From assembly GCF_000013225.1 (NCBI RefSeq), contig NC_007776.1, positions 2,796,501 to 2,860,500 on the forward strand: a DNA stretch of 64,000 bases, in the 5' to 3' direction. Positions 1 to 64,000 of this stretch are shown in pieces. Every line of letters starts with the position of its first letter. Position 1 is the first letter of the stretch. Below the pieces are notes generated by a model. The model made no database searches. It saw nothing but the letters and a program-made list of their open reading frames with translations, and was not told the DNA's origin. The position numbers were made by a program, and so were the translations under genes. This DNA comes from Synechococcus sp. JA-2-3B'a(2-13) (GTDB lineage: Bacteria > Cyanobacteriota > Cyanobacteriia > Thermostichales > Thermostichaceae).

Positions 1-198
1 TAAACTTGCCGTTCTGAGAACCGAACTACAACCCAGCCTCTATCCGCTAGATAAGCATCACGCTTACTTTGCTTAGGATCATTCACAGTATGGGCTGGCC
101 TACACAGATTACCTTCAAGAAACCATGGCTCATCAATTTCAATGTCAATGAGTAAAACGAGTGATCTTTTTCCATCTCTAGATACCTGCATTGCGATA
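1..198 (-). pseudogene. 5'-truncated restriction-endonuclease-like protein, also cut by the window edge
   Basis: On the minus strand an open frame runs from the insertion sequence border at about 198 to the window edge. It reads LADIAMQVSRDG, then LVLLIDIEIDEPWF, and ends near GWVVVRFSERQV. The pattern (acidic I-D-I-E-I-D-E-P strand, a later R-D-AYL, then GWxVVRFSE) is typical of a small PD-(D/E)XK-like domain common in cyanobacterial hypothetical proteins. The start is missing: the left end of the tnpB element lies exactly where upstream codons should be. If the element is removed in silico the upstream frame meets a stop, so the 5' part is not simply on the far side. It is either decayed or lost. 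The 3' end lies outside the window. Nuclease function is an inference from motif shape only. Confidence 0.5.
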
Positions 199-1522
199 TC
201 AGCTAGAAATCGCAGGAGCCCCGCACTGTACCCGTAGGGTCAGTGTCGGGAGGAATGCGCTTTGATGAAGTACAATGAACTTATGAGCCAAGTCCTGACC
301 ATCTCCTGCAAGCTCAAGGTGTCCCAGTCGCAAGCCGCTAAATTGGACGCGACGATGGATGCCTTTGTGCAGGCACTGAACTGGGTCAACCAGAACACGC
401 CGGAGAAGATCGTCAATGCGGTCAAACTGCAATCCCTTTGCTACTACGAGATTCGCGCCCGATTCGGCTTGTCTAGCAACTTGGCCCAACAGGTCTGCAG
501 ACGGGTGGCAGGCGCTCGCAAAGTGGCGAGACAGCGCAACCGTCCAGTTAAAGAGTTCAAGCGTAGGTTCGTTACCTACGACGCACGCATCTTCTCGTTC
601 CGTCAAAAAGACTGGACGGTGTCGCTGACCACGGTGGAAGGGAGAGAACGCTTTGAACTGGCCATTGGCAACTACCAGCGTGGGATGCTGGCTGGTTCCA
701 ACCCCAAATCTGCCACCCTGGTCAAGCGCAAAGATGGCTCCTACTACATCCAGATTTGCGTAGAGAAAAAACCACCCAAGCAACAAGATACCGACAAGGT
801 GATCGGGGTGGACTTGGGGAGGACAGATATTGCCCATACGTCAGAGGGGGACAACTGGAATGGACAGCAGTTGAACAAAGTCCGCGACCACTACTCCCGG
901 TTGAGGGCGGTACTCCAACGCAAAGCCAGTAAGGGCACACGCAGTTCGCGGCGCAGATGCAGAGAACTGTTGCAACGGCTGTCTGGCAAGGAGAGACGCT
1001 TTCAGTCGCGTCAGCGTTGCGTAGCAAAAACGTGGGTCAATCATCGCATCTCCAAAGCTATTGTCTCTAGGGCAAAAGCTACCAACAGCGCTATTGCTCT
1101 GGAAGACTTGACAGGGATCCGGGAAAGGGTCAATCAACAACCCCGCAGCAAAACCGAAAGGCGCAGGGCCAACAGTTGGGCGTTCTACCAACTACGTCAA
1201 TTTCTGGAATACAAGGCGAGGGTTGCAGGGGTTTCTCTGATTCTTGTGCCGCCTGCCTACACGTCGCAGACCTGCCACCGGTGTTTGCACATCCATCCCG
1301 ACCCTGCGCAATCCTACCGCAGTGGCAAGTCGTTCAAGTGTGGGCACTGTGGATGGGAAGGAGATGCGGACTTGAATGGTGCAAACGTAATTGCGCTCTT
1401 GGGGGCTGCCGTAAACCAGCCTAGAGGTTCGGGCCTGTTTTGTTCTCTGGTAGAGCAGAGCAGGCTCAGGGCTACTGAAAGCCCGCTCCGTACCGCTTAG
1501 CGGTCGGAGCCGGGTAGTTTAC
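199..1522 (+). mobile_element. IS200/IS605-superfamily tnpB-only element, copy A
   Basis: Boundaries come from comparison with copy B (33818-35149, opposite orientation). Shared sequence starts at TCAGCTAGAAATCGC (199) and stops at GGGTAGTTTAC (1522), with unrelated flanks outside. Near the left end is a hairpin (CACTG at 224-228 pairing with CAGTG at 241-245). At the right end is a hairpin with arms GCTCCG (1485-1490) and CGGAGC (1505-1510), with the tnpB stop in its loop. Subterminal hairpins without terminal inverted repeats are the hallmark of this family. No tnpA is present, so the copy is not autonomous and would need a transposase in trans. Confidence 0.85.
262..1500 (+). CDS. tnpB: TnpB RNA-guided nuclease of IS200/IS605 element (copy A, internal deletion)
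   Basis: 412-residue TnpB. The RuvC-like triad is visible as D184 (GVDLGRTD), E281 (ALEDLTG) and D370 (DADLNGAN). A zinc ribbon is formed by C338/C341 and C360/C363. TnpB proteins of this family are DNA nucleases guided by an RNA made from the element's right end. Compared with copy B (436 residues) it lacks 9 residues (RTTSRLRDQ) near residue 72, a clean 27-base in-frame deletion in the N-terminal helical region, and it has a different C-terminal tail because translation runs into the right-end hairpin. Catalytic residues are intact. Whether the deletion affects guide RNA binding cannot be told from sequence. The GTG/ATG-rich 5' region allows start alternatives. ATG at 262 sits just after the left-end hairpin. 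Confidence 0.9.
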   Translation: MMKYNELMSQVLTISCKLKVSQSQAAKLDATMDAFVQALNWVNQNTPEKIVNAVKLQSLCYYEIRARFGLSSNLAQQVCRRVAGARKVARQRNRPVKEFKRRFVTYDARIFSFRQKDWTVSLTTVEGRERFELAIGNYQRGMLAGSNPKSATLVKRKDGSYYIQICVEKKPPKQQDTDKVIGVDLGRTDIAHTSEGDNWNGQQLNKVRDHYSRLRAVLQRKASKGTRSSRRRCRELLQRLSGKERRFQSRQRCVAKTWVNHRISKAIVSRAKATNSAIALEDLTGIRERVNQQPRSKTERRRANSWAFYQLRQFLEYKARVAGVSLILVPPAYTSQTCHRCLHIHPDPAQSYRSGKSFKCGHCGWEGDADLNGANVIALLGAAVNQPRGSGLFCSLVEQSRLRATESPLRTA

Positions 1523-1549
1523 GGGTATAGCACCGGACACTAGACTGCT

Positions 1550-1864
1550 CTATGCACCAGCACCAGTTGCCCATGCCGATTGCAGCTTGCCCATCAAAGG
1601 CTGGGGTAGCTCGGGTAGATTTGGCCTAACAGGGCGTTCCGGCATTCGAGGTAGTTCAGGTTCCGTTGGGCGCTCCGGCATCTGTGGCGGCTCCGGCTCC
1701 AGCGGACGGGCAGGCATCTGTGGCGGCTCCGGCTCCGGCGGGCAAGGTGGGAGATCTGGCCCCCTCAAGAGGAGAGCAATCGGCTGGGGTAAAACAACGT
1801 AGGGATAATAGTCTTCCCGAACGTACCTTAAGATGGGATGCGAGTGCCTGTCGTGATCTTGCAT
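1550..1864 (-). CDS. Small proline-rich repeat protein, unknown function
   Basis: 104 residues starting MQDHDRHSHPILRY. I chose this ATG rather than the upstream one at 1957 because a strong Shine-Dalgarno (CTGGAGG) lies 6-7 bases before it. Residues ~45-85 are an imperfect repeat of the type PEPPQMPxRPxE, in which proline and arginine/glutamate alternate, giving an extended polyproline-like rod. No signal peptide or membrane segment is visible. It is transcribed divergently from cobM (start 1962), with 97 bases between the two starts. The family is not recognised. The repeat and ribosome binding site argue that it is real. The opposite-strand glycine-rich frame at 1587-1802 is its shadow. 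Confidence 0.55.
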   Translation of the reverse strand: MQDHDRHSHPILRYVREDYYPYVVLPQPIALLLRGPDLPPCPPEPEPPQMPARPLEPEPPQMPERPTEPELPRMPERPVRPNLPELPQPLMGKLQSAWATGAGA

Positions 1865-1961
1865 GCTTGAGCCTCCAGATAAGTTCCCTTGGAATCCAGT
1901 TTGAAAAGACTTTGGAAAAGGGATCTTCAAAGAGGCCCTTGAAGGGGTAGGAAGCAAGCAA

Positions 1962-2762
1962 ATGCGCGAACCGACGTCGTGGCCTGTCTACATTGTCGGG
2001 GCTGGCCCCGGGGATCCGGAGCTGATTACCCTGCGGGGGCAAAGACTGCTGGCGGAAGCCGATGTAGTGTTCTACACAGGTTCTTTGGTGCCAGAGGGAG
2101 TGCTGGCCCATTGTCGCCCTGGGGTTGAGGCCATTGACACCCGCTCCTTCACGCTGGAAACGCTGCTGCCGCAAATTGTGGAACGGGTCAAGGCGGGGCG
2201 GCGGGTGGTGCGGCTGCAGGATGGGGATCCCTGCCTTTACGGCGCTCTGCACGAGCTGCTGATCCGGCTGGCGGAGGCAGGGATCCCTTTTGAGATCGTG
2301 CCGGGAGTAAGCGCCTTTCAATTGGCAGCCGCCCGTTTGCAGGTGGAGTTGACCATACCCAAGTTGGTACAGACGATTATCCTCACCCGCGCCAGCGGTC
2401 GCACCCAGGTACCGGAAGCAGAAGCCCTGGCCAGTCTGGCAGCCCACCGCGCCTCTTTGTGTCTATATCTGAGCGCCCGCCACGTAGAACAAGCGCAGGC
2501 AGATCTGCTGGCTCACTACCCCGCCGATACCCCGGTTGCCGTTTGTTATCGCTTGGGTTGGCCGGACGAACAGATCTGGCTGGGATCCCTGGCCGAGATG
2601 GCCGCCCTCACCCGGCAAGCCGGCTTAGAACGCACAGTGCTCTATCTCGTCAGCCCTGCCTTGAAAGGCTTGTCAAGCTCCAGGTCTGCCCGCTCGCGGC
2701 TCTACAGCCCTGACCACACCCACCTCTTCCGTCCCAGAATGGGCCGGCAGCCCCGTTTGTAA
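1962..2762 (+). CDS. cobM: Precorrin-4/cobalt-precorrin-4 C11-methyltransferase
   Basis: 266 residues, the usual length for CobM/CbiF. It transfers a methyl group from S-adenosylmethionine to C-11 of precorrin-4 in cobalamin (B12) synthesis, in the cytoplasm. Family signatures are visible: N-terminal VYIVGAGPGDPELITLRG (residues ~8-25), the GDPCLYG loop (~90), and GVSAFQLAAA after VPG (~115). The start is ATG 1962 with AGGAAG 7-8 bases upstream. The last ~20 residues are basic and serine-rich (SSSRSARSRLYS) and extend past the catalytic fold. No other cobalamin genes are adjacent. The gene stands alone between a divergent small gene and a TPR protein. Confidence 0.93.
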   Translation: MREPTSWPVYIVGAGPGDPELITLRGQRLLAEADVVFYTGSLVPEGVLAHCRPGVEAIDTRSFTLETLLPQIVERVKAGRRVVRLQDGDPCLYGALHELLIRLAEAGIPFEIVPGVSAFQLAAARLQVELTIPKLVQTIILTRASGRTQVPEAEALASLAAHRASLCLYLSARHVEQAQADLLAHYPADTPVAVCYRLGWPDEQIWLGSLAEMAALTRQAGLERTVLYLVSPALKGLSSSRSARSRLYSPDHTHLFRPRMGRQPRL

Positions 2763-2950
2763 CAGGCTCTTTCAGTATATTGACGGACTCCGGCAGATTG
2801 AGCACAATGAGGCAGCAAGATGAGGTCAGAGGCCTGGACTTCTGGCGAGGGGGTACTCGTTTTTGCCGAGAGAAGTGGATCCCTCTTGGATTGGAGTTGT
2901 TACAAGACCATTTTTTCACTCTCTAACTTAACTTTGCTAACTCTAACTTT

Positions 2951-5032
2951 ATGGCTGGCTCATCTGCTGCTCGCAGCGTGGAAACCCTGATCAAGGCTCT
3001 GCAGAAGGCCCTGGCCCCCCTGCCAACCCGTTCGGCCCTGAAGCAAGATGCCCTTTACCTCATGGTGGATCTCCCACGGCAGGGGATGTTTAGCTGCTCT
3101 ATGGTGTTGCATCGAGTTGCCAGCCAATTGGGGGGCTTGCCTGTGCAGGGAGTTAGCCAACTGGTGGTGTACGGTCGGCTTCAGGGGGAAACACAGCCGC
3201 AGTGGAAAAAAGTCTTCTACTTGTCCTCTGGGGAAAGCAGTGCCGATGCCACGCAGATTGTATTACCGGGCACCAAGATTTCTGAGATCAAGGTGCTGGA
3301 GGCCCAAAAACCTGTTGTGGATCCCGACCACAACTCCGATTTTCGCAAAGTTAAAACTCTGGGGGCACCGGTTCCCAAAATTCAGAAAGAGCGCTGGCCA
3401 GAAGCGGCTCCAAGCCAGGCCTCGGTTGGCCATGCCCCTTCCCAAGACGGGATCCCGACCCCTCTGCCTACAACTGCTCGCCCCAGTTCTCCTATCGACG
3501 TTCTGGCCAACTTTCCGACACTTGATCAATGGTTGCACAGGCCTGCTCTAAGGCCCTTCTTGGGGGGAGCTCTGGCTTTGTCTCTCCTGCTGGGGGCTGG
3601 GTTGGTGGTGCGCTCTTTTGGGCAAGCCGATGTTCCTGCCCGAGCCAGATCGCTGGGGCTGGGGATCCCGCTGTTGATCTTGGCTGCAGGGGGGGGCTGG
3701 CTGGGTTGGCAAGGCCGGCGTGCCATCAACACCTTTGAGCGGGAGGGATCCCAGGATCCCTTTACAGAAGGGCTGTCCTTTTTACAGGCCAATCCAATTC
3801 CTGAGGCAGTGGAGCGGTTTCAGGAGGCTGTGCGGCGACAGCCAGATCACGTAGAGGCCCACATTGAACTGGCCCATCTGTTGGCGAAAACCAACCGACT
3901 GCAGGAGGCATTGAGCCACTACCAACAGGCCAAACACCTGAACCCGAACTGGAGCGGCATCAACACCCACCTGGTGGAAACCCTGAAGGCTCTAGCACGG
4001 CAGTGGCTGGCCCAGCATCAGCCGGATGAAGTTCTGGCCCACTTACCCGAAGCATTCCCCCTCACCCAGGGATCCGCCCAAGCTGAGATCTATAGCCTGC
4101 TCGGCCAAGCCTGGGCAGAGAAGGGCAACTGGGCAGAAGCGTTGGCCCAGCAACAAAAGGCCCTGGGGCTGGATCCCCACTTCAGCGAGGCCCATCTTTG
4201 CGTTGCTCAAATTCGCCTCAAGCTGGGGCAATGGGACGAGGCCATCGATTCCTGTTGGGCTGCTTTGGAGTTGAATGATCGCCTGGGCCTGGGCCACGCC
4301 GTGATGGGACAAGCGCTGATGCGCAAAGGACAGCTAAAAGCGGCAATCGCAGCCTTCCGAACTGCTCTCAACCTGGATCTCGCTCCTGAGTTGGCAGCCG
4401 GTGTGCGGGTGGATCTGGGTTTGGCAATGGTGCATGCAGGTCATCTGGCTCAAGCCAGCCAAGAGTTCAGCCAGGTGATCTTCAATGGCCAGTTCAAAAG
4501 ACAGCAGGCTCGCGCCTACTACGGCTTGGGCCTGGTGTTGGCAAGCCAAGAGCAATACAGCGAAGCTGTGAAGAACTACCGGCGGGCTTTGGAGCTGGCC
4601 CCCGATCTGCACGAAGCGATGGCCGCCATTGGCCTAGCCTACTTGGGGCCCAAACAACGGGATGCCTCTGGGCGCAAGTTCATCCAGCCTCAACAGTTGC
4701 AGCAGGCTATACAGCAGTTTGAACAGGCTTTGAAAGGAGACCCAGATCTGCCCGAAGCTCACTTTGGCATGGGAGAGGCGTCGCGCATCAAGGGGGATCT
4801 AACCTCGGCGGAGGCCAGCTATCGACGGGCCATTCGCAGCAATGGCAGCTATGGAGCAGCTCACTATCGTCTGGGATCCATCCTTGCCCGCCAAGGCAAG
4901 CTGGAGCAGGCCATTGAACACTTTCGCTCGGCTTTGGAAATCGCTCCCAACTTCTCCGAAGCCAGAGTGAGCCTGCAACGGCTTCTCTCCAAACAGATGG
5001 AAGAGGCCCATACCGGCCTACTCGTCCCGTAA
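2951..5032 (+). CDS. Membrane-anchored TPR-repeat protein, unknown function
   Basis: 693 residues. Residues 1-90 form a small alpha/beta domain (LIKALQKALAP ... MVLHRVASQLGGL), followed by a low-complexity linker. Two hydrophobic segments come next (about residues 200-220 and 235-253), then roughly ten tetratricopeptide repeats from about residue 270 to the end. Typical repeat cores are AVERFQEAVRRQPDHVEAH, AEALAQQQKALGLDPHFSEAH and AIEHFRSALEIAPNFSEAR. TPR arrays are protein-interaction scaffolds. The two membrane spans would put the array on one face of a membrane. The N-terminal domain resembles one seen at the N-termini of other cyanobacterial proteins, but I cannot name it. The 188-base leader 5' is A+T-rich near the start (CTAACTTAACTTTGC). 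The rhodanese gene follows 38 bases after the stop and may be co-transcribed. Confidence 0.75.
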   Translation: MAGSSAARSVETLIKALQKALAPLPTRSALKQDALYLMVDLPRQGMFSCSMVLHRVASQLGGLPVQGVSQLVVYGRLQGETQPQWKKVFYLSSGESSADATQIVLPGTKISEIKVLEAQKPVVDPDHNSDFRKVKTLGAPVPKIQKERWPEAAPSQASVGHAPSQDGIPTPLPTTARPSSPIDVLANFPTLDQWLHRPALRPFLGGALALSLLLGAGLVVRSFGQADVPARARSLGLGIPLLILAAGGGWLGWQGRRAINTFEREGSQDPFTEGLSFLQANPIPEAVERFQEAVRRQPDHVEAHIELAHLLAKTNRLQEALSHYQQAKHLNPNWSGINTHLVETLKALARQWLAQHQPDEVLAHLPEAFPLTQGSAQAEIYSLLGQAWAEKGNWAEALAQQQKALGLDPHFSEAHLCVAQIRLKLGQWDEAIDSCWAALELNDRLGLGHAVMGQALMRKGQLKAAIAAFRTALNLDLAPELAAGVRVDLGLAMVHAGHLAQASQEFSQVIFNGQFKRQQARAYYGLGLVLASQEQYSEAVKNYRRALELAPDLHEAMAAIGLAYLGPKQRDASGRKFIQPQQLQQAIQQFEQALKGDPDLPEAHFGMGEASRIKGDLTSAEASYRRAIRSNGSYGAAHYRLGSILARQGKLEQAIEHFRSALEIAPNFSEARVSLQRLLSKQMEEAHTGLLVP

Positions 5033-5070
5033 GGTGGGATAGGATCTTCCAGTTAAGGTTCTCTCAACCC

Positions 5071-5898
5071 ATGACACCAACGCCAGGTTGGGTGGTCAGC
5101 CCTGCAACCGCCATCCAGCTCATCCAACAAGGGGCAACGCTTCTGGATGCACGCAGTGCGGAATTGCAAGCCGACGGGATCCTGAAGGGTTCAATTCCGG
5201 TGAACTGGACGGAGTTTACTCAACCAGAGGCTGCAAACAGCGGCAAGCTGTTGGCAGATGATGCCCTTCTCACCGAAAGGCTGCAGGGCCTTGGCGTGTT
5301 TCAGGGGCGTCCGGTGGTGGTGGTGGCCGATCCGCTGCGGGGCTGGGGAGAAGATGGCTGGATCGTTTGGATGTTGCGCAGCTTGGGTCATCCCCAGGCA
5401 GTCATGGTGGACGGGGGCTATCCGGCCCTGGTGAAGGAGGGAGTGCTGACCACAACCCGACAAAGCGCCGACGAACCGCAACGGGGCGACTTTGTAGTGC
5501 AGCGAACCGACCGGTGGGAGATCGACCGGGACACTCTGCGGGCCAGCCTTGGCTCCGACCGTGTGGCCATCCTCGACAGTCGCGAAGCCCAAGAATACAA
5601 GGGAGCCACCCCCTATGGTGAGGCGCGCGGTGGACACATCCCCGGCGCTGTGCATCTCTACTACAAGGAGCTGATGGATGCGGCGGGATCCCTATTGCCG
5701 CCCGATGAAATTCACGCCCGCCTGCAAAAAGCCGGGATCCCTCCAGAAGCCGAGATCATTGCCTACTGCACAGCTGGGGTTCGCTCCGCTTGGGTCACGG
5801 TGGTTTTAACCCATTTGGGCCGGCAGGCCAAAAGCTATTCCGGTTCCATCCTGGAATGGGCAGCCGGGGATCTCCAGAAGTTCCCGCTCCAGCCATGA
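5071..5898 (+). CDS. Two-domain rhodanese (thiosulfate/3-mercaptopyruvate sulfurtransferase)
   Basis: 275 residues with two rhodanese folds. An N-terminal inactive domain (~1-130) contains LLDARSAEL. A C-terminal catalytic domain (~145-275) contains AILDSREAQEY and the active-site loop C-T-A-G-V-R-S with C233 as the sulfur-accepting cysteine. The enzyme moves sulfur from thiosulfate or a similar donor to cyanide or thiol acceptors. The loop CTAGVRS is closer to thiosulfate sulfurtransferases than to the CG(S/T)GVT of mercaptopyruvate enzymes. The stop overlaps the start of the next gene (ATGA at 5895-5898), so the two are probably translationally coupled, suggesting a sulfur/quinone redox link. 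Confidence 0.9.
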   Translation: MTPTPGWVVSPATAIQLIQQGATLLDARSAELQADGILKGSIPVNWTEFTQPEAANSGKLLADDALLTERLQGLGVFQGRPVVVVADPLRGWGEDGWIVWMLRSLGHPQAVMVDGGYPALVKEGVLTTTRQSADEPQRGDFVVQRTDRWEIDRDTLRASLGSDRVAILDSREAQEYKGATPYGEARGGHIPGAVHLYYKELMDAAGSLLPPDEIHARLQKAGIPPEAEIIAYCTAGVRSAWVTVVLTHLGRQAKSYSGSILEWAAGDLQKFPLQP

Positions 5899-7073
5899 GG
5901 GGATCCCTGCCCACTGTGATCTTGGCCGGATGTGGCTATGGAGCCATCGACGCCTTGCGGGCGCTCAAAGGGCAGGCACGGGTGATCGCCATCAACCCCT
6001 ATCCCTACAGTGTTAATTCAGGCATGTCCACGCGGCTGCTGAGTGGTCGGTTTTCTCTGGAGCTGGTGCGGATCCCTTTGCTGGAGCATATTCAAGCCAA
6101 CGGCGCCCAGTTTTTGCCGGGGCGAGTCACCCACATCCAACCCGAAGCTCGAACCCTGACCCTGGAGAGTGAAGCCGGGATCCAAACTCTGGCCTACGAC
6201 TATCTGTTGGTGAATGTGGGCCGGGAGTTGCGCCCCATCGATGGGATCCAACATGCCTTCACCATTCGACCGGCAGAACAATTGGTGGCTGCCCAAACCT
6301 GGATCCGGCAGTGCTGGCAACGGTCAGCCCAGGGGGATCGGACGCCGGGCCTGCTGACCTTTGTGGTGGCGGGAGGAGGCTGTACCGGCACAGAGCTGAT
6401 GGGGGAACTCTACGATCTTTGCCGGGAAATGAGCGCAGAAACAGGGATCCCCTTGGCTCAAGCCCGGCTGATCTTGATCCATCGCCAGGCCCATCTGGTC
6501 GAGGGCTTCTCGGAACCCTTCCGCCGGGCGGTGGAAAGGGAAATCCGCCATCTGGGGGTGGAAATCTGGGCCGGATGTCAGGTGAAAGCCTTTGGGCCGG
6601 AGCAGGTGTGGCTCTCGGATGGCACCGAGTTGATAGCTCAGACCCGCCTGTGGGCAGGTGGCTTCCAGGTGCCGAGCTGGTTGAGCACCTGCGGCTTGCC
6701 AACAGGGCCGACGGGAGCCCTGCTCGTGGACAAATACCTGCGGGTGCAAGGCTCAGAGCACATCTTGGCGGTGGGGGACTGCGCTGACTTTGTTTGGGGA
6801 TCCCGCCTCTTGCCCAAGATCGGCGTGTACGCGGTGCGCCAGGGGCCGATTGCAGCCCAAAACCTGCTGCGGCTCATCCGCGGCCAACCTCTGATCCCCT
6901 ACCGACCGCAGGCCACGGTTTTTGTTTGTGTAACGGTGGGGAACCGCGTTGCCGTTGCCGAGAAAGGCAGGCTGGTCTGGCGCGGCTATGCAGCCACGGT
7001 GCTGAAGAACTTTTTTGATTGGCTGTACATGCGCAAACTTAAGCCCCTGCGCTGGCAGGAGTTTTTCTACTGA
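5895..7073 (+). CDS. Type II NADH dehydrogenase-like FAD/NAD(P)-dependent oxidoreductase
   Basis: 392 residues from the ATG that overlaps the rhodanese stop. Longer in-frame starts back to 5790 run through the rhodanese and are unlikely. An FAD-binding Rossmann motif lies at the N-terminus (ILAGCGYGAIDAL). An NAD(P)-binding motif lies near residue 157 (VVAGGGCTGTELMGEL), and the conserved FAD-contact strand near the C-terminus (ILAVGDCADF). This is the NDH-2 layout: single-subunit, non-proton-pumping enzymes that pass electrons from NADH to quinone on the membrane face. There is no redox-active CxxC, so a thioredoxin-reductase-like role is unlikely. Sulfide:quinone reductase would need conserved cysteines that are not evident. 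The coupling to rhodanese is notable. Confidence 0.8.
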   Translation: MRGSLPTVILAGCGYGAIDALRALKGQARVIAINPYPYSVNSGMSTRLLSGRFSLELVRIPLLEHIQANGAQFLPGRVTHIQPEARTLTLESEAGIQTLAYDYLLVNVGRELRPIDGIQHAFTIRPAEQLVAAQTWIRQCWQRSAQGDRTPGLLTFVVAGGGCTGTELMGELYDLCREMSAETGIPLAQARLILIHRQAHLVEGFSEPFRRAVEREIRHLGVEIWAGCQVKAFGPEQVWLSDGTELIAQTRLWAGGFQVPSWLSTCGLPTGPTGALLVDKYLRVQGSEHILAVGDCADFVWGSRLLPKIGVYAVRQGPIAAQNLLRLIRGQPLIPYRPQATVFVCVTVGNRVAVAEKGRLVWRGYAATVLKNFFDWLYMRKLKPLRWQEFFY

Positions 7074-7240
7074 CTCAAGCTCTACCAAGAACGGGGTTAA
7101 GATCAAAACCAGATGGGCCAGGTCGGGCTCGCTTCCCAAATCCTGAATATCTGAGAACTATGGCTATTCCCGGCGGCAATGGGCTATGAGCGGATCGACT
7201 TTTGCCGACCGGCCAGAGCAGCGACCAACCAGGAGCAACA

Positions 7241-7723
7241 ATGCCTCTAGATAACCTGCGCGGACTCTATCAGCAAGTCATTCTGGAGCGGTACAAAAAG
7301 CCCCACAACTTCGGCAGAGTGGATCCCGTCCACCGCCACCAACGTGGCCACAACCCCTCCTGTGGCGACACCATCGACCTCACCTTACAACTGGATCCCA
7401 GCCAGGAGCGGATTGTCGATATCAAATTCGAGGGGGCAGGCTGTGCCATTGCCCTGGCTTCTGCCGATCTCATGGCGGATGCGGTGCGGGGGCGCACCAT
7501 CCCCGAAGCTCTGCAGTTGGTGGAGCGCTTCCAAGCCATGATGCGCGGTGGCGAAGAGTTCCCGCGGGAGCAACGGGCTTTGAACGCCATGAAAGGGGTA
7601 GCCCAATTTCCAGTGCGCATCAAATGCGCCAACCTGGCCTGGCATGCGCTCAAATACGCGCTGGAATCGCCCGAACCCCAGGCCAATGGGTCGGCCTTTG
7701 TGAGCAACGAAAACACCGACTGA
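7241..7723 (+). CDS. sufU: SufU-type Fe-S cluster assembly protein
   Basis: 160 residues, start ATG 7241 supported by CAGGAGC about 5 bases upstream. The ORF could open at 7202 but those 13 residues are not conserved-looking. The three zinc/sulfur-ligand cysteines of SufU/IscU are C41 (NPSCGD), C68 (GAGCAIALAS) and C129 (RIKCANLAW), with D43. The 18-residue insert between the second and third cysteine (RFQAMMRGGEEFP region) is the SufU signature, as opposed to IscU. SufU accepts sulfur from the cysteine desulfurase SufS and hands it to the SufBCD complex. No suf genes are next to it. The tnpB element C starts within about 20 bases of its stop. Confidence 0.92.
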   Translation: MPLDNLRGLYQQVILERYKKPHNFGRVDPVHRHQRGHNPSCGDTIDLTLQLDPSQERIVDIKFEGAGCAIALASADLMADAVRGRTIPEALQLVERFQAMMRGGEEFPREQRALNAMKGVAQFPVRIKCANLAWHALKYALESPEPQANGSAFVSNENTD

Positions 7724-7729
7724 CCAAAA

Positions 7730-9492
7730 GGCGCGGCAAGCCCCGTCCTTCAGGGCAGGGAAGGATAGCGCGAACCGTAGCCTATATCGTTGTCATCACG
7801 CATAGGTCAAGAATACGATTGAGCGGTGCAACGACTTCAAGCCTTCAAGTACGAATTGCTGCCCAACGGCCAGCAGGAACGGCAGATGCGCCGCTTTGCT
7901 GGCTCCTGCCGGTTCGTCTACAACAAAGCACTGGCGTTGCAGAAGGAGCGTCACGAGCAAGGTCAGAAAAAGCTAGGCTATGCGGGCTTGTGCCAGCTGC
8001 TCACCGCGTGGCGCCACAGCGCAGATACGGCGTGGCTGGCGGATGCGCCGGTGCATCCGCTGCAACAGGCGCTCCAGGATTTGGAGCGAGCCTACAGCCA
8101 CTTCTTCGCCCAGCGCGCCGGCTTCCCGAAGTTCAAGAAAAAAGGCCGGTCGGACAGTTTCCGTTATCCCGACCCCAAGCAAATCCAGCTGGACCAGGCC
8201 AACAGCCGCATCTTTCTGCCCAAACTTGGCTGGCTGCGTTATCGCAACAGCCGCGACGTGGTGGGCAAGGTCAAGAACGTCACCGTATCCAAGCACGCTG
8301 GCAAGTGGTTCGTGTCGATCCAGACCGAGCGGGAGGTTAATTGGCCTATTCCGCAGGGGGGCGCAGTGGGCATGGACATGGGCATTGCCCGCTTGGCTAC
8401 CCTCTCGGACGGCACGTTCTACGCGCCCCTCAACAGCTTCAAGCGGCACGAGGCGCGCTTGCGCAAGGCACAGCAAGCGCTCTCCCGCAAAGTCAAGTTC
8501 AGCAACAACTGGAAGAAGGCAAAAGCCCGCCTCCAGCGTATTCATTCTCAGATGGCCAACGCCCGCCGCGACTTCCTGCACAAGGTCTCGACCGCGATTT
8601 GCAAAAGCCAGGCAATCGTGTGCATCGAGGACTTGCGGGTGCGGAATATGTCCAAGTTGGCGGCAGGGACAGCAGATGCTCCTGGGAAGAACGTCCGCGC
8701 CAAGTCAGCGTTAAACAAAGCCATTCTCGACCAGGGGTGGTATGAGTTCCGCTGCATGCTGGAGTACAAGCTGGCCTGGAAAGGCGGCAGGCTCATTGTC
8801 GTGCCGCCGCAGAACCCGAGCCGCACCTGTCCATGTTGCGGCCATGTTTCATCAGACAACCGCCAGACCCAAGCCTGGTTCGAGTGCGTGGCGTGCGGCT
8901 ATGAGAATAACGCCGATCGCGGCAGCGGGCCGGAGGCCTTTCGCGGCAGCGGGCCGGAGGCCTTTCGCGGCAGCGGGCCGGAGGCCTTTCGCGGCAGCGG
9001 GCCGGAGGCCTTTCGCGGCAGCGGGCCGGAGGCCTTTCGCGGCAGCGGGCCGGAGGCCTTTCGCGGCAGCGGGCCGGAGGCCTTTCGCGGCAGCGGGCCG
9101 GAGGCCTTTCGCGGCAGCGGGCCGGAGGCCTTTCGCGGCAGCGGGCCGGAGGCCTTTCGCGGCAGCGGGCCGGAGGCCTTTCGCGGCAGCGGGCCGGAGG
9201 CCTTTCGCGGCAGCGGGCCGGAGGCCTTTCGCGGCAGCGGGCCGGAGGCCTTTCTGGTCGGTGCCATCAACATCCTTGCTCGCGGGATACAGCTGTTGCG
9301 AGACGAAGGGCAGGACACGACCGACGCTGCGGTCGGGATGCGGGTGGGTGAACCACCCGTGTCAGCCTGGATGGCCTGTGGATCGAACCGCACGGGCGGT
9401 CGGAAGCAGGAACCCGCCGAGACGACTGCGCAAGGAGCCATCCATGCGCAGCGTGGTAGGAATCTCCGGCCTTCAGGCCGGGGAGGATGTCA
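7730..9492 (+). mobile_element. IS200/IS605-superfamily tnpB-only element, type C, carrying a repeat array
   Basis: Both ends carry a short hairpin with the same TTCA loop. The left one is CCCCGTCC-TTCA-GGGCAGGG at 7741-7760; the right one is CCGGCC-TTCA-GGCCGG at 9466-9481, followed by GGAGGATGTCAA. Exact borders are estimated since no second copy lies in the window. No tnpA is present. The only gene is a tnpB unrelated in detail to copies A and B. The element lies between sufU and bolA and breaks neither coding frame. Confidence 0.75.
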
Positions 9493-9595
9493 AGATTCCC
9501 GTTTGCGACAGCTTCAGCCCCTTTCTCAAAGGGAGAGAGGAGTTGAGGCGATGCACAGCCCGACTGGGAATGCTCCTCTTGGCTCAATTGGCTGA
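7826..9595 (+). CDS. tnpB: TnpB nuclease with 14-unit octapeptide repeat inserted at the RuvC-III aspartate
   Basis: 589 residues from a GTG start. It has the OrfB_IS605 layout: an N-terminal helical/WED-like region (FKYELLPNGQQ), RuvC-like D184 (GMDMGIARLA) and E268 (CIEDLRVRN), then a zinc ribbon TCPCCGH ... CVACGYENNAD. D364 ends that motif and should be followed directly by LVGAINILARG. Instead 14 copies of RGSGPEAF (112 residues) separate D364 from LVGAINI. All catalytic aspartates/glutamate and zinc cysteines remain, so the insertion is in frame and does not remove residues, but it splits the third RuvC motif from its helix. The C-terminal ~80 residues read through the right end of the element. 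Activity is uncertain. Confidence 0.88.
   Translation: MQRLQAFKYELLPNGQQERQMRRFAGSCRFVYNKALALQKERHEQGQKKLGYAGLCQLLTAWRHSADTAWLADAPVHPLQQALQDLERAYSHFFAQRAGFPKFKKKGRSDSFRYPDPKQIQLDQANSRIFLPKLGWLRYRNSRDVVGKVKNVTVSKHAGKWFVSIQTEREVNWPIPQGGAVGMDMGIARLATLSDGTFYAPLNSFKRHEARLRKAQQALSRKVKFSNNWKKAKARLQRIHSQMANARRDFLHKVSTAICKSQAIVCIEDLRVRNMSKLAAGTADAPGKNVRAKSALNKAILDQGWYEFRCMLEYKLAWKGGRLIVVPPQNPSRTCPCCGHVSSDNRQTQAWFECVACGYENNADRGSGPEAFRGSGPEAFRGSGPEAFRGSGPEAFRGSGPEAFRGSGPEAFRGSGPEAFRGSGPEAFRGSGPEAFRGSGPEAFRGSGPEAFRGSGPEAFRGSGPEAFRGSGPEAFLVGAINILARGIQLLRDEGQDTTDAAVGMRVGEPPVSAWMACGSNRTGGRKQEPAETTAQGAIHAQRGRNLRPSGRGGCQDSRLRQLQPLSQRERGVEAMHSPTGNAPLGSIG
8918..9253 (+). repeat. Perfect tandem array, 14 x 24 bp
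   Basis: Fourteen head-to-tail units of 24 bases, each starting CGCGGCAGCGGG and ending GGAGGCCTTT, total 336 bases, with no mismatch noticed between units. The array is in frame and encodes (RGSGPEAF)14. It begins immediately after GAT (RuvC-III Asp codon) and ends immediately before CTG (Leu of LVGAIN). There are no spacers between units, so it is a minisatellite and not a CRISPR. Confidence 0.98.
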
Positions 9596-9859
9596 TGAAC
9601 CAGAATCCAGCCCCTGGAGTTGCTCCCACTGGGCGGGGGTAAAGGTGCGCAGGGCTAAAGCATGTAGGCGGCCATCCTGCAGGTAAGCTTTCAGGGCCTC
9701 ATTCACCAGCCGGTGCTGTTTGATCAGGGGCAAGCCCTGGAATTGTTCCGCCACCACAATGGCCTGGAAATGGTGGCCATCGCCGACCGTGTCTTCCACC
9801 TGTACTCTCGCACCGGGCAGGGCGGCCCGTACCAACGCCTCAATTTCTCGTGGATCCAT
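9584..9859 (-). CDS. BolA-family protein
   Basis: 91 residues from ATG 9859 (MDPREIEALVRAALPG). The BolA fold is recognisable from the sequence VEDTVGDGHHFQAIVV, the downstream LIKQHRLVNEALKAYL and the end HALALRTFTPAQW. Length and order fit small BolA/YrbA-like proteins. BolA proteins act with monothiol glutaredoxins in Fe-S and iron regulation. The longer frame to 10000 adds ~47 residues derived from a dispersed repeat (LLLRNADATRQR) and is not BolA-like, so the internal start is preferred. It lies 100 bases downstream of the methyltransferase gene on the same strand. Confidence 0.88.
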   Translation of the reverse strand: MDPREIEALVRAALPGARVQVEDTVGDGHHFQAIVVAEQFQGLPLIKQHRLVNEALKAYLQDGRLHALALRTFTPAQWEQLQGLDSGSSAN

Positions 9860-9959
9860 GCGCTGTTGTTCCCGTTGTCTCGTCGCGTCAGCGTTGCGGA
9901 GCAATAGTGTGTCCAAGCTCGAGATCCCGCCTTGGATCTCGACCTGCTCATCCATTACC

Positions 9960-10940
9960 CTAGATGGTTCCGGGGCAAAACGGGATCTCTTCCGGCCCAC
10001 TGCAGGCGGTGGCCAGGCTGGGATGGCTCAGCACCAAGACCTCGGTGATGGGACCGCGTTTGTGGCCCTGGGCGTTGATGGCACGGCTGGCAGAGATGGT
10101 CTGGATGGGGTAATCCCGGTACAGTTCCCGCACAAAGGGGCAATCGGAATTGGAGAGCAGCACCTGCACGCCTCGGTCGGCCAATGTTCCAAACACTTCT
10201 CGCAGGCGGATCTGTTCCGCTTCGCCGAAGGCAAACCGGCTGTAGGCTGTGAAGCTGCTGCTGGCAGAAAGGGGATAGTAAGGGGGATCCAAATAGACGA
10301 AATCCCCGGGTTTGGCTCGTTCGAGCACCTGCCAAAACGGCTGCACCGCGATCTCCACGCCTTGTAAAACCCGTGCCACGGCCCGTAGGTTCTCCGCGTC
10401 GCAAATGCGGGGATTGCGGTAACGGCCCAAAGGGACATTGAACTCTCCCCGCGAGTTCTCCCGGTAGAGGCCATTAAAACAGGTCTTGTTCAGATACAGC
10501 AGGCGGGCAGCCCGTTGCGCCGGATCTTCAAATCGAGCCGCGCGGATGGTGTAGTAATAATCCCGGCTGTGGTGGGCTTGGTGGTGGCTGAGCAGGGCAA
10601 TGATCTCCTCCACCTGATCCCGCACGCAGCAATACACGTTTACCAGCTCAGGGTTGATATCCGACAAAACAAAGTGTCGAGAACCCGATGGGATCCCTTG
10701 GGCCAGATGAAAAAAGACCGCTCCACCCCCCAAAAAGGGCTCGTGATAGGTGTTCCAGGCGCGAGGAAAAAAGGGTTCGTATTGGCTGAGCAGTTGCCCT
10801 TTTCCCCCTGCCCATTTTAGGAAGGGACGCGCTTTAACGGCTGGCTCCGCTGGGGTGGGTTCGCAGGAGTCGGGTACAGGGTTCCAGAGTTCTTCCCGCC
10901 GCAGAGCACGCCTATGTCCAAGAGAACAAGGGTGGGTCAT
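9960..10940 (-). CDS. dam: D12-class DNA adenine-N6 methyltransferase (Dam/DpnM-like, GATC)
   Basis: 326 residues. The AdoMet-binding motif FLKWAGGKG is at residues 40-48, the FLGGGAVFF motif at ~69-77, and the catalytic D-P-P-Y at 218-221 (YLDPPYYP). The order (AdoMet motif before DPPY) and the RLLYLNKTCFNGLYR helix (target recognition region, ~147-160) are those of the Dam family, which methylates adenine in GATC. No restriction endonuclease gene is adjacent, so it is a solitary methyltransferase. It is of special interest because the genome is saturated with GGGATCCC, which contains GATC. The first ~35 residues are variable, and the start could lie further in. Confidence 0.93.
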   Translation of the reverse strand: MTHPCSLGHRRALRREELWNPVPDSCEPTPAEPAVKARPFLKWAGGKGQLLSQYEPFFPRAWNTYHEPFLGGGAVFFHLAQGIPSGSRHFVLSDINPELVNVYCCVRDQVEEIIALLSHHQAHHSRDYYYTIRAARFEDPAQRAARLLYLNKTCFNGLYRENSRGEFNVPLGRYRNPRICDAENLRAVARVLQGVEIAVQPFWQVLERAKPGDFVYLDPPYYPLSASSSFTAYSRFAFGEAEQIRLREVFGTLADRGVQVLLSNSDCPFVRELYRDYPIQTISASRAINAQGHKRGPITEVLVLSHPSLATACSGPEEIPFCPGTI

Positions 10941-10947
10941 CGTTGGT

Positions 10948-12921
10948 TCAGTGATCTGGATTCTCTTCCAGCAGCTTTTCTAGCGTCTCGATCCAATGCT
11001 CCAGCTCCTCCAGCGCCTGCAACACTCCCCCTGGGTCGCTCAGATCTGCCTGCAGCAGCTGGGTGGTTTCTGCCAAAGTCAGGGATCCGGGCGGGCTGGC
11101 CAACCAACGGAGGTAGTGGGGCAGAAAGTTGCGCGGAGAACTGTGATAGCGGCGGTGACAGGCCAAGGCCACCAGGCTGGCAAGGCTAGCCTGATAGGCA
11201 CTAAAGGGGTGGAGAAACAGCTCCGGCATCCCCACCCAGTAAAACTGGTGTTCCGGCAACAGTTCCACCGCATCTCCGCACAGCTCTTGACACAGCTTCA
11301 ACCACTCTTCGCTCACCCAAAGAGGATAGGTTGCCACATTTTCCCATGCGGGGAGCCCCGACCGATAGAGAATCAGCTCCAGCCGACTGATCAAGCTCTG
11401 GTAAAACACCGCCTGCAACTGGGCTTCCAAATGGTGTATCAACAGGGCCTGGGCCAACTGGAGGCTGCCGGAGCGTTCCCGCCAGCGCTGCGGAGCAGTT
11501 TGCCCCTCTGGGTCGTAAAGAGCAGGCCTGCCCATGCGAGGGGATCCCACTGCTGAGGCAACCAGGTGATCCAGGAGTATTTGCTGCAAAAAGACGGTGT
11601 GAGCCTGCACCCCCCACGCTCGCGGCAGCAGTGCGGAACTCCCCTGCATCTCCTCCAGATCCAGCCAAACTTGGGGATCCTCAGGCCGGAGCCGCTGGCT
11701 GATGATAGCAAGAACCTTCAACAGGAGCTCGCTCCCGCCGGATCCCGTTTCTCCCGACCTGGGCGAGAACTCCGTTTCGCCGGGGCGAAAGGCTGTGCCC
11801 GCTGCGCGATTGGGCTTGTCTGCCTCGATTGCCGAGCCGACTTCTAGCAGCCAGGGTTTGGCCTGGGCCGCACACTCGGGGCAGAAGTCCTGCAGGGCTG
11901 CCCAGATTAGAGAGGTGGCCTCAGCAGAGGTCAGGGGCGGCACGGGATCCCCCCAGGGCGCATGCAGATCGCAGATGCGAATGGAACGTCCCATTGTTCT
12001 GCTTTTGAGGCGGTAATAGTGCTGGAACAGGTCAAACCGATCGCGGATCCCTTCCAATAGGTTCTCCAAAAAGGTCTGAGTCAGGCCCTGGCGGGCCAGA
12101 TACAGCTCGGCAGCAGAGTCATAGCCCCGCCATTGGGCCTCCCACAGGTGGTCGCGGATCAGGGTGCTGAGGATAAACCCACCCAGATCGGCATGGGCTT
12201 CTAGGTGTTGGACTAGCCGCTGGTAGGCCACCCAGCGGATCTCCGCGCTGGCGTGAGTTTGTAAGCTCTGCAGCTGGACAAGAGTGTGCTCTGGGAGCGC
12301 AGCAGGCGAGTTCAGGGTCACTTGCCACAACTGCCGCCAAGCTAACCTTCCTGTTGGGTACTGTTGGTGGAGCAGGCACTCCAGAGGCTCCGGTTGTTGG
12401 TGACCCCGCTGCTGCAGGAGGCGACACAAAAACTGGCGAAAGGGGCGCAGCTCCGGCTCGGCACAAGCAGCGGCCAAGGGATCCGAGGGCCGATCCTCTC
12501 GCTCCTGCGGCGTCTCAGCTGCGGGTTCGCCGAGGGGAACGGCGGTCAGGGATTGCAGTTCCAGGGGGAAAAACAACAGCTGGCTCTGCAGGGAGATGAC
12601 CCGCTCCAGATCCCTCCAGCTGGGGTCTGCCTTCGTCCAGGCCATCTCTGGTTCGGCCTCAGCCGGGATCGCTGTTGGGAGGCTGCTGCTCTCGCAACCC
12701 TCGGCAAGATGGGCTGCCAGGGCGAGCGCCTGCGTCAGCTCCGACAACTCCTGCAGCGCCACCGCCAGCTCTGGCGGGCTGAGCTGGACCACCTGCCCCC
12801 GGTAGCGCTGGGCAAACTGCTGCACCTGCTCCTCCAGTTCATTCCAGGTTAGGGCGCGCTTTTTCCCAGAGCCAGAGAAACGCTCGAAAGGGGGTTCAGC
12901 AGCAGGAAAGACCACCGGCAT
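10948..12921 (-). CDS. Large conserved-looking hypothetical protein, leucine/glutamine-rich helical
   Basis: 657 residues, mostly alpha-helical by composition, rich in Leu, Gln, Glu and Trp. There is no signal peptide, no clear membrane segment, and no catalytic motif I recognise. The stop lies 7 bases upstream of the dam start on the same strand, so the two probably share a transcript. The start ATG 12921 has TAGGAGG only 3 bases upstream, slightly close, and GTG 12915 has better spacing. It contains many Q-L-L-x-H and E-x-L-x-x-L heptad-like stretches, suggesting a helical solenoid or scaffold. I cannot name the family. Coupling to dam is the only functional clue. Confidence 0.7.
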   Translation of the reverse strand: MPVVFPAAEPPFERFSGSGKKRALTWNELEEQVQQFAQRYRGQVVQLSPPELAVALQELSELTQALALAAHLAEGCESSSLPTAIPAEAEPEMAWTKADPSWRDLERVISLQSQLLFFPLELQSLTAVPLGEPAAETPQEREDRPSDPLAAACAEPELRPFRQFLCRLLQQRGHQQPEPLECLLHQQYPTGRLAWRQLWQVTLNSPAALPEHTLVQLQSLQTHASAEIRWVAYQRLVQHLEAHADLGGFILSTLIRDHLWEAQWRGYDSAAELYLARQGLTQTFLENLLEGIRDRFDLFQHYYRLKSRTMGRSIRICDLHAPWGDPVPPLTSAEATSLIWAALQDFCPECAAQAKPWLLEVGSAIEADKPNRAAGTAFRPGETEFSPRSGETGSGGSELLLKVLAIISQRLRPEDPQVWLDLEEMQGSSALLPRAWGVQAHTVFLQQILLDHLVASAVGSPRMGRPALYDPEGQTAPQRWRERSGSLQLAQALLIHHLEAQLQAVFYQSLISRLELILYRSGLPAWENVATYPLWVSEEWLKLCQELCGDAVELLPEHQFYWVGMPELFLHPFSAYQASLASLVALACHRRYHSSPRNFLPHYLRWLASPPGSLTLAETTQLLQADLSDPGGVLQALEELEHWIETLEKLLEENPDH

Positions 12922-13390
12922 CAGCCTCCTAGAGATGGGGTCGTCCCTCTGTTGGCTTGTCGGCAGAGGGGTGTGCCCGCCTTTTGACCTCTGCCAAAGG
13001 GCAAATGGCTGGGGAAATCTGGGTTGGAGGTGCAGGCTGCGATCAGAGGGATCCGGATCCCTGCTATCCCCCCCTGGGGGTTCCCATCCTGGTCAGAACA
13101 TAGCCTCACCGCTGCTGTGCTGCGCAAAGGCGGCAGCAACAGCCAACCCAAGCCTGAGCCATTCGGCAAGCTCGGATCCGGGATCCCGCATTCATTAAAG
13201 ACTGCGACTGCGAAAACCGACGTGCCTCCTTGGGGGCAGGAAAAACCTGAGATGATTGTGACATTCTCCTTGGGCAAATGCAGCCGGCAGCGTGGGGATC
13301 CCAATTTCGGCCAGGATACGTGTTGGGACAGAATAGGCCTGCGGCCACTTGTGCAAAGGGTAAAAGAACTATCCGAGGGAGGTGACTGCA
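12922..13390. other. 469-base intergenic region between divergent genes
   Basis: This gap separates the leftward unknown/dam transcription unit from rightward comM and must hold both promoters. I see several GGATCC palindromes (including the nested GGGATCCGGATCCC-like run near 13050), an AGAGG...CCTCT inverted stretch near 12950-12990, and the comM Shine-Dalgarno GGGAGGTG at 13377-13384. No clear -35/-10 pair stood out. The forward ORF at 13024-13911 crosses into comM out of frame and is not supported. Confidence 0.5.
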
Positions 13391-14941
13391 TTGTTTGCTC
13401 AAGTCACTGCTGCCGCTCTGCTGGGACTCCGGGCCGTGCAGGTTACGGTGGAGGTGGATGTGGGCGGTGGCTTGCCCCAGATCACCTTGGTGGGACTGCC
13501 CGATACTGCCGTTCAGGAGGCCAAAGAGCGAGTGCGGGCGGCGATCAAGAACTCCGGCTTTGCTTTACCCCAGCGGCGGATCATCGTCAACTTGGCCCCT
13601 GCCGATCTGCGCAAAGAGGGCCCCAGCTTCGATCTGCCCATTGCCATCGGGATCTTGGCGGCCTCCGGTGTGATCGAGGGGGAAGCGCTGGCCAACACCC
13701 TGATGGTGGGGGAATTGGCCCTAGACGGCACCCTACGCCCGGTGGCCGGGGTTCTGCCTATTGCCGCCAGCGCTGCCGAGATGGGGATCCGCCGCCTGGT
13801 GGTACCCCAGGAAAATGGGCCGGAAGGAGCGGTGGTGCAAGGGATCCAAGTGTATGGGCTGCCCTCCTTGGCGGCGGTGGTGGGCTGGCTGCAAAACCCA
13901 GAGGGAGTTGAGCCGGTGCGGATCCAGCCAGAACAGATGTTGCCAACCGAAACGGAACCCCTGCTGGATTTGGCCGATGTGAAGGGGCAAGAACATGCCC
14001 GGCGGGCTCTGGAGATCGCGGCAGCCGGCGGGCACAACCTGTTGCTGGTGGGCAGCCCGGGAGCGGGCAAGACCATGCTGGCGCGGCGACTGCCCGGCAT
14101 TCTGCCCCAGCTGCAGTGGGAAGAGATGTTGGAGATCACCCGCATCTACTCGGCAGCCGGCCTGTTGCGGCAAAACCTGCACCTGGGACGCCAGACCCCC
14201 CTGATCGCCCAGCGGCCCTTTCGCGCTCCCCACCATTCGGCTTCGGCAGTGGCGCTGGTGGGTGGCGGCCCCTACCCCAAGCCCGGGGAAATCTCGCTGG
14301 CCCACCATGGCATCCTGTACCTGGATGAGCTGACGGAATTCCGGCGGGAGGTGTTAGAGGTGCTGCGCCAACCCCTGGAAGATGGCAAAGTCACCATCTC
14401 CCGCGCCCGCGTTTCCCTAGAGTTTCCCGCCCAAACCACCCTGGTGGCCTCCACCAACCCCTGTCCCTGCGGCTTCTACGGGGATCCCGTTCACCCCTGC
14501 ACCTGTACGCCGCAACAGCGGGAGCGCTACTGGTCCAAGCTCTCCGGCCCGCTGCTGGATCGCATCGACCTGCAGGTGCGGGTCAACCGCCTTAAGCCGG
14601 AAGAAATTGTCCGCGCCCAGGGCGGCGAATCTTCCCAAGCGGTGCAGCGGCGGGTGGAGCGGGCACGACAACGGCAGCGGCAGCGCTTTCAAAACGAGCC
14701 TGGGATCCACTGCAACGCCCAGATGCAATCCCGCCACCTGCGGCAGTGGTGCTCCCTTTCGGATCCCTGTCGCAAGCTCTTGGAAAGCGCCATCCAAAAG
14801 TTGGCCCTGTCTGCGCGGGGGAGCGACCGCATCCTCAAGGTGGCCCGCACCATCGCCGATCTCGAGGGCGCGGAGGCCATTGCCCCCACCCACATTGCCG
14901 AAGCGATTCAATACCGCAGCCTGGATCGCGCTCGGCTGTAA
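13391..14941 (+). CDS. comM: ComM/YifB-family Mg-chelatase-like AAA+ helicase
   Basis: 516 residues from the TTG at 13391, which has GGAGGT seven bases upstream. GTG at 13382 is in frame but overlaps that site. Residues ~15-140 form the LonC-like/ComM N-domain (GLPDTAVQEAKERVRAAI). Walker A GSPGAGKT lies at ~221-228, Walker B ILYLDEL near 305, and a cysteine cluster CPCGFYGDP...CTCT near 356 is characteristic of the YifB/ComM family. ComM is a hexameric branch-migration helicase that extends recombination during natural transformation. Hot-spring Synechococcus transformability is not shown here, but the gene is complete and undamaged. recF converges from the other side. Confidence 0.95.
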   Translation: MFAQVTAAALLGLRAVQVTVEVDVGGGLPQITLVGLPDTAVQEAKERVRAAIKNSGFALPQRRIIVNLAPADLRKEGPSFDLPIAIGILAASGVIEGEALANTLMVGELALDGTLRPVAGVLPIAASAAEMGIRRLVVPQENGPEGAVVQGIQVYGLPSLAAVVGWLQNPEGVEPVRIQPEQMLPTETEPLLDLADVKGQEHARRALEIAAAGGHNLLLVGSPGAGKTMLARRLPGILPQLQWEEMLEITRIYSAAGLLRQNLHLGRQTPLIAQRPFRAPHHSASAVALVGGGPYPKPGEISLAHHGILYLDELTEFRREVLEVLRQPLEDGKVTISRARVSLEFPAQTTLVASTNPCPCGFYGDPVHPCTCTPQQRERYWSKLSGPLLDRIDLQVRVNRLKPEEIVRAQGGESSQAVQRRVERARQRQRQRFQNEPGIHCNAQMQSRHLRQWCSLSDPCRKLLESAIQKLALSARGSDRILKVARTIADLEGAEAIAPTHIAEAIQYRSLDRARL

Positions 14942-15028
14942 AGCCCAAGCGCTCGGCGCCGCTGACGCGACCACCCCTAGCCCCCCTCCCAGATAGGGTT
15001 TCCCTCACTGCCAGAGCTCCGGTCTGTC

Positions 15029-16198
15029 CTACGGGATCCCATCCCCTGTTTTGCTGGGAAAAAGCTGCCCCCCTTGCACCTGAAGGATTTGGGCGGCTTT
15101 GAGCCAGCCGGCGTCAAAGGATCCCAGGTGGGTGGTGGTAACCAAGGTTTGCACGCGCTCCTGAATGGCTTCCAAGAGTTGGTTTTGCCGGTGCAGATCC
15201 AGCTCGGCCAGCACATCGTCCAACAGCAGCAAGGGCGGATCCCTGACCACCTGCTCGATCAGCTCCAGCTCCGCCAATTTCAGAGCCAAAACCAGAGTGC
15301 GCTGCTGGCCTTGGGATCCATAGGCGCGGGCGGCAACTCCGTTAATGCACAGCTCCACTTCATCCCGATGGGGGCCCACCAGAGAGCTGCCCAGGGAGTG
15401 TTCGGCGGCGGCTTTGGCGCGGATCTCGGCCAAAAACTGGGCTTGGATCACTTCGGGGCTGGCCTGGGGATCCGGCAGGGGCACTTGGGGTCGATAGGTA
15501 AGGGTCAGGGTTTCCCGTCCACCGCTAATGACCCGGTGCCAGTGAGCAGCCAAAGGCTCCAGCCGTTGCAGCAGCCGGGCACGACGGCGCATGATCCGGC
15601 TACCGGTGGTGGCCAGTTGGGCATCCCAGAAGTCCATCTGCGAGAACTTGTCGCCGGCAGCCGCGGGATCCTGCTTCAGCAGGGCGTTGCGCTGCCTGAG
15701 GATCTGGCGATACTGCTCCACCAGGCCGAGGTAAGCTGGCTCCAGCTGCAGCAACACCCCATCCAACCAATTGCGCCGCGCCTCTGGCCCCCCTCGCACC
15801 AGCTCCAGATCCAGGCTGGAGAACACCACGGCATTCACCTGTCCCAAAAAGTCCGCCTGGCGGCGCAGCACCTGCCCGTCCACCTTCAGGGATCGCCTGC
15901 CGCTGCTGCGCAGCTCCATCACCAGCTCGTGGGCCACCCCCAGCCGTTCAACCGTGGCGGCAATCTGGGCTTGTCGCTCCTCTTGGTATACCAGCTCCCG
16001 ATCCCGGCTGGCCCGCCGCGAGCGCAAGGTGGCCAACAGCTCCACCGCTTCCAGCAGGTTGGTCTTGCCCTGGGCGTTCTCCCCCACCAGGATGGTTTTG
16101 GGCGCGTCAAAGGTGATCTCTTGATCCCGGTAGTTGCGAAAGTGGCGCAGGTGCAGAGAACGCAGGTACACTAAGGGCAGATGTAAAGACGCGATCAA
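15029..16198 (-). CDS. recF: DNA replication and repair protein RecF
   Basis: 389 residues. The SMC-like ATPase starts LRHFRNYRDQEITF, with Walker A G-E-N-A-Q-G-K-T at 39-46, the signature-like SQGQQRTLVLALKLAEL near 300, and Walker B LLLLDDVLAELD near 325. RecF binds gapped DNA with RecR and loads RecA with RecO. Length matches the family. The start ATG 16198 gives a few extra N-terminal residues (MIASLHLPLV); a start closer to YLRSLHLRHF is possible. It converges with comM, leaving 87 bases between stops. Confidence 0.95.
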   Translation of the reverse strand: MIASLHLPLVYLRSLHLRHFRNYRDQEITFDAPKTILVGENAQGKTNLLEAVELLATLRSRRASRDRELVYQEERQAQIAATVERLGVAHELVMELRSSGRRSLKVDGQVLRRQADFLGQVNAVVFSSLDLELVRGGPEARRNWLDGVLLQLEPAYLGLVEQYRQILRQRNALLKQDPAAAGDKFSQMDFWDAQLATTGSRIMRRRARLLQRLEPLAAHWHRVISGGRETLTLTYRPQVPLPDPQASPEVIQAQFLAEIRAKAAAEHSLGSSLVGPHRDEVELCINGVAARAYGSQGQQRTLVLALKLAELELIEQVVRDPPLLLLDDVLAELDLHRQNQLLEAIQERVQTLVTTTHLGSFDAGWLKAAQILQVQGGQLFPSKTGDGIP

Positions 16199-16207
16199 TA
16201 TCTAACC

Positions 16208-16234
16208 AAGAACAGCCCCCGCTTTGGGGGCTTT
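16208..16234 (-). terminator. Possible intrinsic terminator hairpin between the 16.3 kb gene and recF
   Basis: AGCCCCCGCTTTGGGGGCTT forms a G+C-rich hairpin (AGCCCC against GGGGCT). Read on the minus strand it is followed by TGTTCTTGGTT, moderately T-rich, which would end the two-component operon before recF. On the plus strand it is followed by TCACTTT. It could also be an attenuating element ahead of recF. Confidence 0.35.
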
Positions 16235-16337
16235 CACTTTGACCCAACTGCAGCAGGGGCAAGAGAAGGTAGAGGGGTTAACCCCGAAGACTCAGCCAGC
16301 AGGGATCCCTTCTATCCCCAGTTCCGGGTAGGCCAGA

Positions 16338-17030
16338 TCAGCGCCTGGTCAGGGTAGTCATCCCCCCGAGGCGCTCAGCCGCCAACAGGTGTAGGGCAGC
16401 GCGGGCGGAGTAGCGGGCAGCTTTGCTACGGCTGTAGTCGGCGAAGGTGTAGCTGCTGGGATCCGTATTCACGTTGCTCAACAGGTTCTGCACTTGATTC
16501 TGCAGGTCAGAGACGCTGCCGGAGTTGATGTTGGCGAAGGCCATCTCCGCTTGCAGCCGGCTGAGGTACTCCTGAGCCCGGAAAGGGGCCTCGAAGAAGG
16601 AACGGCCAGGGCGGCCCATAAAACCCAGCTCCGCCTCATAGAGAACTTTGGCTGCTTTGGCTAAGTTTTCCGCTGCTTTGGCCTGCTCGCGGGCGGCGAA
16701 GAAGTTCCCCGCCTCAAGTGAGGCTTGGGCGTTGGTGAAACTCTCCTGGCCGTGTTCCAAAAGGCGGGCAGCCTCTGGGGAAGACCCCCGCTGAGAGAGG
16801 AAGCTGGCTTCGGCCAGGTGTCGCTGCGCCTTAGCCAGATCGCGGCTGGCTCGCTCAAGATCCCGCGGGCGCTGCCAAGTTGGCTGTACCTGAAGGGGAG
16901 CTGTGGCTTCAGGAGCAGAGCGTCTGCCCCGCTGGGCTTGCGCCGGGGATCCCAGCACCAGGGGGGTGAGCAGAGCCAAAATCAGCAGAGAACAACCCAG
17001 AGCGCGAGCAAAAGAGGAACGAATCGTCAT
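16338..17030 (-). CDS. Exported helical hypothetical protein linked to the two-component operon
   Basis: 230 residues with an N-terminal signal peptide (residues ~1-33: basic MTIRSSFARAL, hydrophobic core LLILALLTPLVL, cleavage likely after AQA). The mature part is helical and alanine-rich (AAREQAKAAENLAKAAKVLYEAEL), with a C-terminal SKAARYSARAALHLL. No family is recognised. Its start overlaps the histidine kinase stop by four bases (ATGA), so the three genes RR-HK-this protein form a coupled operon. It may be a periplasmic partner or output of the sensor; this is inference from context. Confidence 0.75.
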   Translation of the reverse strand: MTIRSSFARALGCSLLILALLTPLVLGSPAQAQRGRRSAPEATAPLQVQPTWQRPRDLERASRDLAKAQRHLAEASFLSQRGSSPEAARLLEHGQESFTNAQASLEAGNFFAAREQAKAAENLAKAAKVLYEAELGFMGRPGRSFFEAPFRAQEYLSRLQAEMAFANINSGSVSDLQNQVQNLLSNVNTDPSSYTFADYSRSKAARYSARAALHLLAAERLGGMTTLTRR

Positions 17031-18553
17031 TGGTCATAGACTCCAATCGACAGGACAAGCCGGTTTGGGTTATCGCGGCTCATCTTGAGAATGGCGGAGA
17101 AAAATGACGTTGAAGATGACAAGGGCAGCTCTACCGTAAATATCGATCCCTCTCCCACTTGGCTGGCCACTCGCAGGGATCCCCGATGGGCGGTGACGAT
17201 CTGCTGGGACAAGGCCAGGCCCAGACCGAACCCACCCGTATGGCGAGCACGGGTTTCATCCACCCGGTAAAACCGCTCAAACAGATGGGGCAGATGCTCG
17301 GGGGGAATGCCAATGCCTGTATCCTTGACGTGGAGGTAAGCGCGCTGGCGCTGGCTTTCCAGGCTCACCTGCACTGTGCCGCCTGCAGGGGTGTACTGCA
17401 GGGCATTGCGCAGTAGGTTCTCGATGGCCTGCCGCAGCAGGGCAGCGTTCCCCCGCACAAGCCAACCCCCAGAAAGATCCGTCTCAGGCAGGTGGCATTG
17501 CCAGTGAAGGCCAAGGGCCTCAGCTTGGGGGCGGTATTGCTCGCTCAGCTCCTGCAACAGCGCTCGCAAATTCAGAAGCGGCAGATCCTCCAGGGGCAGG
17601 GATCCCTGCTGGCGGGCCAACTGCAGCAAGGTATCGATCAGCACGCTGAGGCGGCGGGCACCGCTCACCACCTTTTCCAGGCGAGGTTGAGCTTGTTCCG
17701 GGGCCAGCAGAGCCATTTGAGCATTGCTCATCAGGGCGGCCAGGGGGGCGCGCAACTCGTGGGAAGCATCGGCAGTGAAGCGTTGCAACTGCTCGTAGGA
17801 GCGACGAATCGGCTGCATCGCCAGCCCCCCCAAGATCCAGCCGGCCCCGCCGATCAACGCCAGCGTCAGCGGGATCCCGATCCCCAACCCCCAGCGCAAG
17901 CGACCCAGGGTAAGTTGCAGCGGTTCCAGGGGCACCGCCAGTTGCAAGTAGCCCAGTAGCTTTTCCTCCTGCTGCACCGGCAGCGTGAGCTGGCGCAACA
18001 GTAAGCCGCTCTCTCCTTCCACCGTTTGGAAACCCAGTTGGAGATGGTGAGGCGGGCCATCCAAGTCAAACAGCTCCAGAGGAGGCCGGGATCCCGTGTA
18101 CTGGCGCAGGGATCCCAAGCTTTCCCTTCCGGTGCCGGGAGCAGGATCGAACCAGCGCACATAGGCCAAGTGATGGTCGAGGGGTTGGGTTTTCCCCCCC
18201 AAAAAGGGCACCTCGTTCAACACCAACCGCCACTGCCCCTGGCGCAGCTCGTACTTAATGGCTGCCGCCATGATCCCGGCCTGAACCTGCAGCTCCTCGT
18301 CAAAAGCCTGCAACTGGTTCTCCACTTCCAAGCGGTAGAAGACGGCGGCAAACACCAGCAGGATCCCCCCCATGACCCCGGCAAAGCTGCGGGCCAAGCG
18401 ACGGCGGCTGTGGTGAAACACCAGGGATCCCGTCCCTCTTGTCGCAGCCTTCTGCCCCAGGTGCGGCTGAAGGGGGTGTGCCAGGGAAACCCAGTTCCAG
18501 CCCAGCCATGGGAGAGAATGCTTGTGTTCAGCTCTTTTCACCTCCATCGCCAC
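17027..18553 (-). CDS. Membrane sensor histidine kinase, RppB/NrsS-like
   Basis: 508 residues. Transmembrane helix 1 is at ~58-73 and helix 2 at ~231-247, bracketing a ~155-residue periplasmic sensor domain. The phosphoacceptor H265 sits in ASHELRAPLAAL, and the N box (ENLLRNALQYTP), G1 box (VKDTGIGIPPEHL) and G2 box (GGFGLGLAL) follow. The sequence layout resembles cyanobacterial RppB/NrsS kinases, which respond to redox state or nickel. The ~50-residue cytoplasmic N-terminus is longer than usual and an inner start is possible. It lies 16 bases after its response regulator. The last ~35 residues (FFSAILKMSRDNPN) trail the kinase core. Confidence 0.9.
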   Translation of the reverse strand: MAMEVKRAEHKHSLPWLGWNWVSLAHPLQPHLGQKAATRGTGSLVFHHSRRRLARSFAGVMGGILLVFAAVFYRLEVENQLQAFDEELQVQAGIMAAAIKYELRQGQWRLVLNEVPFLGGKTQPLDHHLAYVRWFDPAPGTGRESLGSLRQYTGSRPPLELFDLDGPPHHLQLGFQTVEGESGLLLRQLTLPVQQEEKLLGYLQLAVPLEPLQLTLGRLRWGLGIGIPLTLALIGGAGWILGGLAMQPIRRSYEQLQRFTADASHELRAPLAALMSNAQMALLAPEQAQPRLEKVVSGARRLSVLIDTLLQLARQQGSLPLEDLPLLNLRALLQELSEQYRPQAEALGLHWQCHLPETDLSGGWLVRGNAALLRQAIENLLRNALQYTPAGGTVQVSLESQRQRAYLHVKDTGIGIPPEHLPHLFERFYRVDETRARHTGGFGLGLALSQQIVTAHRGSLRVASQVGEGSIFTVELPLSSSTSFFSAILKMSRDNPNRLVLSIGVYDQ

Positions 18554-18569
18554 CCCCTAGAAACTGCTT

Positions 18570-19259
18570 TCATGGGTTCTCTTCTGGAGAGGCTATGCGC
18601 AGCCGGTACCCCTGGCCATACACCGATTCCAGCCAATCTTGGGCCTCCACCTCTTTTAACCGTAGCCGCAACCGCCGCACCAACGCAGCCACGGCATTGC
18701 TCTCCGGCTCACAGCCCCATTCCCACACCGCCTGCTCGATCTGGCCCCGACTGAGCACCTGGTTGGGATGGCGCATCAGGTATTCCATCAATTGAAACTC
18801 CTTGCCCGAAAGCTGTACCTGCCTCCCCTGCCGCTCTAGGGTCAGGCTGGCCAAGTGCAAGTGCAGGGATCCCAGGCTGAGGCTGTCTCCTTGCCATTGG
18901 TGGGAACGGCGTCCCAAAGCCCGCACCCGTGCCAGCAGCTCCACCAGATCCACCGGCTTGACCAAATAGTCGTCCGCCCCCGCATCCAACCCCTGCACCA
19001 CATCCGATGTTGCGTCTTTGGCAGTTAACATCAGCACCGGCGCACATCCCCCCGATTGGCGGTATTGCCGACAGAGCTGGATCCCGCTTGGCCCCGGCAG
19101 CATCCAATCCAAAATCAGGAGATCATAGGCTTTCTCCTCCATCAGCCAGGCAGCCATCTCCCCTTCCTTGGCACAGTCAACCACGTGGCCGCACTTGGAC
19201 AGGGCAGCCTGTAAAAGCTCCAACTGTTCCGGGTCGTCCTCCACCAGCAAAATTCGCAT
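18570..19259 (-). CDS. OmpR-family response regulator, RppA/NrsR-like
   Basis: 229 residues from the internal ATG 19259 (MRILLVEDDPEQ). The longer frame to 19349 is not needed. The receiver domain (1-120) has acidic pocket E7/D8/D9, phosphoacceptor D51 (LILDWMLPG), T/S near LTAKDAT and K near LVKPVD. The C-terminal winged helix (~130-225) ends with the typical VYGQGYRLR. It is the cognate partner of the kinase immediately downstream. In cyanobacteria such regulators control photosynthesis or metal efflux genes. The target here is unknown. Confidence 0.93.
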   Translation of the reverse strand: MRILLVEDDPEQLELLQAALSKCGHVVDCAKEGEMAAWLMEEKAYDLLILDWMLPGPSGIQLCRQYRQSGGCAPVLMLTAKDATSDVVQGLDAGADDYLVKPVDLVELLARVRALGRRSHQWQGDSLSLGSLHLHLASLTLERQGRQVQLSGKEFQLMEYLMRHPNQVLSRGQIEQAVWEWGCEPESNAVAALVRRLRLRLKEVEAQDWLESVYGQGYRLRIASPEENP

Positions 19260-19351
19260 CGTCCTGTGCGCCGTTGACCAAGACGGCCAGTTCCCACTGC
19301 CCAGGCTAGGATGGATCACGGAAATAGCCCTCTGCAAGGGAGAGAACAACG

Positions 19352-19735
19352 GTGGGGTGGCCCAAAATCCATCGGTGGCAAGATCTAGGGTTTGATTTTT
19401 GGCTGGTGCTGCCCTTGGCAGGGCTTCTTTTTGTGGCGGGGGGAGAGTGGGTGACGGGCCAAGCGCTGAGCCGTCCTCGCCGGCTAGAGCAACCTTTGGC
19501 GATTCGCAGCCAGCAACAAGCCACCTTGGCTCTGGATATTCTTTCCATTCAGGCGGAGATCCGCCGCTCCCGTGGCTACACTAAGGTGGAGGTGACTACC
19601 ACCAATCCCCACCTGCGCAAGCTGGAATTTGAATTTCCACAACTGGATCCAGACCAGGTGTCGGCTCAGATTGCCCAAGAGCTTGGCCTTGCTCCCGAGC
19701 AAGTGCAGCGCCTGACCCGCTATAGCTTGGACTAG
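19352..19735 (+). CDS. Small single-span membrane protein, unknown
   Basis: 127 residues from a GTG start. One transmembrane segment lies at ~13-30 (FWLVLPLAGLLFVAGG), followed by a ~90-residue soluble domain containing a basic helix (IQAEIRRSRGYTKVEVTTTNP) and a C-terminal DPDQVSAQIAQELGL pattern. It is transcribed divergently from the response regulator, with 92 bases between starts, so the pair may share a regulatory region. The function is not known. Confidence 0.65.
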   Translation: MGWPKIHRWQDLGFDFWLVLPLAGLLFVAGGEWVTGQALSRPRRLEQPLAIRSQQQATLALDILSIQAEIRRSRGYTKVEVTTTNPHLRKLEFEFPQLDPDQVSAQIAQELGLAPEQVQRLTRYSLD

Positions 19736-20031
19736 AGCATGACTCTAGTCAATAATAAGCTCAACTATACTGAAAATAATGTATAATATGTTCAGTACGG
19801 ATTACTACCAGTTGATCTTTCTGTTTACTTTCGAGTCTGCCAACATGGTAGCCAAAGCAAAGCAGAAAATTGGTAGTAAGACGACACGGAAACTGCGCTT
19901 TGGGTATTCTACTCAAAGCTTTGCGGGATACCGCCATTCTGTTTGGAAACAAACAGAATGCTATCGCTGCATAGTTGAACAGTGATGTTCAGCAGTGTTC
20001 AGCGTAAATGTATCAGACACTCCAAGTCCGT
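19736..20031. other. A+T-rich convergent gap with an unexplained hairpin
   Basis: This 296-base spacer lies between two convergent genes and is markedly more A+T-rich than the surroundings (for example AATAATGTATAATATG near 19780). It contains a perfect inverted repeat CATTCTGTTT / AAACAGAATG at 19935-19960 with a 6-base loop and no following T-run, so it is not a classic terminator. Short ORFs occur on both strands (for example 19779-19985) with no recognisable product or ribosome binding site. It could be the remnant of a mobile element or the 3' processing region of both transcripts. Confidence 0.4.
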
Positions 20032-20919
20032 TCAAAAAATGCGGGCTAACTGCTCGCAGGCAACTCTAATTTTCTCCAAGCTACCGGGATTGACCAAGCC
20101 GTAGTAGTCAAATCCATAAACTTTCCCAGTTTGGACGGCTTGCAACCGATTCCAAAAGGGGCGGGAACGGAAAAACGCCAAGGGATCCGCCGCCTCCGGG
20201 TTGACCACCAGCAGAACTTCTGGGTTGGCTTCCAGGATGCGCTCTGCCGAAAGGGTGACGTAGCCCCGAAAAGGCCCTTGGCTTTGCAAGGTAGCGGTGA
20301 GATTGTCCGCGCCAAAGCGTTCCAGCAGATCCCCGGCCCAGCTTTGCCGGTTGGGAGAAAGAATCGGCTGGGTGCCCACCAAGAGCAAGGTTTTGGGTCG
20401 AACGCGGGGCAGTTCCTGGGGCAAAAGGGATCCATACTGCCGCAGCAAGGGATCGGGATCCGCCCCCAAAGCAGCAGCCAGGGTGGCAATCGTCTCTTCC
20501 AAAGCAGCCCAACTGTCCACGCGGGTGAGGTAGGTGGGGATCCCCAGCTCCTGCAGCCGTTCTGCCAGAGCCTCGTGAAAGCCACTGGCCCCCACCACCC
20601 AGTCCGGTTGTAGGGCCACAAGCTGCTCCAGGTTGGGTTGGTTGCCCAGCCCCAGGCGGGTCAAGCCTTGGAAGCGGGGATCCTCCTCCAACAAACGACC
20701 GGCAGGGATCCCCACCAACCTATCGGGGGCCAAGCGATAGAGGATATCGGCAGTCAAGGTGGTGAGGCTGGCTACCCGACGAAAAGGACTCTGTCTCGCT
20801 GACAGGAGTGGCTCCTGAGGGATCCGACCTTGGGCTTGGGCCAAACGCCCCATTCCCCAGGCCCCCACGCTGGCCAGACCAAAGGCGAACAGTTGACGGC
20901 GAGAAAGACGAGACAGCAT
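20032..20919 (-). CDS. Periplasmic haem/iron-complex binding protein of an ABC importer
   Basis: 295 residues from ATG 20919, preceded by TTTTGGAGATTG. The N-terminus (LSRLSRRQLFAFGLASVG ... RLAQAQ) matches a twin-arginine-type signal (SRRQLF). The mature part is a BtuF/FhuD-type binding protein: a VASLTTLTADILYRL opening, LVALQPDWVVGASGF, and a C-terminal TGKVYGFDYYGLVNPGS. No lipobox is visible. It would capture the ligand delivered by the receptor and pass it to the permease. It is the last gene of the operon, 32 bases after tonB. Confidence 0.85.
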   Translation of the reverse strand: MLSRLSRRQLFAFGLASVGAWGMGRLAQAQGRIPQEPLLSARQSPFRRVASLTTLTADILYRLAPDRLVGIPAGRLLEEDPRFQGLTRLGLGNQPNLEQLVALQPDWVVGASGFHEALAERLQELGIPTYLTRVDSWAALEETIATLAAALGADPDPLLRQYGSLLPQELPRVRPKTLLLVGTQPILSPNRQSWAGDLLERFGADNLTATLQSQGPFRGYVTLSAERILEANPEVLLVVNPEAADPLAFFRSRPFWNRLQAVQTGKVYGFDYYGLVNPGSLEKIRVACEQLARIF

Positions 20920-20951
20920 AGACAATCTCCAAAACAATTCCCAAACAGCAA

Positions 20952-22283
20952 TCAATTGAGGGTGAACTGGATGGGCACCACCACCCAAGACTCGATGGGG
21001 GCGTTGTTTCTCAAGGCCGGGCTGAATTCCCACCGCTGCACCGCCTCCTGCGCTGCCCTATCCAGGGCGGGAAACCCACTGGAAGAGGCGATCTCCACCT
21101 GCTGCACCTGCCCCTGGGCATTGACCTTGGCCCGCAGCAGCACCTGCCCCTGTTGGCCGAGACGGCGAGCTTGAGGAGGGTAGGGGGGCGGAGGATTGCG
21201 ACCGGGGATCGGGCGGGCCAGGATGTCCGGCTGAGGATTGGCAGCCACTGCCGGTGGGGAGGGGCTGGGGGTGGGAGCCGCCGTTCCAGGTGTCGGGGCA
21301 AAGGAATGGAGTTGAGCTGCACCTGTCCTGCTAGGTGTCCCGGTTTCAGGATCCCTTGGCCCCAATCTGCTCTCGCTGCCGGGGGAAGGCGGAGCGGCGG
21401 CAGTCTTTACGCTGGAACGGATCCCTTGGATCAAGGGGGTAAAGCGGGGCAGAGGGGTGCTTGAGGTAACCGGGGCGGAGGTGAGTGGAGTCGCTGTAGA
21501 GGTGGGGGTAACCGCCGGAGTTGGGGTGGGCTGTTGTGGCGGAGGAGTGGGTTGCGGGGTGGCTGTCGGTAATGGGGTCAGTGGAGGAGTAGGGGTGGGT
21601 TCTGGCTTTGCCGTGGGAATGGGTGTAGGGGTCGGTGGAGGCGTAGGGGTCGGAGTTTGCAGGGCCAGCAAAGATTCAGCCTCCGGGATGGCTGGCATCT
21701 CGATCTCTTGGGGCACAGGCTCCGGTGGGGATAGATCGTCTGCAGGGGGCGATTCCGGGGCCGGGCCGGGCGGCTCTGCTGTTGGCTCTGGTGGGAGAGA
21801 TTCTATGGATTCTGAATCCGGTTCGAGCAACTGTGGCTCGGGATCCTCCAGCAAAAGCGTGACTGGGATCCGGAGTTCTGCGTCTGATAAAGGCCGGGAT
21901 CCCCACCAAGCCAGCCCCAGCAGCGCCATCAGGTGCAAGAGGAGGGAAATCAACCCCTCCCGGCGCAGCGGTCGGGGATCCCTGGCTCGCAGGTGGAGGA
22001 CGGTCCCCGGCGGATCTTCCCCCTCCTGGCAAGCTGTCCAGAGGGCAGCCCAGCTATAGCCGGCCACCCAAGCCTCTTGCAGCAGCTCCTCGGCACACTC
22101 CAGCCAGCCGCTCTCTCTTGCGCCAGCCCAAAGCCACAACGCCAACCAAGCCAGCCCCGCCTCCCAGGCCATGCCCGCCTGCTGCCAATACCACCCCTGC
22201 AGTCGCCACAAAAGCTGGGGACAGGACTTCCGAAGAAGAGAGAGGGATCCCTTGGGGGTGCGGGCAGGTGGCTCGGCAAGCAT
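20952..22283 (-). CDS. tonB: TonB energy-transducing protein with unusual N-terminal extension
   Basis: 443 residues. The C-terminal ~85 residues are a TonB domain (PYPPQARRLGQQGQVLLRAKV ... ALDRAAQEAVQRWEFSPAL). A long proline/threonine linker (about residues 165-300, PTPTPPPTPTPIPT type) would span the periplasm. The single membrane anchor is around residue 110-125 (LISLLLHLMALLGLAWW). Ahead of it are ~105 tryptophan-rich residues that ordinary TonB does not have, in the cytoplasm or partly in the membrane. TonB uses the ExbBD proton channel to power outer-membrane receptors. ExbBD is not in the window. It sits between the receptor and the binding protein, all leftward. Confidence 0.9.
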   Translation of the reverse strand: MLAEPPARTPKGSLSLLRKSCPQLLWRLQGWYWQQAGMAWEAGLAWLALWLWAGARESGWLECAEELLQEAWVAGYSWAALWTACQEGEDPPGTVLHLRARDPRPLRREGLISLLLHLMALLGLAWWGSRPLSDAELRIPVTLLLEDPEPQLLEPDSESIESLPPEPTAEPPGPAPESPPADDLSPPEPVPQEIEMPAIPEAESLLALQTPTPTPPPTPTPIPTAKPEPTPTPPLTPLPTATPQPTPPPQQPTPTPAVTPTSTATPLTSAPVTSSTPLPRFTPLIQGIRSSVKTAAAPPSPGSESRLGPRDPETGTPSRTGAAQLHSFAPTPGTAAPTPSPSPPAVAANPQPDILARPIPGRNPPPPYPPQARRLGQQGQVLLRAKVNAQGQVQQVEIASSSGFPALDRAAQEAVQRWEFSPALRNNAPIESWVVVPIQFTLN

Positions 22284-22329
22284 CGGTTAGAGCAGGATCC
22301 AGAGTAAACACGGCCTCAGGTCTTGGCCC

Positions 22330-24759
22330 CTAAAACCGGGTGGAAAAACTGAGCGCAGCATGCCGTCCCGGCTGGGCCCGCCGTTCCACTTCAGGGCCGA
22401 CAAAGAGAGAGCGGGTTTCGGAGTAGAGAAAATACTTTTCATCAAAGAGATTGAACACCCCGAAATTCAATTGCCAGTTGTCGTCCAGGTTGTAGTAGCC
22501 CAGCAGATCCACCACGGTGTAGCCCTTGGGCACAAACGGAATTTGAGGTGGAGCGTTGGGGTTCGGTTGCACTACCTCCCGTTGCGGGTCGCGGGGATCC
22601 GCCACCAGCGTGGCCACCAACCTGGCTCCCCAGATCTGGCTGGGATCGTCGTAGTGCAGTCCCAGTACTGCCGTCAGTGGCTCAATGGAAAGGAGGGGTT
22701 TGTTTTCGGTGAGGTTATCCCCCACCGCCCAGGCAAAGCTGCCATTGAGGCTCCAGCCGGTCAAATCGGGGCTGAAGAAGTACTGCCCGGTGGCTTCTAC
22801 ACCATAGATGCGGGCCCGACTGACGTTCTGGCTCTGAAAGAGAGTCACCGGTGGAGGTGGCGGGCTCCCTGGCGGGCCGGGGGGTGAAGGCTCGGATCCC
22901 ACCTCCCGGAAAGCCTCGATAAAGTCGTTGTAGGTGTTGTAGTAGGCGGCCAAGCTAAAGCTGGCCTGGGGGTAGATCCCCCGCAACCCCACTTCAAAGC
23001 CTTGGCTAGTTTCCGGTCGCAAGTTGGGATTGGAAAGGGTGCGGTAGCGGAAGAAGGGGCTGACCAGGTTGGTGAAGCCGCTGTTGATTTCGTTGTACTG
23101 AGGGGCCCGAAAACCGGTGTTGTACTGGGCCGTAAAGGTGAGGTTGGGATTAATCCTCCACACCAGGCCCACCTTGGGAGAAATGGCATCGGCAAACAGG
23201 CTGGCGGCTTCTGCCCCACTTTTCAAGAAGGCTTCGTCAGGGCTGGGGGTGAGGCGGTAGGTGTCGTAGCGGATGCCGGGGATGAGGGTAAAGTTGCCGC
23301 CCCCAAAGTCGATCTCATCTTGCAAATACAGCCCAAAGCGCACGGTATCGGAGTCGGGAAAATCTTTGGTGGGAAAAGTGTCCGGGGGGATGTTTTGGGT
23401 GACTGCCCCGGTCAGCAGGTTGGTTTGGAAGCGGTTGCGGGGACGTTCGTTGCGGGTGGTGGAGATCTCCATTCCATACACCAAGCGGTGGGAGAGATCC
23501 CCGGTTTGGAAGCGGCTCTGGGCCTGTACGCTGGCTCCCAGAATGTTGCTGACCAGCTCGTTGAAGGTATCCCGACGCACAGGCACGGGCCGACCTTGTA
23601 CCGTGAGGGTGCGTTCTTCCACGCTGGGCTCCTGGGTGCGGGCCGGCTGGTAGTAGATCTGGACGGTGGCCAGCTCAAAAGCGGGGGTATCGGGGTTGGC
23701 GTAGCGATATTCCAAGCTGAGGCGGCTGCGCTCGGTCTCAATGGTCTCCCTGAAAAAGCGGATGCCGGGATCCAGGTTGCGGGGCGAAAAGGTGGTGGTG
23801 GTGCGGTTGTGGAAGTATTCCGCCGTCAGGGTGAGGCTGTCAAAGGGACTGAAGCGATAGACCAGCTTGGCCAGAACATTGTCTCCCTCCACCGTCTGCC
23901 GATCCTTGAAACTGGGATCCGCCTGGATATCCGGCTCTCTGGCGTCGCGGCGAGTGTAGATGAGCAGGGCCTCTAAGTTATCCTGCCGACCCGCCAAGCT
24001 GAGGGTGTTGACGTACCCTTGGTTTTTGCTGTCGTACTGGCTGGACAGGCCCACATGGCTGTCCCGTTCCCCCAGCAGATCGGCTGGATCCAGGGTGGTA
24101 TAGGTCACCACACCCCCCAGCGCGTCGCTGCCGTAGAGGGTGGAGGCGGGGCCGCGGATAATTTCTACAGTTTTCAAGGCCTCCAGCTCAAAGGTATCCC
24201 GGCCAATGGTGAAGGGGCCGAAGGAAAATCGCTCCGGCTGGCGGATCCCATCCACCTGGATCAACACCCGGTTGGCGTCGAGGCCGCGGATGTTGAAGTC
24301 CTGCAGGCCGTAGCGAACGCTGCGCCGCACGCTCACCCCCGGCTCGTAGCGCACCAGATCCTGAATGTTTTGAACCAGCTCCCGCCGCAACCGCTCCCGG
24401 TCGATGACGGTAATGCTGGCGGGCGAGTCGGCCAAGGTGCGCTCGGTGCGAGTACCGGTTACGGTGACCTGTTGCAGGTTAAAGATCGGCGTGCCTTCCT
24501 GCTGGAGAGCCCGAAGCTCGGCCTGTAGCCGCTCCACCTCTGCCTGATCCCCCCGCTGGCGGGCAGCTTCGATTTGCGCCTTCAGCTCCCTAATCTGCTC
24601 TGGCAGGGTGGTCGGTGCAGGGGTGGCCTGGGCCAACAGCGGCGGAGTTGTCGAATCAGGGATCCGGGCATTGGGCTGAGCCTGGGACAGGGATCCCCAG
24701 CCCACTCCCAAACTCAACCCCAAACTCACCACCCGCCACCAACGACCGTTCATGCGCAT
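22330..24759 (-). CDS. TonB-dependent outer-membrane receptor, haem/haemoglobin-type
   Basis: 809 residues. A signal peptide is at ~1-28, then a coiled coil at ~50-88 (LPEQIRELKAQIEAARQRGDQAEVERLQ), an uncommon periplasmic extension. The plug domain starts near residue 95 (VTVTGTRTERTLADSP) with DVNIRGL-like DFNIRGLDANRVLIQVDG and EIIRGPASTLYGSDALGGVV. A 22-strand barrel follows, ending in AALSFSTRF with terminal phenylalanine. The SDALGGVVTYTTLDP stretch is typical of haem/haemoglobin receptors, but siderophore specificity cannot be excluded. Start ATG 24759 or 24753; the latter has better spacing from GAGAGG. Confidence 0.9.
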   Translation of the reverse strand: MRMNGRWWRVVSLGLSLGVGWGSLSQAQPNARIPDSTTPPLLAQATPAPTTLPEQIRELKAQIEAARQRGDQAEVERLQAELRALQQEGTPIFNLQQVTVTGTRTERTLADSPASITVIDRERLRRELVQNIQDLVRYEPGVSVRRSVRYGLQDFNIRGLDANRVLIQVDGIRQPERFSFGPFTIGRDTFELEALKTVEIIRGPASTLYGSDALGGVVTYTTLDPADLLGERDSHVGLSSQYDSKNQGYVNTLSLAGRQDNLEALLIYTRRDAREPDIQADPSFKDRQTVEGDNVLAKLVYRFSPFDSLTLTAEYFHNRTTTTFSPRNLDPGIRFFRETIETERSRLSLEYRYANPDTPAFELATVQIYYQPARTQEPSVEERTLTVQGRPVPVRRDTFNELVSNILGASVQAQSRFQTGDLSHRLVYGMEISTTRNERPRNRFQTNLLTGAVTQNIPPDTFPTKDFPDSDTVRFGLYLQDEIDFGGGNFTLIPGIRYDTYRLTPSPDEAFLKSGAEAASLFADAISPKVGLVWRINPNLTFTAQYNTGFRAPQYNEINSGFTNLVSPFFRYRTLSNPNLRPETSQGFEVGLRGIYPQASFSLAAYYNTYNDFIEAFREVGSEPSPPGPPGSPPPPPVTLFQSQNVSRARIYGVEATGQYFFSPDLTGWSLNGSFAWAVGDNLTENKPLLSIEPLTAVLGLHYDDPSQIWGARLVATLVADPRDPQREVVQPNPNAPPQIPFVPKGYTVVDLLGYYNLDDNWQLNFGVFNLFDEKYFLYSETRSLFVGPEVERRAQPGRHAALSFSTRF

Positions 24760-24823
24760 AACCTCTCAGACTCCTCAAATCCACCCCAGGAAAAACTCAC
24801 TGCAAAACCGGACAAACCCTCCC

Positions 24824-25657
24824 TCAGCACCCTGACACCGGCAGGGAGAGGAGCCTTGCTGCCGCTGGAGCTGTGCTGCGCAGGGGGCAAAGCTGTGGCC
24901 CTACCGGAGTCGAGATCCACTCCACCTCCAGGCCAAACACCTGTCGCACCCGGCTGGGGGTCAACACCGCCAAGGGAGACCCCAGGGCCTGCATCTGGCC
25001 GGATCCCAGCAAGGCAATCTGCTCGCTGTAGCGAATGGCCAAATTCAGGTCGTGCAGCACCGTAACTACCGTCAGGCCCTGCTCCTGCTTCAGCCGTTGC
25101 AACAGCTCCAGCAGCTCCAGTTGGTGGCGCAGATCCAAAAAGGTGGTGGGCTCATCCAACAGCAACACCTGCGGCTCCTGCACCAAAGCCAGCGCCAGAA
25201 AAGCCCGTTGCCGCTCTCCCCCCGAGAGGGTTTCCACCCGCCGCAGCGCCAGGGATCCCAGTCCTGCTTGCTCCAGAGCCCACTCCACCCGCTGCCGATC
25301 CGCCGGCGTCAACTGCCACGCCCACCAGGGCTGGTGGGGAGAACGCCCCAGACTCACCAATTGCCGCACCGTTAGCCCTGCCGGGAGCCGCTGCTGCTGG
25401 GGCAAAAGAGCCAACTGCCGGGCCACCTGCTTTGGAGTGAGTTGAGCGTGCAGATCCCGACCGCCCAAGTACACGCGCCCAGCTTGGGGAATCAGAACCC
25501 GACTCAACAGTCGCAGCACCGTCGATTTGCCGGAACCATTGGGGCCGACAATGCTCAGCCATTCCCCCTGTTGCACGCTGAAGCTCACCTGTCGCACCAC
25601 CGTCCGGGATCCGTAGCCCCCGCTCAAGTCCTCGACCTGCAGGATGGGCTCTCTCAT
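24824..25657 (-). CDS. ABC transporter ATPase for haem/iron-complex import
   Basis: 277 residues from ATG 25657 (MREPILQVEDLSGGYG). Walker A GPNGSGKST lies at 38-46, the Q loop at LLPQQQRL, the signature LSGGERQR, Walker B VLLLDEPT and the switch histidine in VLHDLNLA. It is of the FecE/BtuD/HmuV type. Its start overlaps the permease stop (ATGA, 25654-25657), indicating translational coupling. Frame extensions to 26023 run back through the permease and are not real. The final ~25 residues (CPLRSTAPAAARLL) go beyond the usual C-terminus. Confidence 0.93.
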   Translation of the reverse strand: MREPILQVEDLSGGYGSRTVVRQVSFSVQQGEWLSIVGPNGSGKSTVLRLLSRVLIPQAGRVYLGGRDLHAQLTPKQVARQLALLPQQQRLPAGLTVRQLVSLGRSPHQPWWAWQLTPADRQRVEWALEQAGLGSLALRRVETLSGGERQRAFLALALVQEPQVLLLDEPTTFLDLRHQLELLELLQRLKQEQGLTVVTVLHDLNLAIRYSEQIALLGSGQMQALGSPLAVLTPSRVRQVFGLEVEWISTPVGPQLCPLRSTAPAAARLLSLPVSGC

Positions 25658-26697
25658 CGCCCTGCCCCCTGCTGCCGCAGCAGCCAGCCGAAAAAGGGAG
25701 CCCCCATCACAGCGGTGACAATCCCCACCGGCAGCTCTATCGGGCCCAAACGGCTCAGGATGTCGGCACCGCTCAGCAGGGTCGCCCCTGCCAAGGCAGA
25801 AAGGGGCAACAGCCAGCGGTAATCGGATCCCACCCCCTGCCGCACCATGTGGGGCACCACCAAACCGACAAAGCCGATCAACCCCCCCACACTGACGGCG
25901 GTTGCCGCCAGCCAAGCCGCCACCAGACCAATCACCACCCGCGTCCGCGCCAGAGGGATCCCCAAGCTCACCGCCATCTCTTCCCCCAAGCTCAGCAGGT
26001 TTAAAGCCCGCGCCTGCCCCCATCCCAATCCCAAGCCGACCAGGATATACGCCCCGGCCACCTGCACCTCTGGCCAGCCCCGCCCGCTCAAGCTGCCGAT
26101 CAACCAGGTGAGAGCCACCTGCACCCGGTCATCTGCCATCAACAACAAGGTGGAGCTAATGGCCCCAAACAGGGCGCTGACGGCCACCCCCGCCAAGATC
26201 AGCCGCTCCACCGCCAGTCCCGAGGGAGTACGCGCCAACCCGTACACCAACACGGTAGTCAGCACCCCGCCCACCCAAGCGGCCAGGGGCACCCAAGCCG
26301 TCCACTCTCCCAAGGTGAGCAACCCCACCGCCGCCAGGCCCGCCCCCGCCGAAATGCCCAGCAGGTAGGGATCCGCCAGCCCATTGCCCAGCATCCCCTG
26401 CAACAGGGCCCCTGCCATCCCCAGAGCCGCCCCCAGCAACTGGGCCAAGAGCGCCCGCGGCAGCCGCAACTGCCAAACAATCGTCTGCCGAATGGGATCC
26501 CCCTGCCCCCACAGGGCTTGCCAGAGTTCTGGGAAAGTCATGGGAACGGATCCCAAAGCAATCGAGACCAAAAGTACTAGGAAAATGAAACTCAATAGCA
26601 AACAGGTCAAACCGATTGGCGAGAGCAGCCGCTTTCTTTGCCCCCAGCCTCTGCCCCCCTCAACCTCTGTATACGGACACTCGCGATCGACCAGCAC
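25654..26697 (-). CDS. FecCD-family ABC permease for haem/iron-complex import
   Basis: About 347 residues from a GTG at 26697, which is preceded by GAGAGG and gives the family's normal length. A TTG at 26838 would add 47 residues without similarity. About nine to ten hydrophobic segments are visible, along with RLPRALLAQLLGAALGMAGALLQG (residues ~85-108) and the cytoplasmic EEMAVSLGI coupling helix that docks with the ATPase. The FecCD signature continues with GFVGLVVPHMVR. It is the first gene of the leftward uptake operon: permease, ATPase, receptor, TonB, binding protein. Confidence 0.9.
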   Translation of the reverse strand: MLVDRECPYTEVEGGRGWGQRKRLLSPIGLTCLLLSFIFLVLLVSIALGSVPMTFPELWQALWGQGDPIRQTIVWQLRLPRALLAQLLGAALGMAGALLQGMLGNGLADPYLLGISAGAGLAAVGLLTLGEWTAWVPLAAWVGGVLTTVLVYGLARTPSGLAVERLILAGVAVSALFGAISSTLLLMADDRVQVALTWLIGSLSGRGWPEVQVAGAYILVGLGLGWGQARALNLLSLGEEMAVSLGIPLARTRVVIGLVAAWLAATAVSVGGLIGFVGLVVPHMVRQGVGSDYRWLLPLSALAGATLLSGADILSRLGPIELPVGIVTAVMGAPFFGWLLRQQGAGR

Positions 26698-27163
26698 CGG
26701 GAAAACCTCTCGAGCTTTGCCCAGGAAGAGAGCCTTCTGAGGCCAAGAAACCCCCTCCGCCCGCAAGGGCGGGATGGAAAACTCAGCCAAGTTGGCCAGG
26801 CCTCCCTCCCGAGCTTTATTGAAAGTCAAACTCAACAAAACGTAGTCGCTAGAATAGCAAGGCTTCTTGGATGTTGCAAGTCAGTTTCAATAGCTTGTGC
26901 CTAAATTTCTCCCTCTTGCGCTTCAGGGCTTTTGGACAAGACCGGGCAGCGCCTCTGCCCAGCCACTCGGCCTTACCTCAGGGGGGATCCAACTACCCTG
27001 AGCGAGGTCATGGCAACCAACCGCGAAATGGGAATCAGGGGAGAAGGGCTGGGGAAACGTCTCAAACTTCATCTAGACCTGGATCTAGAATGGCCCAAGC
27101 TGGTCGGCCCGAGTTGGCTAGACTCCGAACCTTCAGCCCATTGCTTGCCCACGTTTTGATGCC
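26698..27163. other. 466-base divergent intergenic region between iron-uptake operon and mutS
   Basis: Holds the promoters of the leftward uptake operon and rightward mutS. I looked for a Fur box (inverted AATGATAAT-like repeat) and did not find a convincing one. The segment near 26820-26900 is more A+T-rich (AAAGTCAAACTCAACAAAACG) and is the best candidate for the uptake promoter. A short forward frame at 27010-27159 has no ribosome binding site and no recognisable product. Confidence 0.4.
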
Positions 27164-29857
27164 ATGAGTTCTTCCGCCGAGCCTACTTGGGATGCCTTAG
27201 AGGTGGATCCCGCCCTGCTCACCCCCATGATGCAGCACTATGTGGAGCTGAAGCGGCAGTATCCCCACGCCATCTTGCTCTACCGCCTGGGGGATTTCTA
27301 CGAGATGTTCTTCCAGGACGCCCAGCGGGTGTCGCGGGAGCTGGAGCTGGTGCTCACCGGGCGGGAAGCAGGGGCCATAGGGCGGGTGCCCATGTGCGGG
27401 ATCCCTTACCATGCTTTCGACCGCTACGCTGCCCAGTTGGTGGCCAAAGGCTATGCCCTGGCCGTCTGCGACCAGATGGAGCCGGCAGATCAGGCCAAGG
27501 GCTTGGTGCGGCGGGAAGTGACGCGGGTGATCACCCCTGGCACCGTCCTCGAAGAGGAGCTGCTGCAGGCGCGGCAAAACAACTACCTGGCAGCCGTCGT
27601 GCGGCTCAAAGGATCGAAGCAGGCTCCCTGCCGCTGGGGCCTAGCCTATGCGGATATCTCCACCGGCGAGTTCTGGGTGTGTCAGAGCGAGGGGCAAGAG
27701 CAACTGGAGCAGGAACTGGCCCGGCTGCAGCCGGCAGAGGTTTTGCTGCCCACCGAGGAGGGGCTGGGACTAGGCCTCATCCGTCCAGGGGATCCCCAGA
27801 AGCCCCTGGGTCTCCCCAACCAATACGCCTATACCCTGCGCCCAGCCGAACCTTTTGAACTGGCGGTGGCGCGGGAGAACCTCATGCAAACCTACGGCCT
27901 GCGCTCTCTGGAAGGATTGGGCTGTGAGGGATTGCCTCTGGCGGTGCGAGCAGCGGGAGGGCTTTTGCACTACTTAGAAGAAACCCATTCGCCTCAGCGG
28001 TGCGTAGCACCAAAGACCCTGCTGCAGCCTTCTCCCCAGGGAGGCCACCCGCTCCTGCCTCCCCCGCGCACCTACCAGCTCACGGACTACCTCATCTTGG
28101 ATGCCCAAACCCGGCGTAACTTGGAGCTCACCCAGACCATCCGAGAGGGGGCTTTTGTGGGATCCCTGCTCTGGGTGCTGGATCACAGCCGTACAGCCAT
28201 GGGGGGGCGCACTTTGCGGCGCTGGTTGCTGCAGCCTTTGCGGGATTCGGAGCAAATTCGCCTTCGCCAAGACACCATCCAGGAGCTCTTGGAAAACCCC
28301 TCCCTACGGGCCCGCCTGGGATCCCTCCTGGACTCTCTGTACGACCTGGAGCGGCTGGCCAACCGCGTCGGATCGGGCACCGCCAACCCGCGCGAGCTGG
28401 TGGCCTTGGGATCCTCCTTGGGCAAACTGCCCCAGTTGGCCGAGCTGGTGGGGGAAGCCAAGACTCCCCTCTTGCAAAGCCTGCAACAGGTGGATCCCGC
28501 CCTGGTGGATCTGGGCCGCCGCATTGAGCACACCCTCTTGCCCTCGCCCCCGCCCATCCTTACCGAAGGGGGTCTGATCCGGCCCGGCGTGGATCCCGAG
28601 CTGGACAGGCTGCGGCAGCAGGTGGAGCAAGACCGCCAGTGGGTTGCCCAGTTGGAAAAAAGCGAGCGCGACCGCACTGGGATCCCCACTCTCAAGGTGG
28701 GCTTCAACAAGGCCTTCGGCTACTACCTCAGCATCAGCCGCGCCAAGGCCCACCAAGTCCCCAAAGAGTACATCCGCAAGCAAACCCTGACCAACGAAGA
28801 GCGGTTCATTACCCCCGAGCTGAAAGAAAAAGAGGCCCGCATCCTCACCGCCCAAACCGACATCAACCAGCGGGAATACGAGCTGTTTGTGCAGTTGCGC
28901 CAAGAGGCAGGATCCCGGGCCGAAGCCATCCGCCAAGTGGCCCAGACCCTGGCTGCCGTCGATGCTCTGTTTGGCCTGGCGGAAGTGGCAGTGCAGCAGG
29001 GATACACCCGTCCCCTCCTCACAACAGACCGCCGGCTGATCATCGAGGAGGGTCGCCACCCGGTGGTGGAAAAATCCCTGCCTCAGGGCCTCTTCGTGCC
29101 CAATTCGGTGCAACTGGGATCCCCCCACGGCCCCGATTTGATCGTCCTCACCGGGCCCAACATGTCCGGCAAGTCCACTTACCTGCGGCAAATTGGGCTC
29201 ATCCAAATCCTGGCCCAGATGGGCAGCTTTGTCCCCGCGCGGCGGGCAGAGTTGGGCCTCTGCGACCGCGTATTTACCCGCATTGGCGCTGTGGACGATC
29301 TGGCTACCGGCCAGTCCACCTTCATGGTGGAAATGAACGAGACCGCCAACATCCTCAACCACGCCGGCGAGCGCTCCTTGGTGCTGCTGGACGAGATTGG
29401 CCGAGGCACCGCTACCTTCGATGGCCTTTCCATTGCCTGGGCGGTGGCGGAATACCTGGCCACTCAGGTGCGCGCCCGTACGGTCTTTGCCACCCACTAC
29501 CACGAGCTCAACCAACTGGAGACCCTGCTGCCCAACGTGGCCAACTTTCAGGTGGTGGTCAAGGAATTGCAAGATCGCATCATCTTCTTGCACCAGGTAC
29601 AGCCGGGGGGGGCAGATCGCTCCTATGGCATCGAGGTGGGACGCATGGCTGGCCTGCCGCAGCCGGTAATCCAGCGGGCCGAACAGGTGCTGGCCTTGGT
29701 GGAAAAACACAGCCGCATCGGCCTGGGCTTGAGAAACCAAGGGAAAAGCCAACCTGCCCAGAAGAACTGCAAAAAAGAGCCCGCTCCCAATCGCAGCCCC
29801 GACCCTGCCGTTGGGGATCAACTGTCTTTGATCCCAGCGCCTCTCTTTCCCGATTAG
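27164..29857 (+). CDS. mutS: DNA mismatch repair protein MutS
   Basis: 897 residues, full MutS1. The mismatch-binding domain starts [28 protein letters not shown] and carries the F-x-E wedge type motif (DFYEMFF). The lever/clamp occupies ~290-590, and the ATPase has Walker [10 protein letters not shown] (about residues 664-672), Walker [12 protein letters not shown] and the [10 protein letters not shown] loop. It detects mismatches and recruits MutL. Around residues 275-300 is a short proline-rich, repeat-like insertion ([24 protein letters not shown]) that coincides with a small dispersed repeat motif. The C-terminus ends in a basic [13 protein letters not shown] tail. Confidence 0.97.
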
Positions 29858-29859
29858 CC

Positions 29860-30561
29860 TTAGGCTCCCCTACCCCTGTCGGGATCCCGTTCTTGCAACC
29901 TCAGGGCTGCAGCCAGCCCATCCAGCTCATCCCGATGCCCCTCCACCCACAGGTGGGATCCAGAAGCCGTTGGCGTTCGTTCCCAGGACGAGAGCGGGAC
30001 GGAGTCCTCGTCGGCTTCCTGCAGTTTCAGGCGGATTTGTTCCGGGCGTTGGTTGCGCTGCCGGTAGTACCAACCCGCCCAAGGAGAAGCCAGCACCACC
30101 ATCCAGGGCCAAGCTCCCCACCCCGGCTCAAGGGTCTGCAGCACCAAGGCCAAACAGGCCAGTCCCGTCCCCGCCAGCCCCGTCAAAAAAAGGGCCAGCC
30201 CCACGCTAGCCTGACCCTGCCCTGCAAAGGTGGCGATCCCCTCGGCATCGGCGGACTGGAGACGATAGCCACGCCTTTCCAAGTGCTCTCGCAGAGCGGA
30301 TCCCATTTCTTCCAGGCTGCGACTGCTGAGATAGACGCGAGTCTCAACGCGATCTTTGCCCGCAGCTCGCAGAAAAAAGAATAGACCGATGGCCAATAGA
30401 GTCGTCAACGCCAAGGTTGAAACCTTTTCCCCCGTCAGCGGGGCTATGGCCAACCCAAGTGCCTGAGCAGAGCCCAGTCCGCCCAGAGGAAGGGGGTTGA
30501 CCTGTTCGGGGAGTCTGGCTCCCCCACAGCTGGGTGGGATAGGTGAATGGGAACAGTTCAT
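29860..30561 (-). CDS. CCB2/CCB4-like cofactor assembly of complex C subunit B (cytochrome b6f)
   Basis: About 233 residues from ATG 30561; the frame stays open to 30597. A membrane segment with the motif FFFLRAAGKDRVE (~70-85) is typical of the cyanobacterial and plastid CCB2/CCB4 family. Two further hydrophobic segments are near 120-160 (LALFLTGLAGTGLACLALVL, WPWMVVLASPWAGWYY). These proteins help attach haem c(n) covalently to cytochrome b6 in thylakoids. Assignment rests on motif and topology memory. Its stop is 2 bases from the mutS stop (convergent). Confidence 0.65.
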   Translation of the reverse strand: MNCSHSPIPPSCGGARLPEQVNPLPLGGLGSAQALGLAIAPLTGEKVSTLALTTLLAIGLFFFLRAAGKDRVETRVYLSSRSLEEMGSALREHLERRGYRLQSADAEGIATFAGQGQASVGLALFLTGLAGTGLACLALVLQTLEPGWGAWPWMVVLASPWAGWYYRQRNQRPEQIRLKLQEADEDSVPLSSWERTPTASGSHLWVEGHRDELDGLAAALRLQERDPDRGRGA

Positions 30562-31032
30562 CGAATAGAATCGAATAGATTGGAATAGGCAAAGCAATTT
30601 ACACGCTACCTTTGAAGTTTAGACCCTCTAGGATGGATGGGTTACTTCCCCCAAGGACGAGCTGCTGGGTTCACCCTGAGGGCAATACGCTTTTTCGCAG
30701 TGGCGGTGACGGTTGAACTGGGGGGATCCTACGCTGGCTCTCATGTCTCTGGGCTGAGAAATGCAACTATAATTAAGTTATGATAAGGGGCTCACGCTCT
30801 ACCCACCGTGTGACCCCTACGCTGCTACTTCAGCCTTTCCCTATGGGGCATGGGCAGGAGGTCGGGTTGAGGAAGAGGTCAATGTATGATTTCCTCTGAC
30901 TGCTGTAAGGCGTTGAGCAGGCGCGAAGTTACCGTTGGGGAACACTTAAGCTTAACTTGCTCCACATCACTGACCATTCCTCTCTCAGCCCACTGAACTG
31001 CTACCTCTGTCGCTACATCAGCAACACCCTAC
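30562..31032. other. Long leader/intergenic region upstream of the sigma factor gene
   Basis: 471 bases between the divergent CCB-like gene and the sigma factor. The best promoter-like element is TATAAT at 30768-30773 inside an A+T-rich patch (AACTATAATTAAGTTATGATAAGG), which would leave a 5' leader of about 250 bases. The leader is rich in short pyrimidine runs (TACTTCAGCCTTTCCC). I see no clear hairpin-plus-T-run attenuator. Confidence 0.4.
30768..30773 (+). promoter_or_regulatory. Candidate -10 element (TATAAT) for the sigma factor gene
   Basis: A perfect TATAAT in an otherwise G+C-rich region. The sequence 17 bases upstream (TCTCTG region) is a poor -35, as often seen with cyanobacterial type 2 promoters that rely on an activator. 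No transcript data. Confidence 0.35.
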
Positions 31033-32133
31033 ATGTCTAACTACGAACCTGAACTCAACGACATTTTGTTGGATGGCCCCGCCGATCTCCTCGAGGCTGC
31101 CGAAGAAGCAGAGGTGGATCTGGCCGATGGCGAGTTTCTGGAAGAGGAGCCAACCCGCCGCTCCACTGATCTGGTGCGCCTCTATTTACAGGAGATTGGT
31201 CGTGTTCCTCTTTTGGGGCGCGATGAAGAGGTGGCCCTGGCCCAAAAAGTCCAAGACTACATGAAGCTCTTGGATTTGCGTCTGCGTTTGCAGAAAGAGT
31301 TGGGACGGGATCCCACTCTTGCGGAATGGGTGGCCAAGGCCAACCAGTACCCCGAGTGGGCGCAACTGACCCCTGAAAAGCTGCAGCAGATTCAGCGGAT
31401 TGGCAAGCGTGCCAAAGAACACATGATCAAGGCCAACCTGCGCCTGGTGGTGTCGGTGGCGAAAAAGTACCAAAACCGCGGCTTGGAGCTGTTGGATCTG
31501 ATCCAAGAGGGTACGCTGGGCCTAGAGCGGGCGGTGGAAAAGTTCGACCCAAAAAAGGGCTACCGCTTCAGCACCTACGCCTACTGGTGGATCCGGCAGG
31601 GCATTACCCGCGCCATTGCCACCCAAAGCCGCACCATCCGCCTGCCCGTTCACATCACCGAGAAGCTGAACAAGATCAAAAAAGCGCAGCGCAAGCTCTC
31701 CCAGGAAAAGGGCCGCACCCCCACCATCGAAGACATCGCCTCCGAGTTGGAGATGACGCCGCCTCAAGTACGCGAGCTGTTGGTACGGGTGCCCCGCTCG
31801 GTTTCTCTGGAAACCAAGGTGGGCAAAGACAAGGACACCGAACTGGGGGATTTGCTGGAAACTGACGACATTTCTCCAGAAGAGACCATGATGCGGGAAG
31901 CCCTGCATCGCGATCTACAGCAGTTGCTCTCGGATCTCACCAGCCGCGAGCGGGATGTGATCCGCATGCGTTTCGGCTTGGGGGATGGGCGCACCTATTC
32001 GCTGGCGGAAATCGGTCGCGCCTTGGATCTGTCGCGGGAACGGGTGCGGCAAATTGAGGCCAAAGCTCTGCAGAAGTTGCGTCAGCCGAAGCGGCGCAAC
32101 CGCGTGCGAGATTACCTGGAAGCTATCAGCTAG
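31033..32133 (+). CDS. RpoD-family sigma factor, group 2 (SigC-like)
   Basis: 366 residues with sigma regions 1.2 (TDLVRLYLQEIGRVPLLGRDEEV, ~45-65), 2.1-2.4 (MIKANLRLVVSVAKKY ... RFSTYAYWWIRQGITRAI), 3 (LPVHITEKLNKIKKAQRKL) and 4 (MRFGLGDGRTYSLAEIGRALDLSRERVRQIEAKAL). It lacks the long acidic/basic N-terminus of the primary SigA, and the region 1.2 wording (LVRLYLQEIGRVPLL) is that of cyanobacterial group 2 factors, closest in style to SigC. It directs RNA polymerase to alternate promoters under stress or nitrogen/growth-phase change. Its stop overlaps that of murJ by 4 bases (convergent). Confidence 0.9.
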   Translation: MSNYEPELNDILLDGPADLLEAAEEAEVDLADGEFLEEEPTRRSTDLVRLYLQEIGRVPLLGRDEEVALAQKVQDYMKLLDLRLRLQKELGRDPTLAEWVAKANQYPEWAQLTPEKLQQIQRIGKRAKEHMIKANLRLVVSVAKKYQNRGLELLDLIQEGTLGLERAVEKFDPKKGYRFSTYAYWWIRQGITRAIATQSRTIRLPVHITEKLNKIKKAQRKLSQEKGRTPTIEDIASELEMTPPQVRELLVRVPRSVSLETKVGKDKDTELGDLLETDDISPEETMMREALHRDLQQLLSDLTSRERDVIRMRFGLGDGRTYSLAEIGRALDLSRERVRQIEAKALQKLRQPKRRNRVRDYLEAIS

Positions 32134-33776
32134 TTCCGGCTTGCCAACTTGCTCCCCCGGCGTCCTACCCGTTTCCGCAGTTGGGCTGCTGCCCACTCCA
32201 CTTCTGGGATCCGCAGGTAGAGAGCTCCGGCGGCGAACAAGCTTAGACCTAAACCCGCGGCCAGCCCGGCCCCAATGACGGCGGTGAGCAGGGGAGACCC
32301 CACAATCTCGTAGGAGCGCAGTTGGGTCCACAGCCAATGGCTGAGCCCCCCGGCCAAGACGGTGATCCCCAGCAACGGCAGCAGGGCTTGTCCCATCTCC
32401 TGCCAAGGGATCCCTGGCAGGTGCCGGTGCAGCCGGATCCCCAGTCCGATCACGGCTATCAGGTTGACGCCGGCGGTGGCCAGGGCAATGCCCGGCGCTC
32501 CAAAAGCCTGCAAAAATAGGAAGTCCAGAAGGGCATTCAGGCCAATGGCCATGCTGCTGATGCGCAGAGGCGTAGCCCCATCCTCCAGGGCATAGAAGAT
32601 CCGCACCAGCACATCCCGCAGCAGGTAACCGGTCATCCCCAGACCATAGGCCATGAGTAGGGCTGCCACCTCTTGTGTCACCTCCGGCGTAAAGCGCCCC
32701 CGCTGGTAGGCCACTTGGACAATGGGCTCGGCCAAAGCCACCAACAGCATCGACAGGGGCAGGGTCACAATTGCCGTAAGCATCAGCCCTTGGCGGATAC
32801 GCTGGCGCAGCTCCGGCCAACGGGATCCATCCCCTGCCAACTGGGCATAGAGAGGCATCAAGGGCACCAGCACCATGTTGGAGAGGATCCCCAGCGGCGT
32901 TTGTACCAGAAGCTGGGCATATCCCAAGTTGCCGATGGTGCGATCCCCAGGTACGAAAGAGGCAAAAAACAGATCCACATAAACATTGATGTGGATCATC
33001 CCGGAGGAGATCACCGCCGGCAACATCAGCAAGCCCACCGCCCGTACCTGCGGGGATCCCCACTCAAAGCGCAGGCGCGGTCGCCCCAGCCCTAACCGCA
33101 CCTGGAGCGGAACTTGGGCCAACCATTGGGCAATGGCCCCGATGAGCACGCCCCAGGCCAGCAAAGTTGGGATCCCCGTCCATCCCAGCGTGACCAGGAT
33201 CCCGATCACCGCCAAGCTGGAGATCAGCGGGCTAAGGGCAGGCAAGGCGTAGTGTTCGGCAGCATTCAGCGCTCCAAAGCCGATGCCAATCCACCCCGAG
33301 AGCAAGGCCAAAGGGGCCATGATCCGCAGTTGCGCAGCGGCCAGAGCATGGACTTCGGGGCTGGCTCCCGGCGCATTCAGGCGCACCACCCAGTCCGCTC
33401 CCCACCAAAGGCCCAAGCTGACCAGCAGGAGCAGGCAGCCTACCAAGGTGGAAATGGATTCCAGCCAGGCAGCCGCATCCTCCCTGTCCCGATCCCGCTG
33501 CTTTTTGAGGACACTGACGATGGCGCTGTGAAAAGGGCCGTTGATCCCTCCCAGCAGAATCAACAGAAAACCGGGCAGGATGTAGGCTACCCCGAAGGCG
33601 CTGTACTCCGGCCCCGAGCCATACACTGCTGCAATCAAAGCTTGGCGAATAAAGCCTATGCCCTTACTGAGCAAGGTCGCCCCGGCCACCAAGCCCGCCA
33701 CCGACATCAACGAACGGGATGGCCCTGCTGAAGGAGATCCCCCAGGGATCTCTTCCTGAGTGGCAGACTCCTCCAT
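32130..33776 (-). CDS. murJ: MurJ/MviN-type lipid II flippase
   Basis: 548 residues with about 14 hydrophobic segments and the MurJ opening VAGATLLSKGIGFIRQALIAAVYGSG (~28-53), plus PGFLLILLGGINGPF and AYQRGRF. It flips lipid-linked peptidoglycan precursor across the plasma membrane and is normally essential. The ATG (33776) overlaps the stop of the tnpB copy B frame (TAATG). Only ~42 bases of non-transposon DNA remain between element end and start, so the native promoter may have been displaced (see findings). Confidence 0.93.
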   Translation of the reverse strand: MEESATQEEIPGGSPSAGPSRSLMSVAGLVAGATLLSKGIGFIRQALIAAVYGSGPEYSAFGVAYILPGFLLILLGGINGPFHSAIVSVLKKQRDRDREDAAAWLESISTLVGCLLLLVSLGLWWGADWVVRLNAPGASPEVHALAAAQLRIMAPLALLSGWIGIGFGALNAAEHYALPALSPLISSLAVIGILVTLGWTGIPTLLAWGVLIGAIAQWLAQVPLQVRLGLGRPRLRFEWGSPQVRAVGLLMLPAVISSGMIHINVYVDLFFASFVPGDRTIGNLGYAQLLVQTPLGILSNMVLVPLMPLYAQLAGDGSRWPELRQRIRQGLMLTAIVTLPLSMLLVALAEPIVQVAYQRGRFTPEVTQEVAALLMAYGLGMTGYLLRDVLVRIFYALEDGATPLRISSMAIGLNALLDFLFLQAFGAPGIALATAGVNLIAVIGLGIRLHRHLPGIPWQEMGQALLPLLGITVLAGGLSHWLWTQLRSYEIVGSPLLTAVIGAGLAAGLGLSLFAAGALYLRIPEVEWAAAQLRKRVGRRGSKLASRN

Positions 33777-35086
33777 TACCTTGTGTCCTGCACCCCAACC
33801 ACTGCCTCAACAACAAAGTAAACTACCCGACTCCGACCGCTAAAGCGGTACGGAGCGGGCTTTCGGTAGCCCTGCAGTTGGCAAGCCAACCACGAACCTC
33901 TAGGCTGGTTTACGACAGCCCCCAAGAGCGCAATCACATTCGCACCATTCAAATCCGCATCCCCTTCCCATCCACAGTGCCCACACTTGAACGACTTGCC
34001 ACTGCGGTAGGATTGCGCAGGATCGGGATGGATGTGTAAACACTTGTGACAGGTCTGCGACGTGTAGGCGGGCGGAACAAGAATCAGAGAAACCCCTGCA
34101 ACCCTCGCCTTGTACTCCAGAAACTGACGTAGTTGGTAGAACGCCCAACTGTTGGTCCTACGCCGCTCGGCTTTGCTGCGTGGCTGTTGATTGACCCTTT
34201 CCCGGATCCCTGTCAGGTCTTCCAGAGCAATAGCGCTGTTGGTAGCTTTTGCCCTAGAGACAATAGCTTTGGAGATGCGATGATTGACCCACGTTTTTGC
34301 TACGCAACGCTGACGCGACTGAAAGCGTCTCTCCTTGCCAGACAGCCGTTGCAACAGTTCTCTGCATCTGCGCCGCGAACTGCGGGTGCCCTTACTGGCT
34401 TTGCGTTGGAGTACCGCCCTCAACCGGGAGTAGTGGTCTCGGACTCTGTTCAACTGCTGTCCATTCCAGTTGTCCCCGTCTGACGTATGGGCAATATCTG
34501 TCCTTCCAAAGTCCACCCCGATCACCTTGTCGGTATCTTGTTGCTTGGGTGGCTTTTTCTCTACGCAAATCTGGATGTAGTAGGAGCCATCCTTCCGCTG
34601 GACTAGGGTGGCCGATTTGGGGTTAGAGCCAGCCAGCATTCCCCTCTGGTAGTTACCAATGGCTAGCTCAAAGCGTTCTCTCCCTTCAACCGTGGTCAGC
34701 GACACCGTCCAGTCTTTTTGACGGAACGAAAAGATGCGAGCGTCGTAGGTAACAAAGCCGCTCTTAAACTCCTTGACGGGACGCTTTTTCTGCTTAGCCA
34801 CTTTGCGGGAACCCGCTACCCGTCTGCACACCTGTTGGTCGCGTAAGCGGGACGTAGTCCTTGCCAAGTTACTGGACAAGCCAAACCGGGCTCGAATCTC
34901 GTAGTAGCAAAGGGATTGCAGCTTGACCGCGTTGACGATCTTCTCCGGCGTGTTCTGGTTGACCCAATTCAAGGCTTGGCCAAAAGCCTCCAAAGTCGCG
35001 TCCAATTTGGCGGCTTGCGACGGGGACACCTTGAGCTTGCAGGATATGGTCAGGACTTGGCTCATAAGTTCATTGTACTTCATCAA
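33776..35086 (-). CDS. tnpB: TnpB RNA-guided nuclease (copy B, undeleted)
   Basis: 436 residues, nearly identical to copy A but retaining the nine-residue segment RTTSRLRDQ. The RuvC-like residues are GVDFGRTD, ALEDLTG and DADLNGAN, and the zinc ribbon is TCHKCLH ... KCGHCGW. The frame does not stop at the element's right end but continues ~16 residues into flanking DNA (VVEAVVGVQDTR) and ends at TAATG, overlapping the murJ start. Differences from A are scattered substitutions, so the two copies have been separate for some time or arrived independently. Confidence 0.92.
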   Translation of the reverse strand: MMKYNELMSQVLTISCKLKVSPSQAAKLDATLEAFGQALNWVNQNTPEKIVNAVKLQSLCYYEIRARFGLSSNLARTTSRLRDQQVCRRVAGSRKVAKQKKRPVKEFKSGFVTYDARIFSFRQKDWTVSLTTVEGRERFELAIGNYQRGMLAGSNPKSATLVQRKDGSYYIQICVEKKPPKQQDTDKVIGVDFGRTDIAHTSDGDNWNGQQLNRVRDHYSRLRAVLQRKASKGTRSSRRRCRELLQRLSGKERRFQSRQRCVAKTWVNHRISKAIVSRAKATNSAIALEDLTGIRERVNQQPRSKAERRRTNSWAFYQLRQFLEYKARVAGVSLILVPPAYTSQTCHKCLHIHPDPAQSYRSGKSFKCGHCGWEGDADLNGANVIALLGAVVNQPRGSWLACQLQGYRKPAPYRFSGRSRVVYFVVEAVVGVQDTR

Positions 35087-35149
35087 AGCGCATTCCTCCC
35101 GGCACTGACCCTACGGGTACAGTGCGGGGCTCCTGCGATTTCTAGCTGA
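33818..35149 (-). mobile_element. IS200/IS605-superfamily tnpB-only element, copy B
   Basis: Mapped against copy A. The right end GTAAACTACCC is at 33818 and the left end runs to TTTCTAGCTGA at 35149. The subterminal hairpins are conserved (CACTG 35103-35107 with CAGTG 35120-35124; right-end hairpin around 33831-33856). It inserted between cpcE and murJ without breaking a gene. There is no tnpA. Confidence 0.87.
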
Positions 35150-35317
35150 GGCAGTGCTACAGCCACGGAGCCCAACCGTGGTGCCGAGCGGACAGATTCT
35201 GACGGCTTTGAATCGCTGCAGAGGGATGCACAAACTCATGGGCAATGCCTTGATAGGTCAGTTGCAAAGGACTCCGTCCCGCTAATGTGAACAGCAAGGG
35301 CCCAGAAGCACCACCGC

Positions 35318-36148
35318 TCACAGCAGCTCGTCGATCAGCCGCAGCACCTGCTGCAGCTCAGTGCCGGGGATCCTTTGATGTTGTTCCAGGTTGATCTCCA
35401 CCAACTGTTTGAGGGCGAGGAGCTTCAGGTTGACCTCCACCGCCGCCACCGCAATGGCTTGTGCTGCCGGCAAATAGCCACTGGCCCCCAAATCCAAAAG
35501 GGCAGCCCGCCGCAGATGGATGTTGTGGTGATTCAACACCGACAGCAGAGGCTGGGCAAAGGCCGGATCCCCGGTGAGACGATAGCAGGCCCGTGCCGCC
35601 GCACATTGCAAACGGATGGAAGTGTGCTCTAGGTAAGGACGAATTGGCTCCAGGGCAGCAGCCACCTGCAGTTGTCCAAGAGCCTCGACAATGGCCTCTA
35701 GGGCGGCTTGGGCTTCTGTTTGCAGTCCTCGCTCCACACGGCGCAGCCCTTCCAGCAAAGCGGATCCCAGCTTTTCCACTTCGTCGGGATCCCTGTTGAG
35801 GTTGTTGGCAAGGGCAATCTCAACCAGCGCCTGGGCAGCCGCTGCCACCACTTGGCCATCGGAGCAAGACAAAGCCGCCTTCAGGGGAGGGATCCCGGCG
35901 AGGGATCCCAGTTTACCCAAAGCACGAGCAGCGTTGCGCCGCAGCGGATATCCCCCTTGAGCGGTGCGATCCGTTTCATCGGCCAGGGCCTCGATCAGGG
36001 CCGGGATCCCTTCGGCAATGCGCATGCGCCCCAGCCACCAAGCCGCATAGTAGCGTTCCCCTGGATCCCCGTGGCGCAGCTTGGCGATTTGTCCAGCCGG
36101 GGTGAGATCCACCGACGGATTGGGATCCAGAGGAACAGCAGTGGTCAT
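35318..36148 (-). CDS. cpcE: Phycocyanobilin lyase alpha-subunit CpcE
   Basis: 276 residues of HEAT/E-Z-type repeats (PALIEALADE, IPPLKAALSC, LQCAAARACYRLTG). The N-terminal RYYAAWWLGRMR is characteristic of CpcE. With CpcF it attaches phycocyanobilin to the cysteine of the phycocyanin alpha subunit. cpcF is not in the window, so the partner must lie elsewhere. It is the last gene of the cpc operon, 33 bases after cpcC, with its stop close to tnpB copy B. Confidence 0.93.
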   Translation of the reverse strand: MTTAVPLDPNPSVDLTPAGQIAKLRHGDPGERYYAAWWLGRMRIAEGIPALIEALADETDRTAQGGYPLRRNAARALGKLGSLAGIPPLKAALSCSDGQVVAAAAQALVEIALANNLNRDPDEVEKLGSALLEGLRRVERGLQTEAQAALEAIVEALGQLQVAAALEPIRPYLEHTSIRLQCAAARACYRLTGDPAFAQPLLSVLNHHNIHLRRAALLDLGASGYLPAAQAIAVAAVEVNLKLLALKQLVEINLEQHQRIPGTELQQVLRLIDELL

Positions 36149-36181
36149 GGAATCAACAACGGAGAGGACACCGAGAAGGGA

Positions 36182-37039
36182 TTAAGCGCTGCGGACACTG
36201 ACGATCTTGGCGCCCGATTTGAGCAACCGCTGCATTGTCGCCGACAGTTGATCGGCAGAGACGAAAATCTGCTGGTTGGATTTGCGCACTCGGCTGGAAG
36301 TGGCCAGCGCCGAAGGCGGATTCAGCAGTCGGGTCACTTCCACACAGAACATGCGATCCGACTGGCCCGTTGGCGGCCCCAGGTGTTTGGAAATGGGGCT
36401 GGGCGGCAGCAGGCCCCGCACCCCAATGCGGCGAATGGCCGGGGTAAACCCGGTGGCCAAAGGCATCATCAGACGGGGTCTGGGCCCTTGGGAGCGATCG
36501 TTGTTGGCGTAGCCCCCGTAGAGAGCGAAGAGATTGGTAAAGTCGCGGGTGGAATGAGCCTTGCGGTATTCAAACCCACGCGGGTAGGGGACGATGTTGT
36601 CTCCAAAAGCTTCTAGGTATTCTGGGCTGTCGATGTAGGAATCGATCTCCGCGCTGTGGCCGCCAGATTGGTAGATGTCCAAATGGCGGGCGATGTCTTT
36701 GGGGCTGGTGGGAGCGCGTCCCAGCAGATGCTTGAAATTGAGCTCGATGGCCCGGGTTTGCGAGTTGGGGTAGAAAAACCGCTTTTTGTAGGCTTCGGAC
36801 TTGGCGATCAATCGCACAAACTCCCGCACCGTCAGGCTGCCCTGGCGCAGCAGCGATTCCGCACTGGCTAGCTCCTTCCTATCGGCCCCAAACAAATGGT
36901 CGTTGCCCAGCACCTGACGGTAGATGGCCCGCAGCACCGCATTGAGCTGATCCTGGCTGGCGTTGGGGCGCAACTCCAGTGGGGTGGTCTCCGTAATGCC
37001 CCGGATCCCCATCCGGCTTGCCGCTGTAATTGCACTCAT
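36182..37039 (-). CDS. cpcC: Phycocyanin-associated rod linker polypeptide
   Basis: 285 residues from ATG 37039 ([12 protein letters not shown]) with GGGGGA upstream. A longer frame to 37132 has no similarity. The linker domain (~20-180: [65 protein letters not shown]) is followed by a CpcD-like C-terminal domain (~230-285: [10 protein letters not shown] ... [17 protein letters not shown]). That two-domain layout is CpcC rather than CpcG. It joins phycocyanin hexamers in phycobilisome rods. It is separated from cpcA by 470 bases holding a MITE. Confidence 0.92.
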
Positions 37040-37509
37040 GCTAATTCCCCCGATTGAACTGAATGGACACAGATTGAGAACAAGCTTGCGTTTAGGGTCA
37101 TTTCGATTCAAGCTAGGACATTGCACCCACACCTAAAGTGTTGGTTGCGTCGTCGCGTCGGCGTTGCGGAGCAATAATGCAGGGGGCCAAAAGGCTTTTC
37201 AAGGACTCCGTCCCGCTGGCGCGATCAATAGCCCAGGCGTCTCACCCTAGCCTGAAACGACTGTAGAAATCGAAAACTAAAATTAGAAATCAAAAATCGG
37301 CAGCCCCAAGCTGCAGAAGAGCAACAGTGGCGCCTTCCTAATTGGGGAGACTGATCCGCAAACCCACGTGGTCAAACGTATCTCTCCGCAACGTAGCAGG
37401 CTCACCACCGTTGCCCTCAACAACCTTCCCTCGCCATCCCCCCTGGTTTATGGGATGAGCCAACTGGCTAGCCGGCGTCGCCCTTTTAGAGGGATCCCAA
37501 GCCAAGGGT
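37040..37509. other. 470-base cpcA-cpcC intergenic region containing a MITE
   Basis: Unusually long gap inside an operon. The MITE occupies 37093-37265. Between it and cpcA (37266-37509) is an A+T-rich patch (AAATCGAAAACTAAAATTAG) and otherwise unremarkable sequence. The gap probably lowers expression of cpcCE relative to cpcBA, or carries an RNA processing or termination site, as is usual between cpcA and the linkers. Confidence 0.5.
37093..37265 (+). mobile_element. MITE-like element, copy 1 (inside cpc operon)
   Basis: About 173 bases with imperfect ends TAGGGTCATTTCG ... CTGAAACGACTGTA. It matches copy 2 (56154-56318) in inverted orientation over its whole length, including a stretch of about 60 identical bases from GAGCAATAATGCAGG through GGCGCGATCAAT. 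It has no coding capacity. TA at the ends suggests a Tc1/IS630-type origin. Confidence 0.8.
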
Positions 37510-37992
37510 TTAGCTGAGCGCGTTGATGGCGTAGTCGATGTAGGTGTTGGCTTCGGTGGCCGCTTGCCCGGTCAGGCCGTGGTTGGCTTTGATGTAGCGC
37601 AGGGCTTCGATGAACCAACTGGGGGAGAGTTCAAAAGCGGCGTTGATCTCGCGGATCCCGGCCAACTGATACTCGTCCAGAGGACCGGTGCCACCGGCTA
37701 CCAAGCAGTAGGTGATGTAGCGCAGGTAGTGGCGCACGTCACGGGCGCACTTGTCCTTGCCAGCTTGGGTGTGGCACTGCCCACCGGGTTGGGTGGTGTA
37801 GGGGAACTTGGCGTAAACGGCTTCGGTGGCACCGCGCACCAGCTCGTCGGCACGGCTGCTCAGAACTCGAGCGGCTTCCATACTGGCGGCAGCCCGCTGA
37901 AAACGGCCATTGATGGCCTGCAATTCGCTGTTGCTCAGGTAGCGCCCTTGGCTGTCGGCAGTGGCGATGGCGTCAACAATTGGGGTTTGCAT
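37510..37992 (-). CDS. cpcA: C-phycocyanin alpha subunit
   Basis: 160 residues. The bilin-binding cysteine is C82 (KDKCARD, called Cys84 in family numbering). Conserved stretches are [20 protein letters not shown] and the C-terminal [14 protein letters not shown]. It pairs with CpcB to form the blue rod pigment of the phycobilisome. AAGGAG lies 12 bases before the start. It is 193 bases downstream of cpcB. Two residues shorter than typical mesophilic CpcA. Confidence 0.97.
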
Positions 37993-38185
37993 GATTCAAA
38001 ACGCTCCTTTACTTAACTCAAGCTCAATGCAAAGAACAAAGCAAAAGATTCAAAGTCTCAACTGCAAAATCGCTGCAAAAAAAGTTGCTTTTCTAGGGAT
38101 CCCCTGCCAACCCGAGTTGTCTTAGATCCCAGAGAGGTCTTCACAACTGGATCCGGACACAACAGAAACTTCAGTCCACAAGGGA

Positions 38186-38704
38186 TCAAACCACAGCGGC
38201 AGCAGCGCGATCGAAGTAGGATTCGATTTCGGCAATCAGAGCGCTGCAGTCCCCCCGGGTGATGCCGTTGGGGTCGTTTACCACCGCCACCGCAGCCTTT
38301 TTCATCTTTTGGATGCCGTTGGCCACCGAGCTACCGGGGGTGCCCAAGGCTTGATAGGTTTCCCGCAGGCCGTTCAAGCAGCGCTCGTTCAGCACACTGG
38401 CATCTCCGGCTGCCACGGCGTAGGTGATGTAGCGGAGAATAATGTCCATGTCCCGCATACAGGCGGCTACGTTACGACTGGGGTAGGCAGGGCCACCGGG
38501 AGCGTTCAAATTGGGCTCCTCGGCAAACAACTGACGGATGGCATCGGTCACGATCTTGGAGGCATTGCTGGTGAGGCGGTTCACAGCATCCAAACGCTTG
38601 TTCCCCTCAGCAATTACCTGCTGGAGAGCGGCAAACTCGTTCTCTCCCAAAAAAGCGCCTTTGGAGTCAGCTTGGGCAACAACTTTGCCAAATACATCGT
38701 TCAT
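38186..38704 (-). CDS. cpcB: C-phycocyanin beta subunit
   Basis: 172 residues. Two phycocyanobilin cysteines are present: C82 (AACMRDMD, family Cys84) and C153 (TRGDCSAL, family Cys155). The end FDRAAAAVV is also characteristic. The second cysteine is the target of CpcT, whose gene lies just upstream on the other strand. It is the first gene of the leftward cpc operon. Confidence 0.97.
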
Positions 38705-39340
38705 GGTTTTGAATCTCCCTAGCGAAAGTAAAAGAGGTTATGAATCCACATTCCCTGCAGCGGACAAGAGAGCACCTGCCGGCCAGGAATGCAACACCGC
38801 TTGGATCCCCAGTGCCGAGAGGTGCTGTTTAACTCACAGAACCGCCGACGGGATCAAAGCCGATAGAACCAAGATGAGCAAGCGAAGCTCGCTCCCAGAT
38901 CCAGGCCTTCATCCAAGGGATCGGACTTGGACAAGAAGCCTCAGCCGCTGCTGGCAACCTCAACTGGCAGACGAGAAGAAGTTGGCTCGCCTTGTTTCCA
39001 GTCTTTTTCTACCGCGAAGGCAAGAAGCGATGAAATCAAAAAATGTAAATCGGCTTTACCTCGCGCAAAAAGGCTTAGATCGGTTTTCAATCTGTTTCCC
39101 ATCTGGGATCCCGGCCAATGCTCCCTATCTTTCGTAGCGGCAGTTTTTTACAAAAGAGAACGTTTCTTGACCTAGCTTTACAATGTGAAGAAAGATGTCA
39201 GCCTCAATCGCGGCTTTGCGGCTTGGAAGGGAGCCATTTCAGTGTCAGAGCGAACATTCTCATAAAGGATACATAATTTAACACTTGATTCCCTAAGATT
39301 TTCGGTACACACCTTTTACAGAAGTTCTGGATGCCCGCTT
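38705..39340. other. 636-base divergent regulatory region between cpcB and cpcT
   Basis: Carries the promoters of cpcB (leftward) and cpcT (rightward). The stretch 39120-39300 is A+T-rich. For cpcT, TACATAAT (39270-39277) is a reasonable -10. For cpcB no clear pair was found; the long 5' leader typical of cpc operons is likely. GGATCC palindromes are sparse here. No ORF with a ribosome binding site was found. Confidence 0.5.
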
Positions 39341-39952
39341 ATGCCTATTGGGTTGGATCGCACTCCTTCCCCAGAGCTGCTGCAGATGGCGCGTTGGCTT
39401 GCAGGAGACTTCAGCAACCAAGAGCAAGCCTGGGAAAATCCACCGTTTTTTGCCCAGATCCGGGTGGCCTACCGCCCCTTGCCGGCCCACGTTTTGGGCG
39501 GGATCGGCTTTTATGTGGAGCAAGCCTACAGCGGCCATTTGGAAGATCCCTATCGGCAGGCGGTGGTGGAATTGACTCAGGCAAGCGCTGGGATCGTGAT
39601 TCGCAACTACCGCCCTCTGGAGCCGCAGCGGTGGCGGGGCTGTGCTCGGGAGAGGGCAGACCAACTGAGTCAACTGCAGGCTGCCGATCTGGCCTATCTA
39701 GAGGGGTGTGATGTGCATGTGAAGAGGCAGGGATCCCTCTTTGTCGGCGTGACGGAGCCGGGGTGCCGGTGTTGCGTGGTGCGCAACGGCCAAGCCACCT
39801 ATTTGCAGACCACCTTGCACCTGAGCGAGAGCGAGTTTTGCAGCCATGACCGAGGGATGGATCCCATCACCCACCGACAGGTTTGGGGAGCCCTGGCAGG
39901 CGCTTTTCGCTTCCAAAAAGTGGTCGATTGGCAGGCAGAGCTGCTGCTGTAG
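39341..39952 (+). CDS. cpcT: CpcT/CpeT phycobiliprotein lyase
   Basis: 203 residues of the calycin-like CpcT/CpeT family. It opens LLQMARWLAGDFSNQEQA and continues with FFAQIRVAYRPLP, GIGFYVEQAY, YRQAVVELT and a C-terminal THRQVWGALAGAFRFQKV. The enzyme attaches phycocyanobilin to Cys155 of the phycocyanin beta subunit with the correct stereochemistry. It is divergent from cpcB, its substrate gene. ATG 39341 has no clear Shine-Dalgarno. Confidence 0.9.
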   Translation: MPIGLDRTPSPELLQMARWLAGDFSNQEQAWENPPFFAQIRVAYRPLPAHVLGGIGFYVEQAYSGHLEDPYRQAVVELTQASAGIVIRNYRPLEPQRWRGCARERADQLSQLQAADLAYLEGCDVHVKRQGSLFVGVTEPGCRCCVVRNGQATYLQTTLHLSESEFCSHDRGMDPITHRQVWGALAGAFRFQKVVDWQAELLL

Positions 39953-40153
39953 GCTTCGGCCCAGCCAGCCCTGCAACCCCACAGTTGACGACGGTATTGC
40001 GCACTCTCCCTCAGTCGGCCTTGTGTACACTGTCTTTGGCCGGGATCCAATATTGCCGCGCGATGCTTCCGGGTTCGAGCATGCTGGCAATGGGAATGTT
40101 CTTTGCCGCTTGCAGACAGGATACGCTCCTTATCGGCTTAGTGTGGGTGTTCA

Positions 40154-41269
40154 ATGCAGGTGAGGTCAAGCCCAAAGAATGAGCCACGGTCTGGGCGGGC
40201 TTGGCACAGCCCTTGGGGAATGGCAATCGCCCTAGTTGGGATCTTGGCCTTGCTGCTGCTCGGTGCCGGCTGTTCTGGCCAGGGGGAATCTGTGGCTTCC
40301 CCCCCTGCGTTGATCCCTCTCCCACCTCAACCGGGAACCGAGTCGATTCCCATGCCAGTGCGTACCCTGGGCAACAGCCGCTTCAAGCTCCTGGGCCTGA
40401 CAGTGGGGGTGGCCGGGAGCGGAGCTGAGGTGTTACTGGATACCGGCTCGGCAGGTTTGCGCATCATAGCGACAGCAGCAGGTCGCTTTGGCCTGGAACG
40501 GACGGGGATCCCTTCCACTGTGACGTTCGGAGATGGCACGCAATTTATCGGGGTGTTGGCCCGCGCCCCCTTCAGCATAGGAGGGATCCCCAGTCGGGAG
40601 CCGGTAACGATTCAGTTGATCGACCGGATCACCTGTGTGGACGCCCTGGTGGCCAGTTGTTCAGAGAACTTGTTTGGAGAAGGGCGGCCCTTCGCCGGGA
40701 TCCTAGGCACGTCCTTGGATGAGCGCAGCCCCGACCGCGAGCTGTTTAGTCCGCTCACCCGCCTTCCGGGCAATTTCCGCTCTGGGTACATTATTCAAAC
40801 GGGGGGCTTCAACTCCACCCAGGGCCTGTTCACGGTTGGCCTAACGGCTGCCAACACCGTCGGCTTCAATTTCCGGCAGTTTCCCCAGGTGGGAAGCTTT
40901 CCCGACGGCACACCCATCTGGCGGGATGAGGCTTTGCAAGTGGCCTACAGCATCAGCAACACTTCTATTCAAAATGCTCTCAGCCCCACCGTTTTTGACA
41001 GTGGTTCTTCCGACATTTTTCTCAATGTCAGGCTGTTGGGGGCAGCTCCCTTCTCCACCTCGACCTTACCCCCTGGGGCAGAGTGGCGAGCTGTGCTGGA
41101 GGGGGCTTTTGACTACCGCATTCGGGTTGGCTTTCCCATTACGCCCAGCCGGGATCGGATTTTCGTCAACGGCAACCAGGGGGTGCAACTGTTGGGCATG
41201 CCGCTGTTTTTCAATATCGACGTTGCCTTTGATATTGAAGGCGGTCGGATCGGCTTTCGCCTACGTTGA
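40154..41269 (+). CDS. Lipoprotein with two aspartic-protease-like motifs (DUF3443-like)
   Basis: 371 residues. A lipoprotein-type signal is at ~20-41 (MAIALVGILALLLLGAGC with lipobox GAGC). Two pepsin-like active-site motifs follow: LLDTGSAGLRI (about residues 95-105) and VFDSGSSDIFL (about 280-290), roughly 185 residues apart, as in bilobed aspartic proteases. VGSFPDGTPIWRDE and NGNQGVQLLGMPLFFNIDVAFDIE recall the last strands of the second lobe. Lipid-anchored and probably periplasm-facing. Protease activity is suggested by motifs only. Confidence 0.7.
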   Translation: MQVRSSPKNEPRSGRAWHSPWGMAIALVGILALLLLGAGCSGQGESVASPPALIPLPPQPGTESIPMPVRTLGNSRFKLLGLTVGVAGSGAEVLLDTGSAGLRIIATAAGRFGLERTGIPSTVTFGDGTQFIGVLARAPFSIGGIPSREPVTIQLIDRITCVDALVASCSENLFGEGRPFAGILGTSLDERSPDRELFSPLTRLPGNFRSGYIIQTGGFNSTQGLFTVGLTAANTVGFNFRQFPQVGSFPDGTPIWRDEALQVAYSISNTSIQNALSPTVFDSGSSDIFLNVRLLGAAPFSTSTLPPGAEWRAVLEGAFDYRIRVGFPITPSRDRIFVNGNQGVQLLGMPLFFNIDVAFDIEGGRIGFRLR

Positions 41270-41327
41270 GACGAAGTTGTTTTCAACATCCAAAAGCATT
41301 GGGATCACTTGCGGAGAAGAACTTGCC

Positions 41328-41804
41328 ATGTTCGGCCGAGCCTTGAAAACCGGGAACAGCACGCTGCACAGATGGCCTTGGGTTTGGGGACTGCTGTTGT
41401 TGTGTTGGTTGGGGCTAGGTGGGCCAGGGTGGGCCGTGAGCTTAGGGGATCCCTTGCCCGAATGGGCACAGCCCATGCCGGTGGGGCGACAGCGCTTGCG
41501 GGGGGTGGAGCAATACCGAGGTCAAGAGCAGATCCGCGCCTATGGCAACGAAGCGGGACGGGTGTTTTGGATTCAAATCCACAGTCATTCAAACTTACCT
41601 CCGGATTACCGGGAGTACTTGGGCGAATACCAACACTTTCCGGTAGAAGTCGTAGAAGTGGTGCCCTTGCGAGCCCGACGGCTGCGCTTCCGCCAGGGGG
41701 ATCGCAGTGCTGAGTGGCAGGTGGTGGGCATGAGCGGTCGGTTTCAGGCGGAGGCGATCAGCAGAGATTTGGCTCCGCCAGGGTTGTTTGGAGATCCCTC
41801 GTGA
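41328..41804 (+). CDS. Small secreted or membrane-anchored hypothetical protein
   Basis: 158 residues from ATG 41328 (MFGRALKTGNS). Hydrophobic segment 15-35 (WPWVWGLLLLCWLGLGGPGWAV) is a signal peptide or anchor. The soluble rest is short beta-rich sequence (RGVEQYRGQEQIRAYGNEAGRVFWIQIHS). It lies 58 bases downstream of the protease-like lipoprotein and may form an operon with it. No family recognised. It is the last typical-composition gene before the A+T-rich Argonaute. Confidence 0.6.
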   Translation: MFGRALKTGNSTLHRWPWVWGLLLLCWLGLGGPGWAVSLGDPLPEWAQPMPVGRQRLRGVEQYRGQEQIRAYGNEAGRVFWIQIHSHSNLPPDYREYLGEYQHFPVEVVEVVPLRARRLRFRQGDRSAEWQVVGMSGRFQAEAISRDLAPPGLFGDPS

Positions 41805-41868
41805 AGAGCAGGAGAATTAGAGCTTATCCTAGAGATCCTAGAGAGAAACTTGAAACTAGAGTCTGCCA

Positions 41869-44109
41869 ATGAATTTACTCCAGAAGAAAGTTGAGGTTAC
41901 TCTTAATCGCTTCTTCGTCAAGGAGCTAACTCAAGAAGAGCTCACCTTCTATGAGTATAGTTGCAGGCCAAACCCTCTTCCAGATCTAGGAGAGGAGCAG
42001 AGGGCTCTCTCCAAGATTTGTAATCAGCTAGGTGTAATGGCTGTTCGTCTGGGAAATCGCATCATAACCCGAGAAAAAGTTCCGGCCAGTAAACTCAAAA
42101 CAGAGGAATGGGAGTTGGAAGAGCTTGGTTCTAAGGCTCTAGATTGTACAGACCCTACAGAGAGACAGGCTCTAGAAACTTTCGAGCGCAAGAAACTAGA
42201 TTGGAGTCTAAGATCTAAGTACAAAAGAACAGAGATTGAGCGATCAACAGGAGGAGGATTGATCTGGTGGGTTACGGGTCTGGAAGGAGTAGAACGGATT
42301 GAGGACTCGGAAGGAGTAAAACCACTTTGCGGAGATGGGTGGGAGGTTCACAGAGGAAGAGAGCTAGACGTTGTTATTAGACAAGATAAGAAGCTCTATC
42401 TAGAGATCGACATCCGATACCATTTCTACAGCCCATGGACGCTGCATGAGTGGCTGGAAAATTACCCAGATGTCTCAATTGAAATTGTACGAAACACATA
42501 CAGGACAAAAAATAATAAATACCCAACTTGGGAGTATCGAGGCATTATTTCCAATCAGTCGCCAAGGGAAGTATGGTTAGCGGAGCTAAACACTAGCTTA
42601 GCGGATTATCATGTACAGAAGTACGGAGCAACTCCAGAAGAAGTTGATGGCTCTCTGGTGGTTCAAGTGGTCTCGAGAGAACGCAATTTCAGACAAAAGG
42701 CAGAGCCTATCCTTCATCTATCGCGGAGACTGTCGCCTGTTTTAACTTTGGAGATGCTAGCAAGTATAGAAGATCAAAGATGGACTGGCAAAAAAGTTAG
42801 CTCCTTGGTTAGCGAGCACATCAGAAAAAGTTTAGAAGAGAGATTGAAAGAGTCTAAAGAGACCGCAAAAACTATTATAGAAAATGTCTACAATATTTCT
42901 GACTTTCAGGCTGATCCCCTAAAAGCAGAAGGATACATTATGCCAAGTCCAAGGCTATTGGGGTTTGGTCATAGACAAGTCCAAAACCCCGCGAGAGTTA
43001 GGTACCAAGGATGTGCAAGAGTTGGCGAGACAAAGTTTGGACTTCTAAATCTTGACGATAATAAACGTGAGTATCCTACTGAGGTTCGCAAGTGCCTACT
43101 TGAAGTAGCTAAAAAGAGCGGAGCAAGAGTTGAAATAGACTTTTACGCAACCCGTCAAGATTTGCCTGAAGGCGACCTTGCTCAACAGAGGTTTTGGCAA
43201 AGCTGGGCCGACAAAGGGATCAAAACCGTTCTGGTTGTCATGCCCTTGTCGCCTAATGAGCACAAGCAAAAGATCCGCTTGCAAGCACTTCGAGCAGGAA
43301 TAGCAACTCAGTTTATGATTCCTGGAGCTGACCCCTACAAAGCTCTAAATGTCGTACTAGGACTTCTGTGTAAAGCTGCGTGGCAACCCGTGTTGCTTGA
43401 ACCCCTCGATCATCCTGAGTGCTCCGAGCTTACCATTGGTTTTGATGTGGGGACGAATCGAGAGCTTTACTACGGAACCTCTGCCTTCGCGGTACTGGCC
43501 AATGGTCAAAGCTTAGGCTGGGAGTTGCCCGATATACAAAGAGGAGAAACTTTTTCCGGCGAGGCAATTTATCAAACCGTGTCCAAGCTCGTCAATAGAT
43601 TCTACAACAAATTTCATCGATACCCTAGAAAGGTTCTTTTGATGAGGGATGGCTTAGTTCAAAGAGGCGAATTTGATAAAACAATTGAGGAACTAAGAAA
43701 AGAAAAGATTGCTGTGGATATTGTTGGAGTGCGCAAAAGTGGCACAGTCAGAATGGGAAGAGAGGAAAAAGGAAGCTATAGAGACGCTGCAATGGGCACT
43801 GTCATTTTTGACCATGAACGAAGGTCATTTATGCTCGTAACAAGCCAGCCCATTAAGAAGTCCTCGGTGCCAATTGGCAGCGCAAGACCGCTGCGAGTTG
43901 TCCATGAACACGGCAACACTCCTTTGGAAGTTCTGGCTATACAAACTTACCATCTCTCCCAGCTTCATCCCGCCAGTGGTTTTCAAGCCTGTAGGCTTCC
44001 TTGGGTATTGCACTTTGCCGACAAAAGCAGTAAAGAGTTCCAGCGCATTGGCAACAGCATTTTTAGTGTGCTGCAGAACATAAACCGAGAGAAGTTGATT
44101 GCCGTCTAG
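41869..44109 (+). CDS. Long prokaryotic Argonaute with complete DEDD catalytic tetrad
   Basis: 746 residues. The PIWI tetrad is D526 (GFDVGTN), E560 (RGETFSG), D594 (LMRDG) and D718 (LHFADKSS). Spacings of +34 and +68 from the first Asp equal those of Thermus Argonaute. The MID 5'-phosphate pocket motif is visible as H465-K466, Q481 and K502. An N-terminal and a PAZ-like region precede MID. No partner nuclease or helicase gene is next to it; upstream and downstream genes are small hypotheticals. Base composition is clearly A+T-richer than its neighbours and there is no GGATCC in the gene, signs of acquisition. Cyanobacterial relatives (for example from S. elongatus) use small DNA guides to cut DNA. 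Confidence 0.93.
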   Translation: MNLLQKKVEVTLNRFFVKELTQEELTFYEYSCRPNPLPDLGEEQRALSKICNQLGVMAVRLGNRIITREKVPASKLKTEEWELEELGSKALDCTDPTERQALETFERKKLDWSLRSKYKRTEIERSTGGGLIWWVTGLEGVERIEDSEGVKPLCGDGWEVHRGRELDVVIRQDKKLYLEIDIRYHFYSPWTLHEWLENYPDVSIEIVRNTYRTKNNKYPTWEYRGIISNQSPREVWLAELNTSLADYHVQKYGATPEEVDGSLVVQVVSRERNFRQKAEPILHLSRRLSPVLTLEMLASIEDQRWTGKKVSSLVSEHIRKSLEERLKESKETAKTIIENVYNISDFQADPLKAEGYIMPSPRLLGFGHRQVQNPARVRYQGCARVGETKFGLLNLDDNKREYPTEVRKCLLEVAKKSGARVEIDFYATRQDLPEGDLAQQRFWQSWADKGIKTVLVVMPLSPNEHKQKIRLQALRAGIATQFMIPGADPYKALNVVLGLLCKAAWQPVLLEPLDHPECSELTIGFDVGTNRELYYGTSAFAVLANGQSLGWELPDIQRGETFSGEAIYQTVSKLVNRFYNKFHRYPRKVLLMRDGLVQRGEFDKTIEELRKEKIAVDIVGVRKSGTVRMGREEKGSYRDAAMGTVIFDHERRSFMLVTSQPIKKSSVPIGSARPLRVVHEHGNTPLEVLAIQTYHLSQLHPASGFQACRLPWVLHFADKSSKEFQRIGNSIFSVLQNINREKLIAV

Positions 44110-44173
44110 CCAAGGGAGGGGATCCCCACCTGCCGGCCTTGCTAGGATTGGGGGGGTGGTTGGTGTTGCGGCT

Positions 44174-44368
44174 ATGGAGATGAATGAGGTCTGGAAGACC
44201 TTTCTGAGCAATCCTGTTCCGTTCTGTGGCGGTTTTCTCAGCGGCCTGCTGCGTTTGGATGTGAAGCAAGATCCGCTGCGCAGTTGGCTGGAGTCCCAGG
44301 GGCTGAGGGTGGAGGAGCCCCCGCCTTCCGGTCGCTCCGACGGCCCCCAATCCATTTCCATTGAATAG
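44174..44368 (+). CDS. Small conserved-looking cyanobacterial protein
   Basis: 64 residues from ATG 44174 (MEMNEVWKTFLSNPVPFCGG). A central short hydrophobic stretch FCGGFLSGLLRLD is followed by KQDPLRSWLESQGL. Short proteins with the pattern NPxxFxGGFxxGxLRL...DPLxSWL occur widely in cyanobacteria. I recall the pattern but not a name. It starts 65 bases after the Argonaute stop and returns to the usual G+C. Confidence 0.6.
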   Translation: MEMNEVWKTFLSNPVPFCGGFLSGLLRLDVKQDPLRSWLESQGLRVEEPPPSGRSDGPQSISIE

Positions 44369-44497
44369 GCGTACTCAATCGGCGGGCAGAGAGTAGGGAT
44401 CCCTTCCGAACGCTTTCTCTCAGGTGTGGGAAGCGCTCTGATCCGGGCACAAGCAGCGACAAGAAGGGCAGCAAGAGCGGTGTTGCGAGGTGAGCTG

Positions 44498-45733
44498 ATG
44501 TTCCCTGAGCCCTCCCAATTTAGGAAGCGGCAGGGATCCCTTCGAGGCTGGGGCTATCTCGGCGGGGTGGTGTTCCTGGCAACGGGACTGGTCGGTCTGC
44601 CGTCAGGGGATCCAGCCGTGGCCCAATCGGCTCCCTCTTCTCTTGCCAGCCCTAAGCAGGATCCCCAAGCTTGGCTGGAGCGCTACAACGCCGCTCTAGA
44701 GCAATTGCCCCCTTTGCCCAACTTGCAATATCGCCAGCAGGTGCGGGTGGAGGGATCCCAAACCTTCACAGCCACGTTGGATGTGCTCTACCGCCGCGAC
44801 GGCAGTTGGCAGGCTTGGGTAGCCGAAGGGGATCGCATCCGCCTCTTGGATTCGCGCCAATTGGAAGTGGTGAACCAGTCGGATCTGCTGCAGCTGTACT
44901 CGGTGTATGTGAGCCGACCGGAAGCCCTCTTGCCCTCGGTGAGCTTTTACTTGAAGGCGGATCCCAGCCGCTACCGCGTCCTCTCCTCAGAACGGGTGGA
45001 TTTGGCTGGATCCCCTGTCCAGCACTTGCGCCTAGAGCCCATTCAGGAAGGCCAGTTGCGGGAGCTGTGGCTGGATCCGCAGTCGGGGCTGCCGCGGCAG
45101 GTGTTGCTGTTTTTGTCGGGGGTGTGGGGGCAGGCCTATGTCCTGATGGGGTTTACGGCGGTGCCAGCTCCCGAGGGAGGGGAGCGCTACTGGCTGCCGG
45201 AGAGCACCCGCATCAATTTGGGCTATGGCTTTTGGACCCTGGAGGGCCTGAACCGCCGCGTGTTCAGGGGATCCCTGTCCATCCAGCATGACTACCAGGA
45301 CTACCGCATTTTGCCAGAAGGGACGCAGTTGCGCTTTTTGCCTTCGCAGCCGCCGGTGGATGCGCCGCCGGTGGTAGCCGGCCTGCCGGGGAGCGCTCCT
45401 CAAGCGGAGTTGGGAGATGTGCGGGCCTTGGGAGTGGATGAGCAGGGCAACCAGCAGTTCAGCATTGGCCTGGGCCGGCGCTCCAGCCCGGACAATTCCT
45501 TGGAAGACCGAATCGTTGCTTTCAACCTAACCCGACCCACCAGCCGCAACGCCCTGACCCAAATCGATACTTTAGCTCTTTTGCCTCTGGGGAATGGCCA
45601 GTTGCCCATCTATCTCTTCCAATTCGACACCGGTCGCCCCCTCTCGCCCCTGCAGGGGGTAGAGCGCCCGCAGGTGGATCCCAACGAGGTCTTCGCTCCT
45701 AAGCCGCCAGCCATCAAACTCTTTGGAGATTAG
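44498..45733 (+). CDS. Exported LolA/RseB-like hypothetical protein
   Basis: 411 residues from ATG 44498. The N-terminus (WGYLGGVVFLATGLVGLPSGDPAVAQS) is a signal peptide, giving a periplasmic or thylakoid-lumen protein. Beta-rich stretches (YRQQVRVEGSQTFTATLDVLYRRDG; YLKADPSRYRVLSSERVDLAGSPVQHL) resemble LolA/RseB-like lipid-binding folds, but that is inference. The longer frame to 44426 is basic and lacks a signal, so the internal start is preferred. NUDIX gene follows directly. Confidence 0.65.
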   Translation: MFPEPSQFRKRQGSLRGWGYLGGVVFLATGLVGLPSGDPAVAQSAPSSLASPKQDPQAWLERYNAALEQLPPLPNLQYRQQVRVEGSQTFTATLDVLYRRDGSWQAWVAEGDRIRLLDSRQLEVVNQSDLLQLYSVYVSRPEALLPSVSFYLKADPSRYRVLSSERVDLAGSPVQHLRLEPIQEGQLRELWLDPQSGLPRQVLLFLSGVWGQAYVLMGFTAVPAPEGGERYWLPESTRINLGYGFWTLEGLNRRVFRGSLSIQHDYQDYRILPEGTQLRFLPSQPPVDAPPVVAGLPGSAPQAELGDVRALGVDEQGNQQFSIGLGRRSSPDNSLEDRIVAFNLTRPTSRNALTQIDTLALLPLGNGQLPIYLFQFDTGRPLSPLQGVERPQVDPNEVFAPKPPAIKLFGD

Positions 45734-45740
45734 CTCCCCA

Positions 45741-46238
45741 ATGCTGATAGATGCTGCCTATGGGGTGATCCCCATCCTGCCCCACCCACCCGCCCAGGAA
45801 GCTCCCGGACCCGGCTCTTCGCATTTGTATCTGCTCATCCAGCACCAGAAGGGGCATTGGGCTTTCCCAAAAGGGCACAAGGATAGCTCCGAAAGCGACC
45901 TGGAGGCGGCGCAGCGAGAATTGCGAGAGGAAACCGGCTTGACCGACTACCAGCTTCTGACCCTGCCCGGCCAGTCTGACCCTTTGACGCTGCAGGAAGC
46001 CTACACCTTTACGGATCCCGAGGGGAACCGAGTGGCCAAAACCGTTACCTACTACGTGGCCTTGCTGCCGCCCCAATTTCCTCCTCCGGCCCTGCAGGTG
46101 CAACCGGAGGAGGTGGCCGCCTACCGCTGGTGCTCCTACCCCGAAGCCTTGGAGCAGATCAGCTTTGAAGAAAGTCGGCAACTGCTGCGCCGCTGCCAAG
46201 CCCACCTGGAGCAGCTTTGGAAATTGGAGAAGACCTAA
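45741..46238 (+). CDS. NUDIX hydrolase, dinucleoside-tetraphosphatase-like
   Basis: 165 residues. NUDIX box G-H-K-D-S-S-E-x7-RELREETGL lies about residues 45-67 and fits Gx5Ex7REUxEExGU. ATG 45741 is preferred; a TTG at 45723 would overlap the preceding gene. The ribosome binding site GGAG lies ~10 bases before. The LIQHQKGHWAFPKGHKD lead-in is typical of bis(5'-nucleosyl)-tetraphosphatases (Ap4A pyrophosphatase), which clean up alarmones. It follows the exported protein by 7 bases. Confidence 0.88.
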   Translation: MLIDAAYGVIPILPHPPAQEAPGPGSSHLYLLIQHQKGHWAFPKGHKDSSESDLEAAQRELREETGLTDYQLLTLPGQSDPLTLQEAYTFTDPEGNRVAKTVTYYVALLPPQFPPPALQVQPEEVAAYRWCSYPEALEQISFEESRQLLRRCQAHLEQLWKLEKT

Positions 46239-46626
46239 GTTCCGTATTTTTACGGAAGAGGTTTATCGGGGTTACCTTTATTATCTTGTCCTGCAGGCTT
46301 TCCGTGGGAAGTTCCCGAGTAAGAAAGCCAGCAGACAATCTGAGGGATAGCCTTCACCTTTAGAGATTGGCTGATGAGCAATAGTCATCGATCTCCCCAG
46401 GAGGAGAGTTTTTCTGAATACGGATTGAACGCTGAAACTGCCTTTGAGTTCGTGCAGCCTTGGCCGTCTTGTTGGGCTTGGCTCATCTAAAGATCTCGTC
46501 TGGGTCAGGGCTGGGCTTGAACTGTATTCTGGAAAGCATTTTTTCACCGGCTTGTGGGGTAGCTAAGACTTCAGTCGTGTCATCAACCTCAGCGCAGGAA
46601 ATTGTCCGAGCACGTCCTCTCGACCC
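46239..46626. other. 388-base intergenic region upstream of the pix cluster
   Basis: Contains a perfect hairpin TTCCGTA/TACGGAA at 46240-46257 right after the NUDIX stop, and TCTCC...GGAGA followed by GTTTTT at 46392-46413, which resembles a weak terminator. The pixG promoter should be downstream of that. Short frames on either strand have no recognisable product. Confidence 0.45.
46392..46413 (+). terminator. Possible intrinsic terminator downstream of the NUDIX gene
   Basis: Stem TCTCC/GGAGA with a six-base loop followed by GTTTTT. The stem is short (5 pairs), so strength is doubtful. Confidence 0.3.
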
Positions 46627-47871
46627 ATGAACCGTCCCCCCGTCTGTACAGAAGTCTCGGCCCATCTGCTGAACGCAGAGGTCAGCTTCACAGGAGTTGT
46701 TCGGTATTTCAGTGCCTTGGACAAAGGGGAGGGGCTGGGCACTTGGTCATTGGTGTTTCACCAAGGTCGCCTGGGGTTTGCTCACCACAGCTTGGAGCCC
46801 TTGGAGCGCTTGGATCGCCACCTGCGTCGGCTCAGCCATCAAGTCTTTTCTCTGACTCGCCAAAATTGCCTACGCATCCATCGGCAGGTGGAGGCGCTAT
46901 TGGCTCAGGAGACTGGGCCTCTACCTGCAGACCTTCTGGGGCTGAGTTGGATGGTAACGGAGCAACTGCTGCCTTGGGAAGCTGCGCGCAGGTTGAATGC
47001 TTGGATCGGCGAGGAGGTGCTGCAAAATCTGTTGCTGGTTCCAGGGGGCTTTCAGCAGGAGATCATCCCACTGGACAACGTGCCCACCCTGGGCCAGTGG
47101 GATGGGGGATCCCTGCTCGACCTGATCCAAAAGCGGCTACGGGCATGGCAATCTTTGGGGCCTGAGATCACCTCCCCCTACCAACGGCCCTACTTTGCCA
47201 GCCGGGCCCAGGCAGAACGCCTTCCCGCCGAGCAACAGGAACGGCTAGGCCGGTTACTGAAGGGGTTTAGCTTCCGCCAGTTGAGCGCCCTTCTCGATCA
47301 AGACGACCTCCAGATCGCTCGCCGCCTACATCCTCTGGTCAAAGCCGGTATCCTTGTCCTGCGGGATCCCCAGCCCCCCTTTGATCGGCTGCCCAAAACC
47401 TACTCGGCCAAGCTTGAGACAGAATCACAGCCCTCAGAAACTCCCACCGTCCCTCTTCACCTGGCCAACGGGCTTGCAGATCTAGGCCCATCTCCCCAAG
47501 CCTCGAAAACCTGGATTGTGGCCTGTATTGACGACAGCGAAGCCATGCTCAGCGAGTTGCAGCGGTTGTTGGAAGGGCACAACCTGGTCATTCACACCAT
47601 CAGCGACTCTTTGAAAGCCCTGATGAAGCTGACCACCCTCAAGCCAGATTTGATCCTGCTGGACGTGGGTATGCCCAACGTGGATGGCTACCAATTGTGC
47701 AGCCTCATCCGCAAATCCTCCGTGTTAAAGGATGTGCCGGTGGTGATGGTCACAGGCCACAAAGGTCTGATCGATCGGGTGAAGGCGCGCCTGGCCGGTG
47801 CCACCGATTACCTGACCAAGCCCTTTCGGCAGGAAGAATTGCTGCAGATGGTGTTTCGCTATCTCAGCTAG
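46627..47871 (+). CDS. pixG: PatA-family response regulator, PixG-like
   Basis: 414 residues. The PatA/DUF4388-like N-terminal domain (~10-250) contains VSFTGVVRYFSALDK and LADLLGLSWMVTEQLL. The receiver domain at the C-terminus (~295-414) has phosphoacceptor D346 (LILLDVGMPNVDG) and K in YLTKPFR. In Synechocystis PixG (PisG) is the first gene of the positive phototaxis cluster and acts with the CheA-like PixL to control type IV pili. It is the first gene here, followed by pixH after 47 bases. Confidence 0.9.
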   Translation: MNRPPVCTEVSAHLLNAEVSFTGVVRYFSALDKGEGLGTWSLVFHQGRLGFAHHSLEPLERLDRHLRRLSHQVFSLTRQNCLRIHRQVEALLAQETGPLPADLLGLSWMVTEQLLPWEAARRLNAWIGEEVLQNLLLVPGGFQQEIIPLDNVPTLGQWDGGSLLDLIQKRLRAWQSLGPEITSPYQRPYFASRAQAERLPAEQQERLGRLLKGFSFRQLSALLDQDDLQIARRLHPLVKAGILVLRDPQPPFDRLPKTYSAKLETESQPSETPTVPLHLANGLADLGPSPQASKTWIVACIDDSEAMLSELQRLLEGHNLVIHTISDSLKALMKLTTLKPDLILLDVGMPNVDGYQLCSLIRKSSVLKDVPVVMVTGHKGLIDRVKARLAGATDYLTKPFRQEELLQMVFRYLS

Positions 47872-47918
47872 GGATCCCTCTAAAGGTTCGTCGAAAAAGA
47901 GATAAGGAGATGTCGATC

Positions 47919-48293
47919 ATGGTGAAAGTTCTTGTGGTGGAAGATGTGGCCTCGGAGCGACAGCTCATCAGCGATTACCTCCGCTCAGAAGGCTATCAGG
48001 TGGTAGCGGTGGCCAACGCCCAAGAGGCATTGCAGCAGATCCGCAACGACAAACCCGATGTGGTGCTGACGGACTTGGTCATGGAAGGCATGAGCGGGCT
48101 GGAATTGTGCCGCCAAATCAAGAAAAACCCGGAAACCCAAAAGTTGCCCGTTGTGGCCTGTACTTCTAAAAATCAAGAGCTGGACAAACTCTGGGGCATG
48201 AAGCAAGGGATCGATCTTTATCTGACCAAGCCTTTTACCCGCGAAGACATTTTGCGGGCCGTGAAATCAGTAGTGCTCAGCCCGAGCTCATGA
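47919..48293 (+). CDS. pixH: CheY-like response regulator, PixH-like
   Basis: 124 residues, a stand-alone receiver domain: acidic pocket E8/D9, phosphoacceptor D52 (VVLTDLVMEG), T near CTSKNQ and K in YLTKPFTRED. ATG 47919 is chosen with AAGGAG 8 bases upstream; ATG 47910 in the same frame sits on that site. PixH is the second response regulator of the Pix system, probably a phosphate sink or PilB/T-side output. Confidence 0.93.
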   Translation: MVKVLVVEDVASERQLISDYLRSEGYQVVAVANAQEALQQIRNDKPDVVLTDLVMEGMSGLELCRQIKKNPETQKLPVVACTSKNQELDKLWGMKQGIDLYLTKPFTREDILRAVKSVVLSPSS

Positions 48294-48400
48294 TTTTTGC
48301 CACTCCTGTCCTTGCTGAGCTGCGCCTCCAGTTAGGATCCCTGTGATTATCACGAATTGTTCTTAGGAGATGTCTTAGAATTGGCAGAGCGAGAACGGCA

Positions 48401-48949
48401 ATGGCGGTAGCTTTCTCCCCACACAGCCCTACTTCTACCCGTACCGGCGAGCTGTACTTACATCTACAGTTGGGGGTAGACTGTCGGGCCCTTTTGCCCA
48501 TGGCATTTGCCCAGGAAGCTCTAATTGTTGGCCCGCACCACTTTACCCCTCTCCCCAACCAGCCCGCATGGGTGCTGGGCTTGTTCAACTATCGCAATCG
48601 CATTCTCTGGGGACTGGATCTGCCGCAATTTCTCGGCCTAGAGCCCTTGGACTTTGGGCAGCCCGAACACCACTTGGTGGTGATGCGCCCAGAATTTGGG
48701 GGCTCTGCATCGCCAGTGCGAACAGGCTTGGGCCTGGCAACCCAACACGTGAAAGGAGTAGCTCGAGTGCCCGCCGAGGAGATCCAACCCTTAACAAAAG
48801 CCCAGGCAGCACAAAACAACTTTCGACTGGAGAACTTCTACGACTCTTGCAAAGGGCTGGTGTTGGAAGGGGATGAGCCTCTCTGGGTGCTCGACCCTCT
48901 TGCCATTGTCCAAAAGCTCAACTCAGTTGATTCCTCGGCAAACCCTTGA
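48401..48949 (+). CDS. pixI: CheW-like coupling protein, PixI-like
   Basis: 182 residues with a CheW-like SH3-type fold: LYLHLQLGVDCRALLPM (~18-34), VLGLFNYRNRILWGLDLPQFLGL (the typical L-G-L-x-N-x-R-G-x-I position, ~55-78) and HLVVMRPE. It couples MCPs to PixL. It lies between pixH and pixJ as in other cyanobacteria. Confidence 0.85.
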   Translation: MAVAFSPHSPTSTRTGELYLHLQLGVDCRALLPMAFAQEALIVGPHHFTPLPNQPAWVLGLFNYRNRILWGLDLPQFLGLEPLDFGQPEHHLVVMRPEFGGSASPVRTGLGLATQHVKGVARVPAEEIQPLTKAQAAQNNFRLENFYDSCKGLVLEGDEPLWVLDPLAIVQKLNSVDSSANP

Positions 48950-48997
48950 TCTTGGCGACCTTTTCCCCGACTTACCCTCACTTAAAGGCAAAATTCT

Positions 48998-51235
48998 ATG
49001 GTTTCCTTCCGTCCCCTCTTTCTCAGGCCTGCTCCATCTTCCCGGCCCCAACGCAAAGTCGCGGGATCCCGCCTGGCCCTGGCAATCAGTTTTCCTCTGG
49101 GCATCAGCTCCCTGCTGTTTGCCGTCTCTGCCGGCAGCGTAGCCCGCACCTATTTCGAGTTCAAGCCGGCGATCTCGCGGCAGTTCACCCTGCAAAACCT
49201 GAGCGATCAGGTGATCTATTTGGATGAAGTCTTGACCATGTCTGCCCGCATGGCCGCTGCCAGCGGGGATCTGTCCTGGGAAGAGCGCTACAACATCCAT
49301 GTCCCTCAGTTGGATGAGGTGCTGGCGGAGATTCAGCAATTGGATCCCGCCTCTTACGAAGCCTATGCAGCCAAAACCACAGCAGCCAACATCAAGCTGG
49401 TGGAGTGGGAAGTGCAGGCTTTTGATCTGATTCGGGCCGGCGAGCAGGAACGGGCTTTCAACTTGCTGCACAGCCCTGAGTACGAAGAGCAAAAGCGCAT
49501 CTACGCCGAAGGGATCAACCAAACCCTGGAGGCCATTCGCAGCAACATTCAGGCCAGCGTCCAGCTTTACGAGCAAAATCTGCTGCAGGCTTTGATCTTT
49601 TCCGGCATCAGCTTCCCGATTCTGCTGCTGAGCTGGGGGATCATTTTGATCCTGGTGCGCAACTTTGTGCGGGAACGCAACGCCACCTACGAGCGACAGG
49701 TTTCCGACACCCGACTGGCCCAGCGGTTTGCCGATATTGCCCGGATTCGCCAAGAGCAAGAGCTGATCGATCCCCTAACTGACTTGTTGGGCGAGATGCG
49801 CCAGCGCTTCGGTGCCGAACGAGTGGCCTTCTATCGCTTGACCGCTCCCGAAGAGGCGCAGGTTATCGCTGAATCTCACGACAGCCGCCTGCCCGACACC
49901 TTGGGCACCCTCCTCCGCAGGATCCCGGCTCCGATCCAGCAGGCTCTCCACGGCGGGCAAGTTTACGCTTTTGGCCCGGTGCCTAGGCCAGATCTGGGCG
50001 CCGACTACCTGCAGAGGCTGGCCACAGCCCAACTGAAAGCCGAGATGATAGCGCCGGTGGTGCGTGGCGATGAGCTTTACGGTTTTTTGGCAATAGGCCG
50101 CGCCCAAAGCCAGAGCTGGTCTGACGAAGAACAGAAAACCTTGGCAGAGCTGGCCAACCGCCTGGGTCAAGCTTTGGGTAACCTGGGGGCGCTGGAGCAA
50201 AAAGCCGTGGCCGCCCAGGAACGGGAGCGGTCGGAAGCGCTGCAAAGAGAGCTGCTGCAGCTTATCAGCGAGGTCACAGAAGCCTCGCGGGGGGATCTCA
50301 CGGTGCGGGCGCAGCTAACAGCCGGACAAGTTGGCATCATGGCGGACTTTTTCAACGTCATTATCGAGAGCTTGCGCGACATCGTGATTCAAGTGCAGCA
50401 GGCCGCCGGTCAAGTCAACCAATCCATTGGTCGTGACGAGGCAGCCATTCGCGAGTTGGCCGAAGCCGCTCTCCGACAGGCCACCCAAATCGAAGAGACC
50501 TTGCGCTCTGTCGAGCAAATGACGCTCTCAATCGAGGAGGTAGCCGATAAAGCCCAACAGGCCGCCACCGTTGCCGAATCTGCCGCCGCCACGGCCATCA
50601 ACAGCAGCTTGACTATGGATCGCACAGTGCAAAACATCCTGCAACTGCGGGAAACGGTGGCCGAAACGGCCAAGAAGGTGAAGCGGCTGGGGGAATCTTC
50701 CCAGCAGATTTCCAAGGTGGTGTCCTTGATCAACCAGATTGCGCTGAAAACCAACCTCTTGGCGGTGAACGCCAGTATCGAGGCAGCCCGTGCCGGCGAA
50801 GAAGGGCGAGGTTTTGCGGTGGTCGCCGAGGAAGTCGGGGCACTGGCGGCCCAGTCGGCAGAAGCCACCCGCGAGATCGAGCGCATTGTGGAAGGGATCC
50901 AACGGGAAACCGGCGAGGTGGTACAGGCGATGGAAACCAGCACCGGCCAGGTGGTGGAGGGAACCCGCTTGGTGGAAGCAGCCAAGCAGAGCCTGGGACA
51001 AATTGTGGAAGTCTCGCGGCAGGTGAACCAGCTCTTTCAGGCCATTGCCCGCTCCACCGATGCCCAGGCAGATGCATCTCAAACGGTGCGCCAGTTGATG
51101 CAGCAAATCGCCAACATTGCCGCCCAGACGGCGGCAGCCTCGCAGCAGGTGGCCAACTCTCTCCAGGCTACGGTGGCGGTTGCCCGTCAGTTGCAGACTT
51201 CTGTGTCCACCTTCAAGGTGGGGGAGGCGGTTTAG
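48998..51235 (+). CDS. pixJ: Methyl-accepting chemotaxis protein in the PixJ position, without any cysteine
   Basis: 745 residues. Two membrane spans (about 27-45 and ~195-215) bracket a ~150-residue periplasmic helical domain. A GAF domain (~250-390: [15 protein letters not shown] ... [19 protein letters not shown]) follows, then a methyl-accepting signalling domain (~470-740) with the conserved hairpin tip [36 protein letters not shown]. In Synechocystis PixJ the GAF domain binds a bilin through cysteine. Here the entire protein has no cysteine, so covalent bilin binding by thioether is impossible. Operon position still matches pixJ, upstream of pixL by one base. Confidence 0.9.
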
Positions 51236-51236
51236 C

Positions 51237-54008
51237 ATGGGGCCGAATCCCACTTCCCTCGACCCACGCGAGTGGCAGGTTAGGCTGCAGTTTTTGGACG
51301 AAGCCCAGGCTTACCTCGACACCCTGGAGGCAGGGGTGTTGGGCCTGGGATCCCAGAGTTTGGATCGCCCCCGTTTGGATCGCTTGCTGCGGGCTGCTCA
51401 TTCCATCAAGGGCGGGGCGGCCATGATGGGCTTTCCGGTGCTTAGCGACTTAGCCCATCGCCTGGAAGATGGTTTCAAGATCTTGCAGGTGGATCCCCAA
51501 AAAGCCGACCCCGCAGTGGAGCGCAACCTCTTGGCGGCGTTGGATTGCATGCGCCAAATAGCCCAGCAGCACCGCCAGCAGCGGCTTTTGGACGAATCTT
51601 GGCTGGCAGAGCGGGTGCAGCCTCTTTTCGATCAATTGCGAGAGCAGTTGGGAGAGTTGCAGCCTGAGGACAACGTCCAAGTCCTGGCAGCAGAGGCCGG
51701 GGGCGATATGCGGGTGCTGCTGTTTGCAACCGAGGTGGAGGCCTGTCTGCAGCGGTTGGAAGGTGTGCTGGCCCACCCCGAGCAGCCCTGTTTGCGGGAG
51801 GAGTTTCTCATTGCTGCCCAAGAGCTGGGGGCGCTGGGGGAAATGTTGGATCTGCCTGCCTTTGCCACCCTGTGCGGCTCAGTAGTCCAAGCTCTGGAGA
51901 CGCTGCCGCCAAATGCCAAGGAGCAGGTGTTGCCCGTTGCTCAGGCGGCTTTACAAGCTTGGCGACGCTCGCAGGCCCTGGTGCTGGTCGGTCAGGTCGC
52001 TCTTCTCCCCAGCTCCTGGGATCCGGCAGAGCCTCCAGTTTCCCCCCCGCCAGAAGCCCCTCCCCCTGCAATGGCAGGAGCCACCGAGCTGCCGGATTCG
52101 ATTCCAGCCGGGGCCAAAAGCGCTGCCGAGATGCTACGGGTGCCGGCTCGCCCTCTGGAACAGTTGGGGGAGCTGTTGGGAGAGCTCATAGGGGAGCGCA
52201 ACCGCTTAAACAGTCGCCTGCAACGGCTGCGGGAGCTGGTCAGCTTGTTCAAACGGCGGGTTCGCACTCTAGAAGAAACCAACAGCCGCCTGCGCAGCAG
52301 CTACGACCGCGTCGCTGCCACCGTGCCTGCTTCTGTGCTCTTGAAAAAAGAAGGGGATCCCGGCCTGACCTTGGCCGATACCTTTGACCTCTTGGAGATG
52401 GATCGCTATGGAGAGATGCACCTGCTGACCCAAGAGGTGATGGAAACCGTTGTGCAAATTGATGAGGTAACCCACGATATCGACACCACCCTGCAGGAGA
52501 CCGAAGGCAGCGCCCGCCAGCTCAGCCGCCTCTCCAGGCAAATGCAAACCCGTCTCGACCAGGTGCGCATGCAGCCTCTATCGGATTTGACGGATCGCTT
52601 CCCCAGAGCGCTGCGGGAGCTGAGCTTAGCCCATGGCAAGCCCGTGGAGCTGCGGGTCTTGGGGGGATCCACCCTAATCGAGCGCTCGATTTTGGAGGCC
52701 TTGGCGGATCCCTTGTTGCACTTGGTGCGCAACGCCTTTGACCACGGCATCGAGGCTCCAGACACCCGCCTGGCCCAGGGCAAGCCGGCCAAGGGCCTCA
52801 TCGAAATTGCCGCCAGCCAACGGGGCAACCGCACTCTGATCACGGTGCGAGACGATGGGGCAGGGATCTGTCTGGATAAAATCCGGGCCCGCGCCTTGCA
52901 GATAGGGTTTTCCGCTGCCGACCTGGCTGAGGCCAGCTCCCAGGAGCTGCTGGAGTTGATCTTCCAGCCGGGCTTCAGCACCGCCGAGCGAGTCAGCGAG
53001 CTATCTGGACGGGGAGTGGGTCTAGACGTGGTACGCACCAACCTGCAACGAATTGGCGGCCAGGTGCAGGTGGAATCTTGGCCGGGACGGGGCACGCTGT
53101 TTACCCTCACTCTGCCCGTTTCTTTGAGCGTCACCCGCGTGCTGCTGACAGAATGCCAGGGGTTGATGTTGGCTTTTCCGGCCAACGCAGTGGAAGAATT
53201 GCTTATCCCCCCGCAGTTGCCTGCCGATTCCTTTCTCTGGGAAGGGGAGCAGATCCCTTTAATTCCTGTGGGCCACTGGTTTCGCTTCGCGCGCTGGCAG
53301 CCTCGCCGGGAAATTGACGAGACCCCCCTTCTCGACCGACCTGTGGTGCTGCTGGTGGTAGAAGACAACCGGCCCTATGGCCTGTTGGTGGATCGCTTTT
53401 GGCGGGAGCAAGAGGTAACTCTGCGCCCGGTGGAGGGAGGTCTGCCTCTGCCGTCGGGATTCTCCGGCTGTACGGTTTTGGCCGATGGGCGAATCGCTCT
53501 TTTCGTGGATCCGCCTGCCCTCTTGAGCTGGCTGCTCGCCCAGCGGGATCAGCCCTGTCAGTCGGCAAGGGATCCCCTTCCCCAGCCCAGGTTTGCCGCC
53601 CAGCCCACCCTGCTGGTGGTGGAAGATTCGGTCAACGTGCGCCGCTTCTTGGCCATGACCCTAGAAAGAGCAGGGTTCCGGGTTGAACAGGCTCGCGACG
53701 GACAAGAGGCCCTCGAGCACTTGCAGAGAGGAATTCCCATCCGAGCGGTGATTACCGACATTGAAATGCCGCGGCTGGATGGCTTTGGCTTGCTGGCCCA
53801 GATTCGTGCCCACCCCCTGTATGACCAGCTTCCCGTGGTCATGCTCACCTCCCGCAGTGGCGAGAAACACCGCCAACTGGCCCAGCGGCTGGGAGCCAGC
53901 GCCTACCTCTCCAAGCCCTTCCAGGAACAGGAGCTGATCCAAAAGCTGCGGCAACTGCTGCAACCAGCCTCTTCGGCACCTTCCACCGGCGTTTTGATGG
54001 CGAGGTAG
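51237..54008 (+). CDS. pixL: CheA-like hybrid histidine kinase, PixL-like
   Basis: 923 residues from ATG 51237, one base after the pixJ stop. The Hpt domain has phosphoacceptor H55 (LRAAHSIKGGAAMMGF). Dimerisation and ATP-binding domain ~330-620 contains NAFDHGIE, DDGAGICLDKI and SGRGVGLDVVRTNLQRIGG. A CheW-like domain (~625-760) and a C-terminal receiver with D841 (VITDIEMPRLDG) follow. It collects the MCP signal and phosphorylates PixG/PixH to steer twitching. All domains are intact, including the N and G boxes. Confidence 0.93.
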   Translation: MGPNPTSLDPREWQVRLQFLDEAQAYLDTLEAGVLGLGSQSLDRPRLDRLLRAAHSIKGGAAMMGFPVLSDLAHRLEDGFKILQVDPQKADPAVERNLLAALDCMRQIAQQHRQQRLLDESWLAERVQPLFDQLREQLGELQPEDNVQVLAAEAGGDMRVLLFATEVEACLQRLEGVLAHPEQPCLREEFLIAAQELGALGEMLDLPAFATLCGSVVQALETLPPNAKEQVLPVAQAALQAWRRSQALVLVGQVALLPSSWDPAEPPVSPPPEAPPPAMAGATELPDSIPAGAKSAAEMLRVPARPLEQLGELLGELIGERNRLNSRLQRLRELVSLFKRRVRTLEETNSRLRSSYDRVAATVPASVLLKKEGDPGLTLADTFDLLEMDRYGEMHLLTQEVMETVVQIDEVTHDIDTTLQETEGSARQLSRLSRQMQTRLDQVRMQPLSDLTDRFPRALRELSLAHGKPVELRVLGGSTLIERSILEALADPLLHLVRNAFDHGIEAPDTRLAQGKPAKGLIEIAASQRGNRTLITVRDDGAGICLDKIRARALQIGFSAADLAEASSQELLELIFQPGFSTAERVSELSGRGVGLDVVRTNLQRIGGQVQVESWPGRGTLFTLTLPVSLSVTRVLLTECQGLMLAFPANAVEELLIPPQLPADSFLWEGEQIPLIPVGHWFRFARWQPRREIDETPLLDRPVVLLVVEDNRPYGLLVDRFWREQEVTLRPVEGGLPLPSGFSGCTVLADGRIALFVDPPALLSWLLAQRDQPCQSARDPLPQPRFAAQPTLLVVEDSVNVRRFLAMTLERAGFRVEQARDGQEALEHLQRGIPIRAVITDIEMPRLDGFGLLAQIRAHPLYDQLPVVMLTSRSGEKHRQLAQRLGASAYLSKPFQEQELIQKLRQLLQPASSAPSTGVLMAR

Positions 54009-54011
54009 TCC

Positions 54012-54494
54012 ATGCCCCTGCTTTCCCCTCTGCGCCTGCGTCGTCTGGCTCGGCAAGAACAACTGAGAAACCGGCAGACCTTGATTACTTTCCAACTGGG
54101 CTCCTACTGCTTCGGCCTCCCTGTTGATCGGGCGCGGCGAGTTTTTAGCTGGGCAGAGTTTCAGCTTGCTCAGGAGGGCGGCCCCCAGCTTTTGGATACC
54201 GGTCGTTTGTTGCTGGGCCGAGGGATCCCTTTTCAACCGGAAGGGGTTATTCTGTTGCAGCCAGGCAGTTCTGAGGACGGATTGTCCGACCAGATCGACA
54301 ACCCAGAAACAGGGGCTCTGCCCATTCCCACTCAGCCCCTCCTGCGCCGTCTGCCCTCTTCCCAGTTGCAGCCTCTCCCCAGCCGCTATGCAGCTCAGGC
54401 CCGCCAACGGGGTATTGTGCAGTGGATCCCGCCAGTTGAAGGCCAGCTCCCCCTGTTGGTGTTCGACCCTCATCTCTGGCCTGCCTGTTCTTGA
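54012..54494 (+). CDS. Second CheW-like protein at the end of the pix cluster
   Basis: 160 residues starting 3 bases after pixL. QTLITFQLGSYCFGLPVDRARRVFSWAE (~22-50) matches the CheW opening strand, and the C-terminus has [19 protein letters not shown], also CheW-like. The middle is short and divergent. It may be an adaptor for another receptor or a membrane-proximal regulator. It is a divergent family member, and its role beyond CheW-like coupling is inferred. Its 3' end overlaps the next convergent gene by 25 bases. Confidence 0.7.
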   Translation: MPLLSPLRLRRLARQEQLRNRQTLITFQLGSYCFGLPVDRARRVFSWAEFQLAQEGGPQLLDTGRLLLGRGIPFQPEGVILLQPGSSEDGLSDQIDNPETGALPIPTQPLLRRLPSSQLQPLPSRYAAQARQRGIVQWIPPVEGQLPLLVFDPHLWPACS

Positions 54495-55171
54495 GAAGGG
54501 AGAGGGGGCAGTTGCAGTTCTGGATTCTCCACGCGGGTTAGCTCCCAGCGAAAGGGCTCCCCACCCCGTCGCTGCCAATTCAATTGGAAGGGTTGCTCCA
54601 AGGCGTTCACCTGATCCCGCGTCAGGTTGGCCAAGGGGCCGCCGGAGCCCTCGATAACAAACCAGAGGGTGGCCCGTCCTTGGCGACTGGGATCCCCTAG
54701 GTCGAGCTGCACCTGCAGCGCTTGGGGTTGGAGGCGCAAGCGAAAAAATTGCCCGAAGATCTCGCGGCTGTAGGCCAGCGCCCGCTGCTTATCCAGGCCC
54801 CAACCATCGCTATAGGCCTCAGAGACCAGCATCTCCACCTGATCCCAGTTGCGCTGCTCCACCGCCCGCAGCAATCTCTCCGTGTGGACGCGGATTTGTC
54901 GCTCAGGCCGCCCGTAGTGCCAAAAGGCTCCCACCCCGATAGCCAAGACGACGGATCCCACCACCCCCCAGCGCAGCCAGGGGGGAAGGGGTGAAGGGGG
55001 AGAAGAGACAGAAGCAGACAAGGGATCCCTCTTGGGCAGTAGGGGGATTGCTCCCTCTAGCCTACGGGATCTACATGTGAGAAGATCAAAGTCCCATCCC
55101 CAAATCTGTGCAGCCTTTGCCAGGCACAGCACGCCCCCGAAGTTTAGCCAACCGGTCATGACCAAGTCCAC
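54470..55171 (-). CDS. Single-span membrane protein with NTF2-like C-terminal domain
   Basis: Open frame of 233 residues; the start is uncertain. A methionine at 55159 overlaps the accA start codon on the other strand. One transmembrane helix lies around residues 68-85 ([20 protein letters not shown]). The following ~130 residues ([29 protein letters not shown]) have the shape of an NTF2/IMS-like cone, suggested by that helix-strand order, which is inference. The family is not recognised. It converges with the CheW-like gene and is divergent from accA. Confidence 0.55.
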
Positions 55172-56135
55172 CGACCGCCTGCTGCTGGAGTTTGAGCAGC
55201 CTGTTGCCGCCCTGGAGCAACGAATTCAAGAAATTCGGGCCTTGGCAGAAGAAAACGACATCGATGCTTCTGAGCAGATTCGCCAATTGGAAGCCAAAGC
55301 CGAAGAGCTGCGCCGCGAGATCTTCAGCCAGCTCACGCCGGTAGAACGGCTCCAGGTGGCCCGTCACCCCCGCCGCCCCACCACCCTGGATTACGTACAG
55401 ACCATCTGTGACGACTGGTTTGAGCTGCACGGGGATCGCCACGGCCAGGACGATCCAGCCATTGTGGGCGGGTTGGCCAAGCTGGGGGATCAGCCGGTGA
55501 TGATCCTAGGCCACCAAAAGGGTCGCGACACCAAAGACAATATCCACCGCAACTTTGGGATGCCCAATCCCGCCGGCTACCGCAAAGCCATGCGGCTAAT
55601 GGAACATGCCCACCGCTTCGGCCTGCCCCTGCTCACCTTCATCGATACGCCGGGGGCTTACCCAGGCGTCAAGGCGGAAGCTGAGGGCCAAGGAGAGGCC
55701 ATTGCCACCAACCTGCAGACCCTTTTCCGGCTGGAGATCCCCATCATCTGCACCGTCATCGGCGAAGGGGGATCCGGCGGAGCATTGGCCATTGGGGTGG
55801 GCAACCGCATCCTGATGTTCGAGCACGCCGTCTACTCCGTGATCTCGCCGGAAGGCTGCGCGGCTATTCTCTGGAAGGATGCCAAGAAGGCTCCCCAAGC
55901 GGCGGCAGCCCTGCGCATTACCGCCCAAGACCTGCTGCAACTGGAGGTGATCGACGAGATCCTGCCAGAGCCGGTTGGCGGCGCCCACCGCGCGCCCTTG
56001 GAAGCTGCTCAAACCCTCAAAGAGGCTCTTCTCAGGCATCTCAAGGAACTTTCTAGCCTGAGCGGGCGAGAATTGCGCGAGGAGCGCTACCAAAAGTTTC
56101 GCCGCATGGGAGCGTTTCTGGAGCTTTCTGAATAG
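55158..56135 (+). CDS. accA: Acetyl-CoA carboxylase carboxyltransferase subunit alpha
   Basis: 325 residues from ATG 55158 ([20 protein letters not shown]). The frame is open further upstream but without similarity. The AccA motifs are [56 protein letters not shown] and [15 protein letters not shown]. With AccD it transfers CO2 from biotin to acetyl-CoA at the first committed step of fatty acid synthesis. Its 3' flank carries a MITE copy. Confidence 0.97.
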
Positions 56136-56430
56136 ACTTATGCATCCCTGATTTATAGTCGTTTCAGATTAGGGTGAGACACCTGGGCCATTGATCGCGC
56201 CAGCGGGACGGAGTCCTTGAAAAGCCTTTTGGCCCCCTGCATTATTGCTCTGCAACGCCGATGCGACCAACATTTTAGGCGTGGGTGCAGTGTCCTGGTT
56301 TGAACTGAAATGACTATATTTGGGGTTTAATTTGGGGTTTATTCGAGGGGAGAGGCCCTTTAGGAGCTGCTCTGGGATGAACTTCCGAAAGCACTCCGCG
56401 CCCTCAACCTGACCAAGAGGGGGCTAACTC
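56136..56430. other. Gap between accA and the PLD gene
   Basis: 295 bases with the MITE at 56154-56318 and a duplicated TTTGGGGTTTA(A/T)T at 56321-56343 just outside its edge. The latter is a small direct repeat (ATTTGGGGTTTAATTTGGGGTTTA). Nothing else is seen. Confidence 0.5.
56154..56318 (-). mobile_element. MITE-like element, copy 2 (downstream of accA)
   Basis: 165 bases with terminal inverted repeats TATAGTCGTTTCAG (56154-56167) and CTGAAATGACTATA (56305-56318), matching at 13 of 14 positions. The TA at each edge fits TA target duplication by IS630/Tc1-like transposases. The whole element is the reverse complement of copy 1 (37093-37265), with an 8-base length difference in one place. 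No coding capacity. It could act as a terminator or carry regulatory signals for neighbouring genes. Confidence 0.85.
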
Positions 56431-58206
56431 CTACCAGGTTACCCGATCCCGCAGCTGCTCAATCCGGGCTGGGCCAATGCCATTGACCCGTTGCAGATCC
56501 TCCAAAGAGGAGAAGGGGCGGGCCTCGATAATGCGCTGCGCCAGGGCGGGGCCAATGCCGGGCAACTGTTCCAGCTCCGCCGCCGTGGCCGTATTCAGGT
56601 TAACGCGAGGGGATCCCCCAGGAGACGCCACCGGAAAAGCAACCGACGGGGAAGGGGATCCCGCCTCAGGAGGAAGAACGACCTCGACTTCCAGCAGCTC
56701 CGGCTCCGGTTCAGGCAAGGAAGCGGCAACGGGGACGGGGTTGGGGCAGCGACGGGACGCCTCTTCTGCCTGTTGTTGCAGGCGGCGGCTGGGGCCAAAG
56801 CGGGCATCGGCAATGAGCCGGTCGAACTCCCGCACAAAGTGATCCACCACTCGGCCATTGCGGATGATCAGGAAGTTTTCGTCGTTGAGGTGGTTGGCCG
56901 AGACCGACCAGTTGTTGGATCCGGTGATCACCGTGGCCTGAGGAGTGCCGGGATCGATGATGGCAAACTTATGGTGCAGCTTATCGCCGGGGGCGAGGTT
57001 GGGTATGCCTACAGACTGGGCCGGCAGCGTCCAGGGCAGGCGCGCCGCCTCCACCTGGCACTTTTCGTCGGGGAGCAACAGCCCCCACATCTCCAGGGTG
57101 CGGCTGTAGTCCCGGAAGGCAAAACCAGGGTCGAACACCCCGCGGATTTCTACGTTGCGCTCCTGGCGCAGTTGCCTGAGTTGGTTGGCAATGCCCGGAT
57201 CCGTAAAGACGAACAGAGCCAGATCCACCTGTTGCCGGGCTTGGGCCAGGGTGGCGGCAATAATGCCGTTGGAGGTGGCTTCGTAGGGCAGGGAGCGACT
57301 GGCAGGAGAAAAGTGAACCCCCACAATGGCATCGTCAATGTACACCGTTTCCAGGGAACGCTTGAGCTTCTGCACGCCGAAGCGGCTATCGGTCAAGCCA
57401 CCGGGGCCATCGCCCCACATGAGATCGAATTCCTCGGTGTAGAGGCGGGCCAGCTCCGGGCTGTCCAGCAGCAGCAGATGGTTGGCATTGCCGACACTGC
57501 CAGGCGCATCAAAGTCCCCGTGAATATCAGAGAGGGTGAAATTGGCCGAGCCGGTCAAGACTTTCTGCCCGTCGATCACCACAAATTTGTGGTGCATCAG
57601 GCCGCTGCCCTTGGAGCCATCGGCGGTATCATCCAGCCAGGGCACCTGGCCTCCATCCAGCAAGGCGTACACATCTCGGCTGGCAATCTCCTCGGGAGAA
57701 AACCGTCCATCGCGGTTCACATCCACCAGGTTGCGGTACTCCTCGAACTTGCGACGGCTGCGCTCGTCCAGCGCCCGCACTTGGTCAGGGGTGAGTTGGT
57801 GCCAGGCTCGCACGTAGGTGTTTTCAGTAATAAAACGCACCGGGATCCCGGCCTGTCGTCGCTCCACTAGGGCTTGGGCAATGAGCGGTAGGTTCAGCTC
57901 TTGCACGGCAATATCCACCGACTGACGAGCGGAGCGAATCTGGGAAATGATCAACTCTTCCAGGTTGTAGCCGTAGCGGCGGATCTGGCGGTAGGGATCC
58001 CGATAGGTGCTCTCCCGGCTTTGGTTGAACTCCACCCGAATGCGGGGGTGCTGCGGCAGAGGGGCAAGGGTGGGCAGCTCCTGCTCTTGGGGGTAGGGTC
58101 TGGGCCGAGGGCCGACCCAGTAGCCGATCAAGACCAGAATGAGAAGCAGAGCAACCCAGGGCAGCCAGCGGCGGAGTTGCCGCAACCACGACGGGATCCC
58201 GTTCAT
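56431..58206 (-). CDS. Membrane-anchored phospholipase-D-family nuclease with EF-hand-like loop and ComEA-type HhH tail
   Basis: 591 residues from ATG 58206 (MNGIPSWLRQLRR). A membrane anchor lies at ~12-32 (RRWLPWVALLLILVLIGYWVG). Two PLD catalytic repeats follow: H205-x-K207-x4-D212 (HHKFVVID ... TGSANF) and a second HHKFAIID ... TGSNNWS near residue 430. Between them, residues 162-173 (DVNRDGRFSPEE) match the EF-hand calcium-loop pattern. The C-terminal ~55 residues (VNLNTATAAELEQLPGIGPALAQRIIEARP...) are two helix-hairpin-helix motifs as in the DNA-receptor ComEA. The fusion suggests a DNA-acting, outward-facing enzyme, possibly in DNA uptake. Confidence 0.85.
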   Translation of the reverse strand: MNGIPSWLRQLRRWLPWVALLLILVLIGYWVGPRPRPYPQEQELPTLAPLPQHPRIRVEFNQSRESTYRDPYRQIRRYGYNLEELIISQIRSARQSVDIAVQELNLPLIAQALVERRQAGIPVRFITENTYVRAWHQLTPDQVRALDERSRRKFEEYRNLVDVNRDGRFSPEEIASRDVYALLDGGQVPWLDDTADGSKGSGLMHHKFVVIDGQKVLTGSANFTLSDIHGDFDAPGSVGNANHLLLLDSPELARLYTEEFDLMWGDGPGGLTDSRFGVQKLKRSLETVYIDDAIVGVHFSPASRSLPYEATSNGIIAATLAQARQQVDLALFVFTDPGIANQLRQLRQERNVEIRGVFDPGFAFRDYSRTLEMWGLLLPDEKCQVEAARLPWTLPAQSVGIPNLAPGDKLHHKFAIIDPGTPQATVITGSNNWSVSANHLNDENFLIIRNGRVVDHFVREFDRLIADARFGPSRRLQQQAEEASRRCPNPVPVAASLPEPEPELLEVEVVLPPEAGSPSPSVAFPVASPGGSPRVNLNTATAAELEQLPGIGPALAQRIIEARPFSSLEDLQRVNGIGPARIEQLRDRVTW

Positions 58207-58365
58207 GGCCTTTCTCCTCTCCAGCAATCACACCCCCAGGATACTGAACTTTATCGCAGCCACTTCTACGCGAAGGCGATCCCTGCTCTGCTCTACAGCT
58301 AACCGTGCGAGAGCGGCTGCTACCCCTAAGATGATGACAAATGTTTTAGAGTATTAACTTTTGTT

Positions 58366-58917
58366 ATGAACTACAAAGCCCTCACCCTTGGGCTGACGGC
58401 GGCTGCTTGCTTAGCCTTGGTAGGCTGTGCCAGTTCCAGCAGCGATACGGCCATTGCCCCGCCGACGCCTACCCCAACTCTCTCTCCCAGCCCTACGCCG
58501 CTGCCCAACCTCGTCGCCGTTGCCGCCGCCAACCCCGACTTCAGTACCTTGGTGACGGCCCTGCAGGCAGCGGGCTTGGTGGGGACTTTGCAGCGGGAAG
58601 GTCCCTTCACGGTATTCGCTCCCACCAATGCTGCTTTTGCCGCTTTGCCCCCTGGCACGGTGGAATCTTTGCTGCGACCTGAGAACCGGGCAGAGCTGGT
58701 GCGCATTCTCACTTACCACGTGGTTCCTGGCTTGGCTCCTTCCAGTGCCCTCAGATCCGGCCAGCAGGTAACGACTTTGCAGGGATCCCCCGTCACCGTC
58801 ACGCTTCTTGAGGGCGGACGGATTCGCATCAACAACGCCAACGTGATCGCCGCGGATATTCAAGCTTCCAACGGCATCATCCACGTCATCGACACCGTCT
58901 TGATCCCGCCGCGTTAG
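58366..58917 (+). CDS. Fasciclin-domain lipoprotein
   Basis: 183 residues. The lipobox is LALVGC (C21) in a signal peptide, and a proline/threonine spacer at ~30-46 (PTPTPTLSPSPTP) tethers a FAS1 domain (~50-183: NLVAVAAANPDFSTLVTALQAAGL, FTVFAPTNAAFAAL, ILTYHVVPG and NGIIHVIDTVLIP). FAS1 domains mediate adhesion and extracellular contact. It stands divergent from the PLD gene, with 159 bases between starts, and has an A+T-rich promoter region (AATGTTTTAGAGTATTAACTT). Confidence 0.93.
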   Translation: MNYKALTLGLTAAACLALVGCASSSSDTAIAPPTPTPTLSPSPTPLPNLVAVAAANPDFSTLVTALQAAGLVGTLQREGPFTVFAPTNAAFAALPPGTVESLLRPENRAELVRILTYHVVPGLAPSSALRSGQQVTTLQGSPVTVTLLEGGRIRINNANVIAADIQASNGIIHVIDTVLIPPR

Positions 58918-58984
58918 GAATTGGGCCACCACTTCGGGCATCATAGAAGCATCGAGATCCAGCACTTTATTGGGGAGATTCAGC

Positions 58985-59164
58985 GTGGAGCGGCCTAAGT
59001 GGGTAGCAATCGTTACAGGGATCCTGGCCATTGCTCTGGGGGTGGGCTACTTGCTGCTGGTGCAGCTATTGGACTATCGCGGCGGCCAATTTTTGCCGGC
59101 ACCACTGGAGCCGCCGGCGATTTTGGGAGAGGGGATCCCTGGCTCATTTGGCCGGTTGAGCTGA
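58985..59164 (+). CDS. Small single-span membrane protein
   Basis: 59 residues from GTG 58985 (MERPKWVAIVTGILAIALGVGYLLLVQLLDYRG). One transmembrane helix at ~6-26 is followed by a short FLPAPLEPPAI loop. Similar very small proteins with P-x-W-V ... L-L-V-Q-L-L-D are found in cyanobacteria. No name is known. Start by context only. Confidence 0.5.
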   Translation: MERPKWVAIVTGILAIALGVGYLLLVQLLDYRGGQFLPAPLEPPAILGEGIPGSFGRLS

Positions 59165-59354
59165 GGGTGTTTTTGACTCCCCGCTCCCTTCTCTGGTCTC
59201 TTGCTCAGCTACTTCTCAGCAAAGCTCTCGACAAAAAAGCTCTCGACAAAACTGTATGCTCAGCTACAGCAAGCCCTATGCTGGAGAAGCGACTCGGATG
59301 GCTCAGCAATTTTGGGTTGCTTGATTTGAAGATTTGGGCAGGCTGTGGGTTGGG

Positions 59355-60857
59355 ATGGTGCTGTCGCGCTCCACTTGGGTGTGGTTGTGGGCAGGGCTGG
59401 GTTTGGCGGCCCTGAGCCAATATCTGCAATGGGTTAGCGGGATCTATAGCTTTATCGCCCCCCATTCGTTGCCGCTGGCGGATCTGGCAGTGGCCGGGAT
59501 CCTGGGAGGGACAGCAGCAGCAGGTCTGGCAGCGCGCCATTGGTGGCAGCAGGCTGGCCGACGGCAAAGTACTCCAAACCAGCGGACACAACCGCTGCGG
59601 CGGGTTAAGTTAACTCGGAATCAGGTGCAAGCCGATCTGGAAGATGCCGATCGCCTGATCCAGAAGCTGCAGAATGACATCAGTCGCCGTGCCCTGCGTG
59701 CCAAGCTGCAAGAGATCAATCAGCGGCTTAACCAGGAGGAATTGCATCTGGTGGTGTTCGGCACCAGTTCCGCCGGCAAGACCTCGTTGATCAATGCCTT
59801 GATGGGCCGACCAGTGGGCGAAACAGCCCCCACCCTGGGCACCACCCAGCAGGGATCCATCCACACCTACCAATTGGAGGGCTGGAACGGCCCCATTTCC
59901 CTTACCGACACACCTGGGCTGCTGACGATTGGGGGAGCAGGTGAAGCGGAAGCCCGCGCCCTGGCCCAGAAGGCGGATCTGCTGATCTTGGTGGTGGCCG
60001 GAGACCTGCTGGCTTCGGAGTATGCCGAAATGCTGGAGTTGGCCCGGCTGGGCAAATCCGCCATCCTGGCCCTCAACAAAACCGATCAGATGCTGCCGGA
60101 GGATGTAGAGACCATCTTGGCCCATTTGCGCCGACGCACCGCCGGTGTTATCCCTGCCGAACAGGTGGTGGCCATCGCCGCTGATCCAGAGCCCCTCAAG
60201 GTTCGCTACTACTCCGAAGATGGCTCTGTGTGGGAAACTTGGGAGCCGCAGCCCCCCGAGACAGAGGCCCTCATTCAACAAATGGCTCACCTGCTGCAGC
60301 AGAAGGGATCCCACCTGCGCTTGGCCAATGCCTTGTTGCAAACCCGAACTCTCAGCGAAGCCGTCCAGCAGGCCCTCCAAGAAGAACGTCGCCAACAGGG
60401 TCGCCAGATCGTGGAACGGATGCAGTGGGCCACCGCTGCTGCCCTGGCGGCAAACCCTCTTCCTGCTTTGGATGTGCTGGCAGGAGTAGCCATTCAGGCG
60501 CGCATGATTGGGGAACTGCACCAGGTGTTTGACCGACGCATTACCTTACGCCGGGCCCAGCAAATCGCCCAGAGTTTGGCGCAAATGGTGGTGCAACTGG
60601 GGGGGCTGGAGCTGGCCACTCAGGCTTTGGGCTCTCTGCTCAAGGCCAGCCCCTTGATGGTTATGGGGATCCCCCTGCAGGCAGTGACGGGGGCCTATCT
60701 GACACGGGTGGCGGGGCTCAGTTACCTAGAGTGGCTGTCCTCTGGGGATCCCTGGCAAGAGGAAATCCTGCAAGAGCGGATTAGGCAGCAGCTCCAAAAC
60801 CGTCATCCTCTGGCCTTTCTCACCCAACTGGCCCGCCAAGCCCATTCCAACAGCTAG
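59355..60857 (+). CDS. Membrane-associated dynamin/Era-like GTPase with DUF697 domain
   Basis: 500 residues from ATG 59355. Two N-terminal hydrophobic segments (~8-30 and ~44-66) precede a helical linker. The GTPase has G1 GTSSAGKTS (about 136-144), G3 DTPG and G4 NKTD. A C-terminal DUF697-like helical domain (~345-480: ANPLPALDVLAGVAIQARMIGELHQVF) follows. Members are common in cyanobacteria and plastids, and act at membranes. The precise role is unknown. A TTG at 59334 would add 7 residues and is not favoured. Confidence 0.88.
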   Translation: MVLSRSTWVWLWAGLGLAALSQYLQWVSGIYSFIAPHSLPLADLAVAGILGGTAAAGLAARHWWQQAGRRQSTPNQRTQPLRRVKLTRNQVQADLEDADRLIQKLQNDISRRALRAKLQEINQRLNQEELHLVVFGTSSAGKTSLINALMGRPVGETAPTLGTTQQGSIHTYQLEGWNGPISLTDTPGLLTIGGAGEAEARALAQKADLLILVVAGDLLASEYAEMLELARLGKSAILALNKTDQMLPEDVETILAHLRRRTAGVIPAEQVVAIAADPEPLKVRYYSEDGSVWETWEPQPPETEALIQQMAHLLQQKGSHLRLANALLQTRTLSEAVQQALQEERRQQGRQIVERMQWATAAALAANPLPALDVLAGVAIQARMIGELHQVFDRRITLRRAQQIAQSLAQMVVQLGGLELATQALGSLLKASPLMVMGIPLQAVTGAYLTRVAGLSYLEWLSSGDPWQEEILQERIRQQLQNRHPLAFLTQLARQAHSNS

Positions 60858-61157
60858 TCCAAGCATCCGTCTTTTCGCCGCCACAGGCCCAACCTATCCC
60901 GTTCTCCGCCCGCTGCGGAAAATCCATTACTCCATTACACTGAATACAGCTTTCTAAATACAGCTTTTTCTGATACAGCTTTCTCTGGGCTTGACTTTGT
61001 AGAAGTTCTGTAAATCAGCGGGATCCAAGTCACAGAAGAGAGAACATTAGGAACATTAGTCAGTGTTGCCGGAAAAAGCTGCCCAGGTCTTATCATGGGT
61101 CAAACCAAGCCCATCATCCTGTAGTCTGCTGCCCTAAACTGGCTCCGTTGGCACCTT
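60858..61157. other. 300-base intergenic region with a short direct repeat
   Basis: Between the GTPase gene and the DUF6464 gene. Three close copies of ATACAGCTTT (within 60943-60985: AATACAGCTTTCT, AAATACAGCTTTTTCT, GATACAGCTTTCTCT) precede a TTGACT (60991-60996) that could be a -35. No convincing -10 at the right spacing. The repeat looks like a repeated regulator site or a slippage product. Confidence 0.45.
60943..60985 (+). repeat. Three near-tandem ATACAGCTTT repeats
   Basis: Three units of 13-16 bases sharing ATACAGCTTT, in direct orientation, spaced 16 and 17 bases apart start-to-start. They lie about 170 bases upstream of the next start. Confidence 0.75.
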
Positions 61158-61511
61158 ATGTCTTCCCCCAACCTGACCCTGCCCATTCAGTGGATTGATG
61201 TGGATTCAGGAGAGGTGGTGGAGGAATGTCCTTGGCAGAGTAGTCCCCATCCGGGCACCTACGTCCAACTGGCAGAGCAGCACTACCTGGTTCTGGAAAA
61301 GCGTCATTCCTACCGGCTCCGGCAAGGCAAATACCACCTGTGTGGGATCCGCGCCCTGGTGCGTTCGGTAAACCCACCGCAGGAAGCAGGGAATTGCCTG
61401 GGGGATCCCTCCTGTCGGTTCAATGCCCACTCGCCCTTGCTGCGTTGTGCCGTCAACCCCAGCGGGCCCTGTCAGGGCTGCCCCCACTACGAGTCGGCCC
61501 CGCGTTGCTAG
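61158..61511 (+). CDS. DUF6464-type cysteine-rich cyanobacterial protein
   Basis: 117 residues. The N-terminal half is a small beta domain (PIQWIDVDSGEVVEECPW, YVQLAEQHYLVLEKRHSYRL). The C-terminal half has a conserved cysteine cluster CLGDPSCRFNAHSPLLRC, AVNPSGPCQGCPHYE, possibly zinc or Fe-S ligands. The pattern is that of a cyanobacteria-specific family I know as DUF6464; the function is unknown. Its stop overlaps the convergent BCD transporter gene by 4 bases. Confidence 0.75.
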   Translation: MSSPNLTLPIQWIDVDSGEVVEECPWQSSPHPGTYVQLAEQHYLVLEKRHSYRLRQGKYHLCGIRALVRSVNPPQEAGNCLGDPSCRFNAHSPLLRCAVNPSGPCQGCPHYESAPRC

Positions 61512-62968
61512 CCCTCCAGCTCCAGAGCCAACACCTGGGTCAGCGCACGGTTGGTCTTTTCGCGAAACTCGGCCACGCTCACCCGTCCCAGCAAATGCAC
61601 GGCCAGCAACATCACCGCTGCCTCCACCCCAAAGACGGTGGCATAGGCAAGCACTGAAGAAGTGGGGAAGAGAATGCGCCCCAGATCGAGCAAAGCCCCG
61701 CCGAGCAAGGTGGAAACCGCCTGGGACATGGCCTGGGCCAGACCCCAAGCCCCGATAAAGGTGCCTGCCGTCTCCGCTGCCGTCAAGTCCAACATGAGGC
61801 TAATGGCGCCATTGGTGGTGATCCCAGAAGCCAAGCCAAACAGGATCATACACAGCTGCAGCAGCCGTGGATTGCCTGTAAACCCTGAGGCAATGGTCAG
61901 CCCAAAAGAGATTGCCACCAGCAGGCAGCCCAGACGAGCCGTTGTCTGCTTGCCTAGCTTAGGCACGATGAAAAATCCGGTCAGCACAATCCCTGCCAAA
62001 ATACCCAGGCTCCAAAAGGCATTGAGCTGGGTGCTCTGGGCCACCGTCATGCCAAACACCTCGCCGCCGTAGGGTTCTAGGATCGGCTGTTGGATAAACA
62101 GGCCCATGGTCATCAACACCAAGAAGCCGAAAAAGATCAGGGTTTGGCGGCTGGCGGTCAGCACCTTGATGGCCGTACCCAGGGTGATTTGGTCTTCTCG
62201 TCCGGCCAAGGTGGAACGGGATCCGTAGCGGGAATAGCGCTTTTCCACTCCCCAGGTGGCGATCACCCCCAGCAGGATCACCACGGCTGGAATGATGACG
62301 AAGAGGCGGTTGACGGTGCTCTGCAGGTTGTCTGGCTGCAAGCCCCGCAGCAGAACTGCCGAGCCAATGGCCCCGCCGGCAATCCCCACCATCAACATAG
62401 ACCAGACGATCCCCACCAACTTAGAGCGGTTGTCCTCGTCTGACACATCCACCAGCAAAGCCGCAAAAGGCGTGGAGCAGGCGCTGAGGCAGAGACCATA
62501 GAGGGCAAACATCAAACAGGCCAAGCCTACCCAGCCATAGGTGGCTCCAGACCAACCCGTGGCCGCAAAGCTCTCCCCCAAACCCCACACCACCTGCACC
62601 CCCAGGAAGATACAAACGGCAAATAGAACCGATCCCAGACGCACATAGCCGGTGCGATGCAGGCCAAACAGGGGCTTGGCATCCGAGAGCTGCCCAAACC
62701 AAACCCGAGCCGGGGAGACCAACTGGTGCATGGCTAGGGATCCCCCCACCACCGTTGCCGGGATGGCCAGCAGATCCGTGTCGATCATGACGCGGTTCAG
62801 CACTCCCAGAGTGAGCAGCGACATCATTCCCAAGCCCATCTGAAACAGGCCCAGGCGGAACATGACATGCAGCGGCAAAGACTGAACCTGCACCTGAGGC
62901 TCTGGAGAAGCTGGAGTTACAGAAGCCACAGAAGCGTTGACCTCGGGATCCCGGCGAATATTGGCCAT
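61508..62968 (-). CDS. BCD-family (PucC/BCH2-type) major facilitator transporter
   Basis: 486 residues with 12 predicted membrane spans. The opening MFRLGLFQMGLGMMSLLTLGVLNRVMIDTDL and ASVSPARVWFGQLSDAKPL are typical of the bacteriochlorophyll-delivery/PucC family of MFS proteins. It also carries ALYGLCLSACSTPFAALLVDVSDEDNRSKLVGIVWSM. In cyanobacteria these proteins are thought to deliver chlorophyll or support photosystem assembly. Start at 62968 gives a ~30-residue non-membrane lead-in (Pro/Val-rich). The family name is based on motif memory. Confidence 0.85.
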   Translation of the reverse strand: MANIRRDPEVNASVASVTPASPEPQVQVQSLPLHVMFRLGLFQMGLGMMSLLTLGVLNRVMIDTDLLAIPATVVGGSLAMHQLVSPARVWFGQLSDAKPLFGLHRTGYVRLGSVLFAVCIFLGVQVVWGLGESFAATGWSGATYGWVGLACLMFALYGLCLSACSTPFAALLVDVSDEDNRSKLVGIVWSMLMVGIAGGAIGSAVLLRGLQPDNLQSTVNRLFVIIPAVVILLGVIATWGVEKRYSRYGSRSTLAGREDQITLGTAIKVLTASRQTLIFFGFLVLMTMGLFIQQPILEPYGGEVFGMTVAQSTQLNAFWSLGILAGIVLTGFFIVPKLGKQTTARLGCLLVAISFGLTIASGFTGNPRLLQLCMILFGLASGITTNGAISLMLDLTAAETAGTFIGAWGLAQAMSQAVSTLLGGALLDLGRILFPTSSVLAYATVFGVEAAVMLLAVHLLGRVSVAEFREKTNRALTQVLALELEG

Positions 62969-63137
62969 GATCTGGAATGATCTGCGAAAGCGCTACAGCC
63001 TCTTATCCTAGCCCAGGCAGCCTGGGATCCCGGCAAAAGCATGGGGTTGCCAAAAGCGAAACCGCCACGTCCTCTCCCCTTTTGGGAGCTATTGTCAGGG
63101 TATAGTCCCCCAATTTCCAATCCTCAGGAATATTGCT

Positions 63138-64000
63138 ATGCGCGCCCCCATCCCCTGGCTGCTGAGTTCACTGAGCTGGGTGGGCATTTCCCTGGCCGCT
63201 CCGCCGATGGTGTCTACTTCTCAGGCAACCCCTACGGATTTTCCCCTCCACCAGTTCCTTTCTTCCCCCTCGCCTTCAGAGTGGGCAGAGTACTTGGCCT
63301 ACAGGCAGGTGATTGACCAGACGATCTCCATGACCTGGGATCCGCAAGCGCGAGCCTTGGCAAAGCAGTATGGGCTGGATATCGTCAACATCACCTGGGA
63401 AGATACCGGACGCCACAAGGGATCTGCCCTTGGCCCCAACATCAGCGACATGACCATCCAGGTACAACAGCTCAACCCCAGAACGGGTCACTACGAGCTG
63501 AGCTTGATGCCGGTGATCCGCTACCCCAACTTTGCCGATCTGTCTGCCGACCTGCCCCTCGATAGCCTACAGGTGCTGGTGGGCAACGAAAAAGGAAAAC
63601 CCCTGCAACCCGTGTCGCTGCGAGAGCTGCTGGGGAATCTGCGCCGCTACTTACATGATCCCGGCTCTTGGGCCGGCAACCGCAACTCCCTGCTGGCTCC
63701 ACGGGATAGCCATGTGTTGGTGAGCGCCCAGGCCGCCTTTTTGCCTATCCCTGCCGGGGGATCCGCTCAATTCAACCCGGTGCTGTTCAACTACCAATCC
63801 CATCCCGGCAACCCAGCCGTGCTGGCAATCTTGGCCACCCACGAGGGCACCAGCATTACGGTGATCGAGAACCGCACCGAAGATAAGGTAGATAAGGTGG
63901 GCGGGGCTATTTGGGGCCAGCGCCTTTTCTTCAATCAAAACGGTGAACGGGCCAGCCTCACCGGGCAGCGCCTCAGCGATTTTCGGGCCGAGCAAGCCGC
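63138..64000 (+). CDS. Secreted hypothetical protein, 3' end cut by the window
   Basis: Partial, at least 287 residues. ATG 63138 starts MRAPIPWLLSSLSWVGISLAAPPMVST, a signal peptide with likely cleavage near AAP. The mature part is a beta-rich domain (YELSLMPVIRYPNFADL ... NPAVLAILATHEGTSITVIEN) with no recognised catalytic motif. I recall similar sequences in other cyanobacteria but no function. It is divergent from the transporter gene. The frame is still open at the window end. Confidence 0.75.
   Translation, partial: MRAPIPWLLSSLSWVGISLAAPPMVSTSQATPTDFPLHQFLSSPSPSEWAEYLAYRQVIDQTISMTWDPQARALAKQYGLDIVNITWEDTGRHKGSALGPNISDMTIQVQQLNPRTGHYELSLMPVIRYPNFADLSADLPLDSLQVLVGNEKGKPLQPVSLRELLGNLRRYLHDPGSWAGNRNSLLAPRDSHVLVSAQAAFLPIPAGGSAQFNPVLFNYQSHPGNPAVLAILATHEGTSITVIENRTEDKVDKVGGAIWGQRLFFNQNGERASLTGQRLSDFRAEQA

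Follow-up and report, generated by a model that had tools for sequence, protein, structure and literature searches.

The gene at 41869-44109 of the window, by which we mean the whole 64,000-nucleotide stretch of DNA analysed here (positions 2796501-2860500 of a single 3,046,682-base contig), is a real, intact long-A prokaryotic Argonaute, and in sister species an unrelated kinase gene sits at the same site. Judging from sequence, we put at roughly 80% the probability that it encodes a catalytically competent, partnerless accessory nuclease, guided by DNA and limiting incoming DNA, that was gained at the kinase site. We prefer this reading because the protein has the tetrad and the guide pocket of SeAgo, the Argonaute of Synechococcus elongatus, because no partner gene accompanies it, and because its distribution is patchy, replaceable and partly cassette-borne: that several of its relatives are integron gene cassettes is a well-supported prediction from attC sites. 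The gene has the following features:

41869-44109, plus strand: long-A Argonaute gene, 746 aa, an uninterrupted open reading frame with no internal stop
42448-42738, plus strand: PAZ_3 domain, residues 194-290 (Pfam PF18309, E 3e-34, above the cut-off)
42982-43317, plus strand: MID domain match (Ago_Mid), residues 372-483 (Pfam PF22474, E 5e-5, 23.7 bits, under the curated cut-off of 27)
43264-43374, plus strand: guide 5'-phosphate pocket K466, R470, Q481 and K502, from alignment with R418/K422/Q433/K457 of TtAgo
43444-44022, plus strand: PIWI tetrad D526 (43444-43446), E560 (43546-43548), D594 (43648-43650) and D718 (44020-44022), from alignments
44104-44106, plus strand: C-terminal V746, aligned with V685 of TtAgo

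The start ATG falls at the homologous position in the nearest protein, an orthologue with 72% identity in genome G388 (which we take to be Synechococcus sp. JA-3-3Ab), and with a dN/dS of 0.13 between the two genes the Argonaute is under purifying selection. The Pfam matches, together with the sequence and fold match to TtAgo, the Argonaute of Thermus thermophilus, give the N/PAZ/MID/PIWI layout of long-A pAgos, which span ~700-750 residues. TtAgo was the only full-length match in a PDB sequence search (E 2e-69). The PADLOC pAgo model PDLC02387 covers the protein end to end (E 2e-297), so the family as such is already known; against NCBIfam NF048006 (protein argonaute, ArgnteThtga) the protein scores 26.8 bits, below the curated cut-off of 700. 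An AF2 model computed from the protein and 21 relatives (mean pLDDT 84, pTM 0.80) has TtAgo guide/target complexes as its top solved-structure matches (for example 4ncb, TM 0.77/0.84). Parts of the PIWI loops have a pLDDT below 50, including residues 557-560 at E560, and for this reason the active-site geometry of the model was left unused.

Alignment sets D526, E560, D594 and D718 against D478, E512, D546 and D660 of TtAgo, and the four residues are invariant across a 22-sequence alignment, so that the complete DEDX tetrad proposed in a preliminary description of this DNA stands. The same description gave the tetrad a spacing equal to that of Thermus Argonaute, but the intervals are 34/34/124 against 34/34/114 in TtAgo. 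It also described an H-K-Q-K 5'-phosphate pocket, which we reject: alignment with TtAgo puts K466-R470-Q481-K502 there, a KR variant with Q and K at the third and fourth positions, and the letters HKQK are found nowhere but in the unbroken run of residues 465-468, which is probably what had been read as the pocket. Ryazansky et al. (PMC6299218) list the KR pair among the pocket variants of long-A pAgos, and K-R-Q-K is found in nearly all members of the cyanobacterial clade; this analysis found no solved structure with a KR-type pocket. The residues support, at the level of sequence, the original view of a catalytic long Argonaute for which DNA-guided cleavage is likely. In three clade members (L123, L127 and L128) the fourth tetrad residue is H rather than D.

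The nearest characterised protein appears to be SeAgo, rather than TtAgo alone. Genome G408, which we take to be S. elongatus PCC 6301, encodes an Argonaute, presumably SeAgo, that belongs to the same cyanobacterial clade, is 55% identical to the window protein over 724 residues and has the same KRQK pocket and DEDD tetrad; it differs in its mesophilic host, in its other chromosomal site and in its separate branch within a poorly supported part of the clade. TtAgo shares full-length homology, the fold, the tetrad and the C-terminal valine, but it belongs to a sister clade, is ~34% identical to the window protein, has the pocket R-K-Q-K instead of K-R-Q-K and the shorter last tetrad interval given above, and is encoded on a plasmid in HB27. 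In our trees the cyanobacterial Argonautes form one clade, sister to the Thermus Argonautes (the two clades group together with support 100); within it, the pair formed by the window and G388 proteins is well supported and the exact neighbours of the pair are poorly supported. The comparison with SeAgo and other cyanobacterial Argonautes that had been suggested at the outset thus puts the window protein in SeAgo's clade, with TtAgo and the cyanobacterial active pAgos as expected of a long-A protein, and cyanobacterial active pAgos have been reported beside Thermus (PMC10653904).

Counting matches that are both long and strong, we find this clade in 29 of the 390 genomes of the class (in the scan of genome contigs a single-protein query gave no matches and an alignment query did). 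This Argonaute occurs in two of the six genomes of the genus, the window genome and G388, and is absent from the other four, which is not the vertical inheritance in all close relatives that would have spoken against a transfer. Besides the cassette copy described below, genome G476 encodes another full-length Argonaute of this clade at a distant position (G476:C1:2303621-2305768). Searches of a phage collection and of viral contigs found no relative of the window Argonaute, and carriage by phages or viruses was rejected.

The cassettes are clearest in G085 and G476, genomes of different families whose Argonaute genes are 97.2% identical and are flanked by 80-base repeats. These repeats show the anatomy of attC sites, with TAAC...GTTA outer boxes, a pair of inner arms in which a single base bulges out, and a centre that varies. 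A pattern search gave 20 attC sites, all on the Argonaute strand, and a covariance model (R1) built from those 20, whose own scores are therefore not independent, found additional sites. In G085, G476 and Gloeomargaritales VI4D9 an attC site stands on either side of the Argonaute gene; in UBA999, in one G385 copy and in Chlorogloea an attC follows it directly 3', and an Oscillatoriaceae assembly has one next to a degraded copy. If a cassette is taken to need an attC directly 3' and in the same orientation, the Argonautes of G085, G476, VI4D9, UBA999, G385 and Chlorogloea all qualify. From the GTTA cut point onward, the leaders of the G085, G476 and UBA999 genes match one another and that of one G385 copy. 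Folding of single attC sites was clear for some (z -3.9, -5.0) and not for others, and was on that account not used as proof. The VI4D9 cassette (L089:8097-11569) is interrupted by a DDE transposase gene, and G385 (L022) carries the Argonaute twice, in identical copies separated by 13.8 kb, of which the first has a full 3' attC and the second an attC on the 5' side together with a truncated 3' site.

Horizontal spread of pAgo genes is known (PMC2743648, PMC10653904), and the Argonautes bounded by attC sites offer a concrete vehicle for it. In the open-access literature that was searched, we found no earlier report of an Argonaute gene cassette. Like the defence-gene cassettes of Vibrio and of mobile integrons, the relatives of the window Argonaute lie between attC sites in cassette orientation; they differ in size, the Argonaute cassette being large (~2.3 kb), and the window copy is without attC. 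We detected no attC at 41000-45000 of the window, where the best chance match scores 9.3 bits (E 0.57), and none at the Argonautes of G388, of a BP-1-sized genome, of SeAgo and of others, so that an attC remnant at the window gene was rejected. An integron integrase scoring above the curated cut-off was found only in G537 (which we take to be UBA999), in G389 and, broken, in G330. In the window genome itself, at about 937.9-939.9 kb of the chromosome (L148:5864-7938, near C1:939773), an integrase fragment of 55 residues accompanies two attC-like sites, of which one is strong (70 bits), and together they have the makeup of a remnant integron. G389, of the same genus as the window genome, has a second type of Argonaute, with a Piwi domain, between attC-like sites at L145:5585-5635 and 7861-7980:

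L145:5665-7809, minus strand: Argonaute of the second type, an apparent cassette
L145:9284-10549, plus strand: intact integrase

The further cassettes of this integron, divergent from the integrase, include a Cass2 integron-associated protein and a ParE toxin. Although it comes from the same genus, the G389 protein differs from the window copy in belonging to another pAgo family (PADLOC PDLC02396), in lying within an integron and in occupying another site.

The window gene had been described as an A+T-rich, palindrome-free island among GGATCC-rich neighbours, and its composition agrees: at 45.3% its GC content lies below the 59.5% of the window and is the minimum among all 2.2-kb windows, and it contains no GGATCC against 205 elsewhere in the window. 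The longest GGATCC-free interval of the window is 41447-44120, and only 5 of 1138 other windows of the gene's length are free of the sequence. From base composition, 20 copies are expected outside the gene, where 205 are observed, and 0.4 inside; for GGGATCCC, 87 are observed outside against 1.8 expected, with 0.02 expected inside. Since composition predicts few GGATCC inside the gene and the excess lies outside it, what sets the gene apart is that the iterated palindrome of the genome is missing from it. The second-longest GGATCC-free interval, 7393-9852, overlaps an IS605-type OrfB/TnpB transposase gene (7826-9595) with 63% GC.

The low GC content and the absence of GGATCC could be an intrinsic and long-kept property of the family instead of the footprint of a transfer in this lineage, an explanation that we find possible, if somewhat doubtful. 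In 24 of 25 members of the cyanobacterial clade the Argonaute is A+T-richer than its flanks, its GC content correlates weakly with that of the host (slope 0.35, r 0.52), and in three Thermosynechococcus-type genomes with common neighbours, including a carboxysome-type gene cluster, the gene still has ~40% GC against 53%. Low GC is here weak evidence of recent transfer, because nearly the whole clade is A+T-richer than its flanks. An intrinsic composition does not, however, account for nearly identical genes in different families (G085 in f18, G476 in f19) with attC boundaries, which show transfer, nor for the kinase at the same site, which shows gene replacement within the genus, and the L123 Argonaute, with 55.4% GC in a context of 57.0%, lies near the GC content of its host. 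The early suggestion that the gene was probably transferred thus holds as far as the family is mobile and a gain emerges from the comparison of sites, but not on the strength of low GC, which is a family trait.

That comparison concerns the following features of the window:

40154-41269, plus strand: left flank gene with weak aspartyl-protease-like matches, common to all genus members
41346-41804, plus strand: small gene 5' of the Argonaute gene across a 64-bp gap, no Pfam match, shared flank
41779-44100: swap tract, occupied in G330, G389 and G391 by an opposite-strand gene with receiver and Ser/Thr kinase domains
44165-44368, plus strand: 67-residue gene directly 3' of the Argonaute gene, no Pfam match, shared flank
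44426-45733, plus strand: right flank gene, no Pfam match, common to all genus members

No Cas4-like or helicase partner was found in the neighbourhood, as first noted for what is indeed a solo gene, and a conserved partner was rejected more widely, since across the clade's loci no gene family beyond scattered common domains recurs beside the Argonaute in independent lineages. In G388 the orthologue lies between the same neighbours, and the junctions agree: its 5' leader is recognisably homologous and its stop stands in an identical context. The closest sampled species is G330, two of whose proteins are 97% and 96% identical to those of the window genome, against 92% and 83% for G388, and it has at this site the receiver-kinase gene, an orthologue of which occupies the same site in G389 and G391; G390 is rearranged there. 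The site is a gene swap between the Argonaute and an unrelated kinase gene in sister species. No orthologue of the kinase occurs elsewhere in the window genome or in G388, where the best matches are paralogues with 38-39% identity.

Synonymous divergence bears on the order of events. The kinase copies of G330, G389 and G391 differ by a dS of 1.05-1.34, similar to their flanks, and the Argonautes of the window genome and G388 differ by a dS of 1.35, above the ~0.55-0.90 of their flanks. Because the divergence of the kinase resembles that of its flanks and the Argonaute pair exceeds its own, the kinase is likelier to be ancestral at the site, and the Argonaute was probably gained by replacing the resident receiver-kinase gene, a direction that rests on few genomes. 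Inheritance of the Argonaute from the ancestor of the genus, followed by loss or replacement in the relatives, would explain why the G388 orthologue stands at the same site with matching leader and stop, but we consider it unlikely, given that the kinase copies diverge about as their flanks do, as though the kinase were ancestral, and that the genome nearest to the window genome, G330, has the kinase. The excess divergence of the Argonaute pair also implies that its two copies may not stem from one simple event. An import tract running on into the right flank was suggested by gene 44426, with an unusually high dS of 0.50 against G330, and was dropped because gene 44165, which adjoins the Argonaute, has a usual dS of 0.16 in the same comparison.

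Hybridisation among co-existing species is documented in this hot-spring population (PMC12755884). Tentatively, Argonautes of the clade may have spread among hot-spring cyanobacteria as cassettes, the window copy being a candidate settled cassette that has since traded places with the kinase gene through homologous recombination among species living together. Whatever its history, a swap of kinase and Argonaute in a studied and highly recombining population (PMC12755884) provides matched genetic backgrounds in nature, some carrying the gene and others lacking it.

As an accessory defence nuclease, the window Argonaute would load short 5'-phosphorylated DNA guides through the KRQK pocket of the MID domain and the C-terminal carboxylate, with the PAZ domain taking the 3' end, and the PIWI tetrad would cut complementary DNA at the growth temperature of the hot spring, which may limit plasmids and transforming DNA. 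It would act alone, having been gained by replacement of the resident receiver-kinase gene, and the same clade would also move as integron cassettes in relatives. SeAgo itself cleaves DNA under the direction of DNA guides; it reduces transformation and keeps the RSF1010 plasmid from being maintained (PMC10653904, PMC10269773). We regard as quite unlikely a mainly chromosomal role, in which the protein would help to complete replication by separating linked chromosomes at the terminus. Such a role has been proposed for TtAgo in T. thermophilus, and SeAgo and LrAgo, when expressed in E. coli, carry terminus-derived guides and aid division under gyrase inhibition (PMC10269773). Against it stand the patchy occurrence and the replaceability of the gene (absent in four of the six genus genomes, three of which have the kinase instead); moreover, SeAgo gives its own host no ciprofloxacin protection (PMC10269773), and S. 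elongatus ago mutants are reported to have wild-type morphology and growth (PMC10653904). Between the orphan roles originally offered, defence and chromosome separation, defence is therefore favoured for this solo gene. On the practical side, a SeAgo relative from a thermophile is attractive as a programmable nuclease in the temperature range that separates SeAgo from TtAgo.

Exchange is also visible to the right of the site. From about 46300 to at least 51.7 kb (46300-51755), the window is more than 99% identical to G388 (L020), against 61-90% in the 2 kb upstream. Since G330 is ~95% identical to both over the same interval, the tract seems to have been exchanged recently, the likely direction being from the window lineage into that of G388. 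To the left, a TnpB-like gene with a Cas12f1-like TNB domain (33776-35086, minus strand) has a partial, diverged match in G330 and a 90% copy in G388 close to the Argonaute region of that genome.
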